From Defluviicoccus sp. (GTDB taxonomy: Bacteria > Pseudomonadota > Alphaproteobacteria > MPNO01): 43,403 nt of DNA. Location of the stretch: NCBI GenBank assembly GCA_022826125.1, contig JAJDVM010000137.1:1-43403 (forward strand), read 5' to 3'. Below, in pieces: positions 1-43,403 of the stretch; the stretch's first letter is position 1; every line of letters begins with the position of its first letter. The notes under the pieces are model-generated. The model made no database searches. It saw nothing but the letters and a program-made list of their open reading frames with translations, and was not told the DNA's origin. Made by a program: the position numbers and the translations under genes.

Positions 1-176
1 CCGCGCCCGCATCCCGATCAAGGGGGTAGGTCGGCACTACACGCGGATCCGGAGACGCAAAGCCCGGAAATCCGCCATTTCTCCGGCCGGAAACCCGTCA
101 AATTAGTTGAAATGCCCGCTCAGTTGCGGAAGTCGGGCTAACCGCGCCGGGGTTTCGGGCCAGAAGTCAGGACTCG
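1..176. other. Left-edge intergenic sequence, no gene called
   Basis: This stretch lies downstream of the minus-strand hydro-lyase gene. Two plus-strand frames are open from the window edge, one to a stop at 104-106 and one to a stop at 139-141. The first encodes a short arginine-rich tail, so the 3' end of a convergent gene entering from the left cannot be excluded. The second uses TTA and CTA codons that are rare elsewhere here. Neither can be called. Confidence 0.3.
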
Positions 177-1448
177 TCAGGTTCCGGCGAATTCCCGGGC
201 GTCCGTCACGACGCCGGCGACGGCGCTCGCCGCGGCGGTGGCGGGGCTGCACAGCATGATCTCCGCCTTCCGGTTGCCCATCCGGCCGGGGGCGTTCCGG
301 TTGCTGGTCGAAAGGCACAGTTCGCCGTCGCCCAGTACTCCCTGATGAACGCCCGCGCAGACCGCGCAACCGCTTGGCATGAAGGTCGCTCCCGCCTCTA
401 AGAGCGTTTCCAGGTCGCCCGACCGTGCTGCTTCCGCCATCACCGCGCGCGAGGCGGGGACGACGATCAGACGCACCCCGCCATCGACCCGGCGGCCGCG
501 CAGGATGTCGGCGGCGATCGCCAGATCGTCGGCCCGCGCATTGGTGCATGAGCCGATAAAGACCTGGTGGATCTTCCGCCCGGCCGCTTCGCCGACCGGT
601 ACGCCGCGGTCCTCGCGTCCCGGCAGGGCCACCATTGGATGAAGCGCGTTCAGGTCGATCGTCAATTCCCGCGAAAACGTGGCATCGGGATCGGAATGGA
701 CAGGTCGGTACTCGAACTGGGCTCGCTCTCTCAGGAAGTCCGCGGTGCCTTGGTCGAACGGGAAGACGCCGGTCTTCGCGCCTAACTCCGCGCTCATGTT
801 GCACAGAGTGAAGCGTTCGGAAGGCGAGAAGGCACGTGCTGCGGGTCCGGCATATTCCAGCACCTCGTACACCGCCCCCAGGACGCCCAGCTGGGCGATC
901 AGATGGAGCATCAGGTCCTTGGCGTGGACGCCGGGGGGAAACCGCCCTTCAAGCAAAATTCGAATTGTGTCCGGCACCTTTATCCACAATCGTCCCGTCG
1001 CCCAGGCGAAGCCGAGCTCGGTCTCGCCCACGCCGAGCGCAAGGGCGCCCAGCGCGCCTCCCGACGGTGTGTGGGAGTCGCTCGCGATCACCAGGCTGCC
1101 CGGGGTCACCAGCCCCTGCTCGAACATGACCTGGTGGGAGATTCCTGTGCCGCCTTCGAAGAATCGGCGCAGACCTTGGACTCTGGAGAACTCGCGTATG
1201 CGGGCGTGGTTATTCGCATCGCGAATGTTGTCGGCCGGAATGATGTGGTCGAGGCACACCGCGACCCGGTCCGGCCTCGCAACTCGGCGCGCTCCCAGGC
1301 GTTCGAACGCGTCGATCGCGTAGACGGCGAAATCGTGCGAGTAGGAGAAGTCGGGCTCCGCCTCGACGATTTGCCCCGGTTGCGGTCCCGCAACGCCGGA
1401 TGTCCGGGCGAGAACCTTCTGCGCGAGCGTTAACCCCGCTTCAGCCAT
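177..1448 (-). CDS. Aconitase-family hydro-lyase, large (Fe-S) subunit; LeuC / dimethylmalate dehydratase-like
   Basis: A 423-residue protein of the short LeuC type. It should form the [4Fe-4S] catalytic subunit of a dehydratase/isomerase acting on a 2- or 3-hydroxy dicarboxylate. The three cluster cysteines are visible in the motifs GSCTNAR and GCAVCAG, followed by the substrate-side motif STSNRN. The ATG start lies 8 bases inside the end of the small-subunit gene, so the two are translationally coupled, and GAAGG precedes it. It is the last gene of a minus-strand operon with a TAXI-TRAP transporter and a thiamine-diphosphate enzyme. No leuA or leuB is nearby, so a catabolic role (for example a citramalate-, dimethylmalate- or homoaconitate-like substrate) seems more likely than leucine synthesis. 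The family is secure and the substrate unknown. Confidence 0.9.
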   Translation of the reverse strand: MAEAGLTLAQKVLARTSGVAGPQPGQIVEAEPDFSYSHDFAVYAIDAFERLGARRVARPDRVAVCLDHIIPADNIRDANNHARIREFSRVQGLRRFFEGGTGISHQVMFEQGLVTPGSLVIASDSHTPSGGALGALALGVGETELGFAWATGRLWIKVPDTIRILLEGRFPPGVHAKDLMLHLIAQLGVLGAVYEVLEYAGPAARAFSPSERFTLCNMSAELGAKTGVFPFDQGTADFLRERAQFEYRPVHSDPDATFSRELTIDLNALHPMVALPGREDRGVPVGEAAGRKIHQVFIGSCTNARADDLAIAADILRGRRVDGGVRLIVVPASRAVMAEAARSGDLETLLEAGATFMPSGCAVCAGVHQGVLGDGELCLSTSNRNAPGRMGNRKAEIMLCSPATAAASAVAGVVTDAREFAGT

Positions 1449-1953
1449 TCGCGCGGTCCTTCTCCCCGGAGCAAATGAGGCGCCGGCCGTACTCGACGAG
1501 GTCTCCGGCGTCCACGATACGGCTCACCAGTTCCGGCACCGGCGGGACATCGTAAATGCGTCCGGCGCAGCAGACCGTTCCGGTCCCGGTGTCGATTTCG
1601 ATGTCGCAGCCGTCTTCCACGCCGTCCCGGACCAACGCCGGGCAATCCAGTACCAGCAGCCCGTTGTTGATCGCGTTGCGGTAGAACATGCGCGCGAACG
1701 GGCCGCCGATCGCCACCCTGACGCCTGCGGCGCGAAGGGCGCGAGCCGAGGATTCACGCCCCGTCCCGTAGCCGAAGGCCACGCCCACGACGAGAATCGG
1801 GGCGTTCCGCACGCGCGCGTTCGCCGTCTCGTCGAGCTCTTCGAGCACATGTTCGGCCATCGCTTCGCGGTCGAGAAAGGCGAAGCGGGCGGGCAGGATC
1901 ACATCGCCGGAGACGTAGTCGCCGACAACCGCGGTTTTTCCGCGATAGATCAT
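1441..1953 (-). CDS. Aconitase-family hydro-lyase, small (swivel) subunit; LeuD-like
   Basis: A 170-residue LeuD-type swivel-domain protein, the partner of the LeuC-like subunit just downstream. The N-terminus has the family's G(K)xxxxGDxxxxD layout (GDYVSGDVILPARF). A YGTGRESS-like loop near residues 49-56 and the motif MFYRNAINNGL follow, matching the substrate-contact region of LeuD and homoaconitase small subunits. The frame stays open upstream for 67 more codons, but that stretch runs into the preceding gene and has no LeuD similarity. The ATG at 1953 is preceded by a GGAAGGGA ribosome-binding site and is chosen here. The gene overlaps the large-subunit gene by 8 bases, which suggests a fixed heterodimer. 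Confidence 0.88.
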   Translation of the reverse strand: MIYRGKTAVVGDYVSGDVILPARFAFLDREAMAEHVLEELDETANARVRNAPILVVGVAFGYGTGRESSARALRAAGVRVAIGGPFARMFYRNAINNGLLVLDCPALVRDGVEDGCDIEIDTGTGTVCCAGRIYDVPPVPELVSRIVDAGDLVEYGRRLICSGEKDRANG

Positions 1954-2074
1954 CCCGACCGATCCCTTCCGGAGTGTTCGATCCGTATGACAGTAGCCAA
2001 ACCGGGAGGCGGCGGAAAGGAAGGCCGTTTGTACGCTCGGCGTTCGACCCGACCGTGATCCTCGCAGAATTCCT

Positions 2075-3769
2075 TTACTCCGGCAGGACCGCGTTGACGA
2101 TGTAGCTGCGGCCCGCCCGGGTTTCCTGCAACGCCCGGTCGAGCGCCGCCGCAAGCTCGTCCGCGGTTTCCGCGCGGACGCCTTCGATGCCGAACGGCGC
2201 CCCCATCTCTTCGTAGGCCGGCGGGTCGATCCGGTAGCCCAGCGTCAGCTCGGTCCGCCGCGCCATGCCGTCGGCGTAGTAGAGGCGCTGGCCGTTCAGC
2301 ATCGCCTGGTAGCCCCGGTTGTTCATGATCAGGACGATTATCGGCAGGCCGTAATCCCGCGAGGCGCCGAACGCCTGGGGGATCGGGTTGTAGAGAAAGC
2401 TGCCGTCGCCCACGACCGCCACGACCGGGCGCTCGGGCGCCCCCAGCTTCATGCCCAGCGCAAGCCCGAGCCCCTGACCGAGCCCGCTCACCGTCAGCTT
2501 GTAGAGCGAGCGCGCCCGGGTCAGCGGCAGATGGTGCCGCATGGTGAGGAAATGGGTGATGGTCTCGTCGACATAGACGGTATCGGCCGGCATCGCCCGT
2601 TCGAGGGCATGGCACACCGGGAGCGTATCGAGCGCGCCGCCAGTGGACGCCTCGCGGTCGGCCCGCAGCGTCGCCGTCAGCGCGGCGTGCTCGGCGGCCC
2701 ACCTGTCCCGCCGCGCCCGCCTGACCTCGTCCGCGGGGCCCCTTTCGTGGAGCAGCGCGGCGAGCGCGGCAAGGGTCGCCGCGATATCGCCTTCCAGATA
2801 CGCGTCCGCGTGCATCACCTGGTAGACCAGCCATTCCTTGTGGGGATGGTCGCCGATGGAGACGATCCGGCCGCTCGAGGGCCGGTCGGTCGGTGGGTAC
2901 CAGGGCGTCCGCGTGCCGACCAGGAGAACGAGGTCGGCATCCTCCAGATGGCCGTAGGTTTCCACCCCCAGCCACAGCTCGTGGTCGGTCGGGAAGTTGC
3001 CGTAGAACGCGGTGCGGCCGCCGATCACCGGAATCGCGCCGGCCTCGGCGAAATCGACCAGCGCCTCGAAGGCGCCGGGCTCGCGGCCGGCGAACTCGGT
3101 GACGATGACGGGGTTCTGCGCCGCAGCGATCTCCTGGACCAGCGCGTCCAGCTCCGCCGTCACCGGCAGGGTCGTGGAGGCGGGCGGCACGCGGCGGAGA
3201 TCGTCCTCCGGGCTCCAGTCCTCCAGCATGTATTCGAGCGGCACGTCGAGAAACACCGGCCCGCGCGGGGCGCGCTGTGCCATCTCGCCGGCGCGCACCA
3301 CGCTGCGGTAGAGGGTGGGGGCGCTCGGGACCAGACCCGACCATTTCACCGCAGGGGAAATCAGCTTGTCGATGCCGCCCGGGCTCACCCCGCCATACCA
3401 CTGCGCCTCCATTTTGAGGTCGGGGTCGGCGCCGAGCGTGACCGACTCGCCGGCGAGCACCAGCATCGGGATCTCCGACTGCAGGGCGGCGTTGATTGCC
3501 ATCATCCCCTGCATCGGACCCACGCCGGCGTGCAGCAGCACCGCCTGGGGCAGGCCGGTCATGAAGGTGTAGCCGGTGGCGATATTGACGGCGAGGGTTT
3601 CGTGCCAGATCTGCATGTAGGCGGGGCCCGGGAGGTTCTCCACCCGCTGCCGGGTGAGCGCTTCCCAGACCGGCGACCATTCCGAGCCCGGAGCCATAAT
3701 CACGTGCTCGATGCCGAGATTTCGGATCGCCTCGACCAGCGCCTCGCCGCCGTCCAGGTTGTTCTTCAT
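2075..3769 (-). CDS. Thiamine-diphosphate-dependent enzyme (acetolactate synthase / benzoylformate decarboxylase superfamily)
   Basis: A 564-residue three-domain ThDP enzyme, the usual length for this superfamily. The N-terminal Pyr domain has the cofactor-activating glutamate in the motif WHETLA (Glu57). The central domain is of the TPP-enzyme M type, and the C-terminal PP domain has GDGS near residue 452 with the paired asparagines MNN about 26 residues later, which hold Mg-diphosphate. It probably decarboxylates or ligates a 2-oxo acid in the cytoplasm. It lies between the TRAP permease gene (37 bases upstream) and the LeuD/LeuC-like pair (121 bases downstream) on the same strand, so it likely acts in the same pathway as the imported acid. 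It has no regulatory-subunit neighbour of the IlvH type, which argues against housekeeping acetolactate synthase. The exact reaction is not readable from the sequence. Confidence 0.88.
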   Translation of the reverse strand: MKNNLDGGEALVEAIRNLGIEHVIMAPGSEWSPVWEALTRQRVENLPGPAYMQIWHETLAVNIATGYTFMTGLPQAVLLHAGVGPMQGMMAINAALQSEIPMLVLAGESVTLGADPDLKMEAQWYGGVSPGGIDKLISPAVKWSGLVPSAPTLYRSVVRAGEMAQRAPRGPVFLDVPLEYMLEDWSPEDDLRRVPPASTTLPVTAELDALVQEIAAAQNPVIVTEFAGREPGAFEALVDFAEAGAIPVIGGRTAFYGNFPTDHELWLGVETYGHLEDADLVLLVGTRTPWYPPTDRPSSGRIVSIGDHPHKEWLVYQVMHADAYLEGDIAATLAALAALLHERGPADEVRRARRDRWAAEHAALTATLRADREASTGGALDTLPVCHALERAMPADTVYVDETITHFLTMRHHLPLTRARSLYKLTVSGLGQGLGLALGMKLGAPERPVVAVVGDGSFLYNPIPQAFGASRDYGLPIIVLIMNNRGYQAMLNGQRLYYADGMARRTELTLGYRIDPPAYEEMGAPFGIEGVRAETADELAAALDRALQETRAGRSYIVNAVLPE

Positions 3770-3806
3770 CGCCCGGTCTCCCGCTCCGGATCCGACAACG
3801 CTTACT

Positions 3807-5783
3807 CTAACCCGATATCCGTTCGTTCCGCCGCCCGAAGGCGAGCTGGTGCCAGGCGATCAGGGCGAGGGCGGCGAGGGTCGCCGGCCAGTGAATGGCC
3901 GGAAGGGTCGCCATGGCGGCGACGGCGAGGGCCAGCCTGAGCGCGGTCTCCCAGACCGGCAAGCGGCGCTGATCGAAGGCGATCACCGCGCTGGAGACCA
4001 GATAGATGAAGAGCAGCAGCCGGAACAGGACGGAGAGGAAATCCGTCCAGGCAAAGCTCTCGCCCTCGGGAAAGACGATCGGCACCAGCAGCAGCACCGG
4101 GTAATAGGCGAAGATGAACGGGACCGCGAATTTCACCAGCCCGACGCGGAGCGCCATCATCGCCGTCCGGATCGGCGGCGCTTCGGCGATCGAGGCGGCG
4201 GCGTAGGCCGCGACGGCGACCGGCGGGGTGATCGACGAGGCCACCGCGTAGTAGAGCACGAAGAGATGGGCGGCCAGCACCGTCAGCCCGAGGTTCTGGA
4301 TTGCCGGTCCCAGGATCAGCACGATGGTGAGGTAGGCCGGCAAGGTGGGCATGCCCATGCCCAGCATCAGCGCCGCGATCCCGGTGACGGCCAGGGTCAC
4401 GAACAGGCTGCCGCCCGAGACGTCGTCGATCAGGGTGACGAAATCCTGGGGCAGTCCGGTCGCGCCGAGAACGGCGACGACGATTCCGACGACGGCGATC
4501 GCCATCAGGAGCCGGCCGAAGGTGAGCCCCGCCTGGGCCAGCGCCTCGACGACGATGAGGGGCCGCCTGCGGACCTCCGGGTTGAAGAAGCTGAGCGGGA
4601 CGATCGAGAAGAAGGCCGTCATCCCGGCGCCCGCCGCGGACAGGCCGTGCAGCAGCGCCGCCACCACCACGCCGATCGGAATCACGACCATGACGAGGTT
4701 GATGTAGTCTTGCCGGTCGACCCGGAGGTCCGGACGGTCGAGGTCCTCGCCGCCGACCTCGACGCCGAGACGGCGCGCTTCGAAAACCACGCTGGTGAAA
4801 AGGCTGACATAGTAGGCCAGCGCCGGCACCAGCGCGGCGATGATGATGGTCAGATAGGAGATGCCGGTCAGGTCCGCCATCACGATGGCGGCCGCGCCCA
4901 TGATCGGCGGCATAATCTGCCCGGCGCTCGACGCGGTCGCCTCGACGCCGCCCGCGAAGGAAGGCGAGAACCCGCGCTGCTTGATCATCGGGATCGTGAT
5001 CACCCCGGTCGCCACCACGTTGGTGACCGCGCCGCCCGACATGGTGCCGAACAGGCCGGAGGCGAGGATCGCCGCGTGGGCCGGACCGCCGCGAAACTCC
5101 CTGGTGACATGCACCGCGAGCTTGATCAGCGACCGTCCGCCGCCGGTCCGCTCGAGCATCGTCCCCAGCATGATGAACGGGAACACCGTGAAGATGATGA
5201 TGCCCATGATCGTGCCGAGGATGCCGTCGCCCTGGTTGAACCAGAGGTCCTCCGAGGTGTCGGCGAGGTCGACCCGGGCGGTCTCGAAGATCCACGGCCA
5301 GTGTTCGCCGGTGTAGAAATAGACCAGCGCGATGACGCCGACGATCGAGAGCGGCGCGCCCCACACCTTCCAGCTGAGGACGATGAACACGCCGGCGGCG
5401 AGCAGGGAAATCCAGAAATGGAACAGCCCGATCTCGCCGAAGCCCAGCGTCTGCGCCTCGATCTGCACCGTGTAGTAGACCCAGAGCACGTACCAGGTGA
5501 GGGCGAGCAGCCCGATGTCGATGGCGAGGCCGAGCCATTTGAGGTCCGGCCGCCTGCGGGCGATGCTTTCGGTGAAGGGGTGGCTCGCCAGCACCAGGAA
5601 GACGGCGGCGCCGAGGAACAGCGGGCGGAGGATGATCGCCGGGTAGGGGCCGAGCCGCGGAAACACCCCGTAGGTCGGCATCGAGTTGGTCACCCCGACC
5701 ACGGCCAGCGCCGCCGCGACCGCGAAGACCGCGTAGCCGATCGCGCGCCTGGCCCCTGAAGCCTGTTCGCTCACCCCTGTCAC
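3807..5783 (-). CDS. TRAP transporter permease, fused small and large membrane subunits (TAXI type, 4TM/12TM fusion)
   Basis: A 658-residue, very hydrophobic protein with many predicted membrane segments. The first part (about residues 15-150) corresponds to the DctQ-like small subunit. The rest is the DctM-like large subunit, with the typical stretch around residues 225-330 (VFPFIMLGTMLERTG, then GTMSGGAVTNVVATG, then SSAGQIMPPIMG). Fused permeases of this kind pair with TAXI-type periplasmic receptors and use an ion gradient to import organic acids. The receptor gene lies 67 bases upstream on the same strand. With the downstream enzymes this forms an uptake-plus-catabolism operon. The family call is secure and the transported compound unknown. 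Confidence 0.93.
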   Translation of the reverse strand: MTGVSEQASGARRAIGYAVFAVAAALAVVGVTNSMPTYGVFPRLGPYPAIILRPLFLGAAVFLVLASHPFTESIARRRPDLKWLGLAIDIGLLALTWYVLWVYYTVQIEAQTLGFGEIGLFHFWISLLAAGVFIVLSWKVWGAPLSIVGVIALVYFYTGEHWPWIFETARVDLADTSEDLWFNQGDGILGTIMGIIIFTVFPFIMLGTMLERTGGGRSLIKLAVHVTREFRGGPAHAAILASGLFGTMSGGAVTNVVATGVITIPMIKQRGFSPSFAGGVEATASSAGQIMPPIMGAAAIVMADLTGISYLTIIIAALVPALAYYVSLFTSVVFEARRLGVEVGGEDLDRPDLRVDRQDYINLVMVVIPIGVVVAALLHGLSAAGAGMTAFFSIVPLSFFNPEVRRRPLIVVEALAQAGLTFGRLLMAIAVVGIVVAVLGATGLPQDFVTLIDDVSGGSLFVTLAVTGIAALMLGMGMPTLPAYLTIVLILGPAIQNLGLTVLAAHLFVLYYAVASSITPPVAVAAYAAASIAEAPPIRTAMMALRVGLVKFAVPFIFAYYPVLLLVPIVFPEGESFAWTDFLSVLFRLLLFIYLVSSAVIAFDQRRLPVWETALRLALAVAAMATLPAIHWPATLAALALIAWHQLAFGRRNERISG

Positions 5784-5850
5784 CGGTCGCTCGGCGGCGG
5801 TGCCCGGGCTTTACCGCGTCGCGGAACGCCTTGCGGTCCGGGCGGCGGCG

Positions 5851-6876
5851 TCAGCCCGGCGGCATCAGCTTCGCGGGAACCTTCTTGCCGATTTCCTTGT
5901 AGTATTTGAGCGCGCCCGGATGAACCGGCACGTTGGCCAGCGAGAAGGTGTCCTCAAGCGAGACGTCGCTCAGGATCGCCGCCGTCTTGTGCATCTCCGG
6001 CAGGTTCTCGAACAGCGTCCTGGTGATCCGGTAGACCAGATCGTCGCTCAGATTCTTGTTCACGACGAGCTGATGCCGGAAGCCGTCGGTCGCGACGTCC
6101 TTGTCGTTGTTGGCCTGGTTCTTGTAGGTGCCCGCCGGCACCTTGCGGAGCACCCGGCCGCCGCCGCCGAGATATTTCTTGAAGGCGGGTTTGTCGACAT
6201 AGGGCGCGACACTCAACAGGCGGAACTTCCGTTTCGCGCCGAGCTGTTCGATGGACGCCGCGCCGATCCCCGCCGGGCGAATGAAGACGTCGATCTTGCC
6301 GTCCTGCATGGCCTGAATGCCGCCGTTCCAGGGCAGGCGCACCTGGGTATAGTCCTTGTCCGCCTTGAGGCCGACGGTGATCCGCAGCACCGCCATCGCC
6401 ACCGTCGATGCGCCGCCGACCGGCGGGCCGACGAAGACCCGCTTGCCATTCAGGTCCTCGAAGGTCTCGATCCCAGAATCGGCCCATACCAGGTAATGCC
6501 GCACGCCCGCCCCGTAGGAGGCGATGAGCCGGATGTTGGCGGCGGCCTTCTTGGCGACGTCGGGCGCCTTCTTGTACATGCGGGTGCCGGTGCGCAGCCA
6601 TGGCGTGATCACCGGCGGCAGCGGCTGGAGGTCGATCTTGCCCCGGCCAAGCTTGAGGGCCGAGCGCGTCAGCGTCTGCCCTTCGTTGACCTGCATGTTT
6701 ATCCCGGCCTTCTTCTTCAGGATATTGGCCAGCACCACGAACAGCGCGTGGTTGACCCCGCCCACGCCGGTGGTGTCGGCCTTCAGGATGCCCTGTGCCG
6801 ATGCCGTGTGGGCACCCGAGGCAACGGCCGCCGCAACCGCTCCCGCTGCAACTTTCGCGATGACTCGACTACGCAT
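5851..6876 (-). CDS. TAXI-family TRAP transporter substrate-binding protein
   Basis: A 341-residue periplasmic receptor. Residues 1-28 form a Sec signal peptide: a basic start (MRSRVIAK), an alanine-rich hydrophobic core and a cleavage site at ASAQG. The mature part has the TAXI/NMT1-like fold with characteristic stretches: GINMQVNEGQT near 58-68, FEDLNGKRVFVGPPVGGAS near 140-158, and a C-terminal segment ending VPVHPGALKYYKEIG. The last is the typical TAXI ending. It captures a solute in the periplasm and hands it to the fused permease encoded immediately downstream. The receptor gene comes first in the operon, as in many TRAP systems. Confidence 0.92.
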   Translation of the reverse strand: MRSRVIAKVAAGAVAAAVASGAHTASAQGILKADTTGVGGVNHALFVVLANILKKKAGINMQVNEGQTLTRSALKLGRGKIDLQPLPPVITPWLRTGTRMYKKAPDVAKKAAANIRLIASYGAGVRHYLVWADSGIETFEDLNGKRVFVGPPVGGASTVAMAVLRITVGLKADKDYTQVRLPWNGGIQAMQDGKIDVFIRPAGIGAASIEQLGAKRKFRLLSVAPYVDKPAFKKYLGGGGRVLRKVPAGTYKNQANNDKDVATDGFRHQLVVNKNLSDDLVYRITRTLFENLPEMHKTAAILSDVSLEDTFSLANVPVHPGALKYYKEIGKKVPAKLMPPG

Positions 6877-6961
6877 GCTGGCTCTCCCCGTGCCTGTCTA
6901 CGGACTATGGGACATCATGTCTGCACGGCGCCGCCGCGGTCAACGCGCCGGCCCGCGCGTC

Positions 6962-7420
6962 CTACCGCTTGAAAAACACCCGGTCGAGCGAGATCCGTCC
7001 CGGGCCGAGGACCATGACGGCGAACAGGATCGCCGCCCAGAACATGTGGACCGGCCAAGCGTCCGGGAAGACGAAGAACTGGATCACCAGGGTCATGACG
7101 AACATGCCGAGCGCGCTGAGCCGGGTCAGGAGGCCGAGCACCAGCAGGATCGGCAAAATGTGCTCGGCGATCGCGGTCACGTGCGCCGTGAGCTCCGGCA
7201 TCGGCATGCCGAATTCCTCGCGGAACAGAAAGTACTGCGAGTCGCTGACGGAGAAGATGTTCCACCCCTCCACTTTGGCGCGGCCGGAGCGCCAGAACAC
7301 GATCGCGACGGGCAGCCGGAGCGCAAACAACGCGACCGGCCCCAGCCCGCTTGTCACGGGTTCCGCGATACGGTGGCCGAGATCGGCCAGTTGCCGCACC
7401 ATATTCGACACGCCGCCCAT
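6962..7420 (-). CDS. DoxX-family membrane protein, fourth gene of the bufferin operon
   Basis: A 152-residue DoxX-type protein with about four membrane segments. Family signatures are ALRLPVAIVFWRSGRAKV near residues 32-49 and the central PMPELTAHVTAIAEHILPIL. A longer frame exists upstream, but the ATG at 7420 has a GGAGG site and starts 2 bases after the stop of the BufC-like gene, so it is preferred. DoxX proteins accompany BufABC clusters, including the four-gene gig operon of Caulobacter as I recall it. Their role is uncertain; a membrane redox or quinone-linked activity has been proposed for the wider family. Confidence 0.88.
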   Translation of the reverse strand: MGGVSNMVRQLADLGHRIAEPVTSGLGPVALFALRLPVAIVFWRSGRAKVEGWNIFSVSDSQYFLFREEFGMPMPELTAHVTAIAEHILPILLVLGLLTRLSALGMFVMTLVIQFFVFPDAWPVHMFWAAILFAVMVLGPGRISLDRVFFKR

Positions 7421-7422
7421 CG

Positions 7423-8202
7423 CTATCCTCCATCGCCCGGTTTGCTTGCCACGCCCGCGAAGACGCCGGCGGTGAGCAGGTCCCTGAACGCCGGTATAAC
7501 GTCGAAATCCTCTTCGAGCGAGGCTGCGGCCGCGTGCGCGGCAGCCAGATCGCCGCCGTCCAGCAGGGTTTCCGCGAAAGCGCAACGGCCCGGCGCGAGG
7601 GCCTCCACCGAAACGGATAGGGCGGGCCGCGACACCAGCGCGCCGGCCGCCCCCGCGGTCAACACCAGATCGTCCGCCGTCGGCGCGTCGGCCGCGTTGG
7701 CGTGCCAGATTTCGGCGACAGGGTATTCGGATTTCACCAGGCGGGTCGTCGGGTGCGGTTTCAGCCGCGCGGAGGAGAGCCCGGGTCCGAGCGCGGCCGC
7801 CGCGCCCGGGTCGAGCGCCGGAGCGTCGGCCGCATGGCGCGCTTCCAGCACCGCGCGCTCGAGTCGGGCGACATCGGCGAGATAAGGCAAGTCCCGGGCC
7901 GGAGCGAAGCCGGCGACGAAATCCGCGAAGTTTTCGCCGTAGAGGTTGAGCGTGCGCCTGCGCGAAGGTTCCTCCGCCGCGTAGACGCCGGCCATGCGGT
8001 GGAAGAACGGCTCGCCGACGATCCTGAGCACCGCCGGATAGGCGGCCGCAAGCGCCTCGATCAGCGCGACGCGCACGTTGTTGCGGTATACGCGGAAACG
8101 CCGGGCGGCGGCGCCGGAGAAACCGTCCGGCACGGCGTCGGGCGAGGGGTCATTCAGGGCGGCCGCGAAATCCGCCTGCGCGGTGGCGAGCGACTCGTTC
8201 AT
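7423..8202 (-). CDS. bufC: HvfC/BufC-type partner protein (DUF2063 N-terminal domain)
   Basis: A 259-residue protein. Its N-terminal half carries the DUF2063/HvfC signature: RFRVYRNNVRVALIEAL near residues 36-52, then AYPAVLRIVGEPFF, and NLYGENFADFVAGF near 87-100. In multinuclear-iron (MNIO) RiPP systems this protein partners the DUF692 enzyme and presents the precursor peptide through its leader. The ATG at 8202 is chosen over a start 36 bases upstream. It has a GAGGCGGCG site and avoids overlap with the enzyme gene, whose stop lies 13 bases before. The DoxX gene follows after 2 bases. Confidence 0.85.
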   Translation of the reverse strand: MNESLATAQADFAAALNDPSPDAVPDGFSGAAARRFRVYRNNVRVALIEALAAAYPAVLRIVGEPFFHRMAGVYAAEEPSRRRTLNLYGENFADFVAGFAPARDLPYLADVARLERAVLEARHAADAPALDPGAAAALGPGLSSARLKPHPTTRLVKSEYPVAEIWHANAADAPTADDLVLTAGAAGALVSRPALSVSVEALAPGRCAFAETLLDGGDLAAAHAAAASLEEDFDVIPAFRDLLTAGVFAGVASKPGDGG

Positions 8203-8215
8203 CTCGTTCGCCGCC

Positions 8216-9091
8216 TCACGCCGGTACCGGCTCGGCAAGGCGGGCCAGGCGGCTCTCGGCCTCGACTGCCTCGGCGTACAGCACGCGCCAGTCGGGAATG
8301 TCCTTGTCCCACTCGACCAGTGTCGGGCGCGGCCCGATGCGGGCGATCAGCCGGTCGTAGAGGCGCCAGACCGCGGCGTCGACCGCCGCGCCGTGGCTGT
8401 CGATCAGCAGACGCTCGCCGGAGTCCTCGTCGACCGTGAAGCCGGCAAGATGAATTTCCCCGACCAGGTCGGCCGGGACCGCGTCGACATAGGCGTCCGC
8501 GTCCAGTTCGGTATTTTCGGCGCTGACATAGATGTTGTTGACGTCGACCAGGAGGCCGCAACCGGTCCGCCGTGCCGCTTCGACGACGAACGCGACCTCG
8601 TTCATCTCGCGGTCCGGCAACACGAGGTAGCTGGCCGGGTTCTCGATCAGGACCGGTCGACCGAGCGCTTCCTGCATCTCGTCGACATTGTCGCAAAGTC
8701 GGTCCAGGCCGGCCTTGCTGAGGCTGGGCGGCAGCAGGTCGGCGAACCATACCCCGTCATGCGCGGACCATGCGATGTGTTCGGAGACCAGGTCGGGGTC
8801 GAAGCGGTCCACCAGCTCGCGGAAGGCTCTCAAATGATCGGGATCCAGCCGTTCGGCCCCGCCGAGCGACAGGCCGACTCCGTGCAGCGACAGCGGGTAG
8901 TTGCCCCGCACTTCCTCGAGCACCGCGAGCCTCGGCCCGCCGGCAACCATGTAGTTTTCCGGATGGACCTCGAACCAGCCGATATCCGGCCGGTCCCCGC
9001 AGACCGTCTCGGCATGCTCGCCCTTGAACCCGACGCCGGCCCGCGGGGGCATTTGCGAAGCGAACGGCGTGAATGGATAAGGTGTCGCCAT
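8216..9091 (-). CDS. bufB: DUF692 multinuclear non-heme iron enzyme (BufB/HvfB, bufferin maturase)
   Basis: A 291-residue TIM-barrel enzyme of the DUF692 (MNIO) family, related to xylose-isomerase folds. The conserved metal-ligand motifs appear in order: HPENY, SLHGVGLSLG, SEHIAW, IENPASY, VDVNNIY, IHLAGF, DSHG and VEWDKDIP. Enzymes of this family oxidise cysteines in a precursor peptide; for bufferins the products are thiooxazoles that bind copper. The substrate would be the DUF2282 peptide encoded just upstream. The ATG at 9091 is preferred; a TTG six codons earlier is possible. All ligand motifs are present, so the enzyme should be active. Confidence 0.92.
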   Translation of the reverse strand: MATPYPFTPFASQMPPRAGVGFKGEHAETVCGDRPDIGWFEVHPENYMVAGGPRLAVLEEVRGNYPLSLHGVGLSLGGAERLDPDHLRAFRELVDRFDPDLVSEHIAWSAHDGVWFADLLPPSLSKAGLDRLCDNVDEMQEALGRPVLIENPASYLVLPDREMNEVAFVVEAARRTGCGLLVDVNNIYVSAENTELDADAYVDAVPADLVGEIHLAGFTVDEDSGERLLIDSHGAAVDAAVWRLYDRLIARIGPRPTLVEWDKDIPDWRVLYAEAVEAESRLARLAEPVPA

Positions 9092-9164
9092 GGCCGGAAT
9101 CGTCGACAAGGCGTCCGGTCGCCGCCGGGCCTGAAACCCGGACGGCGCCCCGGACGTTATCCGA

Positions 9165-9464
9165 TCAGCTCGGAACGTCGCGTTCCAACTCCTTCAGGCT
9201 GCCCTTTACCGTGCGGCCGTCCTTGGTCTTGAAGCTCATCGACTCGCAGCTGCCGGCCGGGACCAGCTTCCAGGCATTGCCCTGGTAGTCGACGGTCGAG
9301 CTGCCCTGACAGCTCGTCCCCGGACCTGCCTTGCAATCGTTCTTGCCGGCCAGCGCGACCCCGTAGCACTTCTCCTGCTTGTCGGCTGCTTGCGCCACGT
9401 CCGAAGCGGCGAAATTGGCGGCGGCCAGAAGCGCGGCCGCGAGGAATACCGGGCTCTTGTTCAT
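9165..9464 (-). CDS. bufA: Bufferin precursor peptide (DUF2282), secreted RiPP
   Basis: A 99-residue precursor. Residues 1-26 look like a Sec signal peptide ending AQA. The mature part has exactly four cysteines, at 33 (KCYG), 44 (KNDCKAG), 52 (TSCQG) and 73 (GSCE), plus the DUF2282 signature GNAWK. In characterised bufferins of this class the inner two cysteines are converted to thiooxazoles and the outer two form a disulfide, giving a periplasmic copper-sequestering peptide; this is family knowledge, not seen here. The start at 9464 has a GAGGAG site, and a 24-residue upstream extension has no signal-peptide character. It is the first gene of the operon bufA-bufB-bufC-doxX. Confidence 0.92.
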
Positions 9465-9548
9465 CGGATAGTCTCCTCGTTCATGGGATGCATGGAGCAA
9501 AAGGACATGGCGCCCCGTCGCGTCGGGTGCGGCCACGGCATCAACCTA

Positions 9549-9567
9549 TGTGATGCCCACCATCACA
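9549..9567. promoter_or_regulatory. Perfect 7-5-7 inverted repeat upstream of the bufferin operon
   Basis: The plus strand reads TGTGATG, five bases, then CATCACA, a perfect dyad 85-103 bases upstream of the bufA start codon in an otherwise gene-free stretch. Spacing and symmetry suit a dimeric regulator. The half-sites recall TGTGA/TCACA, but the central spacing is too long for a CRP/FNR-type site. No regulator gene lies next to the operon. The operator role is inference. Confidence 0.4.
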
Positions 9568-9664
9568 ACAATTCACAGTCGCGTTAGCCGGGACGGGAGA
9601 GCGCAACCGGGCCGCGACCCGGGGAGAGCTACGGAGTCTCCGTCGAATGCCGCCGGATCGCCGG

Positions 9665-10819
9665 TTAGCGTTCGGCGCCCCAGACCATATAGGAAATTGC
9701 CGCGCCCAGACGACCGAACACGCCCACCCGGGCGACGTCGGCACCGGCGACGAGAGGCACTTCGATCGATTTGAAATCGGGAGCCGTGACCACGAGGCTC
9801 GCAATTTTGGTGCCCTTGGCGATCGGTGCCGGGACCGGACCCTCGTAAACGACTTTCGCCTTGAGCCCGCGGCGCGAGGCACGGGGCAGGGAGATCTTTA
9901 TGTCGCGCTCCGTGACCAGGGGCACCGTCTCGTCCTTGCCGAGCCAGACATCCGCGTTCTCGACGACGGCGCCGCTCTCGAAGAGGTCGTAGTTCTTGAA
10001 GGACTGATAGGCCCAGTCGAGCAGGCGGCGCGCCTCGAACGACCGGGTCCTGGCGGTCCGCAGACCGGTCAGCACCATCACCACGCGCCGCCCCTCACGC
10101 ACCGCCGACGCCACCAGCCCGTAGCCCGACGCCCGCGTATGGCCGGTTTTCAAACCGTCCGCGCCGGTGTCGCGGTAGAGCAGGGGGTTGCGGTTGCCCT
10201 GCTTGATCTTGTTGTAGCGGAAGGATTTCTCCGCGAAGTAGGGGTAATACTCCGGAAATTCCTCGATGATACGCTGCGCGAGAACCGCGAGGTCGCGCGG
10301 GCTCATGGCGTGGCCCTCGTCCGGCCAGCCGGTGGAATTGACGAGGTTGGAATCGGTAAGGCCGATTTCCCGCGCCCTGCGGTTCATCGCGTCGGCGAAC
10401 GCGCTCTCCGAGCCGGACATCGCCTCGGCGACAACGATGCAGGCGTCGTTGCCCGACTGGACGACGATCCCACGCACCAGGTCTTCCACGCGCACCCGCT
10501 TGTCGACCTCGACGAACATCTTGGAGCCGCCCATCTTCCAGGCCTTGCGGCTGACCACGAACTTGTCGTCGAGGGAGAGTTTTCCCTGCTTGAGCTGCTC
10601 GAAAACCATGTAGAGCGTCATCAGCTTGCTCAACGACGCCGGCGGGCTGGGGGTGGTGCTGTCCTTTTCCAGCAGCACCGTCCCCGTCTGCAAGTCGACG
10701 ATGTAGGCCTGTTTCGCCGGCGTCTCCATCCCGCTGGATGCGGTCGCGGCGAAGCACGTCGCCGCGGCCAGGATGGCGCCGGAGGCGATCGACCGGATCG
10801 ACGGGGTGGCTGAGCTCAT
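9665..10819 (-). CDS. dacC: D-alanyl-D-alanine carboxypeptidase (PBP5/6 type, peptidase S11)
   Basis: A 384-residue low-molecular-mass penicillin-binding protein that trims the terminal D-alanine from peptidoglycan pentapeptides in the periplasm. The three catalytic motifs are intact: SLSK at 62-65 (nucleophile Ser62), SGN at 122-124 and KTG at 224-226. A hydrophobic N-terminal segment around residues 10-28 acts as a signal peptide. The C-terminal part (about 290-365) is the beta-rich PBP5 C domain, followed by a short amphipathic end that could anchor it to the membrane. The ATG at 10819 follows an AAGGGG site; a longer upstream frame is unlikely. The gene is divergent from the amidohydrolase gene. 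Confidence 0.93.
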   Translation of the reverse strand: MSSATPSIRSIASGAILAAATCFAATASSGMETPAKQAYIVDLQTGTVLLEKDSTTPSPPASLSKLMTLYMVFEQLKQGKLSLDDKFVVSRKAWKMGGSKMFVEVDKRVRVEDLVRGIVVQSGNDACIVVAEAMSGSESAFADAMNRRAREIGLTDSNLVNSTGWPDEGHAMSPRDLAVLAQRIIEEFPEYYPYFAEKSFRYNKIKQGNRNPLLYRDTGADGLKTGHTRASGYGLVASAVREGRRVVMVLTGLRTARTRSFEARRLLDWAYQSFKNYDLFESGAVVENADVWLGKDETVPLVTERDIKISLPRASRRGLKAKVVYEGPVPAPIAKGTKIASLVVTAPDFKSIEVPLVAGADVARVGVFGRLGAAISYMVWGAER

Positions 10820-11010
10820 TTCCGGCCCCTTGAGGTGCGAGGAGGTCGGCCGAACGGGCCGCTCAACTGATAGGACATGGCGGTTCGGCCGTCCAGCCCC
10901 GATGACGCCGGATCCGCGGTGCGCGCCCCCTCGCGGGTCAATCGGGACTTGAGCCACCGGGGAAACCGCTTCACTGTTGGCGCACTCAAACCCGAACGGA
11001 GCGTCAGGCC

Positions 11011-12075
11011 ATGCAACACGACATTCCCGTCTTCGATGGAGACGGCCACGTCCTCGAGCCGGACCGCGAGCTGGCGGAGCACTATGAAGGCAAATGGACG
11101 GGCAACCGCCGTCTGGAAGGCATGACCATCTTCCCGAGCCTCGACGGCTGGTCGCGGAGCTCGATCGTCGCGGAGGGAGACGAAGGCGCGAGGTACTGGT
11201 CGACCGACGCCGATATCTGGGCCGAGATCCTCGACAAGATCGGACTCGAGGGCAGCGTCCTCTACCCGACGTCCGGACTCGCCTACGGGCTGATGCAGAG
11301 CGAGGAATTCCAGACCGCCACCGCGATCGCTTACAACAACTGGCTGGAAGAGCACTACACCAAGAAGGACAGCCGGCTCTGGGGCGTCGGGCTGATCCCC
11401 TACAGCGACGTCGAAGCGGCGAAGAAGGAAGTGGCCCGCTGCGCCACCGAGCGGACCAATTTCGGCGCCATGCTGCTTCCCACGGTGACCGTCAACGGCA
11501 AGTATTTCGGGGACGAGTGCTACTGGCCGATCTACGAGGAGGCCGAGCGCCAGGGGATGACCATCGCGTTTCACGGCGCGGTGAGCCGGGGTTTCGGGCT
11601 CGACAATCTGAAGCCGTTCTGCAAGGTCCACACCCTCGAACACCCGGTCCCGCTGATGATCCAGATGACCGACATGATGTTCAACGGCGTGTTCGAGACC
11701 TTTCCGAACCTCAAATTCGCGTTCCTGGAAGGCGGCTGCGCCTGGATCACCTTTATGATGGATCGGCTGGACTACGAGTACGATTCGGTGTTCGGCGCGC
11801 CGGTCCGTCCGAAGATGAAGAAGAAGCCGTCCGAAATCATCCGCGATACGGAAAGCATCTGGCTGTCCTGCGAGATGGGCGAGAAGAGCCTCAAATACGT
11901 CATCGACGCGATGGGGTCGGACCGGATCATCTACGCGTCCGATTTCCCGCACGAGCCGACGGAAGAGGATTTGACGGCCGACGTGCCCGACTTCCTCGCC
12001 GACAACGAGTACTCGATGGAGGTCAAGGAGAAGATCCTCTATCACAACACCAAGGCGCTCTACGGCATTCAGTAG
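11011..12075 (+). CDS. Amidohydrolase-2 family metal-dependent hydrolase (ACMSD-like)
   Basis: A 354-residue TIM-barrel hydrolase or decarboxylase of the amidohydrolase-2 group. The N-terminal metal motif is DGDGHV, the variant common in this subgroup instead of DxHxH. Further signature pieces are FHGA (near 188), FLEGGCAW (near 234) and YASDFPH (near 310-316), which supplies the late aspartate. Relatives act on small organic acids or ring-cleavage products, often as decarboxylases. The start has a GGAG-containing site. It is followed by a strong GC hairpin, a palindromic repeat, and a reductive-dehalogenase-like gene on the same strand, so a functional link is possible but not shown. Confidence 0.88.
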   Translation: MQHDIPVFDGDGHVLEPDRELAEHYEGKWTGNRRLEGMTIFPSLDGWSRSSIVAEGDEGARYWSTDADIWAEILDKIGLEGSVLYPTSGLAYGLMQSEEFQTATAIAYNNWLEEHYTKKDSRLWGVGLIPYSDVEAAKKEVARCATERTNFGAMLLPTVTVNGKYFGDECYWPIYEEAERQGMTIAFHGAVSRGFGLDNLKPFCKVHTLEHPVPLMIQMTDMMFNGVFETFPNLKFAFLEGGCAWITFMMDRLDYEYDSVFGAPVRPKMKKKPSEIIRDTESIWLSCEMGEKSLKYVIDAMGSDRIIYASDFPHEPTEEDLTADVPDFLADNEYSMEVKEKILYHNTKALYGIQ

Positions 12076-12094
12076 CCGCGGACGCTCCGTTCGT

Positions 12095-12131
12095 GCGCGC
12101 CCGGCCGGGCCTTCGCGCCGGCCGGGCGCGC
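12095..12131 (+). terminator. Strong GC hairpin after the amidohydrolase gene, without a T-run
   Basis: A perfect 14-base-pair stem (12095-12108 with 12118-12131) encloses a 9-base loop, starting 20 bases after the amidohydrolase stop codon. No T-tract follows, so it is either a GC-rich terminator or attenuator or an RNA-stabilising 3' hairpin. Confidence 0.45.
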
Positions 12132-12145
12132 CGCGACACCCCACA

Positions 12146-12225
12146 CGTCATTTCGATTGAGCGAAGCGAGCGGAGAAATCTCGCGCCCCGGGCAGGGAGA
12201 TATCTCCGCTCCGGTCGATATGACG
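12146..12225. repeat. Palindromic intergenic repeat (CGTCATTTCGA ... TCGATATGACG type)
   Basis: The outer arms CGTCATTTCGA and TCGATATGACG, and the inner arms CGGAGAAATCT and AGATATCTCCG, form an imperfect palindrome of about 80 bases between the amidohydrolase and the RdhA-like genes. The wording matches a class of palindromic repeats I recognise from many proteobacterial genomes. It ends 30 bases before the next start codon. No second copy is seen in this window. Confidence 0.55.
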
Positions 12226-12255
12226 AGAGGAGCGGCTGGCTAAGGGAGGCGATGG

Positions 12256-13590
12256 ATGCGGCTTCTGTCACGCAAGAAGCGGCCGATGCATCTGGGCCGC
12301 TACCCGATGGAGAAGATCAGGCGCGTCGATCGTCCGACGACGTTGATCACGGACGACGTGAAACAGGTGCCCAAGCGCGCCGGCTTCTTCGTCCGCGCCT
12401 TCTATGGCGACCTCGGTCCCAAGCCGGCCAGGGAAATCCGCCGCTTCATCACCAAGAACCCGCTGAACGCGGCGATCGGGCACCTGCACTGGAAGCACGT
12501 GCCTGCCCACAAGGGCGATCCGGCGGATGAAAAGGCGCCGCTCCCCGACGACCCGGAAGAGCTGACCAAACACGTCAAGTCGCTCTGTTACTTCCTCGAT
12601 GCCGACATGGTCGGGATCTGCGAGGTTCCCGAATACGCATGGTTTTCGCATGAGAGCGACGGCACGCCGATCGAGACCCGGCACAAATACGCCGTCGTGA
12701 TCGTGATCGACCAGGGCTGGGACACGTTCGAAGCCTCGTCCGGCGACGATTGGGTATCCGGCGCGCAGAGCTATCGCGCCTATCTCAACGGCTCCACCAC
12801 CGCCACCATCGTCGCCGATTACATCCGCCGCCTCGGCTACCCGGCCCAGGCGCACTCCAACGCCCACGGCGACGTGATGCAGATCCCGCTGATGCTGCTC
12901 GCCGGGCTCGGCGAGATGAGCCGGATCGGCGAGCTCGTCCTCAACCCGTTCATCGGGCCGCGCCACAAGACCGCCATCGTCACCACCGACCTGCCGCTGA
13001 TCCCCGACAAGCCGATCGATTTCGGGCTCCAGGATTTCTGCGACAAGTGCCGCAAATGCGCCCGCGAGTGCCCGGCCCAGGCCATCCCGTTCGGCGACAA
13101 GGTGCTCTACAACGGCTACGAGATCTGGAAGCCCGACGTCGAGAAATGCACCAAGTACCGGGTGACCAACCTGAAGGGCTCGGCCTGCGGGCGCTGCATG
13201 AAGATGTGTCCGTGGAACAAGGAGGGGCTTCTGGCGCACCGGCTCGCCATGTGGGCGGCGATCAAGCTGCCGTTCTCGCGCCGCTTCCTGATCTGGCTCG
13301 ACGACGCGCTCGGCTACGGCAAGCGCAACCCGATCAAGCGCTGGTGGCTCGACCTGGTGAAGGAGGACGGCCGGGTCGTCGCCGCATCCGGAACCAACGA
13401 GCGCGACCTTTCTCTCGAACGCGACGTCTCGGGCGGCAACGAACGGGTCGCGACCTATCCGGTGGACAAGCTGCCCACGTCCGAAGACAAGGAGACCGTG
13501 CCGCTGGACCGCAAGGCGGGGCTCGACGATACGAGGCGGGCGGAGGAAGAGCTGGCCGCGCTCAAGGAGGCGGCGGCGCCGATGCGCTGA
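12256..13590 (+). CDS. Reductive-dehalogenase-like protein with two [4Fe-4S] clusters, cytoplasmic
   Basis: A 444-residue protein resembling the catalytic part of RdhA and QueG corrinoid enzymes. Eight cysteines form a two-cluster ferredoxin module: CDKCRKCARECP near residues 260-271, then one cysteine in VEKC and CGRCMKMCP near 312-320. Before it comes the RdhA-type stretch LAGLGEMSRIGELVLNPFIGPR (about 215-236), part of the presumed corrinoid pocket. There is no Tat signal, and no RdhB-like anchor gene is nearby, so it is not a classical respiratory dehalogenase. Nor is there a fused flavin/ferredoxin reductase domain as in the catabolic type. The C-terminus (about 370-444) is a charged, low-complexity tail. 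A GGGAGG site precedes the ATG. The substrate is unknown. Confidence 0.82.
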   Translation: MRLLSRKKRPMHLGRYPMEKIRRVDRPTTLITDDVKQVPKRAGFFVRAFYGDLGPKPAREIRRFITKNPLNAAIGHLHWKHVPAHKGDPADEKAPLPDDPEELTKHVKSLCYFLDADMVGICEVPEYAWFSHESDGTPIETRHKYAVVIVIDQGWDTFEASSGDDWVSGAQSYRAYLNGSTTATIVADYIRRLGYPAQAHSNAHGDVMQIPLMLLAGLGEMSRIGELVLNPFIGPRHKTAIVTTDLPLIPDKPIDFGLQDFCDKCRKCARECPAQAIPFGDKVLYNGYEIWKPDVEKCTKYRVTNLKGSACGRCMKMCPWNKEGLLAHRLAMWAAIKLPFSRRFLIWLDDALGYGKRNPIKRWWLDLVKEDGRVVAASGTNERDLSLERDVSGGNERVATYPVDKLPTSEDKETVPLDRKAGLDDTRRAEEELAALKEAAAPMR

Positions 13591-13596
13591 GCTCGC

Positions 13597-14001
13597 TCAG
13601 CCTTTCGCCGACCCTCCGAGCACGCCCTCCGCCTCGATCTCGACATTCATTTCGGGCGCCGCGAGTGCGCTCACCTCGACCAGCGTGGACACCGGAAAAT
13701 CGCCCGAGAAGAACTCCCGTCGGGCGCGCCATACCTCTTCCCGGTTCCGGATGTTCGTGACGAAAATGTTGACCCTCACGATATCCGCCATCGATCCGCC
13801 CGCCGCCTCGATCAGGTGCTTTATCTTGGTCAGGCAGACTCTGGCCTGTTCGTATTCGTCCATGTCGGCGAGCGGCTTGAAGTCGGCGCCCCGGGCGGTC
13901 ATGCCCGCGATGTAGACGTGTTTGTCGGCGACCAGGCAGTTGGACCAGGTCTCGGGAGGCGGCTCGGACACCTTTTCCGACTGAACGCGTTCGATCGACA
14001 T
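13597..14001 (-). CDS. RidA-like (YjgF/Rid family) protein lacking the canonical arginine
   Basis: A 134-residue protein of the YjgF/YER057c/UK114 fold, which forms trimers. The expected segments are present (TWSNCLVADKHVYIAGMT near 18-35, and a C-terminal VEVSALAAPEMNVEIEAEGV). RidA imine/enamine deaminases have an essential arginine in the motif P-A-R-S just before V-E-V. Here that stretch reads FPVSTLVEV, with serine in place of the arginine, so it is more like the non-deaminase Rid subgroups. The ATG has a GGGAGG site. Its stop lies only 6 bases from the stop of the convergent RdhA-like gene. Confidence 0.85.
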   Translation of the reverse strand: MSIERVQSEKVSEPPPETWSNCLVADKHVYIAGMTARGADFKPLADMDEYEQARVCLTKIKHLIEAAGGSMADIVRVNIFVTNIRNREEVWRARREFFSGDFPVSTLVEVSALAAPEMNVEIEAEGVLGGSAKG

Positions 14002-14158
14002 TTCGCACCTCCCGCTACGATTTTTCTCCGCTATCCCGGCCCAGTTTCCGCCCGACTTCGGCCGCGCGCAAGCCGGGCGCGCGCTTGTCGCGGATCGGTC
14101 GGCCCCCTAGGTTGCCGTGGCGGCACGCGCGCCGGACCCCGCGACACAAGGCATTCGG

Positions 14159-15106
14159 ATGGCAGGGAACCCGCTTCGAGGCAGTTCCGACGGGGCAGGC
14201 CGCGCGATGCGCATCCTGACCTCGCCCTATCTCGCGGTCACCGTGGCGATGCTGTGCTGGGCCGCAAGCACGGTCGTCGTGCGCGGGTTGCGCGAGGAGG
14301 TCCCGCCGCTCGGCTTGTCGTTCTGGCGCACCATGCTCGGCGCCATGATCGTGCTGCCCTTCGCCTGGCGTCCGTTGATGCAGCAGATCCACCTTGTCCG
14401 ACGGCATTTCTGGATCATCCTGCTGCTGTCCTTCCTCCTGTTCGTCGGCGGCAACGCCGTCCTGTTCCTGTCGCTGCAATACACCATCGCCATCAATGTC
14501 GGGGTGCTCAACTCCTTCGAGCCGCTGATCATCATCGTCGCCGCCTGGGCGATCTTCCGCGACCGGGTGACCTTCAACCAGCTTGCCGGAGTTCTAGTCT
14601 CCCTGCTCGGCGTCTTCGCGTTGATCGGGCGCGGCGATCCCAGGGCGATCCTCGCCCTCGACTTCAACATCGGCGATATCCTCGTGCTGTTCGCCTATAT
14701 CAGCTGGGCCCTCTATGCGGTTTACCTCAGGCTGGCCCCGCGCGGGCTGGATCCGAGCGCGATGCTCTTCCTGCTGCTGTTCCTGGGCGCCCTGCTCTTG
14801 CTCCCGTTCTACCTGATCGAATGGGCCGTCGACCGTCCGATGACCTTCGGCCTGCCGGCGCTCGGCGCGATCGTGGGGCTCGCCGTGTTTTCCTCCGTCG
14901 CGGCGGTCTATCTGTGGAACTACGCGATCGGACATCTGGGGCCGTCCCTGGCGGGAATCTTCATTCACCTCATCGTGGCGTTCACCGTGATCATGGCGAT
15001 CGTGTTTCTCGGCGAAGTCTTCGTCTGGTTCCATGCGGTCGGCATCGCGCTGATCGGAGCCGGCATCTACCTGTCGGTCTATCGCGGCCGCGGCAATGGC
15101 GGCTGA
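14159..15106 (+). CDS. DMT superfamily (EamA) transporter
   Basis: A 315-residue integral membrane protein with ten predicted helices in two EamA repeats (about 20-145 and 165-300). Telltale stretches are MLCWAASTVVVRGL in helix 1, FEPLIIIVAAWAIFRDRVTFNQ at the end of repeat 1 and HLIVAFTVIMAIVFLGEVF at the end of repeat 2. Members export or import amino acids, nucleosides or other metabolites. ATG 14159, with AAGG nine bases before, is taken. GTG 14117 or ATG 14207 are alternatives, and the last would give the usual short EamA N-terminus. It is the first of three co-oriented genes, with the CoA-transferase 49 bases downstream. Confidence 0.88.
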   Translation: MAGNPLRGSSDGAGRAMRILTSPYLAVTVAMLCWAASTVVVRGLREEVPPLGLSFWRTMLGAMIVLPFAWRPLMQQIHLVRRHFWIILLLSFLLFVGGNAVLFLSLQYTIAINVGVLNSFEPLIIIVAAWAIFRDRVTFNQLAGVLVSLLGVFALIGRGDPRAILALDFNIGDILVLFAYISWALYAVYLRLAPRGLDPSAMLFLLLFLGALLLLPFYLIEWAVDRPMTFGLPALGAIVGLAVFSSVAAVYLWNYAIGHLGPSLAGIFIHLIVAFTVIMAIVFLGEVFVWFHAVGIALIGAGIYLSVYRGRGNGG

Positions 15107-15155
15107 ACCGCGCGCGGCCTAGACTGTCGACAGAACATTCGCGAGATCGCCGCCC

Positions 15156-16349
15156 ATGCCACATCGCCCTGCTTCGGACGCGTTGAAGCACGTTACCGTG
15201 CTCGACCTCACGCGGGTGCGCTCGGGCCCGACCTGCGTCCGGCAGCTGGCCGACTGGGGGGCCGACGTCATCAGGATCGAAACGCCGGAGGCCTTCGCGG
15301 ACGACGGGGCGGTGGGCGCCGCGCGGGCGAGCGCGGATTACCAGAACCTCAACCGCAATAAACGCTCGCTGACGCTCAATCTCAAGGCCGAAGAGGGGCG
15401 GGCGCTGTTCCTCAGGCTGGTCGAGCGCGCGGACGTCGTGGTCGAGAATTTCCGCCCCGCGGTCAAGGACAGGCTCGGCATCGGCTACCAGGCGCTGCGG
15501 GCGGCGAACCCCCGCATAATCCTTGGCAGCATTTCGGGTTTCGGCCAGGACGGGCCGGATGCCGACCGGCCGGGGTTCGACCAGATCGCACAGGGGATGG
15601 CCGGCCTGATGTCGATCACCGGAGAGCCGGGCAGGGGCCCGATGCGGGCCGGCATCCCGATCGCGGACCTGACCGCCGGCCTCTTTTGCGCGCTCGGCAT
15701 TTTAGTCGCGCTCTACGAGCGGGAGCGGTCCGGCGAGGGGCAGTGGGTCACGACCTCGCTGATCGAGGCGCAGGCGTTCATGCTCGATTTCCAGGCCGCG
15801 CGCTATCTGATCGGCGGCGAGGTGCCGGGGCAGGCCGGCAACGATCACCCGACCTCGATGCCGACCAGCGTCTACCCGACCGCAGACGGCCACATCAACA
15901 TAGGCGTTTCCGGACAGCGCATCTGGGAACGATTCTGCGCCGCCATCGGTCGAAAAGACTGGTTCCGCGATCCGCGTTTCGCTACCGGTGGCAAGCGATC
16001 CGACAATCGCGCGGCGCTGAACGCGCTGATATCCGAAGTCACGCGAACCGATACGAGCGACCGCTGGATCGCGCTGTTCAACGACGCCGGCGTACCGGCG
16101 GGACGGATCAACGATATCCGCCAGATGTTCGACGAGCCCCAGTTCGCGCATCTGGAGATCGCGCAGCCGGTCGAGACGCGCCCGTTCGGCGATACCCGCA
16201 TGGTGCGCCAGCCCATGCGGCTCAGCCGTACCCCCAGCCGGATCGCCGCGCCCGCGCCGGAACCCGGCGAGCACGCGGAGGAAATCCTGGCCTCGATCGG
16301 GATCGGCGCGGAGGACATCGCCGGTCTCCGCGAGCGCGGTGTGATCTGA
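15156..16349 (+). CDS. Class III CoA-transferase (CaiB/BaiF family)
   Basis: A 397-residue enzyme that moves CoA between carboxylic acids through aspartyl-CoA chemistry, acting as an interlocked dimer. The N-terminal domain has the family start VTVLDLTRVRSGPTC, then NLNRNKRSLTLNLK near 64-77 and VVVENFRPAV near 94-103. The catalytic aspartate is Asp171 in GIPIADLTAG. The C-terminal segment NDAGVPAGRINDIRQ near 305-319 is also typical. It lies between the EamA transporter and a crotonase-like gene (31-base gap), which suggests a small acyl-CoA pathway in which the imported or exported acid is activated here. The substrate cannot be read from sequence. Confidence 0.92.
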   Translation: MPHRPASDALKHVTVLDLTRVRSGPTCVRQLADWGADVIRIETPEAFADDGAVGAARASADYQNLNRNKRSLTLNLKAEEGRALFLRLVERADVVVENFRPAVKDRLGIGYQALRAANPRIILGSISGFGQDGPDADRPGFDQIAQGMAGLMSITGEPGRGPMRAGIPIADLTAGLFCALGILVALYERERSGEGQWVTTSLIEAQAFMLDFQAARYLIGGEVPGQAGNDHPTSMPTSVYPTADGHINIGVSGQRIWERFCAAIGRKDWFRDPRFATGGKRSDNRAALNALISEVTRTDTSDRWIALFNDAGVPAGRINDIRQMFDEPQFAHLEIAQPVETRPFGDTRMVRQPMRLSRTPSRIAAPAPEPGEHAEEILASIGIGAEDIAGLRERGVI

Positions 16350-16380
16350 ACGAACGTTTTGCAAGCGAAGGACGACGCGC

Positions 16381-17169
16381 ATGACCACCGACAAGATGCT
16401 GTCCGCGATCGACGATGGTATCGGCCGGATGATCTTCAACAATCCGGAACGACGGAACGCGGTCTCGCTCGAAATGTGGGAGGCCGCCGAGGAGATCCTG
16501 CGCGGGTTTGCCGATAATCCCGAGGTTCGCGTCGTGGTGTTGAGCGGCGCCGGCGGAAAGGCGTTCGTGTCCGGTGCCGACATCTCGAAATTCGAGTCCG
16601 AGCGCTCGTCGGAGGAAGGCATCCGGAACTACAATGCCAAGGTCGCTTCCGCCAACGCGATGGTGGCGACGCTCCCGAAGCCCACCATCGCCGAGATCGA
16701 CGGCTATTGCGTCGGCGGCGGGCTCGGGCTCGCGCTCTGCTGCGATCTGCGCTTCTGTTCCGAGAAATCCCGCTTCGCGCTGCCGGCGGCGAAGCTCGGC
16801 CTCGGCTACGGGTTCGGCGGGCTCAAGCGCCTGGTCGACGCGGTGGGCCCCGGGGCGGCGCGAGACATCGTCTTTTCCGCCCGCATGGTCCCCGCCGACG
16901 AAGCCCGTGGAATCGGACTCGTCCAGCGAGTCGTGTCCGACGGAACGCTCGCCGCAACCGTGACCGAATATGCGCGAGCCGTCGCCGCCAACGCTCCCCT
17001 CACGGTCAAGGGCATGAAGCTGATCGTCAACGAGGTGCTGAAACCCGACGGCGAACGCGACCTGGCGGCGTGCCAGGCGCTCGTCGACGCCTGCTTTGCC
17101 AGCGAGGACTACATAGAAGGCCGCACCGCCTTCATGGAAAAACGCCCGCCCGCCTTCAAGGGACGGTAA
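16381..17169 (+). CDS. Crotonase/enoyl-CoA hydratase superfamily protein without the usual catalytic glutamates
   Basis: A 262-residue crotonase-fold protein. The oxyanion-hole segments are present: SGADIS near residues 64-69, and VGGGLGL near 111-117. In enoyl-CoA hydratase the two catalytic glutamates lie in GGGCEL and QPEIKLG. Here the matching positions read GGGLGL (Gly116) and LPAAKLG (Ala136), so both are missing. Ordinary hydratase activity is therefore doubtful, and an isomerase, hydrolase or decarboxylase-type reaction is more likely. It directly follows the CoA-transferase gene on the same strand. The family call is secure, the reaction open. Confidence 0.9.
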   Translation: MTTDKMLSAIDDGIGRMIFNNPERRNAVSLEMWEAAEEILRGFADNPEVRVVVLSGAGGKAFVSGADISKFESERSSEEGIRNYNAKVASANAMVATLPKPTIAEIDGYCVGGGLGLALCCDLRFCSEKSRFALPAAKLGLGYGFGGLKRLVDAVGPGAARDIVFSARMVPADEARGIGLVQRVVSDGTLAATVTEYARAVAANAPLTVKGMKLIVNEVLKPDGERDLAACQALVDACFASEDYIEGRTAFMEKRPPAFKGR

Positions 17170-17235
17170 GGCGCAGCGCCGCAAGGTCCCTGTTGTAGCG
17201 TATCCGCTATAAATGGAACCGTATCGACGTGGCGT

Positions 17236-17336
17236 CCCTCGATACGGCGCTGACGCGCCTACTCGGGATGAGGGAGATTTTCGGCGGCCACAACATCCCC
17301 CTCATCCTGAGTAGCGGCGAAGCTGCGTATCGAAGG
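17236..17336. repeat. Palindromic intergenic repeat, copy 1 (TCGATACG ... CTACTCGGGATGAGGG type)
   Basis: The left arm (17236-17274) and right arm (17298-17336) are near-reverse-complements of each other, each reading roughly TCGATACG, a GC-rich middle, CTACTC, then GATGAGGG. A second copy lies at 33943-34043. It sits between the convergent crotonase and ribA genes, where the transcript could fold into a long hairpin and end transcription both ways. Confidence 0.75.
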
Positions 17337-17351
17337 ATGTGCCTCGCCCGG

Positions 17352-18503
17352 CTACAGCAAATGCCCGCTCTTGTCGGCCTTGGTCGACAGGTAGAAGGCG
17401 TTGTGGTCGTTGGAGGGGAAGCTGTGCGGCACCCGTTCGGCGACCTCGATTCCGAAGCGGGAGAGCGCCTCTACCTTGTCCGGATTGTTGGTCATCAGCC
17501 GCACCGACGAATAGCCCAGCCTGCGGAGCATCTCCGCGGCGGGCAGGAACACCCGCTCGTCCGCGTCGAACCCCAGCCGTTCGTTCGCCTCCACCGTATC
17601 GAAGCCGAGATCCTGTAGGGCGTACGCCCGTAGCTTGTTGATCAGCCCGATGCCGCGGCCTTCTTGGGCGAGGTAGAGAAGAATGCCGGCCCCGTCGGTC
17701 GAGATCTGTTCGATGGCGCCGCGCAACTGCTGTCCGCAATCGCATTTGAGCGAACCCAGCAGATCGCCGGTGAAGCATTCCGAATGGAGCCGGGCCAGCA
17801 CCGGGCCGGGCGGGGGAGGGTCGTTGATCGCGATCGCGAAGTGCTCGGTTCCGCCGTCGCGCGGGCGAAAGGCGAAAATGCGCGCGCCCTCCGCGCCTTC
17901 GAGCGGCACTTTCGCCGCGGTCACCTGCTCGAGCCGGTGCGATGCGGCAACGTCGTAGGACATGACCTGGGACGGTCCGACCCGAAGCATGTCCGCCTTT
18001 TCGGCCCCCAGCGCGGCGGAGACGTCTTCCACCTCGACGGCAACCGTCGCCGGCAGCAGGCGCGCGATCTTGGCGAGCCGCACCGACGCCACCACGCCGG
18101 CCGGCACCGGATCGCGCCGCGCCTCGAACGGGCCGCGCAGAGGCTGGGCGAGGTCGGTCGCCGGATCCGCGAGGCTCGCCAGCCCCTCGATCGAGAGCCA
18201 TGCCGGGACGGGAATCCGGATCACGTCCGGCGTGTAGAGGCGGATTTTCAGGGTGGCGGCCCGGTTATGGGTAATCGCCAGGTCCGGTTCCCGCCCCGCC
18301 ACCCGGCGCAACGCGTCGAGTCGCGATACCGAGATGAGCTCGGCCGCGAACGCGACGATGCCGCCGGCATCCCCGGGCTCGGCGAGAATCACGGGCAACC
18401 CGCGGCGAAGTTCGCCGGCCGCGCGGTCCACCGCGGCGGTACCGCCGGTCTCGAATCCCGTTACGTCCCAAGACGGCACGGGGCGGGCGGGGTCGGAAGT
18501 CAT
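17352..18503 (-). CDS. ribA: GTP cyclohydrolase II with a decayed DHBP-synthase-like N-terminal domain
   Basis: A 383-residue RibBA-type protein. The C-terminal half (about 185-380) is a complete cyclohydrolase II, the first step of riboflavin synthesis. Its zinc cysteines lie in SECFTGDLLGSLKCDCG, with the GTP-site motif QEGRGIGL and the late MTNNPDK. The N-terminal half keeps the rough outline of DHBP synthase (ELRRGLPVILAEPGD near 32-46) but lacks the acidic [10 protein letters not shown] motif and the later THGRGLIC, so it should not make DHBP. The ATG at 18503 is chosen; the longer frame upstream has no family similarity. It stands alone, divergent from the Fe-S operon and 12 kb from the other rib genes. 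Confidence 0.93.
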   Translation of the reverse strand: MTSDPARPVPSWDVTGFETGGTAAVDRAAGELRRGLPVILAEPGDAGGIVAFAAELISVSRLDALRRVAGREPDLAITHNRAATLKIRLYTPDVIRIPVPAWLSIEGLASLADPATDLAQPLRGPFEARRDPVPAGVVASVRLAKIARLLPATVAVEVEDVSAALGAEKADMLRVGPSQVMSYDVAASHRLEQVTAAKVPLEGAEGARIFAFRPRDGGTEHFAIAINDPPPPGPVLARLHSECFTGDLLGSLKCDCGQQLRGAIEQISTDGAGILLYLAQEGRGIGLINKLRAYALQDLGFDTVEANERLGFDADERVFLPAAEMLRRLGYSSVRLMTNNPDKVEALSRFGIEVAERVPHSFPSNDHNAFYLSTKADKSGHLL

Positions 18504-18588
18504 GGCACCTACATACGCCCCGCCCCGCCTTGCCCGCAACTGTCCCCTATGCCAGTTTGGCGCCCGTTGACGGTCCGGCGGGGAGTCG

Positions 18589-19605
18589 ATGGACGCAACC
18601 GAAGTCAAGGCCCTGGCGAAGGATCTGGGCGCGGATCTGGCGGGGATCGCGGACGCCTCCGTCCTCAACGCGTTTCCGCCCGACCCGCTGTTTCCGCAGA
18701 CGCCCGAGCGGATTTCTCCGCACGTCAAGAGCGTTGTCGTGATCGCGCAGCGCATTCCCGTCGGCGCCTTCCGGTGCAAGACCAACGTGCCGGTCCAGTA
18801 CATCGACATGCTGGTGCTGAGGCGGATGGACAGGATCGCCTACCGGCTCGTCGACGCGCTCGAACAAGCCGGTCATCCGAGCTTCGTCACCGCGGCGCAG
18901 GAGACCGACTGGAGCTACAAGCGGGCGAGCTACGGGCGGCTGTCGACGCGCCATCTGGGGATCGAGGCGGGGCTCGGCACGTTCGGCCTTGAGGTGAACA
19001 TCCTGACGCCCGAGTTCGGGCCGAGGATCTACCTGACCGGCGTGCTCACCGAATGCGAGCTGGAAGCTGACAAGCCGATGACCGAGCAGGTCTGCATCGG
19101 CGAGAGCTGCAGCCGCTGCCTCTATTCCTGCCCGTCCGACGCGGTCCGTCATTTCGGCATCGACAAGCGCGCCTGTGCCACCGAGGCGCAGGAGTTCGGG
19201 TTCACCACCATTCTGAAATTCTGGGAGCATTTCCTGGCCTCCGACGGGGAAACCAGGCGGCGCTTGATCGCCGACCGGGAAATCTACGGCTTCTGGCAGG
19301 GACTGCTCAGGGTGGTGGGGTCGTTCGGCGACTGTCCCCGTTGCCTCGCGGTCTGCCCGGTGGGCAACGATTACCACGCTTTCCTCGCGCCGCTTCAGAA
19401 GGTGATCCCCGAAAAGACGCCGGAGAAGGTCGACAAGGCTGCCGCGTTCAAGGAGGCCCGCAAGGCGGGTGCCGAAGTGGACGGGCTGAACGACTGGAAC
19501 GTGCGCTGGGTGGGGCCGGAGGGCTACAAGGGCATCGTCGCGCGCCAGCTACAGGCCTTCAAGGCGTTGCAGCGCGAGCGCGAGACGAACGCGGCCGAGC
19601 GCTAG
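18589..19605 (+). CDS. RdhA/QueG-like Fe-S protein, first of a tandem pair
   Basis: A 338-residue protein with an N-terminal QueG/RdhA-type region starting LAKDLGADLAGIAD near residues 8-21. The stretch GIEAGLGTFGLEVNILTPEFGPR near 124-146 is characteristic of corrinoid-binding reductive dehalogenase relatives. Two [4Fe-4S] clusters are predicted from eight cysteines: CIGESCSRCLYSCP near 168-181, one in RACATE, and CPRCLAVCP near 249-257. No signal peptide or Tat motif is present, so it should act in the cytoplasm. The next gene begins at the base after its stop codon and encodes a paralogue, so a heterodimer is plausible. An activity on an organohalide, an epoxide or a hydroxylated acyl compound is inference. 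Confidence 0.82.
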   Translation: MDATEVKALAKDLGADLAGIADASVLNAFPPDPLFPQTPERISPHVKSVVVIAQRIPVGAFRCKTNVPVQYIDMLVLRRMDRIAYRLVDALEQAGHPSFVTAAQETDWSYKRASYGRLSTRHLGIEAGLGTFGLEVNILTPEFGPRIYLTGVLTECELEADKPMTEQVCIGESCSRCLYSCPSDAVRHFGIDKRACATEAQEFGFTTILKFWEHFLASDGETRRRLIADREIYGFWQGLLRVVGSFGDCPRCLAVCPVGNDYHAFLAPLQKVIPEKTPEKVDKAAAFKEARKAGAEVDGLNDWNVRWVGPEGYKGIVARQLQAFKALQRERETNAAER

Positions 19606-20616
19606 ATGGTCGGCGTATTCCAGACCCCGCTCGACGCGGACACAATAAAGGCGAAGGCGAGGGCGCTCGGGGCCGACCTTGTCGGCATCGCCGACGGCGC
19701 GGTGATGGACGCGCATCCGCCGGACCCGCGCGACCCGCGCCGGCCGAAGGACATCACCGAGCATGACGGCGGCCGGGTGATCGTCCTCGCCAAGCGCTAC
19801 TCCGCCGGCACGACCCGGATCGCGCGCTGGGACGAGCGGCACAAGTACTACAACGACGAGCTCGTCCTCACGATGCTGGAGGAGACCTCGCTCGAGCTCG
19901 TCTTCTGGCTGGAGGACAACGGTTATCCCGCGATCATCATCCCGCCGACCCATGCCGATCCGTGGCTCTACCGCGGCGACCGCAACCAGCACATGACCAC
20001 GGTGCTGTCGCTCACCCATGCGGCCGTCGAGGCGGGGCTCGGGACGCTGGGCCTGAACCTGCAGCTCATCACGCCCGAGTTCGGCCCGCGCGTGCTCGTG
20101 ACCGCGGTGATGTGCTCCGTCGACTGCGAGACAGACGGCCGCCGGGAGGAGGCGCTGTGTCTCGGTCCCGAATGCGGCCGTTGCCTGACCGCTTGCCCGG
20201 GAGACGTGGTGGGGCACTGGGAGCGCGACTGGCCCGCTTGCGACAGCTACCGGTCGCCGCACGGCTTCTCGCAGCTCGCGGGTCACCTGGGCGACATCCT
20301 GGAGGCGCCGGACGACGCCGCCAGGCTCGACATGATCCGGTCCGAGACCAGCTTCAACCTGTGGCAGAGCATTTTGCGCGGCGCCGGGGTTATCAGCGGA
20401 TGCCGGCGCTGCCAGGACGTGTGTCCGGTGGGCGAGGACTACGCCCGGATGATCGGCGACAGCCTCGAAGAGATACCGGAGGCGACCCCGGAAAAGGCCC
20501 GGCGGCTCGCGGCCATGGCCGAAGCGGAGGCGCGGGGGGCGCTCCCCGGCTCGTATGCCGGTCAGGAGCGCTGGATCGGCGCGCTCGGCTATCTCGGGAG
20601 CGACGCCGCGGAATGA
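19606..20616 (+). CDS. RdhA/QueG-like Fe-S protein, second of a tandem pair
   Basis: A 336-residue paralogue of the preceding protein, with the same domain order. It starts with an ARALGADLVGIAD stretch near residues 18-30, then EAGLGTLGLNLQLITPEFGPR near 143-163. A double-cluster module follows: CLGPECGRCLTACP near 185-198, one cysteine in WPACDSY, and CRRCQDVCP near 266-274. Its ATG begins exactly at the base after the upstream stop and its own stop overlaps the next start (ATGA), so all three genes are translationally coupled. The two paralogues differ clearly along their length, so this is an old duplication rather than a recent one. Confidence 0.82.
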   Translation: MVGVFQTPLDADTIKAKARALGADLVGIADGAVMDAHPPDPRDPRRPKDITEHDGGRVIVLAKRYSAGTTRIARWDERHKYYNDELVLTMLEETSLELVFWLEDNGYPAIIIPPTHADPWLYRGDRNQHMTTVLSLTHAAVEAGLGTLGLNLQLITPEFGPRVLVTAVMCSVDCETDGRREEALCLGPECGRCLTACPGDVVGHWERDWPACDSYRSPHGFSQLAGHLGDILEAPDDAARLDMIRSETSFNLWQSILRGAGVISGCRRCQDVCPVGEDYARMIGDSLEEIPEATPEKARRLAAMAEAEARGALPGSYAGQERWIGALGYLGSDAAE

Positions 20617-21959
20617 GCGCCCTGGAGACCCTGGCCCGGGGGCGTCCGGACATCTACGCGGATCTGCCGCTTTGCATCCCGGAGAGCCCGGAAGAGATCG
20701 CGGCCATCCAGAGCAGACGCAAGCGCATCGCCGTCGAGCGCGCCCGCAGATCGCCGTTCTGGCGCCCCCGCCTCGAGGGGATCGACATCGACAAGCTCGA
20801 CGACCCCGAGGAATGGTCGAAGATCCCGATCCTGACCAAGGATCGGCTTCGCGCGATGTCCGACGAGCGGTTTTACGAGGATTTCTGCACGCTCGACGGT
20901 CAGGAAATCTGCGAGTACTGGCGCTCGGGCGGGAGCACCGGAAAGCCGCTCTTCTACCCGAAGACCTTCGAGGACATCCTCTTCAACATGGTCGGTTTCA
21001 TCCGTACCTTCGCATCCGCCGGGATCGAGGACGGAGAGAACCACAGGGCGCACATATCGACCCCGCTCGGCGTCCATCCGGTCGGTCACATGTGGGCGCG
21101 CGCGGCGCAGATCATGGGGATGGGCGCGGTCTGGGCGGGATCCGGTGCGTCTCTTCCGTCGGTTCAGCAGCTCGCCCTCATCTCCTCGCTCAAGCCCACG
21201 GTCTGGATGGGCATGTCGAGCTACGGGCTGCACCTCGCCAACCTTGCCAATTCGCGGGGCGTCGATCTCGCCGAAAGCCCGGTCTCGACGATGCTGTGCT
21301 CCGCCGAGGCGCTTTCGGCCGCCAAGCGGGAAAAGCTCGAACGAGACTGGGGCGCCACCGTCTTCGACTGTTTCGGGATGACCGAGATCAGCATGCTGGC
21401 GGCGGAAGGACCGTCCCGCCAAGGGTTCAGGACCTGGACCGATCTCGCGATTTTCGAGGTACTCGACCCCGATACCGGCAAGCCGGTGCCGGACGGCGAG
21501 GCCGGCCACCTGGTTTCTACCGCGCTGTTCGGCAACAACGGAGCGCCGTTCCTGCGTTGGGATTCGGGCGACATCGTGATCATGAACCCCGCCGGAGGCG
21601 ACGACGGGGCGTTCTCGGTCTTCCCGACGATGCGCCACGCCCACCGCACGGCGGGTTTCTTCAAGCTGCGCGGCGTCAACGTCAACCACCAGGAGTTCGA
21701 GGACATGATGTTCGGGCACCGTTCGGTGAACGACTTCAAGCTCGAACTGATCGGCGATGCCGCCGGCCTTGAGCATCTGCGGGTCTCCGTCGAGCCGCGG
21801 CGCGGCGCCGACGCCGCCGCGCTGCGCGGGGATCTGGAGCGGCGCACCAAGGAGACCTTTGAGCTCTCGCCCGACATCGTGATCCTGGAACCCGGCGTAC
21901 TGGCCGGCGAATTCGAGGCCAGCGTGAAGGCGCCGCGCTTCATCGACCGGCGTCGGTAA
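20613..21959 (+). CDS. Phenylacetate-CoA ligase-like adenylate-forming enzyme (PaaK/CapK group)
   Basis: A 448-residue adenylate-forming enzyme. The phosphate-binding loop reads SGGSTGKP (near residues 107-114). FGMTE (near 254-258) is the adenine-site motif, RWDSGDI (near 314-320) contains the ribose-binding aspartate, and FKLRGVNVNHQEFED (near 349-363) is the hinge and start of the C-terminal lid of PaaK-type ligases. It should activate an aryl or acyl carboxylate with ATP, usually to the CoA thioester. The start overlaps the stop of the second Fe-S protein as ATGA, and an intrinsic terminator follows the stop. This makes it a fixed partner of the two RdhA-like proteins and suggests that their substrate is a CoA-activated or activatable acid. 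Confidence 0.88.
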   Translation: MSALETLARGRPDIYADLPLCIPESPEEIAAIQSRRKRIAVERARRSPFWRPRLEGIDIDKLDDPEEWSKIPILTKDRLRAMSDERFYEDFCTLDGQEICEYWRSGGSTGKPLFYPKTFEDILFNMVGFIRTFASAGIEDGENHRAHISTPLGVHPVGHMWARAAQIMGMGAVWAGSGASLPSVQQLALISSLKPTVWMGMSSYGLHLANLANSRGVDLAESPVSTMLCSAEALSAAKREKLERDWGATVFDCFGMTEISMLAAEGPSRQGFRTWTDLAIFEVLDPDTGKPVPDGEAGHLVSTALFGNNGAPFLRWDSGDIVIMNPAGGDDGAFSVFPTMRHAHRTAGFFKLRGVNVNHQEFEDMMFGHRSVNDFKLELIGDAAGLEHLRVSVEPRRGADAAALRGDLERRTKETFELSPDIVILEPGVLAGEFEASVKAPRFIDRRR

Positions 21960-21971
21960 CGGTATCCAAAT

Positions 21972-22016
21972 AATCACCGGCCGGGCGTCCATTCGACCGG
22001 GTGATTCGCTTTTTTT
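21972..22016 (+). terminator. Rho-independent terminator of the Fe-S/CoA-ligase operon
   Basis: The arms AATCACCGG (21972-21980) and CCGGGTGATT (21997-22006) pair with a single bulge, and seven T residues follow at 22010-22016. It begins 13 bases after the ligase stop codon. Confidence 0.85.
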
Positions 22017-22179
22017 GATAATCCGGTATTCTCTTGTTGGCTTAGATACAATCTATAAATATTTGATTTAGAATGAATTTATCGTTTTCCCTATTGCATG
22101 GTTCTCGCGTTCCTGGCAACGCGCGGCGGCTTCATATTCCGGTAACAATCGCCAACCGCTTGTGAAATATTTTTCCCGG

Positions 22180-22311
22180 ATTTGCGGTTTCTCCCTTCCG
22201 CAGGTCCCTTGTGGGGGGATCGGGTTGTCCTGCCAAATGCCTCCCTGTGTTTCCCCCCTGCGACTTGCGGAGCTTAAGTCGCTGGCTCGGCCTGGGCTCC
22301 GCACCTTTTTT
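22180..22311 (+). ncRNA. Candidate trans-acting small RNA with CU-rich loops
   Basis: Three consecutive hairpins on the plus strand lie in an AT-richer, gene-free region. Hairpin 1 pairs TGCGG (22183-22187) with CCGCA (22198-22202) around a 10-base loop containing CTCCC. Hairpin 2 pairs GGGGGGA (22213-22219) with TCCCCCC (22252-22258), with CCTCCC in the loop. Hairpin 3 pairs TGCGGAGC (22266-22273) with GCTCCGCA (22296-22303), followed by CC and six T residues, an intrinsic terminator that belongs to no gene. Looped CU-rich motifs able to pair with Shine-Dalgarno sequences plus a terminator hairpin are the layout of AbcR-like alphaproteobacterial sRNAs. The 5' end is not fixed and may lie further upstream. 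Confidence 0.5.
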
Positions 22312-22326
22312 GCATAGTGTCGATTT

Positions 22327-22416
22327 TGGTGGATGGGGTGGGATTCGAACCCACGAGACGTTTGCGCGCCTGCCGGTTTTCAAGACCGGTGCCTTCGACC
22401 GCTCGGCCACCCATCC
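22327..22416 (-). tRNA. tRNA-Ser (anticodon TGA), CCA encoded
   Basis: A 90-base class II tRNA read on the minus strand. The acceptor GGATGGG pairs with CCCATCC, the anticodon loop CTTGAAA gives anticodon TGA (reads UCN serine codons), the variable arm is long, the T loop is GTTCGAATC, and CCA is encoded at the 3' end. The candidate sRNA terminator and AT-rich DNA lie just beyond its 3' end. No integrase or duplicated tRNA 3' end is seen nearby. Confidence 0.96.
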
Positions 22417-22546
22417 GCATAGCGATTCCGCCGCAGCCCGTCGCGTAAGGGAAAACTGAACCCCTCGGGGACCGATTGCAACCCGCCGCGGCCTGTCGCC
22501 CGCGCCGGCCGTTTGGTCTAGGATGGAACGCTCGGGAGAGGTGCAG

Positions 22547-23479
22547 ATGCAGACACTGGTGCTTGAGAATACGGCCCCGTTTCAGGGGCTGTGCGAATTG
22601 GTCGCCGACGATGAGGGGCTGTTCGAGCGGGAGGGCCTCGAAATCGAATGGGTGGACCGCGAGGCCGGGGTGGACAGGCGTACTCGCGTCGACATTCTCG
22701 GCCCGGAAGGACTCGATCCCCATTCGAGCCACGGCAAGCTCTTCGAAGAGGGAAGGGCGGACATGTACAACGCCTGCGAGTGGGGGAATTACTGCCGGGT
22801 GCAGGACTCGGGCATCCAGGGCGGACGCCAGATCGGCCGCCGCTCGATCGTCACCTACGCGGCGATCGCGGTGCGACGCGATTCCGACGTCTTCACCGTG
22901 CAACAGCTCGCCGACCGGCTGGTGGGCGTGCCGTTCTATTTCGGCACCCACTATCTCGCGCTTCACATGCTGGAGGGTTTCCTGCCGCGCGACCGCATCA
23001 GAGTGTGCAGCGCTCCGATGGGCTCCCGGTTCCGTCTCGATTCGATGATGTCGGGCGAGATCGAGGCGACCACGCTGACCGAGCCCTACATTACGCTCGC
23101 CGAGAAGAAGGGCTGCCGTATCCTGACGGCCTCGTTCTATCACGGCACCGAAGTCGCTTCCGACAAGGTCGACGCCGATACCTACGCGCGGTTCAACCGC
23201 GCCGTTCGGGAGGCCGTGCGGCGGATCGATGCCGACAAGACCGGATACCTGCGCTATTTCATCGACCGCCATGCCGGCGATCCCGAAATCGCGGCGCTGA
23301 GCGTCGACGATCTCCGGGCCAGCCGGATCGTCGTCGTCGAGCCCGAGCCCATCCCGGACGATGAGCTCGAACGGACCGCCGCATGGATCCGGAGCTGGGG
23401 CATGCTGCGCGAGACCGAAGACGCGGCATCGCTGGTCGATTTCGGGTTGCAGTCGGCGGCCCACCACGCCGCGGAGTAG
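22547..23479 (+). CDS. NMT1/THI5-like (ABC-type substrate-binding fold) protein without signal peptide
   Basis: A 310-residue protein with the NMT1/SsuA-type periplasmic-binding fold: an opening FQGLCELVADDEGLFEREGLEIEWV (about 10-34), a central MYNACEWGNY near 74-83 and TTLTEPYITLAEKKG near 178-192. It starts at an ATG with a GGAGAGG site. The N-terminus has no hydrophobic signal sequence, and no ABC permease or ATPase gene is adjacent. A cytoplasmic enzyme or sensor role is therefore possible, but it lacks the cysteine-rich motif of yeast THI5. It is followed by a GMC oxidoreductase gene on the same strand (71-base gap). The ligand is unknown. Confidence 0.75.
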   Translation: MQTLVLENTAPFQGLCELVADDEGLFEREGLEIEWVDREAGVDRRTRVDILGPEGLDPHSSHGKLFEEGRADMYNACEWGNYCRVQDSGIQGGRQIGRRSIVTYAAIAVRRDSDVFTVQQLADRLVGVPFYFGTHYLALHMLEGFLPRDRIRVCSAPMGSRFRLDSMMSGEIEATTLTEPYITLAEKKGCRILTASFYHGTEVASDKVDADTYARFNRAVREAVRRIDADKTGYLRYFIDRHAGDPEIAALSVDDLRASRIVVVEPEPIPDDELERTAAWIRSWGMLRETEDAASLVDFGLQSAAHHAAE

Positions 23480-23550
23480 GGTCCACCCGCCAACCCACGC
23501 GCCGCTTCCGTTATTCCCGACCGCGGAGCCGGACCACCGGGGAGAATATC

Positions 23551-25182
23551 TTGGTCCAAAGAGCGACATACGACTACGTGATCGTCGGCGCCGGGTCGGC
23601 CGGCTGCGTGCTGGCGAACCGGCTGAGCGAAGACCCGGACGTAAAGATCCTCGTCGTCGAGGCGGGCGGCCAGGACCGCGATCCGATGATCCACATCCCG
23701 CTCGGCTGGGGGAAGATCCTCGAGGAGCGGCGCCATGACTGGATGTACTTCACCGAGCCCGAGCCCAACCTTGACAACCGGTCGATCGAATGCGCGCGCG
23801 GCCGGGTGGTCGGCGGCTCGTCGTCGATCAACGCGATGGCTTACGTCCGCGGTCACGGGGGCGATTACGACCGCTGGCGCCAGAAGGGCTGTCCGGGCTG
23901 GTCCTACGCCGACGTGCTACCCTATTTCAAACGCTCCGAGGCGTGGGAAAAGGGAGGCGACGATTACCGCGGGGACGGCGGTCCGCTCACGGTGCGGGCG
24001 GGGATCTTCGACGATCCCCTGCTGCACGCTTTCATAGAGGCCGGGCGCGAAGCGGGCCACGAGTTCACCGAGGACTACAACGGGGCTCAACAGGAGGGCT
24101 TCACCTGGCTCCAGCAGACGATCCGTAACGGGCGCCGCTGCAGCGCCGCCGTGGCCTATCTCAAGCCGGCCCTGAAGCGCCCCAACGTGACGCTCGAGAC
24201 CGGCGCTCTCGTGACCCGCCTGCTGATCGAGAACGGCCGCGCGGTCGGGCTCGAATTCGCCCGGAACGGGCAGTCGACGGAAATCGGCGTCGACCGGGAA
24301 GTCCTGCTCGCCGGGGGCGTGATCAACTCGCCGCAGGTGCTCATGCTCTCCGGGATCGGACCCGCCGGCGAGCTCGCCGAGCACGGGATCGACGCCGTTC
24401 ACGATCTGAAGGGTGTCGGTAAGAACCTGCAGGACCATCTGTCGGCGTTGGTTTCCTACAGCCGCGACGACCGCGGGACATTCCACCGGCAAATGCGGAT
24501 GGACCGGCTCGCCGTGGACGTGCCGCGGGCCTATGTGGCCGGCTCCGGGCCCGCCACCGACCTTCCCGGCGGGATCATGGCATTCCTCAAGTCCCGGCCC
24601 GAGGTCGAGCTGCCGGACATCCAGTTCCTGTTCCGCGCCCTGCCGGACGAAGCCTACCCCTGGTTTCCCGTGGTAAAGCCCGCCTGGTCGGACGGGTTCG
24701 GCTGCCGGCCGGTGCTGCTTCGCCCGCAGAGCCGGGGCGAGCTCAGGCTCGCTTCGGCCGATCCCCGAGACAAGATCCGCATCCACCAGAACTTCCTGTC
24801 GGAGGAGGCGGATGTGAGGACGATCCGCGACGGGGTGAAGCTGGTTCGAGAGGTCGGCCGGCAGGAGTCGTTGAAGAAGTTCGGCGCGGTCGAGGTCGAT
24901 CCAGGTCCGGACGTGACGAGCGACGACGAGATCGACGCATTCGTGCGGCGGAACGCGGCGACCGCGCATCATCCCGCCGGCACCTGCCGCATGGGAAGCG
25001 ACGAGATGGCGGTGGTCGACCCGGAATTGCGCCTGCGGGGTGTCGACGGGCTCCGGGTGGTGGACGCCTCCGTGATGCCGGACCTGGTGGGCGGCAACAT
25101 CAATGCGCCGGTGATCATGATCGCCGAACGCGCGTCCGATCTGATCCGCGGCCGCGAGCCGCTGGCCCCAGCCGAGGTGTGA
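23551..25182 (+). CDS. GMC-family FAD-dependent oxidoreductase (choline/alcohol dehydrogenase-like)
   Basis: A 543-residue flavoprotein. The N-terminal FAD fold has VIVGAGSAGCVLANRLSE, then EAGG (near residues 36-39). The GMC signature GRVVGGSSSINAMAYVRG lies near 80-97. The second signature (GVINSPQVLMLSGIGP near 250-265) and the C-terminal HHPAGTCRMG with the active-site histidine region are present, ending with the NINAPVIMIAERA FAD-contact segment. It should oxidise an alcohol to an aldehyde using FAD. The most likely start is a TTG at 23551 with GGGGAG before it; the frame runs further upstream into the preceding gene without GMC similarity. It follows the NMT1-like gene and precedes thrH. 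Confidence 0.93.
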   Translation: MVQRATYDYVIVGAGSAGCVLANRLSEDPDVKILVVEAGGQDRDPMIHIPLGWGKILEERRHDWMYFTEPEPNLDNRSIECARGRVVGGSSSINAMAYVRGHGGDYDRWRQKGCPGWSYADVLPYFKRSEAWEKGGDDYRGDGGPLTVRAGIFDDPLLHAFIEAGREAGHEFTEDYNGAQQEGFTWLQQTIRNGRRCSAAVAYLKPALKRPNVTLETGALVTRLLIENGRAVGLEFARNGQSTEIGVDREVLLAGGVINSPQVLMLSGIGPAGELAEHGIDAVHDLKGVGKNLQDHLSALVSYSRDDRGTFHRQMRMDRLAVDVPRAYVAGSGPATDLPGGIMAFLKSRPEVELPDIQFLFRALPDEAYPWFPVVKPAWSDGFGCRPVLLRPQSRGELRLASADPRDKIRIHQNFLSEEADVRTIRDGVKLVREVGRQESLKKFGAVEVDPGPDVTSDDEIDAFVRRNAATAHHPAGTCRMGSDEMAVVDPELRLRGVDGLRVVDASVMPDLVGGNINAPVIMIAERASDLIRGREPLAPAEV

Positions 25183-25197
25183 GCGTCGTCGGTATCC

Positions 25198-25223
25198 GGG
25201 CGGGCCGGGCTTCCCGGCCGCCC
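25198..25223 (+). terminator. GC hairpin after the GMC oxidoreductase gene
   Basis: GGGCGGGCCGGG (25198-25209) pairs with CCCGGCCGCCC (25213-25223) across a 3-base loop with one bulge, 15 bases after the stop codon. No T-run follows, so terminator function is uncertain. Confidence 0.35.
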
Positions 25224-25247
25224 TGCATAACGTGAAGAGACGCTCCC

Positions 25248-25853
25248 GTGCGGATTTTCTGTCTCGACCTCGAAGGCGTGCTGATCCCCGAAATCTGGAT
25301 CGGGCTCGCCGAACGCACGGGTATCGAAGCGCTCAGGGCGACCACGCGCGACGTTCCCGACTACGACGCGCTGATGCGTCAGCGCCTGGGGCTGCTCGAG
25401 AAGCATCGACTCGGGCTCAGGGATGTCGAGGCGGTGGTCGCGACGATGGCGCCGTTACCCGGGGCGCGCGAATTCCTCCGCTGGCTCCGCGAGCAGGGGC
25501 CGGTAATCATCCTGTCGGACACCTATCGCGAGTTTGCCGGCCCGCTGATGGCGCAACTCGATCTGCCGACGCTGCTTTGCCATTCCCTCGTCGTCGAGGA
25601 AGACGGGCGCATCGGCGATTACCGTTTGCGGCATCCCGACCACAAGCGCGCGAGCGTGGAAGCCTTCCGAAAGCTCAACTTCCACGTTACCGCGGCCGGC
25701 GATTCCTATAACGACATAGCCATGCTGAGGGCGGCACACGCCGGAATCCTGTTTCGCGCTCCGGTTGCAGTGCGAGAGGAATTCCCGGGCTTCCCGGCGG
25801 TAGAGGATTTCGAGTCCCTGAAGGGCGCGATCCGCGATTGCGGCGAACACTGA
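25248..25853 (+). CDS. thrH: Phosphoserine phosphatase / homoserine phosphotransferase ThrH
   Basis: A 201-residue HAD-superfamily enzyme of the ThrH type, close to the family's usual 200-205 residues. ThrH dephosphorylates phosphoserine and can pass the phosphate to homoserine. The nucleophile motif is DLEGV (Asp7, with Glu9 as second acid as in ThrH), motif II is LSDTYREF near 86-93 and motif IV is GDSYNDIAM near 149-157. The start is a GTG with GAAGAGA before it. It lies downstream of the GMC gene and convergent with mucR. ThrH is most familiar from pseudomonads and scattered proteobacteria; here the sequence is a good match over its whole length. Confidence 0.9.
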   Translation: MRIFCLDLEGVLIPEIWIGLAERTGIEALRATTRDVPDYDALMRQRLGLLEKHRLGLRDVEAVVATMAPLPGAREFLRWLREQGPVIILSDTYREFAGPLMAQLDLPTLLCHSLVVEEDGRIGDYRLRHPDHKRASVEAFRKLNFHVTAAGDSYNDIAMLRAAHAGILFRAPVAVREEFPGFPAVEDFESLKGAIRDCGEH

Positions 25854-25934
25854 GAGCGGCGCTCCATTCCGTTCCCGGCAAGCCGACAGGATGTCGCTGG
25901 CGCCGCCCTTCTTGCCGCGAGCGGGACGTGACCG

Positions 25935-26387
25935 TCAGGCCGCTCCGCGCTGGGCCTGCTGGGGCCCCTGGCCCTTCTTTCGCCCCAATCCGATTCTCTT
26001 CGCGAATTCCGAGCGCTTGGCCGCGTAGTTGGGGGCGACCATCGGATAATCGGCGGGAAGGCCCCATTTCACGCGGTATTCTTCCGGAGTCATGTCGTAG
26101 ACCGCGCGGAGATGCCGCTTGAGCATCTTGAGCTTCTTGCCGTCTTCGAGACAAACGATGTAGTCCGGCGTCACCGAATGACGAACGTTGATAGCCGGTT
26201 TCGGCGGTTCCGTGCCGACCCGGGATCCGTCCCGGTCGAGGACGCTGAGCGACCTGTACACCGTGTTGATCACATCCGGTATGTCGTTCGCGGCAACGGA
26301 GTTCTTGCCGACATATGCGGCGACGATCTGGACTGACATACGGAGTATTTCGGAACGGTCCGAAGCGTCCTTTGTATTCTCCACCAT
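25935..26387 (-). CDS. mucR: MucR/Ros-family zinc-finger transcriptional regulator
   Basis: A 150-residue DNA-binding protein of the alphaproteobacterial MucR family, which silences AT-rich promoters, often including its own. The N-terminal helix region has VQIVAAYVGKN. The zinc finger reads VCLEDGKKLKMLKRHLRAVYDMTPEEYR, with Cys-x2-Asp and one His as in MucR, but without a second histidine at the HxxxH/HxxxxH position (valine or tyrosine there). The hallmark GLPADYPMVAPNYA follows, then a basic tail. ATG 26387 matches the family start; two upstream ATGs would add 4 or 17 residues. The gene faces a 360-base AT-rich region, a typical MucR autoregulatory setting. Confidence 0.92.
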   Translation of the reverse strand: MVENTKDASDRSEILRMSVQIVAAYVGKNSVAANDIPDVINTVYRSLSVLDRDGSRVGTEPPKPAINVRHSVTPDYIVCLEDGKKLKMLKRHLRAVYDMTPEEYRVKWGLPADYPMVAPNYAAKRSEFAKRIGLGRKKGQGPQQAQRGAA

Positions 26388-26748
26388 TGGCCAGGCCATC
26401 CTCAATTGAAAGTTGAACAAGTGGCAGATGACACACACATGTTAGATTGTCAAATGAAATCGTGACAAAAAGATACAGAACAAAATCTTATGAATACCCG
26501 AGTCAGGTCAAGTCTCAATGTATTGCCTTTGAAGATTATCAATTAACCCCAAGAATTTGCGAACGAAGGGATGTCCTTTGGCTTGCGACGGAGTGTAATG
26601 GAAATGACGAGTTTTATGCTACCACAAATGAGACAATATATCCCGTCTGTGAAGGCCTTGCCGGATTTCGGGCCGAGACCGCGATTCTTGGCAACGTCCC
26701 CGGCGGTGTGGTATCAGGCGCGGACCCGAGCCCTTGAGTCCCACCGCG
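26388..26748. promoter_or_regulatory. AT-rich divergent intergenic region between mucR and rpiB
   Basis: About 360 bases of clearly lower GC than the surroundings, richest in A/T at 26440-26640. A TTGACA element read on the minus strand (26448-26453) points toward mucR. Short frames crossing the region have codon choice unlike neighbouring genes and no recognisable product. MucR-type proteins bind AT-rich DNA with T-A steps, so this is a reasonable site for autorepression. That reading is inference. Confidence 0.45.
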
Positions 26749-27195
26749 ATGCCCGAAAAGACGGTTGCCCTGGCTGCGGACCATGCCGGCTTCGCGCTAA
26801 AGTCGCACCTCATCGACTGGCTCTCCGGCCAGGGCATCGTCACGAGGGATCTCGGCACCGACAGCGAGGACGCGGTGGACTACCCCGACTTCGCCGGAGC
26901 GCTTGTCGATGTCCTTCGGGACGACGCCGCGGAGTGCGGAGTATTGATTTGCGGCAGCGGCGTCGGCATGTCGATTGCGGCGAACCGGCATTGCGGCATC
27001 CGCGCCGCTCTGGCGAGCGATGCGGAGGCGGCGCGGCTCGCGCGTCAGCATAACGACGCGAACGTCCTGGTTCTTCCGGGGCGTCGTATTTCCGAGGCCG
27101 AGGCGGAGCGCTGCATGGAGGCGTTCCTTACGGCGACCTTCGAGGGGGGGCGTCACCGGCGGCGCCTGGGCAAGATCGCCAAGGGAAAATCATAG
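26749..27195 (+). CDS. rpiB: Ribose-5-phosphate isomerase B
   Basis: A 148-residue RpiB, interconverting ribose 5-phosphate and ribulose 5-phosphate in the pentose phosphate pathway. Family motifs are [10 protein letters not shown] near residues 9-18, DYPDFA near 44-49 and the anion loop [13 protein letters not shown] near 67-79, containing the catalytic-site residues after the active cysteine. A TTG five codons upstream is possible; the ATG matches the normal RpiB start. It leads a plus-strand run with glyA beginning 10 bases after its stop, an arrangement common in alphaproteobacteria. Confidence 0.95.
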
Positions 27196-27205
27196 CGGGG
27201 ATGGC

Positions 27206-28516
27206 ATGTCGGTAGAACGAATTGGAGAGGAAACGGAGCTCCACGACGGTTTCTTCGAGCACTCTATTCGGGATTCCGATCCCGAGCTGGATGTCGCGCT
27301 TCGCTCGGAACTGGCCCGCCAGCAGGATCAGATCGAACTCATCGCCTCCGAAAACATCGTTTCGCGCGCGGTGCTGGAGGCGGCGGGCTCCGTGCTGACC
27401 AACAAGTATGCCGAAGGCTATCCCGGCCGGCGCTACTACGGCGGGTGCGAATTCGTCGACGTCGCCGAAGCCCTCGCCATCGAACGGGCCAAGACGCTGT
27501 TCGGTTGCGGCTTCGCCAACGTGCAGCCGCATTCCGGCGCCCAGGCCAACGCCGCGGTCTATTTCGCGCTCTGCAAGCCCGGGGATACGATTCTCGGCCT
27601 GTCGCTCGCGGCCGGCGGGCATCTCACCCACGGCGCCGCGCCCAACCTGTCGGGCAAGTGGTTCGACGCGGTTCAGTACGGCGTGCGCGAAGACGACGGC
27701 CGGATCGACATGGAGGAGGTCGGCCGGCTCGCCCGCGAGCGTCGTCCCCGGATCATCGTCGCCGGCGGGTCCGCCTATCCGAGAATTATCGACTTCGCCG
27801 CGTTTCGCCAGGTCGCCGACGAGGTCGATGCCTACCTGTTCGTCGACATGGCCCACTTCGCGGGACTCGTCGCCGGCGGAGTCCACCCGAACCCCTTGCC
27901 GCATGCCCACGTCGTCACGACGACGACCCACAAGACCCTGCGCGGTCCCCGGGGAGGCATGGTGCTGACCGATGACGAGGCGATCGCGCGGAAGATCAAT
28001 TCGTCGATATTCCCCGGAACCCAGGGCGGGCCGCTCATGCACATCGTTGCCGCGAAAGCGGTCGCGCTGGGCGAGGCGCTGCGGCCTTCCTTTCCGGCCT
28101 ACGCCGCCGCGGTGGTGGAGAACGCCAGAACCCTCGCGCGGACCCTGCTCGAGGGCGGCCTGAACATCGTGTCCGGCGGTACCGATACGCATCTGATGCT
28201 GGTCGACCTGAGGCCGAAGGGGCTGACCGGCAAAATCGCCGAGCAAAGCCTCGAGCGCGCCGGCATCACCTGCAACAAGAACGCGGTTCCGTTCGATCCG
28301 GAGAAGCCGACCGTCACTTCCGGGATAAGGCTGGGATCGCCCGCCGCGACCACCCGCGGCTTCGGCCCCGCGGAGTTCGCGCGGGTAGGCGCGCTGATCC
28401 TCGAAGTGCTCGACGGGCTCGCCTCCGGCAGCAACGACAACAGCGCCGTCGAGCGTTCTGTGCGCGAGCGCGTGCGCGCCCTGTGCGACCGATTTCCGAT
28501 ATACCCCCACCAGTGA
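27206..28516 (+). CDS. glyA: Serine hydroxymethyltransferase
   Basis: A 436-residue PLP enzyme converting serine and tetrahydrofolate to glycine and 5,10-methylene-tetrahydrofolate. The N-terminal [11 protein letters not shown] (near 43-53) and [17 protein letters not shown] (66-82) are diagnostic. The PLP lysine is Lys243 in [14 protein letters not shown]. The frame is open for 77 codons upstream inside rpiB, but the ATG at 27206 with its GGGG site fits the family. It is the main one-carbon source and sits between rpiB and nrdR, the standard alphaproteobacterial order. Confidence 0.97.
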
Positions 28517-28535
28517 CCGGGGTTAGGATGCGCTG

Positions 28536-29000
28536 ATGCGTTGTCCCTTTTGCGGTCACGGCGATACCCAAGTCCGGGATTCGCGCCCGACGGAAGATAA
28601 TTCTGCGATCCGGCGGCGCCGATCCTGCCAGTCCTGCGGGCAGCGGTTCACGACCTTCGAAAGGGTGCAGCTCCGCGAGCTGACGGTGGTCAAGAAGGAC
28701 GGCGCGCGCGAGCCGCTCGACCGCGAGAAACTGGAGCGCTCGATGCGGATCGCGTTGCGCAAGCGGCCAGTCGAGGCCGAGCGTGTCGAGTTGGTCATCA
28801 ACAGCATCATTCGCCGGCTGGAGAGCTCGGGCGAGACGGAAGTGAACTCCGACACGATCGGAGAAATGGTGATGGACGCGCTCTCCACCCTGGACCAGGT
28901 CGCGTATGTCCGTTTCGCATCGGTCTATCGCAATTTCCGCGAGGCCCGCGACTTCGGAGATTTCATCGGCAATCTCGGTGTCGTCGAAGGCGGAGAGTGA
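28536..29000 (+). CDS. nrdR: Transcriptional repressor NrdR
   Basis: A 154-residue regulator of ribonucleotide reductase genes. The N-terminal zinc ribbon has CPFC at residues 3-6 and CQSCGQRF near 31-38, and an ATP-cone domain covers about 48-140 (starting [18 protein letters not shown]). It binds NrdR boxes when loaded with dATP/ATP. The gene begins 19 bases after glyA and its end overlaps the likely start of ribD, so it is co-transcribed. No nrd genes or clear NrdR boxes are seen in this window. Confidence 0.97.
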
Positions 29001-30102
29001 CCGGCGCTTCATGCGCGGCGCGATTTCGATCGCCCGCCGCGCGCTCGGCAATGCCTGGCCCAACCCTGCCGTGGGGTGCGTGATCGTTCGCGACGGCGTC
29101 GCGGTCGGGCGCGGATGGACGGCGCTGGGCGGACGTCCGCACGCGGAGACGGAGGCGCTCGCCCGCGCCGGCGCGGCGGCCCGGGGAGCCACCGCCTATG
29201 TCACACTGGAACCCTGCGCCCATGTCGGCCGGACCCCGCCTTGCGCCGACGCCCTGATCGAGGCCGGCATCGCCCGTGTCGTCGTCGCCTGTCGGGATCC
29301 CGACCCGCGCGTGGACGGCCGCGGTATCGAGAAGTTGGCGGCGGCGGGCCTCGCCGTCGAAACGGGGCTGTGCGCCGATGAGGCGGCGGAAGGGCTGATC
29401 GGCTTTCTCACCCGGGTGCGGCTCGGCCGTCCCGCGGTCACGCTCAAGCTCGCCACCACGCTCGACGGCCGGATTGCGACGCGGTCCGGCGAAAGCCGCT
29501 GGATAACCGGGGAGGCGGCGCGCCGAGCGGGCCATATGCTGCGCGCCCGCCACGACGCGATCCTGGTCGGGGCGGGCACCGCGCGGCAGGACGACCCGAG
29601 CCTGACCTGCCGGCTTCCCGGGCTGGAGGAGCGAAGCCCCGTCCGCGTCGTCGTCGAGGGGGGCGAGGCCGTACCCTCAACCCACTCCCTGGTCGCCGAT
29701 GCGGCCCGTATCGCCACCTGGTCGATGGTCGCGGAACCGCTCGCGGCCGCGCGCCGTGCCGCCTATCGGGGCAGCGGCGTCGAGGTCGAGCCGGTGGAAA
29801 CCGACGGCGCGGGCGATGTGGATATCGCCGCCGCGCTCGGCGTCCTCGCCCGGAGGGGCATCACGTCGGTGCTGGTCGAGGGCGGGGGACGGATCGCGGC
29901 GGCGTTGCTTCGGACCGGCCTCGTCGACCGCCTGGTGTGGTACCGGTCCGGGCTGGCGCTAGGCGCCGACGGCACGCCGGCGCTCGGGGCGCTGGGGGTC
30001 GACATGCTTGACGCCGCGCCGCACTTCGGGAAGATAGCGAGCCGGCCGGTCGGCGACGACGTCGAGGAAATCTACCGGCCGGCGTCGAAGCCGGACGGTT
30101 GA
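28978..30102 (+). CDS. ribD: Bifunctional riboflavin deaminase/reductase RibD
   Basis: A 374-residue two-domain enzyme for the second and third steps of riboflavin synthesis. The deaminase domain (about 1-145) has the zinc motifs HAETEA (near 55-60) and [11 protein letters not shown] (near 81-91). The reductase domain (about 150-370) begins [27 protein letters not shown] and includes [13 protein letters not shown]. The GTG at 28978 gives the usual few residues before RRFM and overlaps nrdR by 23 bases. The ATG at 29011, with GGCGGAGAG upstream, is the alternative and would trim 11 residues. It heads the rib genes ribD-ribE-ribB-ribH. Confidence 0.95.
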
Positions 30103-30114
30103 TCGGACAGGCGG

Positions 30115-30702
30115 ATGTTTACCGGAATCGTGACCGATCTGGGCCGCGTGCGCGCGATTTCGAAGGACGGCGACACGCGCTTCGACTTCGAGACGGGCTA
30201 CGACACGGCCGAGATCGCCATCGGCGCGTCCATCGCGTGTTCCGGACCCTGTCTGACGGTGGTCGACAAGGGGCCGGGGCGATTTGCCGTTCAGGCTTCC
30301 GCCGAGACCCTGGCGCGCACCACGCTCGGGAGCTGGGCCGTCGGCACGCCGGTCAATTTCGAGCGTGCGCTCCGCATCGGCGAGGAGCTCGGCGGGCATA
30401 TTGTGTCGGGCCACGTGGACGGCGTCGCGACGGTGGTGGAGACGCGCTCCGAGGGAGACAGCACGCGGTTCGTCTTCGCCGCGCCCGAGGGTTTCGCGCG
30501 CTATGTCGCGCCGAAGGGCTCGATCGCGCTCGACGGTGTGTCGCTCACCGTCAACGAGGTTGACGAAACCAATTTCGGGGTCAACATCATTCCCCACACG
30601 CGCCGCCATACGACTTTCGGGAACCTGTCGGAGGGCGACCGGGTCAATTTCGAGGTCGACACCATCGCCCGATATGTCGACAGGCTGACGGCGCGGAGTT
30701 GA
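30115..30702 (+). CDS. ribE: Riboflavin synthase alpha subunit
   Basis: A 195-residue two-barrel enzyme that dismutates two lumazines into riboflavin, the last step. It begins with the diagnostic [12 protein letters not shown]. The first barrel ends near residue 95, and the second has the matching [14 protein letters not shown] (near 97-110). The SLTVNEVD segment (near 143-150) and the C-terminal [14 protein letters not shown] complete the match. It lies 12 bases after ribD and 13 before ribB, in the same transcription unit. Confidence 0.96.
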
Positions 30703-30715
30703 AGAGAGGGTTGCC

Positions 30716-31936
30716 TTGAGCGACAGCCTCAAACGCGTAGCCCCGTCGAAGGTCGCGGAGGCGCTCGACGACACGACGGGTTTTCTCTCGCCCATCGAGG
30801 ATGTGATCGACGACATCCGGAACGGGCGGGTGGTGATCCTGGTCGACGACGAGGACCGCGAGAACGAGGGCGACCTGGTCGTTGCCGCCCAGATGGCGAC
30901 GCCGGAAGTCGTCAACTTCATGGCGACCCACGGGCGCGGGCTCATATGCCTCGCGATGACCGGGGAGAGGATCGAAAAGCTCGGTCTGCCGCTGATGTCG
31001 CAGAACAACCGGACGCGGCACCAGACCGCCTTCACGGTCTCCATCGAGGCGCGCGAGGGCGTCACCACGGGAATTTCGGCGCCCGACCGCGCCCGGACGA
31101 TCGCGGTCGCGATAGATCCCACGTCCGGCGAGGAGGACATCGTCACCCCCGGCCATATTTTTCCGCTGGTCGCGTGCGACGGCGGGGTGCTGGAGCGCGC
31201 CGGCCATACCGAAGCGTCGGTCGACATCGCCCGGCTCGCGGGGCTGAACCCCTCCGGCGTGATCTGCGAGATCATGAAGGACGACGGCACCATGGCCCGT
31301 CTCCCCGATCTCGTCCCGTTCGCGCAGTTCCACGGGCTCAAGGTCGCGACTATCGCCGATCTGATCGCGTACCGGCTGCGCAACGACAGCCTCGTCGAGC
31401 GCGTGCTCGCCACAAGGCTGACGCGCAGGCACGGCGGCGAGTTCCGGCTGATCGTCTATGTCAACAAGATCACCGGCGCCGAGCATCTGGCGCTGATCAA
31501 GGGCGACATTTCCGGGCCCGACCCGGTGCCGGTCCGGATGCACGCCATCAACGTGCTCGACGACGTGATCCAGGACGAGACCGCCGGGCGCGCCGGGGTG
31601 ATCGAATCCTGCATCCGTACCATCGGCGAAGCGGGGAGGGGGGTCGTCGTGCTGATCCGCGATTCCTTCGCCCAGAGTTTCGTCAACCAGGTGCGCCAGC
31701 GCCACGAGATCCCGGGCGATCCCGGCGCCGCCTCGATGGAGGTGAGCGTGACCACGGGCGCCGAGACCGCGTTCGCGCCCCCCGCGCTCCGGGATTACGG
31801 GGTGGGCGCGCAGATCCTCCGCGATCTGGGCGTGACCGAAATGATCCTGCTGACCAACCACAACCGGACCGTGGTCGGGCTCGAGGGTTACGGGATCAGG
31901 ATCGTCGGACACCGTCCGATCGAACCGGTCGTTTAG
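30716..31936 (+). CDS. ribB: 3,4-dihydroxy-2-butanone 4-phosphate synthase with a decayed cyclohydrolase II-like C-terminal domain
   Basis: A 406-residue RibBA-type protein. The N-terminal half (about 25-230) is an intact DHBP synthase: [10 protein letters not shown] at 44-53, ATHGRGLIC near 72-80, [11 protein letters not shown] near 99-109 and [19 protein letters not shown] near 163-181. The C-terminal half aligns with cyclohydrolase II, but the zinc-site HSEC...CDC segment reads [16 protein letters not shown] without cysteine and QEGRGIGL is replaced by IRDSFAQSF, so it cannot be a normal cyclohydrolase. That activity is supplied by the separate gene at 17352-18503. The start is a TTG with a GAGAGGG site. 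It makes the four-carbon unit for lumazine synthase, encoded next. Confidence 0.94.
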
Positions 31937-31948
31937 TGGGGAGCGGGC

Positions 31949-32404
31949 ATGGCGGCGCACGTGATGATCGTCGAGGCGCGGTTTTACGATGAAATCGCGG
32001 ACGCGCTGGTCGAGGGCGCGACCGCGGTGCTCGATGCGGCGGGCGCGACCTACGACCGGTTTTCGGTGCCCGGAGCGTTCGAGATCCCCGCCTCGATAGG
32101 CCATGCGGCGCGCGCGATGGAAGGACCCGACCCGGCCTACCGGTTCGACGGCTTCATAGCGCTCGGCTGCGTCATCCGCGGGCAGACGACGCATTACGAC
32201 TATGTCTGCACCGAGAGCGCGCGCGGCCTCCAGGACCTCGCGCTGCAGCGCGGCCTTGCCATCGGCTACGGCATCCTCACCTGCGAGAACGGCGAGCAGG
32301 CGATGCACCGGGCGAGACGCGACGAGGCGGATCGCGGCGGCGCCGCAGCGCGCGCCTGCCTCGCCATGATCGAGCTCAAGGCGCGACTCGGGCTGGAGGG
32401 CTGA
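31949..32404 (+). CDS. ribH: 6,7-dimethyl-8-ribityllumazine synthase
   Basis: A 151-residue lumazine synthase, condensing DHBP with the ribityl-pyrimidine. Typical pieces are VMIVEARFYDEIADALVEGA at the start, VPGAFEIPASIG near 40-51 and ALGCVIRGQTTHYDYVC near 70-86, which includes the active-site histidine. The C-terminus ends with a usual helical tail. It starts 12 bases after ribB and overlaps nusB by one base, the common rib-nusB arrangement. Confidence 0.96.
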   Translation: MAAHVMIVEARFYDEIADALVEGATAVLDAAGATYDRFSVPGAFEIPASIGHAARAMEGPDPAYRFDGFIALGCVIRGQTTHYDYVCTESARGLQDLALQRGLAIGYGILTCENGEQAMHRARRDEADRGGAAARACLAMIELKARLGLEG

Positions 32405-32940
32405 TGCCCGCGCCCCGCGCCGGCTCCGGCAAGCCGCGTCAGGCAGACGCGGCGCGGTTGAGCGCCGCGCGCCTTGCCGCCGTCCAGGCGCTTTACCAGA
32501 TGGACCTGGCCGGCGCGGCCATCGAGGACGTGCTGGCGCAGTTCCAGCGCTATCACCGGGACGGCGTTCTGGACCGGGACGAGGCCCCGGTGCGTCCCAA
32601 GAGCGCCCTGTTCGCCGAGATACTTCGCGGAACGACGGTCAGGCGGGCGGAGATCGAGGACATTATCCGCGCCTCCCTCAGCCCGTCATGGCCGCTCGAG
32701 CGGATCGAGGTCCTGCTCGCCTGCATCCTGCGCGCCGGCGTATTCGAGCTTCTCGGCCGTCCGGCGACGCCCGCCCGCGTGGCGGTGTCCGAGTATGTCG
32801 ACCTCGCCGACGCGTTCTTCGCCGCCGCCGAGAAGGGAATGGCCAACGCCGTGCTCGACAGGGTCGCGCGGCGGCTGAGAAGCGGAGAGTTCGCGGAGTC
32901 GGGAGATCCCGCCGATGCCCGGGCGGCCACGGCCGGGTGA
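32404..32940 (+). CDS. nusB: Transcription antitermination factor NusB
   Basis: A 178-residue helical protein that binds boxA RNA with NusE (S10) in rRNA antitermination. The N-terminal SAARLAAVQALYQMDLAG (near 20-37) and the later LSPSWPLERIEVLLACILRAGVFEL with a YVDLADAFF motif are characteristic. A proline- and basic-rich N-terminal extension of about 18 residues precedes the core. Its start shares one base with the ribH stop, and its end overlaps thiL by 26 bases, so ribH-nusB-thiL are translationally coupled. Confidence 0.95.
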   Translation: MPAPRAGSGKPRQADAARLSAARLAAVQALYQMDLAGAAIEDVLAQFQRYHRDGVLDRDEAPVRPKSALFAEILRGTTVRRAEIEDIIRASLSPSWPLERIEVLLACILRAGVFELLGRPATPARVAVSEYVDLADAFFAAAEKGMANAVLDRVARRLRSGEFAESGDPADARAATAG

Positions 32941-33898
32941 GTTCGAGCTCATCGGGGAGCTCTTCGCGCCGCTCGCGGCGGACGAGCCGGGAGCGCTCGG
33001 TCTCCTCGACGATGCCGCGCTGATCGCGCCCCGGGCGGGGTTCGATCTCGCCACCGCCGTCGACACCCTCGTGGAAGGGGTCCATTTCCTCTCTTCCGAT
33101 CCGCCTTTCGACGTCGCGCGCAAGCTGTTGCGCGTCAACCTGTCGGACCTCGCCGCGATGGGCGCGCGACCGCGGGTCTATCTGCTCGGCCTCGCCGTAC
33201 CCGACGGGATCGGCTTCGACTGGCTTCGGGGCTTCGCGCGCGGCCTCGCTTCGGACCAGGCTCGGTTCGGCATTTCCCTCGCCGGAGGCGACACCACCGC
33301 GATTTCGGGGCCGGCCTGCCTTTCCCTCACCGCGATCGGCGAGGTCGAGCCGGGCAGGTCGCCGTTGCGCGCGAACGCCGCTGCCGGAGAGCATGTCTAC
33401 GTGTCGGGAACCGTCGGCGACGCCGCGCTCGGTCTTCGCGCGCTGCGGGGCGAGGATCTCGGCCTTTCGGAATCCGGGCGGGAGGCGGCGATCGCCCGGT
33501 ACCGGGTGCCGGAGCCACGGCTCGAGCTCGGCATGGCGCTTCTCGCCTCCGCCGCCATCGACGTGTCGGATGGGCTGATCGCGGATATCGGGCACATCTG
33601 CGCGGCGTCCGGTCTCGGGGCGAACGTCGAAGCGGCGCGGGTACCGCTGTCCGGGGCGGCCCGGTCGGCGCTCGGGCGCGGGGCGGTGGAGATCGTCGAC
33701 CTTCTGACCGGCGGCGACGATTACGAGCTTGTCTTCACCGCGCCGGCGGACCGCAGCGACGCCGTTCGCGCCGCCGCCGCCCGGGCGCGCGTTCCGGTCG
33801 CCCGCATCGGCACGATGACGGAGGGCGAGGGGGTGTCCGTGTTCGATACCGCGAACGCCCGGATCGCGATCGACCGCGCCGGCTACCGGCATTTCTAG
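32915..33898 (+). CDS. thiL: Thiamine-monophosphate kinase
   Basis: A 327-residue ATP-dependent kinase making thiamine diphosphate from the monophosphate. The N-terminal GDDAA-like metal motif reads LLDDAALI (near 30-37). DTLVEGVHF (near 50-58), RVNLSDLAAMGA (near 73-84) and SLAGGDTT (near 120-127) follow. ISGP, GTVGDA, DVSDGL (near 213-218) and GGDDYELVF (near 266-274) match the ThiL/PurM fold. The ATG is inside the end of nusB with GGGAGA upstream. It is the last gene of the rib-nusB-thiL unit before a repeat-bearing gap. Confidence 0.95.
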   Translation: MPGRPRPGEFELIGELFAPLAADEPGALGLLDDAALIAPRAGFDLATAVDTLVEGVHFLSSDPPFDVARKLLRVNLSDLAAMGARPRVYLLGLAVPDGIGFDWLRGFARGLASDQARFGISLAGGDTTAISGPACLSLTAIGEVEPGRSPLRANAAAGEHVYVSGTVGDAALGLRALRGEDLGLSESGREAAIARYRVPEPRLELGMALLASAAIDVSDGLIADIGHICAASGLGANVEAARVPLSGAARSALGRGAVEIVDLLTGGDDYELVFTAPADRSDAVRAAAARARVPVARIGTMTEGEGVSVFDTANARIAIDRAGYRHF

Positions 33899-33942
33899 GG
33901 CGGATCCGTTTCGCCCGGAATCGCCGACACGGTCGGGGCAGG

Positions 33943-34043
33943 CCCTTCGATACGCGGCTTCGCCGCTACTCGGGGTGAGGGATGGTTGCGGACGGCAATG
34001 AATCCCCCTCATCCCGAGCAGGCGCGCCAGCGCGGTTTCGACT
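33943..34043. repeat. Palindromic intergenic repeat, copy 2 (TCGATACG ... CTACTCGGGGTGAGGG type)
   Basis: The left arm (33943-33981) reads almost the same as the arms of the copy at 17236-17336. The right arm (34006-34043) is its degenerate reverse complement (CCCTCATCCCGAGCA, then drift). It lies between thiL and the MFS gene. A short stretch just before it (33897-33912, AGGGCGGATCCGTTTC) resembles the left end of the different repeat at 42726-42850. Confidence 0.7.
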
Positions 34044-34072
34044 CCGCGTCCGATAGGGTTTAGTTTCCCGCC

Positions 34073-35266
34073 GTGCAGTTCCTTTCCGGCATCAACCGTA
34101 ACGTGGCCCTGCTGGCGCTCTCCCAGGCGCTGATGATGACCACGACCTCGGCGATCATCGCCTCCGCCGCGCTGATCGGCCACGCGCTCGCCGAGGACAA
34201 GGCGCTCGCGACCCTTCCGGTCGCTTTTCAGTTCGTGGCGACCATGCTGACCTCGATCCCGGCGTCGCTCTACATGCGTCGGGTCGGGCGGCGGTGGGGG
34301 TTCGTCACCGGCGCGACGATCGGAGCGGCCGGCGCGGCGATCGCGACCGCGGCGATCGCGGTCTCCTCCTTCTGGCTGTTCGCGCTCGGCACCGCGCTGA
34401 TCGGCTCGATGCTCGCCTTCGGCCAGTTCTTCCGCTTCGCCGCCGCCGACACGGCGGGGCCCGACATGCGCAGCCGGGCGATTTCGCTGGTTCTGCTGGG
34501 CGGCGTGGTGGCGGCTTTCACCGGCCCCAACCTGGCGCGGTTCACCAAGGATCTGTTCGACCCGCTGGTCTTCGCCGGCACCTTCGCGGCGATCGTGCTG
34601 ATCTACCTGGCGATGGGCCTGGTGGCGTCGTTGCTCACCATCCCGCCGATGAGCGCGGCGGAAAAGAGGGGACCGCAACGTCCGCTGCTGGAAATCCTCT
34701 CCCAGCCCAAATGCGTCGTCGCGATCCTCGGCGCGGTATCCGGCTACGCGGTCATGACCTTCGTGATGACCGTGACGCCGCTGGCGATGGCCGATTGCGG
34801 TTTCGCGTTCGGCGACTCGGCATCGGTAATCCAGTGGCACATCGTGGGCATGTTCCTGCCCTCGTTCTTCACCGGTCACCTGGTTGCCCGATTCGGCGCG
34901 ACCAACATCATGATCGTCGGCGCGCTGCTCCAGGCGCTGTGCGTCGCGATCAACTTCGCCGGCATCGAATACCTCAACTTCGTGAGCGCTCTGATCCTGC
35001 TGGGCGTGGGGTGGAACTTCCTGTTCATCGGCGGCACCAGCTTGCTGACCGAGTGCTACCGCCCCTCGGAGATGGCGAAGACCCAGGGGTTCAACGATTT
35101 CTGCATCTGGGGCTTCGTCGCCGTCGGCGCGGTGCTGTCCGGTGCATCGATCCATCACCTGGGATGGGCGGTCGTCAACGCGGTGACGCTCCCGCTGATC
35201 GCGATGGCGCTGATCGCTACGGCGTGGCTCCGGTTCGATCTGGCGCGGCACCGGGCGGCCGCCTGA
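34073..35266 (+). CDS. Major facilitator superfamily transporter
   Basis: A 397-residue, twelve-helix membrane protein. The loop between helices 2 and 3 has the MFS motif in the form YMRRVGRRWGF (near residues 64-74). The two six-helix halves are separated by a cytoplasmic loop around 205-215 (PPMSAAEKRGPQR). No substrate motif is recognisable. The start is a GTG with only a weak ribosome site; an ATG at 34132 is less likely because it would delete part of helix 1. It stands alone between the palindromic repeat and hppA. Confidence 0.9.
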   Translation: MQFLSGINRNVALLALSQALMMTTTSAIIASAALIGHALAEDKALATLPVAFQFVATMLTSIPASLYMRRVGRRWGFVTGATIGAAGAAIATAAIAVSSFWLFALGTALIGSMLAFGQFFRFAAADTAGPDMRSRAISLVLLGGVVAAFTGPNLARFTKDLFDPLVFAGTFAAIVLIYLAMGLVASLLTIPPMSAAEKRGPQRPLLEILSQPKCVVAILGAVSGYAVMTFVMTVTPLAMADCGFAFGDSASVIQWHIVGMFLPSFFTGHLVARFGATNIMIVGALLQALCVAINFAGIEYLNFVSALILLGVGWNFLFIGGTSLLTECYRPSEMAKTQGFNDFCIWGFVAVGAVLSGASIHHLGWAVVNAVTLPLIAMALIATAWLRFDLARHRAAA

Positions 35267-35429
35267 AGCGCTCCGATCGGGCCCGCGATGTTGCCTTGTC
35301 GGTTGAGTTCTGGCATGTTCCGCGCGCTCATCCGAGCCTTATCCGCCACAGAGCGAATCGGTTCTGCGCTCAAGGCCGCGCCGTCGGACGCGCGCCGCCT
35401 TTCTCGACAAGACAAGGGATCCTGAAAGC

Positions 35430-37535
35430 ATGACGGCAACCTATTGGATCGTCATCGCCTGCGGCGTGCTGGCGATCCTTTACGGACTCTATGCGGTTCG
35501 ATCGATCCTCGCCGCGAGTCCCGGCACGGAACGCATGGTGGAGATCGCGGAGGCGATCCAGGAGGGCGCGCGCGCCTATCTGAACCGCCAATATCTGACC
35601 ATCGGCATCGTCGGCATCGTCGTGGGCGTGATTCTCGGCCTGCTTCTTGACGTCTATGTCGGGCTCGGCTTCTTCGTCGGCGCGATCCTCTCCGGGGTTG
35701 CCGGCTATATCGGCATGAACGTTTCGGTCCGCGCCAATGTCAGGACCGCCAACGCGGCGCAGACCGGCGGCATCAAGCCCGCCCTCGACGTCGCCTTCAA
35801 GTCGGGCGCGGTGACCGGGATGCTGGTCGTCGGCCTCGGCCTGCTCGGCGTCGTCGTCTACTACATGATCCTGCGCGGCGTCCACGACCCGTCCGACCCG
35901 GCGGGGCTGCGCCATATTCTGGAAGCCCTGGTGGCGCTCGGTTTCGGCGCTTCGCTGATCTCGATCTTCGCCCGTCTCGGCGGCGGCATCTTCACCAAGG
36001 GCGCCGATGTCGGTGCCGACCTCGTCGGCAAGATCGAGGCCGGCATCCCCGAGGACGATCCGCGCAACGCGGGCGTCATCGCCGACAATGTGGGCGACAA
36101 TGTCGGCGACTGCGCCGGCATGGCGGCGGACCTTTTCGAGACCTATGCCGTGACCGTGGTGGCGACGATGCTGCTCGGCGCAATCTTCTTCACCGGGGCG
36201 ATGCAGGAAACGATGATGGCGCTGCCGCTGGTCATCGGCGCGGTCTGCATCATCGGCTCGGTGATCGGCACGTTCTTCGTCCGGCTCGGCGCCAGCAACA
36301 ACGTGATGGCCGCGCTCTACAAGGGGTTCGTGGCCGCGGCGCTGATCTCCGCCGTCCTGATCGCGCTCGCAATCTACCTGATCTTCGGGAGCTTCAGCGC
36401 CGAGATAGCGCTCGCCGGCGACAAGATCGCGCCGCGGCACCTGCTCTATTGCGGGCTCGTGGGGCTGGCGGTCACGGGACTCCTGGTGTGGATCACGGAG
36501 TACTACACCTCCACGGCGTACCGTCCCGTCCGCAGCGTTGCCAAGGCGTCCGAGACCGGGCACGCGACCAACGTGATCCAGGGGCTCGCGGTCTCGCTCG
36601 AGGCGACCGCGCTGCCGGTCCTGGTGATCTGCGCCGGCATCATCGTCTCCTACTTCGCGGCCGGGCTCTACGGCATCGCGATCGCGGCTACGACCATGCT
36701 CGCGCTCGCCGGCATGGTGGTCGCGCTCGACGCCTACGGGCCGGTGACCGACAACGCCGGCGGCATCGCGGAGATGGCGGAGCTGCCGGAAGACGTCCGC
36801 AAGCACACCGATCTGCTGGACGCGGTCGGCAACACCACCAAGGCGGTCACCAAGGGTTACGCCATCGGCTCCGCCGGTCTCGCGGCGCTGGTCCTGTTCG
36901 CGGCCTACACCCAGGATCTCCAGTACTACTTCCCGGAACTCGCCAAGAGCATCTCCTTTCAGCTCGCCGATCCCTACGTCGTGATCGGGCTGTTTATCGG
37001 CGGGCTGCTGCCCTACTTGTTCGGGGCGCTGGGCATGATGGCGGTGGGCCGCGCCGGGGCCCAGGTGGTGGTCGAGGTCAGGCGGCAGTTCCGCGAGATC
37101 CCCGGGATCATGGAGGGCACCAGCCGGCCGGAATACGGAAGGGCGGTCGACCTCCTGACCCGCGCCGCGATCCGCGAGATGATCGTGCCCTCGATGCTGC
37201 CGGTCCTCGCGCCGATCGTGACCTATTTCGTGATGTCCTGGATCGGCGGGCCCGCCGCCGGGTTCACGACGCTGGGCGCGATGCTTCTCGGCACCATCGT
37301 CACCGGCATCTTCGTCGCGATCTCGATGACCTCGGGCGGCGGCGCCTGGGACAACGCCAAGAAATACATCGAGGACGGCAATCACGGCGGCAAGGGATCG
37401 GATGCGCACATGGCGGCGGTGACCGGCGACACGGTGGGCGATCCCTACAAGGATACCGCCGGGCCGGCCGTCAACCCGATGATCAAGATCATCAATATCG
37501 TGGCGCTGCTGCTGCTCGCGGTGCTTGCCGCCTGA
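35430..37535 (+). CDS. hppA: Membrane-bound H+-translocating pyrophosphatase, K+-insensitive type
   Basis: A 701-residue integral membrane pump with about sixteen helices, using pyrophosphate hydrolysis to export protons across the inner membrane. The substrate-site motifs are intact: [18 protein letters not shown] (near 192-209), [16 protein letters not shown] (near 216-231) and [16 protein letters not shown] near the C-terminus. In [10 protein letters not shown] the lysine at position 471 replaces the alanine of K+-dependent enzymes, so it should not need potassium. An AAGGGA site precedes the ATG. It is convergent with bamE across only 27 bases. Such pumps are common in Rhodospirillales and help under low-energy conditions. 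Confidence 0.97.
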
Positions 37536-37562
37536 CGCGGCGGCGCGCGCCGGTCCGGGTGT

Positions 37563-38024
37563 CTACCGCTCGGTGTTGGGGGTGAACCGGCCGATATTGC
37601 CGATCAGCTGCTCGAGGATCGTGAACTCGTTGCCCTCGGTGGGCGTCACGCGATCCACGGGCTCGGGCTTGGCGACCTGCGTGGCGTCGATGGTGTTGAC
37701 CTGGCTGACGCGGCCATTGGCGCCGAACCGGATCTCGACAACCTGATGCTCGAGCACTTCCGGTTTGAGAAAGGCGACGGTCTCGGTGCGCTTCCCGATG
37801 TAGTACCAGACGTCGTTTTCCTCGAACACTCCCACGGCCGACGGGCTGCCGAGAGTTTGTTTTACCTGTTCCCGGGTCTGCTTTCCGGGCGCGATCTGTT
37901 CCATCGACTCGGCGAGCGGAATGTTGCCGTTATTGTCCTGTATCGGCGTGCAGGACAGAAGAAGCGCCGCGGCTGCGGCCACGAGGCCGGAAATCCGGCA
38001 ACGGATAGAAAGTCGAGCGTGCAT
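37563..38024 (-). CDS. bamE: Outer-membrane assembly lipoprotein BamE (SmpA/OmlA)
   Basis: A 153-residue lipoprotein of the BAM complex, which inserts beta-barrel proteins in the outer membrane. The signal peptide ends in the lipobox LLSC (Cys25). The SmpA/OmlA core follows: IAPGKQTREQVKQTLGSPSA near 45-64, then WYYIGKRTETVAF near 73-85 and VVEIRFGANGRVSQVN near 94-109. The ATG at 38024 gives a normal signal peptide; the upstream extension in frame is rejected. It is divergent from the cytochrome bc1 chaperone gene. The order bamE / bc1 chaperone / yceD / rpmF / plsX / fabH is typical of alphaproteobacteria. Confidence 0.95.
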   Translation of the reverse strand: MHARLSIRCRISGLVAAAAALLLSCTPIQDNNGNIPLAESMEQIAPGKQTREQVKQTLGSPSAVGVFEENDVWYYIGKRTETVAFLKPEVLEHQVVEIRFGANGRVSQVNTIDATQVAKPEPVDRVTPTEGNEFTILEQLIGNIGRFTPNTER

Positions 38025-38104
38025 CGTTTTCCGGGTCCGCCCTCGGCCGGCCCGTCGGGACATCCCGCTGGACCTTCGCCAGAGATTGCATCAAGTTCCC
38101 GGCC

Positions 38105-38110
38105 TGTCAA
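38105..38110 (-). promoter_or_regulatory. Candidate -35 element of the bamE promoter
   Basis: TTGACA is read on the minus strand about 80 bases upstream of the bamE start codon in the divergent gap. No convincing -10 hexamer is seen at the right spacing (CAATCT at 16 bases is the best), so support is weak. Confidence 0.3.
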
Positions 38111-38134
38111 TGCGGTGTCCGGAGTCGCTGCGGC

Positions 38135-38686
38135 ATGCTGAAACGGTTGCGTGGCAGGAAGGCGGTCCGCGAGTCCGCGGAGGCGCTCTACCGCACCGTC
38201 GTGGAACAGGCCCGCTCGCCGGCATTCTACAGCGACGCGGGCGTTCCGGACACGCTGGACGGCCGGTTCGAGCTCGTGGCGCTGCACGCGTTCATGGTGA
38301 TGCGCCGGCTTCAGGCGGAACCGGATCGAACCGGCGTTCTTGCCCAGGCCCTGTTCGACGCGATGTTCGACGATATGGACCGCAGCCTGCGGGAGCTGGG
38401 CGCGGGCGACCTCGGCGTGGGACGCCGGGTGAAGTTCATGGCGAGCTCCTTCCTCGGGCGGGTCAAGGCCTATGAGGGCGGGCTCGATGGCGGGGAGGAC
38501 GCGCTCCGGTCGGCGCTGGTCCGCAATCTCTACGGCACGGTCCCGGCGCCGGCGGACGGCGCGAGCGCGATGGCGCGTTATACGCGGCATCAGCTCGAGG
38601 CGCTGGAGACCCAGCCGCTCGACGACCTGGTCGCGGGCCGCGTGCGCTTCGATGCGGCTTTCGCGCTTCCCGTCGGGACCGGGTGA
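38135..38686 (+). CDS. Ubiquinol-cytochrome c chaperone (CBP3-like)
   Basis: A 183-residue soluble protein of the CBP3/UQCC1 family, which in mitochondria helps build cytochrome bc1. Diagnostic stretches are ALYRTVVEQARSPAFYSDAGVPDTLDGRFEL near 18-48, ALHAFMVMRRLQ near 50-61, and FDAMFDDMDRSLRELGAGDLGVGRRVKFMASSFLGRVKAYE near 72-112. In alphaproteobacteria it is normally encoded beside yceD and rpmF, as here; its bacterial function is inferred from that family. The yceD start follows 11 bases after its stop. Confidence 0.92.
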   Translation: MLKRLRGRKAVRESAEALYRTVVEQARSPAFYSDAGVPDTLDGRFELVALHAFMVMRRLQAEPDRTGVLAQALFDAMFDDMDRSLRELGAGDLGVGRRVKFMASSFLGRVKAYEGGLDGGEDALRSALVRNLYGTVPAPADGASAMARYTRHQLEALETQPLDDLVAGRVRFDAAFALPVGTG

Positions 38687-38697
38687 GGGGTCCCGGA

Positions 38698-39225
38698 ATG
38701 ACACCCGAATTCTCGCGCCCCGTCCGCGTCGATCGGATTCCCCTTTCCGGGACGGTCCGCGAAATCGTGGCCGGGGAAGAGGAGCGCCGCGCTCTCGCCG
38801 GGCGTTTCGGCATCGTTTCGATCGACTCGCTTTCCGCTCGCGTGGCGCTCCGGCGCACGAACGAGGACGACGTCGCCGTTTCGGCGCGTTTCTCCGCCCG
38901 AGTCGTGCAGGAATGCGTGGTGACCCTCGATCCCGTCGCCAGCGATATCGACGAGGAGGTTGCGCTTCTCTTCCGGCCGGTCGGACAGGAGGCGCTCGAC
39001 CGGAAGACGGTCGTGATTCCGGCGGATGAGGATTTCGAGCCCTTCGCCGGCGAATCGCTCGATATCGGGGAGGCCGTGGCCGTCGAGCTGGCGCTGTGCC
39101 TCGACCCCTTTCCCCGCTCGCCGGCCGCCGATGAGGCGGCCGGGCCGGGCGAAGGCGACGATTCCCCGCCGGAGGGGACCGATTCGCCGTTTCGCGTGCT
39201 GGAAGGGCGCACCGAAAACAGGTAG
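38698..39225 (+). CDS. YceD/DUF177 family protein (23S rRNA accumulation protein)
   Basis: A 175-residue protein of the DUF177 family, encoded just before rpmF in most bacteria and linked to 23S rRNA accumulation or ribosome assembly. The conserved core [28 protein letters not shown] has the single cysteine typical of the family, followed by the [25 protein letters not shown] stretch near residues 118-142. The C-terminus is acidic. The ATG at 38698 has a GAGGGG site; a GTG five codons earlier is possible and would overlap the upstream gene. Confidence 0.92.
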
Positions 39226-39237
39226 ACTGCGCTTTCG

Positions 39238-39267
39238 CTTGCCGGTCGCTTGCCGGTCGGCTAGGTA
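39238..39267 (+). promoter_or_regulatory. Tandem 11-base repeat and possible promoter before rpmF
   Basis: CTTGCCGGTCG occurs twice in direct succession (39238-39248, 39249-39259). TTGCCG at 39239-39244 and TAGGTA at 39262-39267 are 17 bases apart and could be -35 and -10 elements for rpmF, whose start lies about 44 bases downstream. The match to consensus is only partial. Confidence 0.3.
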
Positions 39268-39310
39268 TCCGCGCAATTCCCTTCGACAAACTCAATCAGA
39301 GACGCTGGCG

Positions 39311-39493
39311 ATGGCTGTACCCAAGAAGAAAGTGTCCAAGTCCCGCCGCAATAAGCGGCGTTCGCATCATGCGCTGAGCGTGGCGGCCTACGTCGAGTGC
39401 CCGAACTGCGGCGAGTACAAGCGTCCCCACCATGTCTGTCCGTCATGCGGGTATTACGACGGCCGTGAAGTCGTGGAGGCAGGAACGGCATAG
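39311..39493 (+). CDS. rpmF: 50S ribosomal protein L32
   Basis: A 60-residue basic ribosomal protein starting [20 protein letters not shown]. It carries two CxxC pairs, at Cys30/33 and Cys43/46, the zinc-binding form of L32. The length is standard for alphaproteobacteria. It lies 85 bases after the YceD-family gene and 31 bases before plsX, the classic rpmF-plsX-fabH order. Confidence 0.98.
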
Positions 39494-39524
39494 CCCGCCG
39501 CACCCCATCGGAGGCCGGTTTCGG

Positions 39525-40574
39525 TTGAAGGCGCTGCTTACAATTGCCCTCGACGCGATGGGAGGCGATAACGCGCCGCGTATCGTGGTCCGGGGCGCGA
39601 ACATCGCGCGGAGGCGTTATCCCGACGTCCGCTTCCGGCTGTTCGGCGACGAGCGCAAGATCGCGCCGTTGCTGAAGCGCATGCCCAAGCTGCGCCGGAC
39701 GATCGCCATCGATCACACCGAGGAAATGGTCACCGACGACGACAAGCCGTCCCAGGCGCTGCGCCAGGGGAAACGGTCGAGCATGCGGCTGGCAATCAAC
39801 GCGGTCCGCGACGGCGAGGCGGAAGGCGTCGTCTCGGCCGGCAATACCGGCGCGCTGATGGCGATGGCGAAGTTCACGCTGAAGACCCTGCCCGGGATCG
39901 ACCGCCCCGCGATCGCGGCGGTCTTTCCCAACTACCGCAGCGAGAGCGTGATGCTCGACCTCGGCGCGAATGTCGAGTGCGATGCCGACAATTTGATCCA
40001 GTTCGCGGTCATGGGATCGGAGTTCGGTCGCACCGTGCTGGGGCTCGAGAATCCCTCGGTCGGCCTCCTCAACGTCGGAACCGAGGAGGTCAAGGGGCAC
40101 GAGGCCGTCCGCCAGGCGGCGGCCATATTGCGCGAGGACAATGCCGGTATCCGCTACCACGGTTTCGTCGAGGGCGACGACATCGCCATGGGAACCGTCG
40201 ACGTCATCGTCTCGGACGGGTTTTCCGGTAATATCGCGCTCAAGACGATCGAGGGTTCGGTGAAGCTCTACTCGGAATTCCTGCGCAAGGCGTTCAAGAG
40301 TTCCGTGAGCTCGCGGCTCGGCTATCTTCTCGCCAGGCGGAGCCTCAACAAGCTGCGCGCCCGCGTCGACCCGAGGCGCTACAACGGCGCGATGTTCCTC
40401 GGCCTCAACGGCAACGTGGTCAAGAGCCACGGCTCGACGGATGCCTTCGGCTTCGCCAATGCCATCGGCGTGGCGGTGGACATGGCCACGCATCGGTTCA
40501 ACGAAAAGATCACCGCGCAGCTCGATCGCGGCTCGCTGTCGATGCCCGTCCGGACCCGCGCGGCCGTATCCTGA
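39525..40574 (+). CDS. plsX: Phosphate acyltransferase PlsX
   Basis: A 349-residue enzyme making acyl-phosphate from acyl-ACP, the first step of phospholipid synthesis with PlsY. Family motifs are [12 protein letters not shown] near residues 6-17, [14 protein letters not shown] near 104-117, [11 protein letters not shown] near 180-190 and [16 protein letters not shown] near 225-240. The start is a TTG with GGAGG 11 bases upstream; the frame continues upstream into rpmF without similarity. Its stop shares one base with the fabH start, so the two are translationally coupled. Confidence 0.96.
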
Positions 40575-41548
40575 TGGTGACGCGGGCCGTCGTCGCCGGC
40601 TGCGGCGGGTATCTGCCCGAGAAGGTGCTGACCAACGAAGACCTCGCGCGGATGGTCGACACGTCGCACGAGTGGATCGTCCAGCGCACCGGCATCCTCG
40701 AACGCCGCATCGCGGCCGAAGGAGAATTCACCTCCCACCTGGCGACCGCCGCCTCCCGCGCCGCGCTCGGCCGGGCGGGGATGGAGCCGTCCGACCTCGA
40801 CCTGATCGTGCTGGCGACGGCGACCCCCGACGAGACCTTCCCCGCGACCGCGACGCGGGTCCAGAACGAGCTCGGCATGACCCGCGGCGCCGCCTTCGAC
40901 GTCCAGGCGGTCTGCTCGGGCTTCATCTACGCGCTCAACGTGGCGGACAACTTCATCCGCCTCGGCCAGGCCGAAAGTGCGCTCGTCATCGGCGCGGAGA
41001 CCTTCTCCCGCATCCTCGACTGGACCGACCGGGGGACCTGCGTCCTGTTCGGCGACGGGGCGGGCGCGGTGGTGCTGCGCGCGGAGGAGGGGACGGGGAC
41101 GGCCGAGGACCGCGGGGTGCTGTCGAACCATCTCCATTCGGACGGGCGCCACCACGACCTCCTCTTCGTTGACGGCGGGCCGTCGAGCACCCGCACCGTC
41201 GGGCATCTCAGGATGGCGGGCCGCGACGTGTTCCGGCACGCGGTGGTCAACCTCGCGACGGTGATGCAGGAGGCGCTGGCCGCTACCGGCGTCGGCGCGG
41301 AAGACGTCGACTGGGTGGTGCCGCACCAGGCCAACCTGCGGATCATCAAGAGCACGTCCGGCAAGCTCGGGATGCCGGAGGAGAAAGTGATCGTGACCGT
41401 CGACCGGCATGCCAATACGTCCGCGGCCTCGATTCCGCTGGCGCTCGCCGACGCGGCGGGGGACGGCCGGATCAAGCCCGGTGATCTTTGCCTTCTCGAG
41501 GCGATGGGCGGCGGTTTCGCCTGGGGCGCCAGCCTGGTTCGCTGGTAG
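40574..41548 (+). CDS. fabH: 3-oxoacyl-ACP synthase III
   Basis: A 324-residue condensing enzyme that starts fatty-acid synthesis from acetyl-CoA and malonyl-ACP. The catalytic triad is complete: Cys114 in QAVCSG, His251 in VPHQANLRI and Asn281 in [10 protein letters not shown]. The N-terminal [11 protein letters not shown] and the C-terminal [15 protein letters not shown] are family signatures. It overlaps plsX by one base. The following gap carries the probable ihfA promoter. Confidence 0.97.
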
Positions 41549-41625
41549 GCAGGCCGGGCCGCGCCCATTGCCCGTCCCCGCTTGACGCGGAATTACATTA
41601 GGCACTCCGTCTATCCTATTGATAA

Positions 41626-41654
41626 TTGACTGTATTCTTTGCGCGGCGTACGCT
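41626..41654 (+). promoter_or_regulatory. Probable sigma-70 promoter of ihfA
   Basis: TTGACT (41626-41631) and TACGCT (41649-41654) are separated by exactly 17 bases, in a locally AT-richer gap. Transcription would start near 41660, leaving about 22 bases before the ihfA ATG with its GGAGG site. Confidence 0.45.
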
Positions 41655-41682
41655 GAGCGAGGAACAGGCGGAGGCTTGGGGA

Positions 41683-42018
41683 ATGGCGTCAGCGACGGTG
41701 ACGCGTGCGCATCTGGCCGAAGCGGTGTACCGGGAAATCGGGCTGTCGCGCAACGAATCGGCCGACCTGGTGGAAACCGTGCTTCGCGAGATGTCGGATT
41801 CGCTGGCCCGCGGCGAGTCGGTCAAGATTTCCTCGTTCGGCAGCTTCTCGGTCCGTCAGAAGGGCGCCAGGGTCGGGCGCAATCCGAAGACCGGAGAAGA
41901 GGTGCCGATCCTTCCGCGCAGGGTGCTGGTGTTCCGCGCCTCCAACGTGCTCAAGTCGAGAATCAATGAATCGATGGCGGCCGCGCGGCCCGGCGACCCG
42001 GATCCGTCCGGCGGCTGA
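41683..42018 (+). CDS. ihfA: Integration host factor alpha subunit
   Basis: A 111-residue HU/IHF-type DNA-bending protein. It has the N-terminal dimerisation helices ([21 protein letters not shown]), [29 protein letters not shown] near residues 47-75 with the proline at the beta-arm tip, and [17 protein letters not shown] near 78-94. The alpha-type assignment rests on sequence style and on its position after fabH and before a MerR-type gene, the usual ihfA site. The ATG at 41683 is chosen over an upstream in-frame TTG because of the GGAGG site. Confidence 0.95.
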
Positions 42019-42021
42019 GCC

Positions 42022-42513
42022 ATGGCGGAAGCGGCACAACCGGTCGAAGCGAGGCGCCGGGGAGCCGGGAAGTCGGCCGCGGCTTTCCGTACCATCAGCG
42101 AGGTGGCGGGCGAGCTCGACGTGCCGCAGCACGTGCTGCGCTTCTGGGAAAGCAAGTTCATCCAGGTAAAGCCGATGAAGCGCGGCGGCGGGCGCCGGTA
42201 TTACCGCCCGGAGGACATCGACCTCCTGAGATCGATCCGCGAGCTGCTCTATACCGACGGCTATACCATCAAGGGCGTTCAGAAGCTGTTGCGCGAGGGC
42301 GGCGTGAAGGCGCTCGCCGAGCGCCGGAACAGCCCGGCCCCGCCGGAAGAGCCGGAGCCGCGGGCCCGGCCCGACGCGATTGCCGGAGCGACGGCGGCCC
42401 CGGCGGCCCCGGCGGCCGATGCGTCCGAGGTCGAGGCGCTGAGAGCCGCGCTGGCCGAGCTCCTGGAAGAGCTGGAACGGATCCGGAGCCGCCTTCGCAA
42501 CGCGCTCGATTAG
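42022..42513 (+). CDS. MerR-family transcriptional regulator
   Basis: A 163-residue DNA-binding protein. The helix-turn-helix and wing span about residues 21-90: [25 protein letters not shown], then the wing [36 protein letters not shown]. No metal-binding cysteines are present in the C-terminus. An Ala/Pro-rich linker (about 105-140) leads to a short coiled-coil-like end. MerR proteins at this place after ihfA are conserved across alphaproteobacteria, with unknown target. It starts 3 bases after the ihfA stop. Confidence 0.94.
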
Positions 42514-42725
42514 GAACTTATTTCGATAGCTTGACGGGCGGGAGGCCCGCGACATTTCTTCCATCATGCCCGGACCGTGGGGGACCGGGTTGGGACAGGC
42601 AAGAATCATCGGACGCGATTCCAGCGAACCAAGCAACCGCGCGAGCCCATGTCATTCGCCGGCGGACGCGCTTCAAGGCAGAATGCGGCGGTGCGCCGTT
42701 GCAGAGCGCAGGTGACGGCTGCGAC
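42514..42725. other. Gene-free gap after merR
   Basis: A short GC hairpin (CGGGC, five bases, GCCCG near 42537-42551) follows the merR stop but has no T-run. No tRNA-Pro, often found here in relatives, is visible. Short open frames cross the region without recognisable features. Nothing else can be supported. Confidence 0.4.
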
Positions 42726-42850
42726 TAGGGCGGATCTGTTTTAGTTGGAACCGCTTCATCCGTTCTCTTCCGTCATGGTCGGCGAAGGCCGACCATGACG
42801 GTGTGGAGACCAGGGTAAAGGCGCTTCTATCTGAAACGGACAGGCGCTAG
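42726..42850. repeat. Palindromic element with central 13-bp hairpin
   Basis: The ends are imperfect inverted repeats (CTAGGGCGGATCTGTTTTAG and, reversed, CTAGCGCCTGTCCGTTTCAG). The centre is a perfect 13-base-pair stem with a GAAG loop (42771-42783 with 42788-42800). It fills the gap between the convergent merR and anti-sigma genes, touching the latter's stop codon. It looks like a small MITE- or REP-like intergenic repeat and may also act as a terminator. A fragment like its left end occurs at 33897-33912. Confidence 0.65.
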
Positions 42851-43305
42851 ATCCCGATCCTCTTACTCAGACTCAGGTAGTTTCGACCGTCTTCGCGCCG
42901 GTATCGCAAGTCGTCGACATACGTGCGCACCAGATGCAGGCCGAGGCCGTCCACGACCGTTTCTTCCTGTATCGTGTCCGGACCCGGCTGGAACATGAGG
43001 GAATCGGGATCCAGTTCCCGGCCGTCGTCCACGAAGCGGATTGCGAGGCTGCGGGATTCCTCGTCCACCTGGAGGTGGACTTCGATCCGCTGCGTGTCGC
43101 TATCGTCATGGCCGCGCTCGACGATGTACATGAGCGTCTCTTCCAAACAGAGTTGCAACTGGAACCGGTCCTGTTGCGGCAGCCCGTGCCGGTCGGCGAA
43201 ACCGTCCAACGCCTCCGCGACCCGTTCCAGCTCGCCGCGGCCGTTGCGCACGACCAGGCTTAACCCGACTTCCGCAACTCGGGGGTTTTGAGGATGCCAA
43301 CCCAT
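42847..43305 (-). CDS. RsbW-like anti-sigma regulatory factor (serine kinase, HATPase fold)
   Basis: A 152-residue GHKL ATPase of the RsbW/SpoIIAB type, which holds a sigma factor or other partner and phosphorylates an STAS-domain antagonist. The G1 box is visible as IRFVDDGRELDPDS (near residues 89-102) and the G2 region as DGLGLHLVRTYVDDLRYRREDGRNYL (near 118-143). The N-box, normally E-x-x-x-N, reads LEETLMYIVERGHD with tyrosine at the Mg-chelating asparagine position, so kinase activity is uncertain. It begins 21 bases after the stop of a partial gene entering from the right edge, which could be its partner. Confidence 0.85.
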   Translation of the reverse strand: MGWHPQNPRVAEVGLSLVVRNGRGELERVAEALDGFADRHGLPQQDRFQLQLCLEETLMYIVERGHDDSDTQRIEVHLQVDEESRSLAIRFVDDGRELDPDSLMFQPGPDTIQEETVVDGLGLHLVRTYVDDLRYRREDGRNYLSLSKRIGI

Positions 43306-43326
43306 TGATTTTCCTTGATTGACCTC

Positions 43327-43403
43327 TCAAAGGTCGGCACTACAGCGCGCCCGGTCGAGGGGCGGTTCGGGTTCCGTCAGGCGGAGATCCGCGGCGACGG
43401 CTG
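43327..43403 (-). CDS. Partial C-terminus of an unknown gene entering from the right edge
   Basis: On the minus strand a frame with high third-position GC is open from the window edge to a TGA at 43327-43329, giving 24 residues ending CSADL. It ends 21 bases before the anti-sigma gene on the same strand, so it could be the upstream partner (an STAS antagonist or a phosphatase). The fragment is too short to identify. Confidence 0.3.
   Translation of the reverse strand, partial: AVAADLRLTEPEPPLDRARCSADL

Follow-up and report, generated by a model that had tools for sequence, protein, structure and literature searches.

Described relatives of the unit

Two chemistries are well studied in the B12/Fe-S (class III) superfamily, namely reductive dehalogenation and the reduction of epoxyqueuosine. 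The benzoyl-CoA reductases and the 2-aminobenzoyl-CoA monooxygenase/reductase, which act on aryl-CoA esters, have other cofactors and folds than the proteins studied here. The present unit is composed of two tandem Fe-S proteins (A and B) and a CoA ligase (C), and would share with these aryl-CoA systems the activation of an acid as its CoA ester, followed by reduction. The initial annotation knew of no described system with this composition, and no such trio was found in the titles and abstract openings of the open-access literature, among the matches listed, subscription papers being mostly outside this coverage. The A-B-C unit looks like an undescribed enzyme system of some uncultured bacteria for the intracellular reduction of aromatic-type acids.

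Gene organization in the window

The window analysed is an entire contig of 43,403 bases. Gene A (18589..19605, + strand, TAG stop) encodes a QueG/RdhA-fold Fe-S protein of 338 aa, gene B (19606..20616, + strand) encodes its Fe-S paralogue of 336 aa, and gene C (20613..21959, + strand) encodes an AMP-forming PaaK-like CoA ligase of 448 aa. The ATG of B at 19606 abuts the TAG of A, with both genes in one frame; the stop codon of B (TGA) and the start codon of C (ATG at 20613) overlap as ATGA. These coordinates and junctions had been given correctly to the base in the initial annotation. The terminator that was said to close the unit is less secure: the putative weak hairpin with its T run (21972..22016, + strand) folds no better than shuffled sequences (z 0.61), and three terminator-like sites were counted on both strands against 2.9 expected.

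The proteins were proposed to lack a Tat signal, an anchor protein and a reductase domain, and this was borne out. The open frame of A has 344 codons for 338 residues and B begins directly after a stop codon; the frames are thus too short upstream to hold a Tat signal. Profile scores revealed no reductase domain fused to A or B, and no anchor protein occurs among the neighbouring window genes scanned. In a search of five loci (the window, L010, L017, L021 and L026) for an RNA switch near the unit, such as a cobalamin riboswitch, the only gathering-level Rfam match was one tRNA. The nearest CoA-pathway genes in the window, for a CaiB-type CoA transferase and an enoyl-CoA hydratase, lie past a divergent GTP cyclohydrolase II gene. 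About 5 kb upstream, outside the unit, is a reductive dehalogenase (RDH) family gene (12256..13590, + strand, 444 aa), which serves as a contrast case; it scored 201.4 bits with TIGR02486, over the cut-off of 160.35.

Family membership and predicted fold of A and B

Proteins A and B fall far below the same dehalogenase cut-off (33.0 and 15.8 bits) and also below the QueG cut-off of 200 bits (TIGR00276; 50.0 and 37.5 bits). In the phylogenetic tree, A formed one clade (supports 95/80) and B another (93/93). Together with the c38 family they made up one group (99/98), distinct from that of RDH, QueG and the protein of L005 type; within the group, the tree does not resolve which of A, B and c38 diverged first. 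The identity of about 38% between A and B suggests an old duplication. The best reading is that A-B is a new subfamily of the B12/Fe-S superfamily.

The alignments used for A (21 rows) and B (20 rows) are a subset of the 45 loci described below, picked for spread. The eight cluster cysteines that had been pointed out in each protein are invariant throughout the A rows and, separately, throughout the B rows; in the superfamily alignment of 71 rows, seven of these cysteines are invariant and the eighth is kept in at least 90%. The AGLG...LTPEFGPR stretch of corrinoid reductases is likewise present in both. The two parts of the class III fold shared by RdhA and QueG were recognized, i.e. the core domain and the two-cluster ferredoxin module. 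The predicted fold of A is a corrinoid-reductase core, as in RdhA, with QueG among the nearest folds in the model. The description of A and B as cytoplasmic Fe-S proteins with this core is therefore retained, for A from the model and for B by homology.

The best NpRdhA match of an initial, shallow model of A (21 rows, pLDDT 61.4) lay at residues 81-242. In the deeper model this match shifted to about 351-691, and the first model was therefore given no weight. As regards the C-terminal HEAT-like repeat domain of QueG, the QueG matches to the model of A stop at model residue 263-266; the C-terminus of A is helical. Relative to QueG, A-B also differs in having about 40 extra residues inserted ahead of the final cysteine motif, in consisting of two proteins, and in its linkage to a ligase. 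Relative to reductive dehalogenases of the PceA, NpRdhA and BhbA type, the second copy in A-B retains its clusters and is encoded by a gene of its own.

Active-site residues

A catalytic Tyr with a Lys/Arg partner is given for PceA (Tyr246/Arg305) and NpRdhA (Y426/K488) in PMC4646009 and PMC7565698. The corresponding positions in A and B were compared as columns of a sequence alignment, not by structural superposition. The Tyr column holds no Tyr in A (0/21; Leu 15, Met 4, Asn 2) or in B (0/20; Leu 14, Ile 5, Thr 1). The Asn/Asp column, where the QueG row has its catalytic Asp, is Ala 16, Gly 3 and Asn 2 in A and Pro 17, Tyr 2 and Thr 1 in B. The partner column is Tyr in 19 and Asn in 2 of the 21 A rows, and Met, Leu, Ile or Gln in B. 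By contrast, the five RDH-like control rows, three of which are near-identical orthologues, retain Tyr, Asn, and either Lys or Arg in the three columns (the window RDH, its L006 and L009 orthologues, the L095 RDH and the L005 protein). The DYH motif of QueG is one residue off at the Tyr column, where the QueG row shows the next residue, His; the Tyr comparison thus relies on the RDH rows.

Protein A has invariant residues of its own in the alignment, including Gln70, Arg78, Tyr115, Arg121 and His122, the last of which is also present in B. The loop 105-118 is poorly predicted in the model of A, and the placement of Tyr115 is therefore uncertain. Canonical dehalogenase or QueG identity was excluded by the cut-offs together with the residue columns. 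At the level of sequence, these columns argue that A and B should not be annotated as dehalogenases or epoxyqueuosine reductases, a risk that proteins of this type run.

Dehalogenation had been named among the possible reactions, and A-B could in principle be a cytoplasmic cobalamin-dependent reductive dehalogenase that acts on a halogenated aryl-CoA. The predicted fold of A is that of RdhA, an RDH-family gene (185.2 bits, cut-off 160.35) lies directly after B in L095, and RDH-family genes that exceed this cut-off are frequent in the order (17/27 genomes). However, the family scores of A and B are far too low, and both the Tyr and its Lys/Arg partner are missing, whereas RDH-family proteins of the same or related genomes keep them. 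Moreover, L094, a second copy of the operon in the genome of L095, has no RDH gene. Dehalogenation in particular is thus improbable for A-B. The RDH genes themselves showed no clear link with A, occurring over the cut-off in 8/10 genomes of the order with A and in 9/17 without it.

Distribution and conservation of the trio

Whole-genome searches with the alignment of A (E≤1e-40) found A in 10/27 genomes of the order, in 11/385 of the class and in 1/398 drawn from the phylum, the last being the genome of the window itself. A total of 45 distinct loci remained after the duplicates L099, L104 and L107 (of L021, L013 and L015) were dropped. These loci are not independent, since several come from one genome (for example L093-L095, or L019 and L028) or one genus (the window and L006-L009).

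Gene B follows A in all 45 distinct loci; this count includes L024 and L032, which are cut by contig ends, and L027, where B matches as two pieces in different frames. The gap between A and B ranges from -28 to +83 bases, except in L089 (+482) and in L105, where the two are fused. The L105 fusion is a single open frame of 684 aa with no internal stop; it was seen in a single genome and might conceivably reflect misassembly, although the frame is intact throughout.

In 28/45 loci, B is followed by a ligase closely related to C (49-100% identity). A different AMP-forming or PaaK-type ligase is found in a further 9/45, directly after B (L029, L030, L097 and L105), directly before A (L090 and L092) or further on (L025, L094 and L095). 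A ligase therefore lies within a few kb of A-B in 37/45 loci. With AMP-binding genes at a background of about 8 per Mb (counted in six genomes of this set), a linkage this frequent greatly exceeds chance, with the reservation that the loci are not independent. With four ligase queries, no ligase was found in the remaining 8/45 (L022, L024, L026, L027, L028, L031, L032 and L102). In L024, L028 and L032 the contig breaks off within B or at most about 1.5 kb past it, and in the Burkholderiales loci L026, L027 and L031 no ligase was found within about 10 kb. The trio is thus conserved across genera and families; the coupling to a ligase is strong, but not fixed as had been supposed.

In a test that is independent of gene neighbourhood, with scoring confined to the best 4 or 5 candidates of each genome, C-type ligases (E≤1e-60) were found in exactly the 11 A-bearing genomes of the 385 of the class, which belong to 7 genera, and in 0/374 others. 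C-type ligases are also present in 10/10 A-bearing genomes of the order. It might be argued that C and A-B act separately and are adjacent through shared regulation only. Besides the loci in which no ligase was found, the genome G480 fits this explanation, as its C-type gene is on a contig other than that of A-B. The explanation is at odds with the identical co-occurrence of A and C-type ligases in the class, with the many loci whose genes overlap or lie close together, and with a second tandem Fe-S pair that adjoins a C paralogue; separate action is thus very unlikely.

Ligase C and its paralogues

Protein C is an AMP-binding enzyme (PF00501, 55.6 bits; cut-off 29.9). The homology to phenylacetate-CoA ligase (PaaK) extends across most of its length; however, C represents a separate subfamily, far under both PaaK equivalog cut-offs (TIGR02155, 106.4 bits against 646.3; NF041878, 145.1 bits against 700).

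Fifteen loci of C paralogues were fetched, as part of the C-type matches from the class and order searches. Four of them (L129, L131, L132 and L134) adjoin a salicylyl-CoA 5-hydroxylase/oxidoreductase-like gene, which hints at aryl-CoA chemistry. Two of these genes were scanned and scored 1084.5 (L132) and 1075.3 bits (L131), with a cut-off of 1078. The further tandem pair of QueG-like Fe-S proteins occurs in L125 and L127, which belong to one genus, and is divergent from the C-paralogue ligase. In the order, C-type paralogues (46-50% identical copies) also occur in three genomes without A, which indicates that C-type ligases also function alone.

Neighbouring pathway genes

The genes around A-B vary between loci, and no single neighbouring pathway gene was found in all of them. 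PaaA-like oxygenase genes were found in L025, L026, L027, L031 and L092, with a 27% match in L015. Rieske dioxygenase genes are near A-B in L011, L012 and L014, and OYE-like genes in L010, L020, L022 and L023. Acyl-CoA dehydrogenases, enoyl-CoA hydratases and thiolases also occur variously, and a gene in L010 scored just below the cut-off of the benzoate-CoA-ligase family (368.2 vs 375.25). Taken together, the neighbours of A-B and of the C paralogues point to the degradation of aromatic or cyclic acids through CoA-dependent and in part oxygen-dependent pathways.

These neighbours might also suggest that A-B holds no corrinoid and is an electron-transfer complex feeding a nearby oxygenase or flavoenzyme, such as a PaaA-like epoxidase, a Rieske dioxygenase or an OYE. 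The loss of the RdhA/QueG active-site residues would fit such a role, and NpRdhA is reported to have a corrinoid-free duplicate domain (PMC10463259). Nevertheless, no one oxygenase or flavoenzyme was found to be common to the loci, whereas a CoA ligase is; the whole core fold is predicted to be kept, and A has strictly conserved residues of its own. An electron-transfer role is accordingly unlikely.

Another explanation is that A-B is an epoxyacyl-CoA deoxygenase, in which QueG-like chemistry on a CoA-bound epoxide would protect aerobic epoxide-CoA pathways. QueG is among the nearest folds of the model, and it reduces an epoxide (PMC4646009). The PaaA-like genes in five loci are in keeping with this explanation, as are PF05138 matches in 12/16 A-bearing genomes examined; however, the other 4/16 have no match at E≤1e-8, and the catalytic Asp of QueG is not conserved in A or B. 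We consider an epoxide substrate to be hardly probable.

Proposed function

In the main reading, to which we assign a probability of about one half, A and B are an obligate heterodimer of the B12/Fe-S superfamily that reduces, in the cytoplasm, a CoA thioester made by C. The dimer would probably derive from the old duplication, and in each half the corrinoid-reductase core would precede a module binding two [4Fe-4S] clusters. Ligase C may adenylate an organic acid, probably benzoate or a related aromatic or cyclic type, and convert it to the CoA thioester. The pair could then reduce this aryl- or cyclic acyl-CoA at low potential. The core would bind the corrinoid used in this step, a housekeeping ferredoxin or flavodoxin would supply electrons by way of the clusters, and the product would pass into CoA-dependent degradation. 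The active site is expected to lie in A, rebuilt from the RdhA/QueG form, with B as its partner subunit.

As to the reaction, reductive cleavage of a C-O (or C-N) bond or ring reduction is, with low confidence, likelier than dehalogenation, which is disfavoured because of the active-site residues. The A-B branch, with its rebuilt active site and its ties to an acid-activating ligase by gene order and identical genome distribution, would represent a third class III chemistry. The CoA ester made by C offers a ready substrate hypothesis, and the function of A-B is thus directly testable. A more specific and improbable proposal is that A-B is a heterodimeric aryl-CoA reductase that uses a corrinoid and [4Fe-4S] clusters, tolerates oxygen and works with its own ligase, a B12-dependent counterpart of the benzoyl-CoA reductases in bacteria whose CoA pathways include oxygen-dependent ones. 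If true, B12/Fe-S chemistry would be extended from halides and epoxides to CoA-activated rings.

Transport genes and origin of the loci

LivH- and LivG-type genes are both present in 8/45 loci (L010, L017, L021, L025, L026, L027, L031 and L100), and L024 has LivH with a binding protein; in several loci the Liv genes are close beside the unit. Since Liv-type permeases are frequent here, six of the genomes having about 8.5 per Mb, Liv-type ABC importers as partners of A-B are only suggestive and were set aside. A mobile-element origin was also rejected: no match was found on plasmids at E≤1e-20, and a pattern-based scan of viral contigs revealed no relative. The search of the genome collection with A returned 27 loci, 26 of which have record titles that say MAG, and the genome of the window is close to Defluviicoccus, the nearest named record being 98% identical in A.

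Reductive dehalogenase homologues and the paired Fe-S proteins

The window also encodes a member of the reductive dehalogenase (RDH) family TIGR02486, a protein of 444 aa (12256-13590, forward strand), which scored 201.4 bits against the family cut-off of 160.35 bits. The alignment showed that Tyr, Asn and Lys are all retained at the catalytic columns of this protein. Its orthologues are present in further genomes of the same genus, and relatives with 59% and 75% identity were found in two genomes of the order that lack A. A second RDH-like match of the window's own genome lies in a 737-aa open frame (locus L139, G000:C217, region 1183-12890), which equals the self-sufficient catabolic RdhAs in size. 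The same contig also carries a Rieske-like match and encodes an AMP-binding ligase, which shares 59% identity with the ligase of locus L010. At another locus (L095, 3518-10156), the gene row runs from A and B through an RDH-family protein and an acyl-CoA dehydrogenase to a ligase; the second copy in that genome (L094) is without the RDH gene.

The stop codon of A in the window is TAG, and the ATG of B follows immediately and in frame (19603-19608); the same junction is found in L006-L009. The stops, gaps and frames differ in other lineages, and A and B are fused into a single 684-aa open frame in L105 (3811-5865).

Genomic surroundings of the ligase and its paralogues

Tandem QueG-like Fe-S pairs related to family c38 were located divergently from paralogues of the ligase C in L125 (5498-8846) and L127 (5685-9028), with Liv-type ABC genes close to both pairs. 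Genes resembling MetE, the B12-independent type of methionine synthase, share four loci with C paralogues (L124, L126, L129 and L136; one was scanned).

A short distance downstream of the A-B-C unit is a tRNA gene (22330-22416, reverse strand). A transglutaminase-like protein is encoded near A-B at nine of the 45 loci (L011, L012, L014, L019, L089, L091, L101, L102 and L103), as called by tblastn, with a Pfam scan on one of them.
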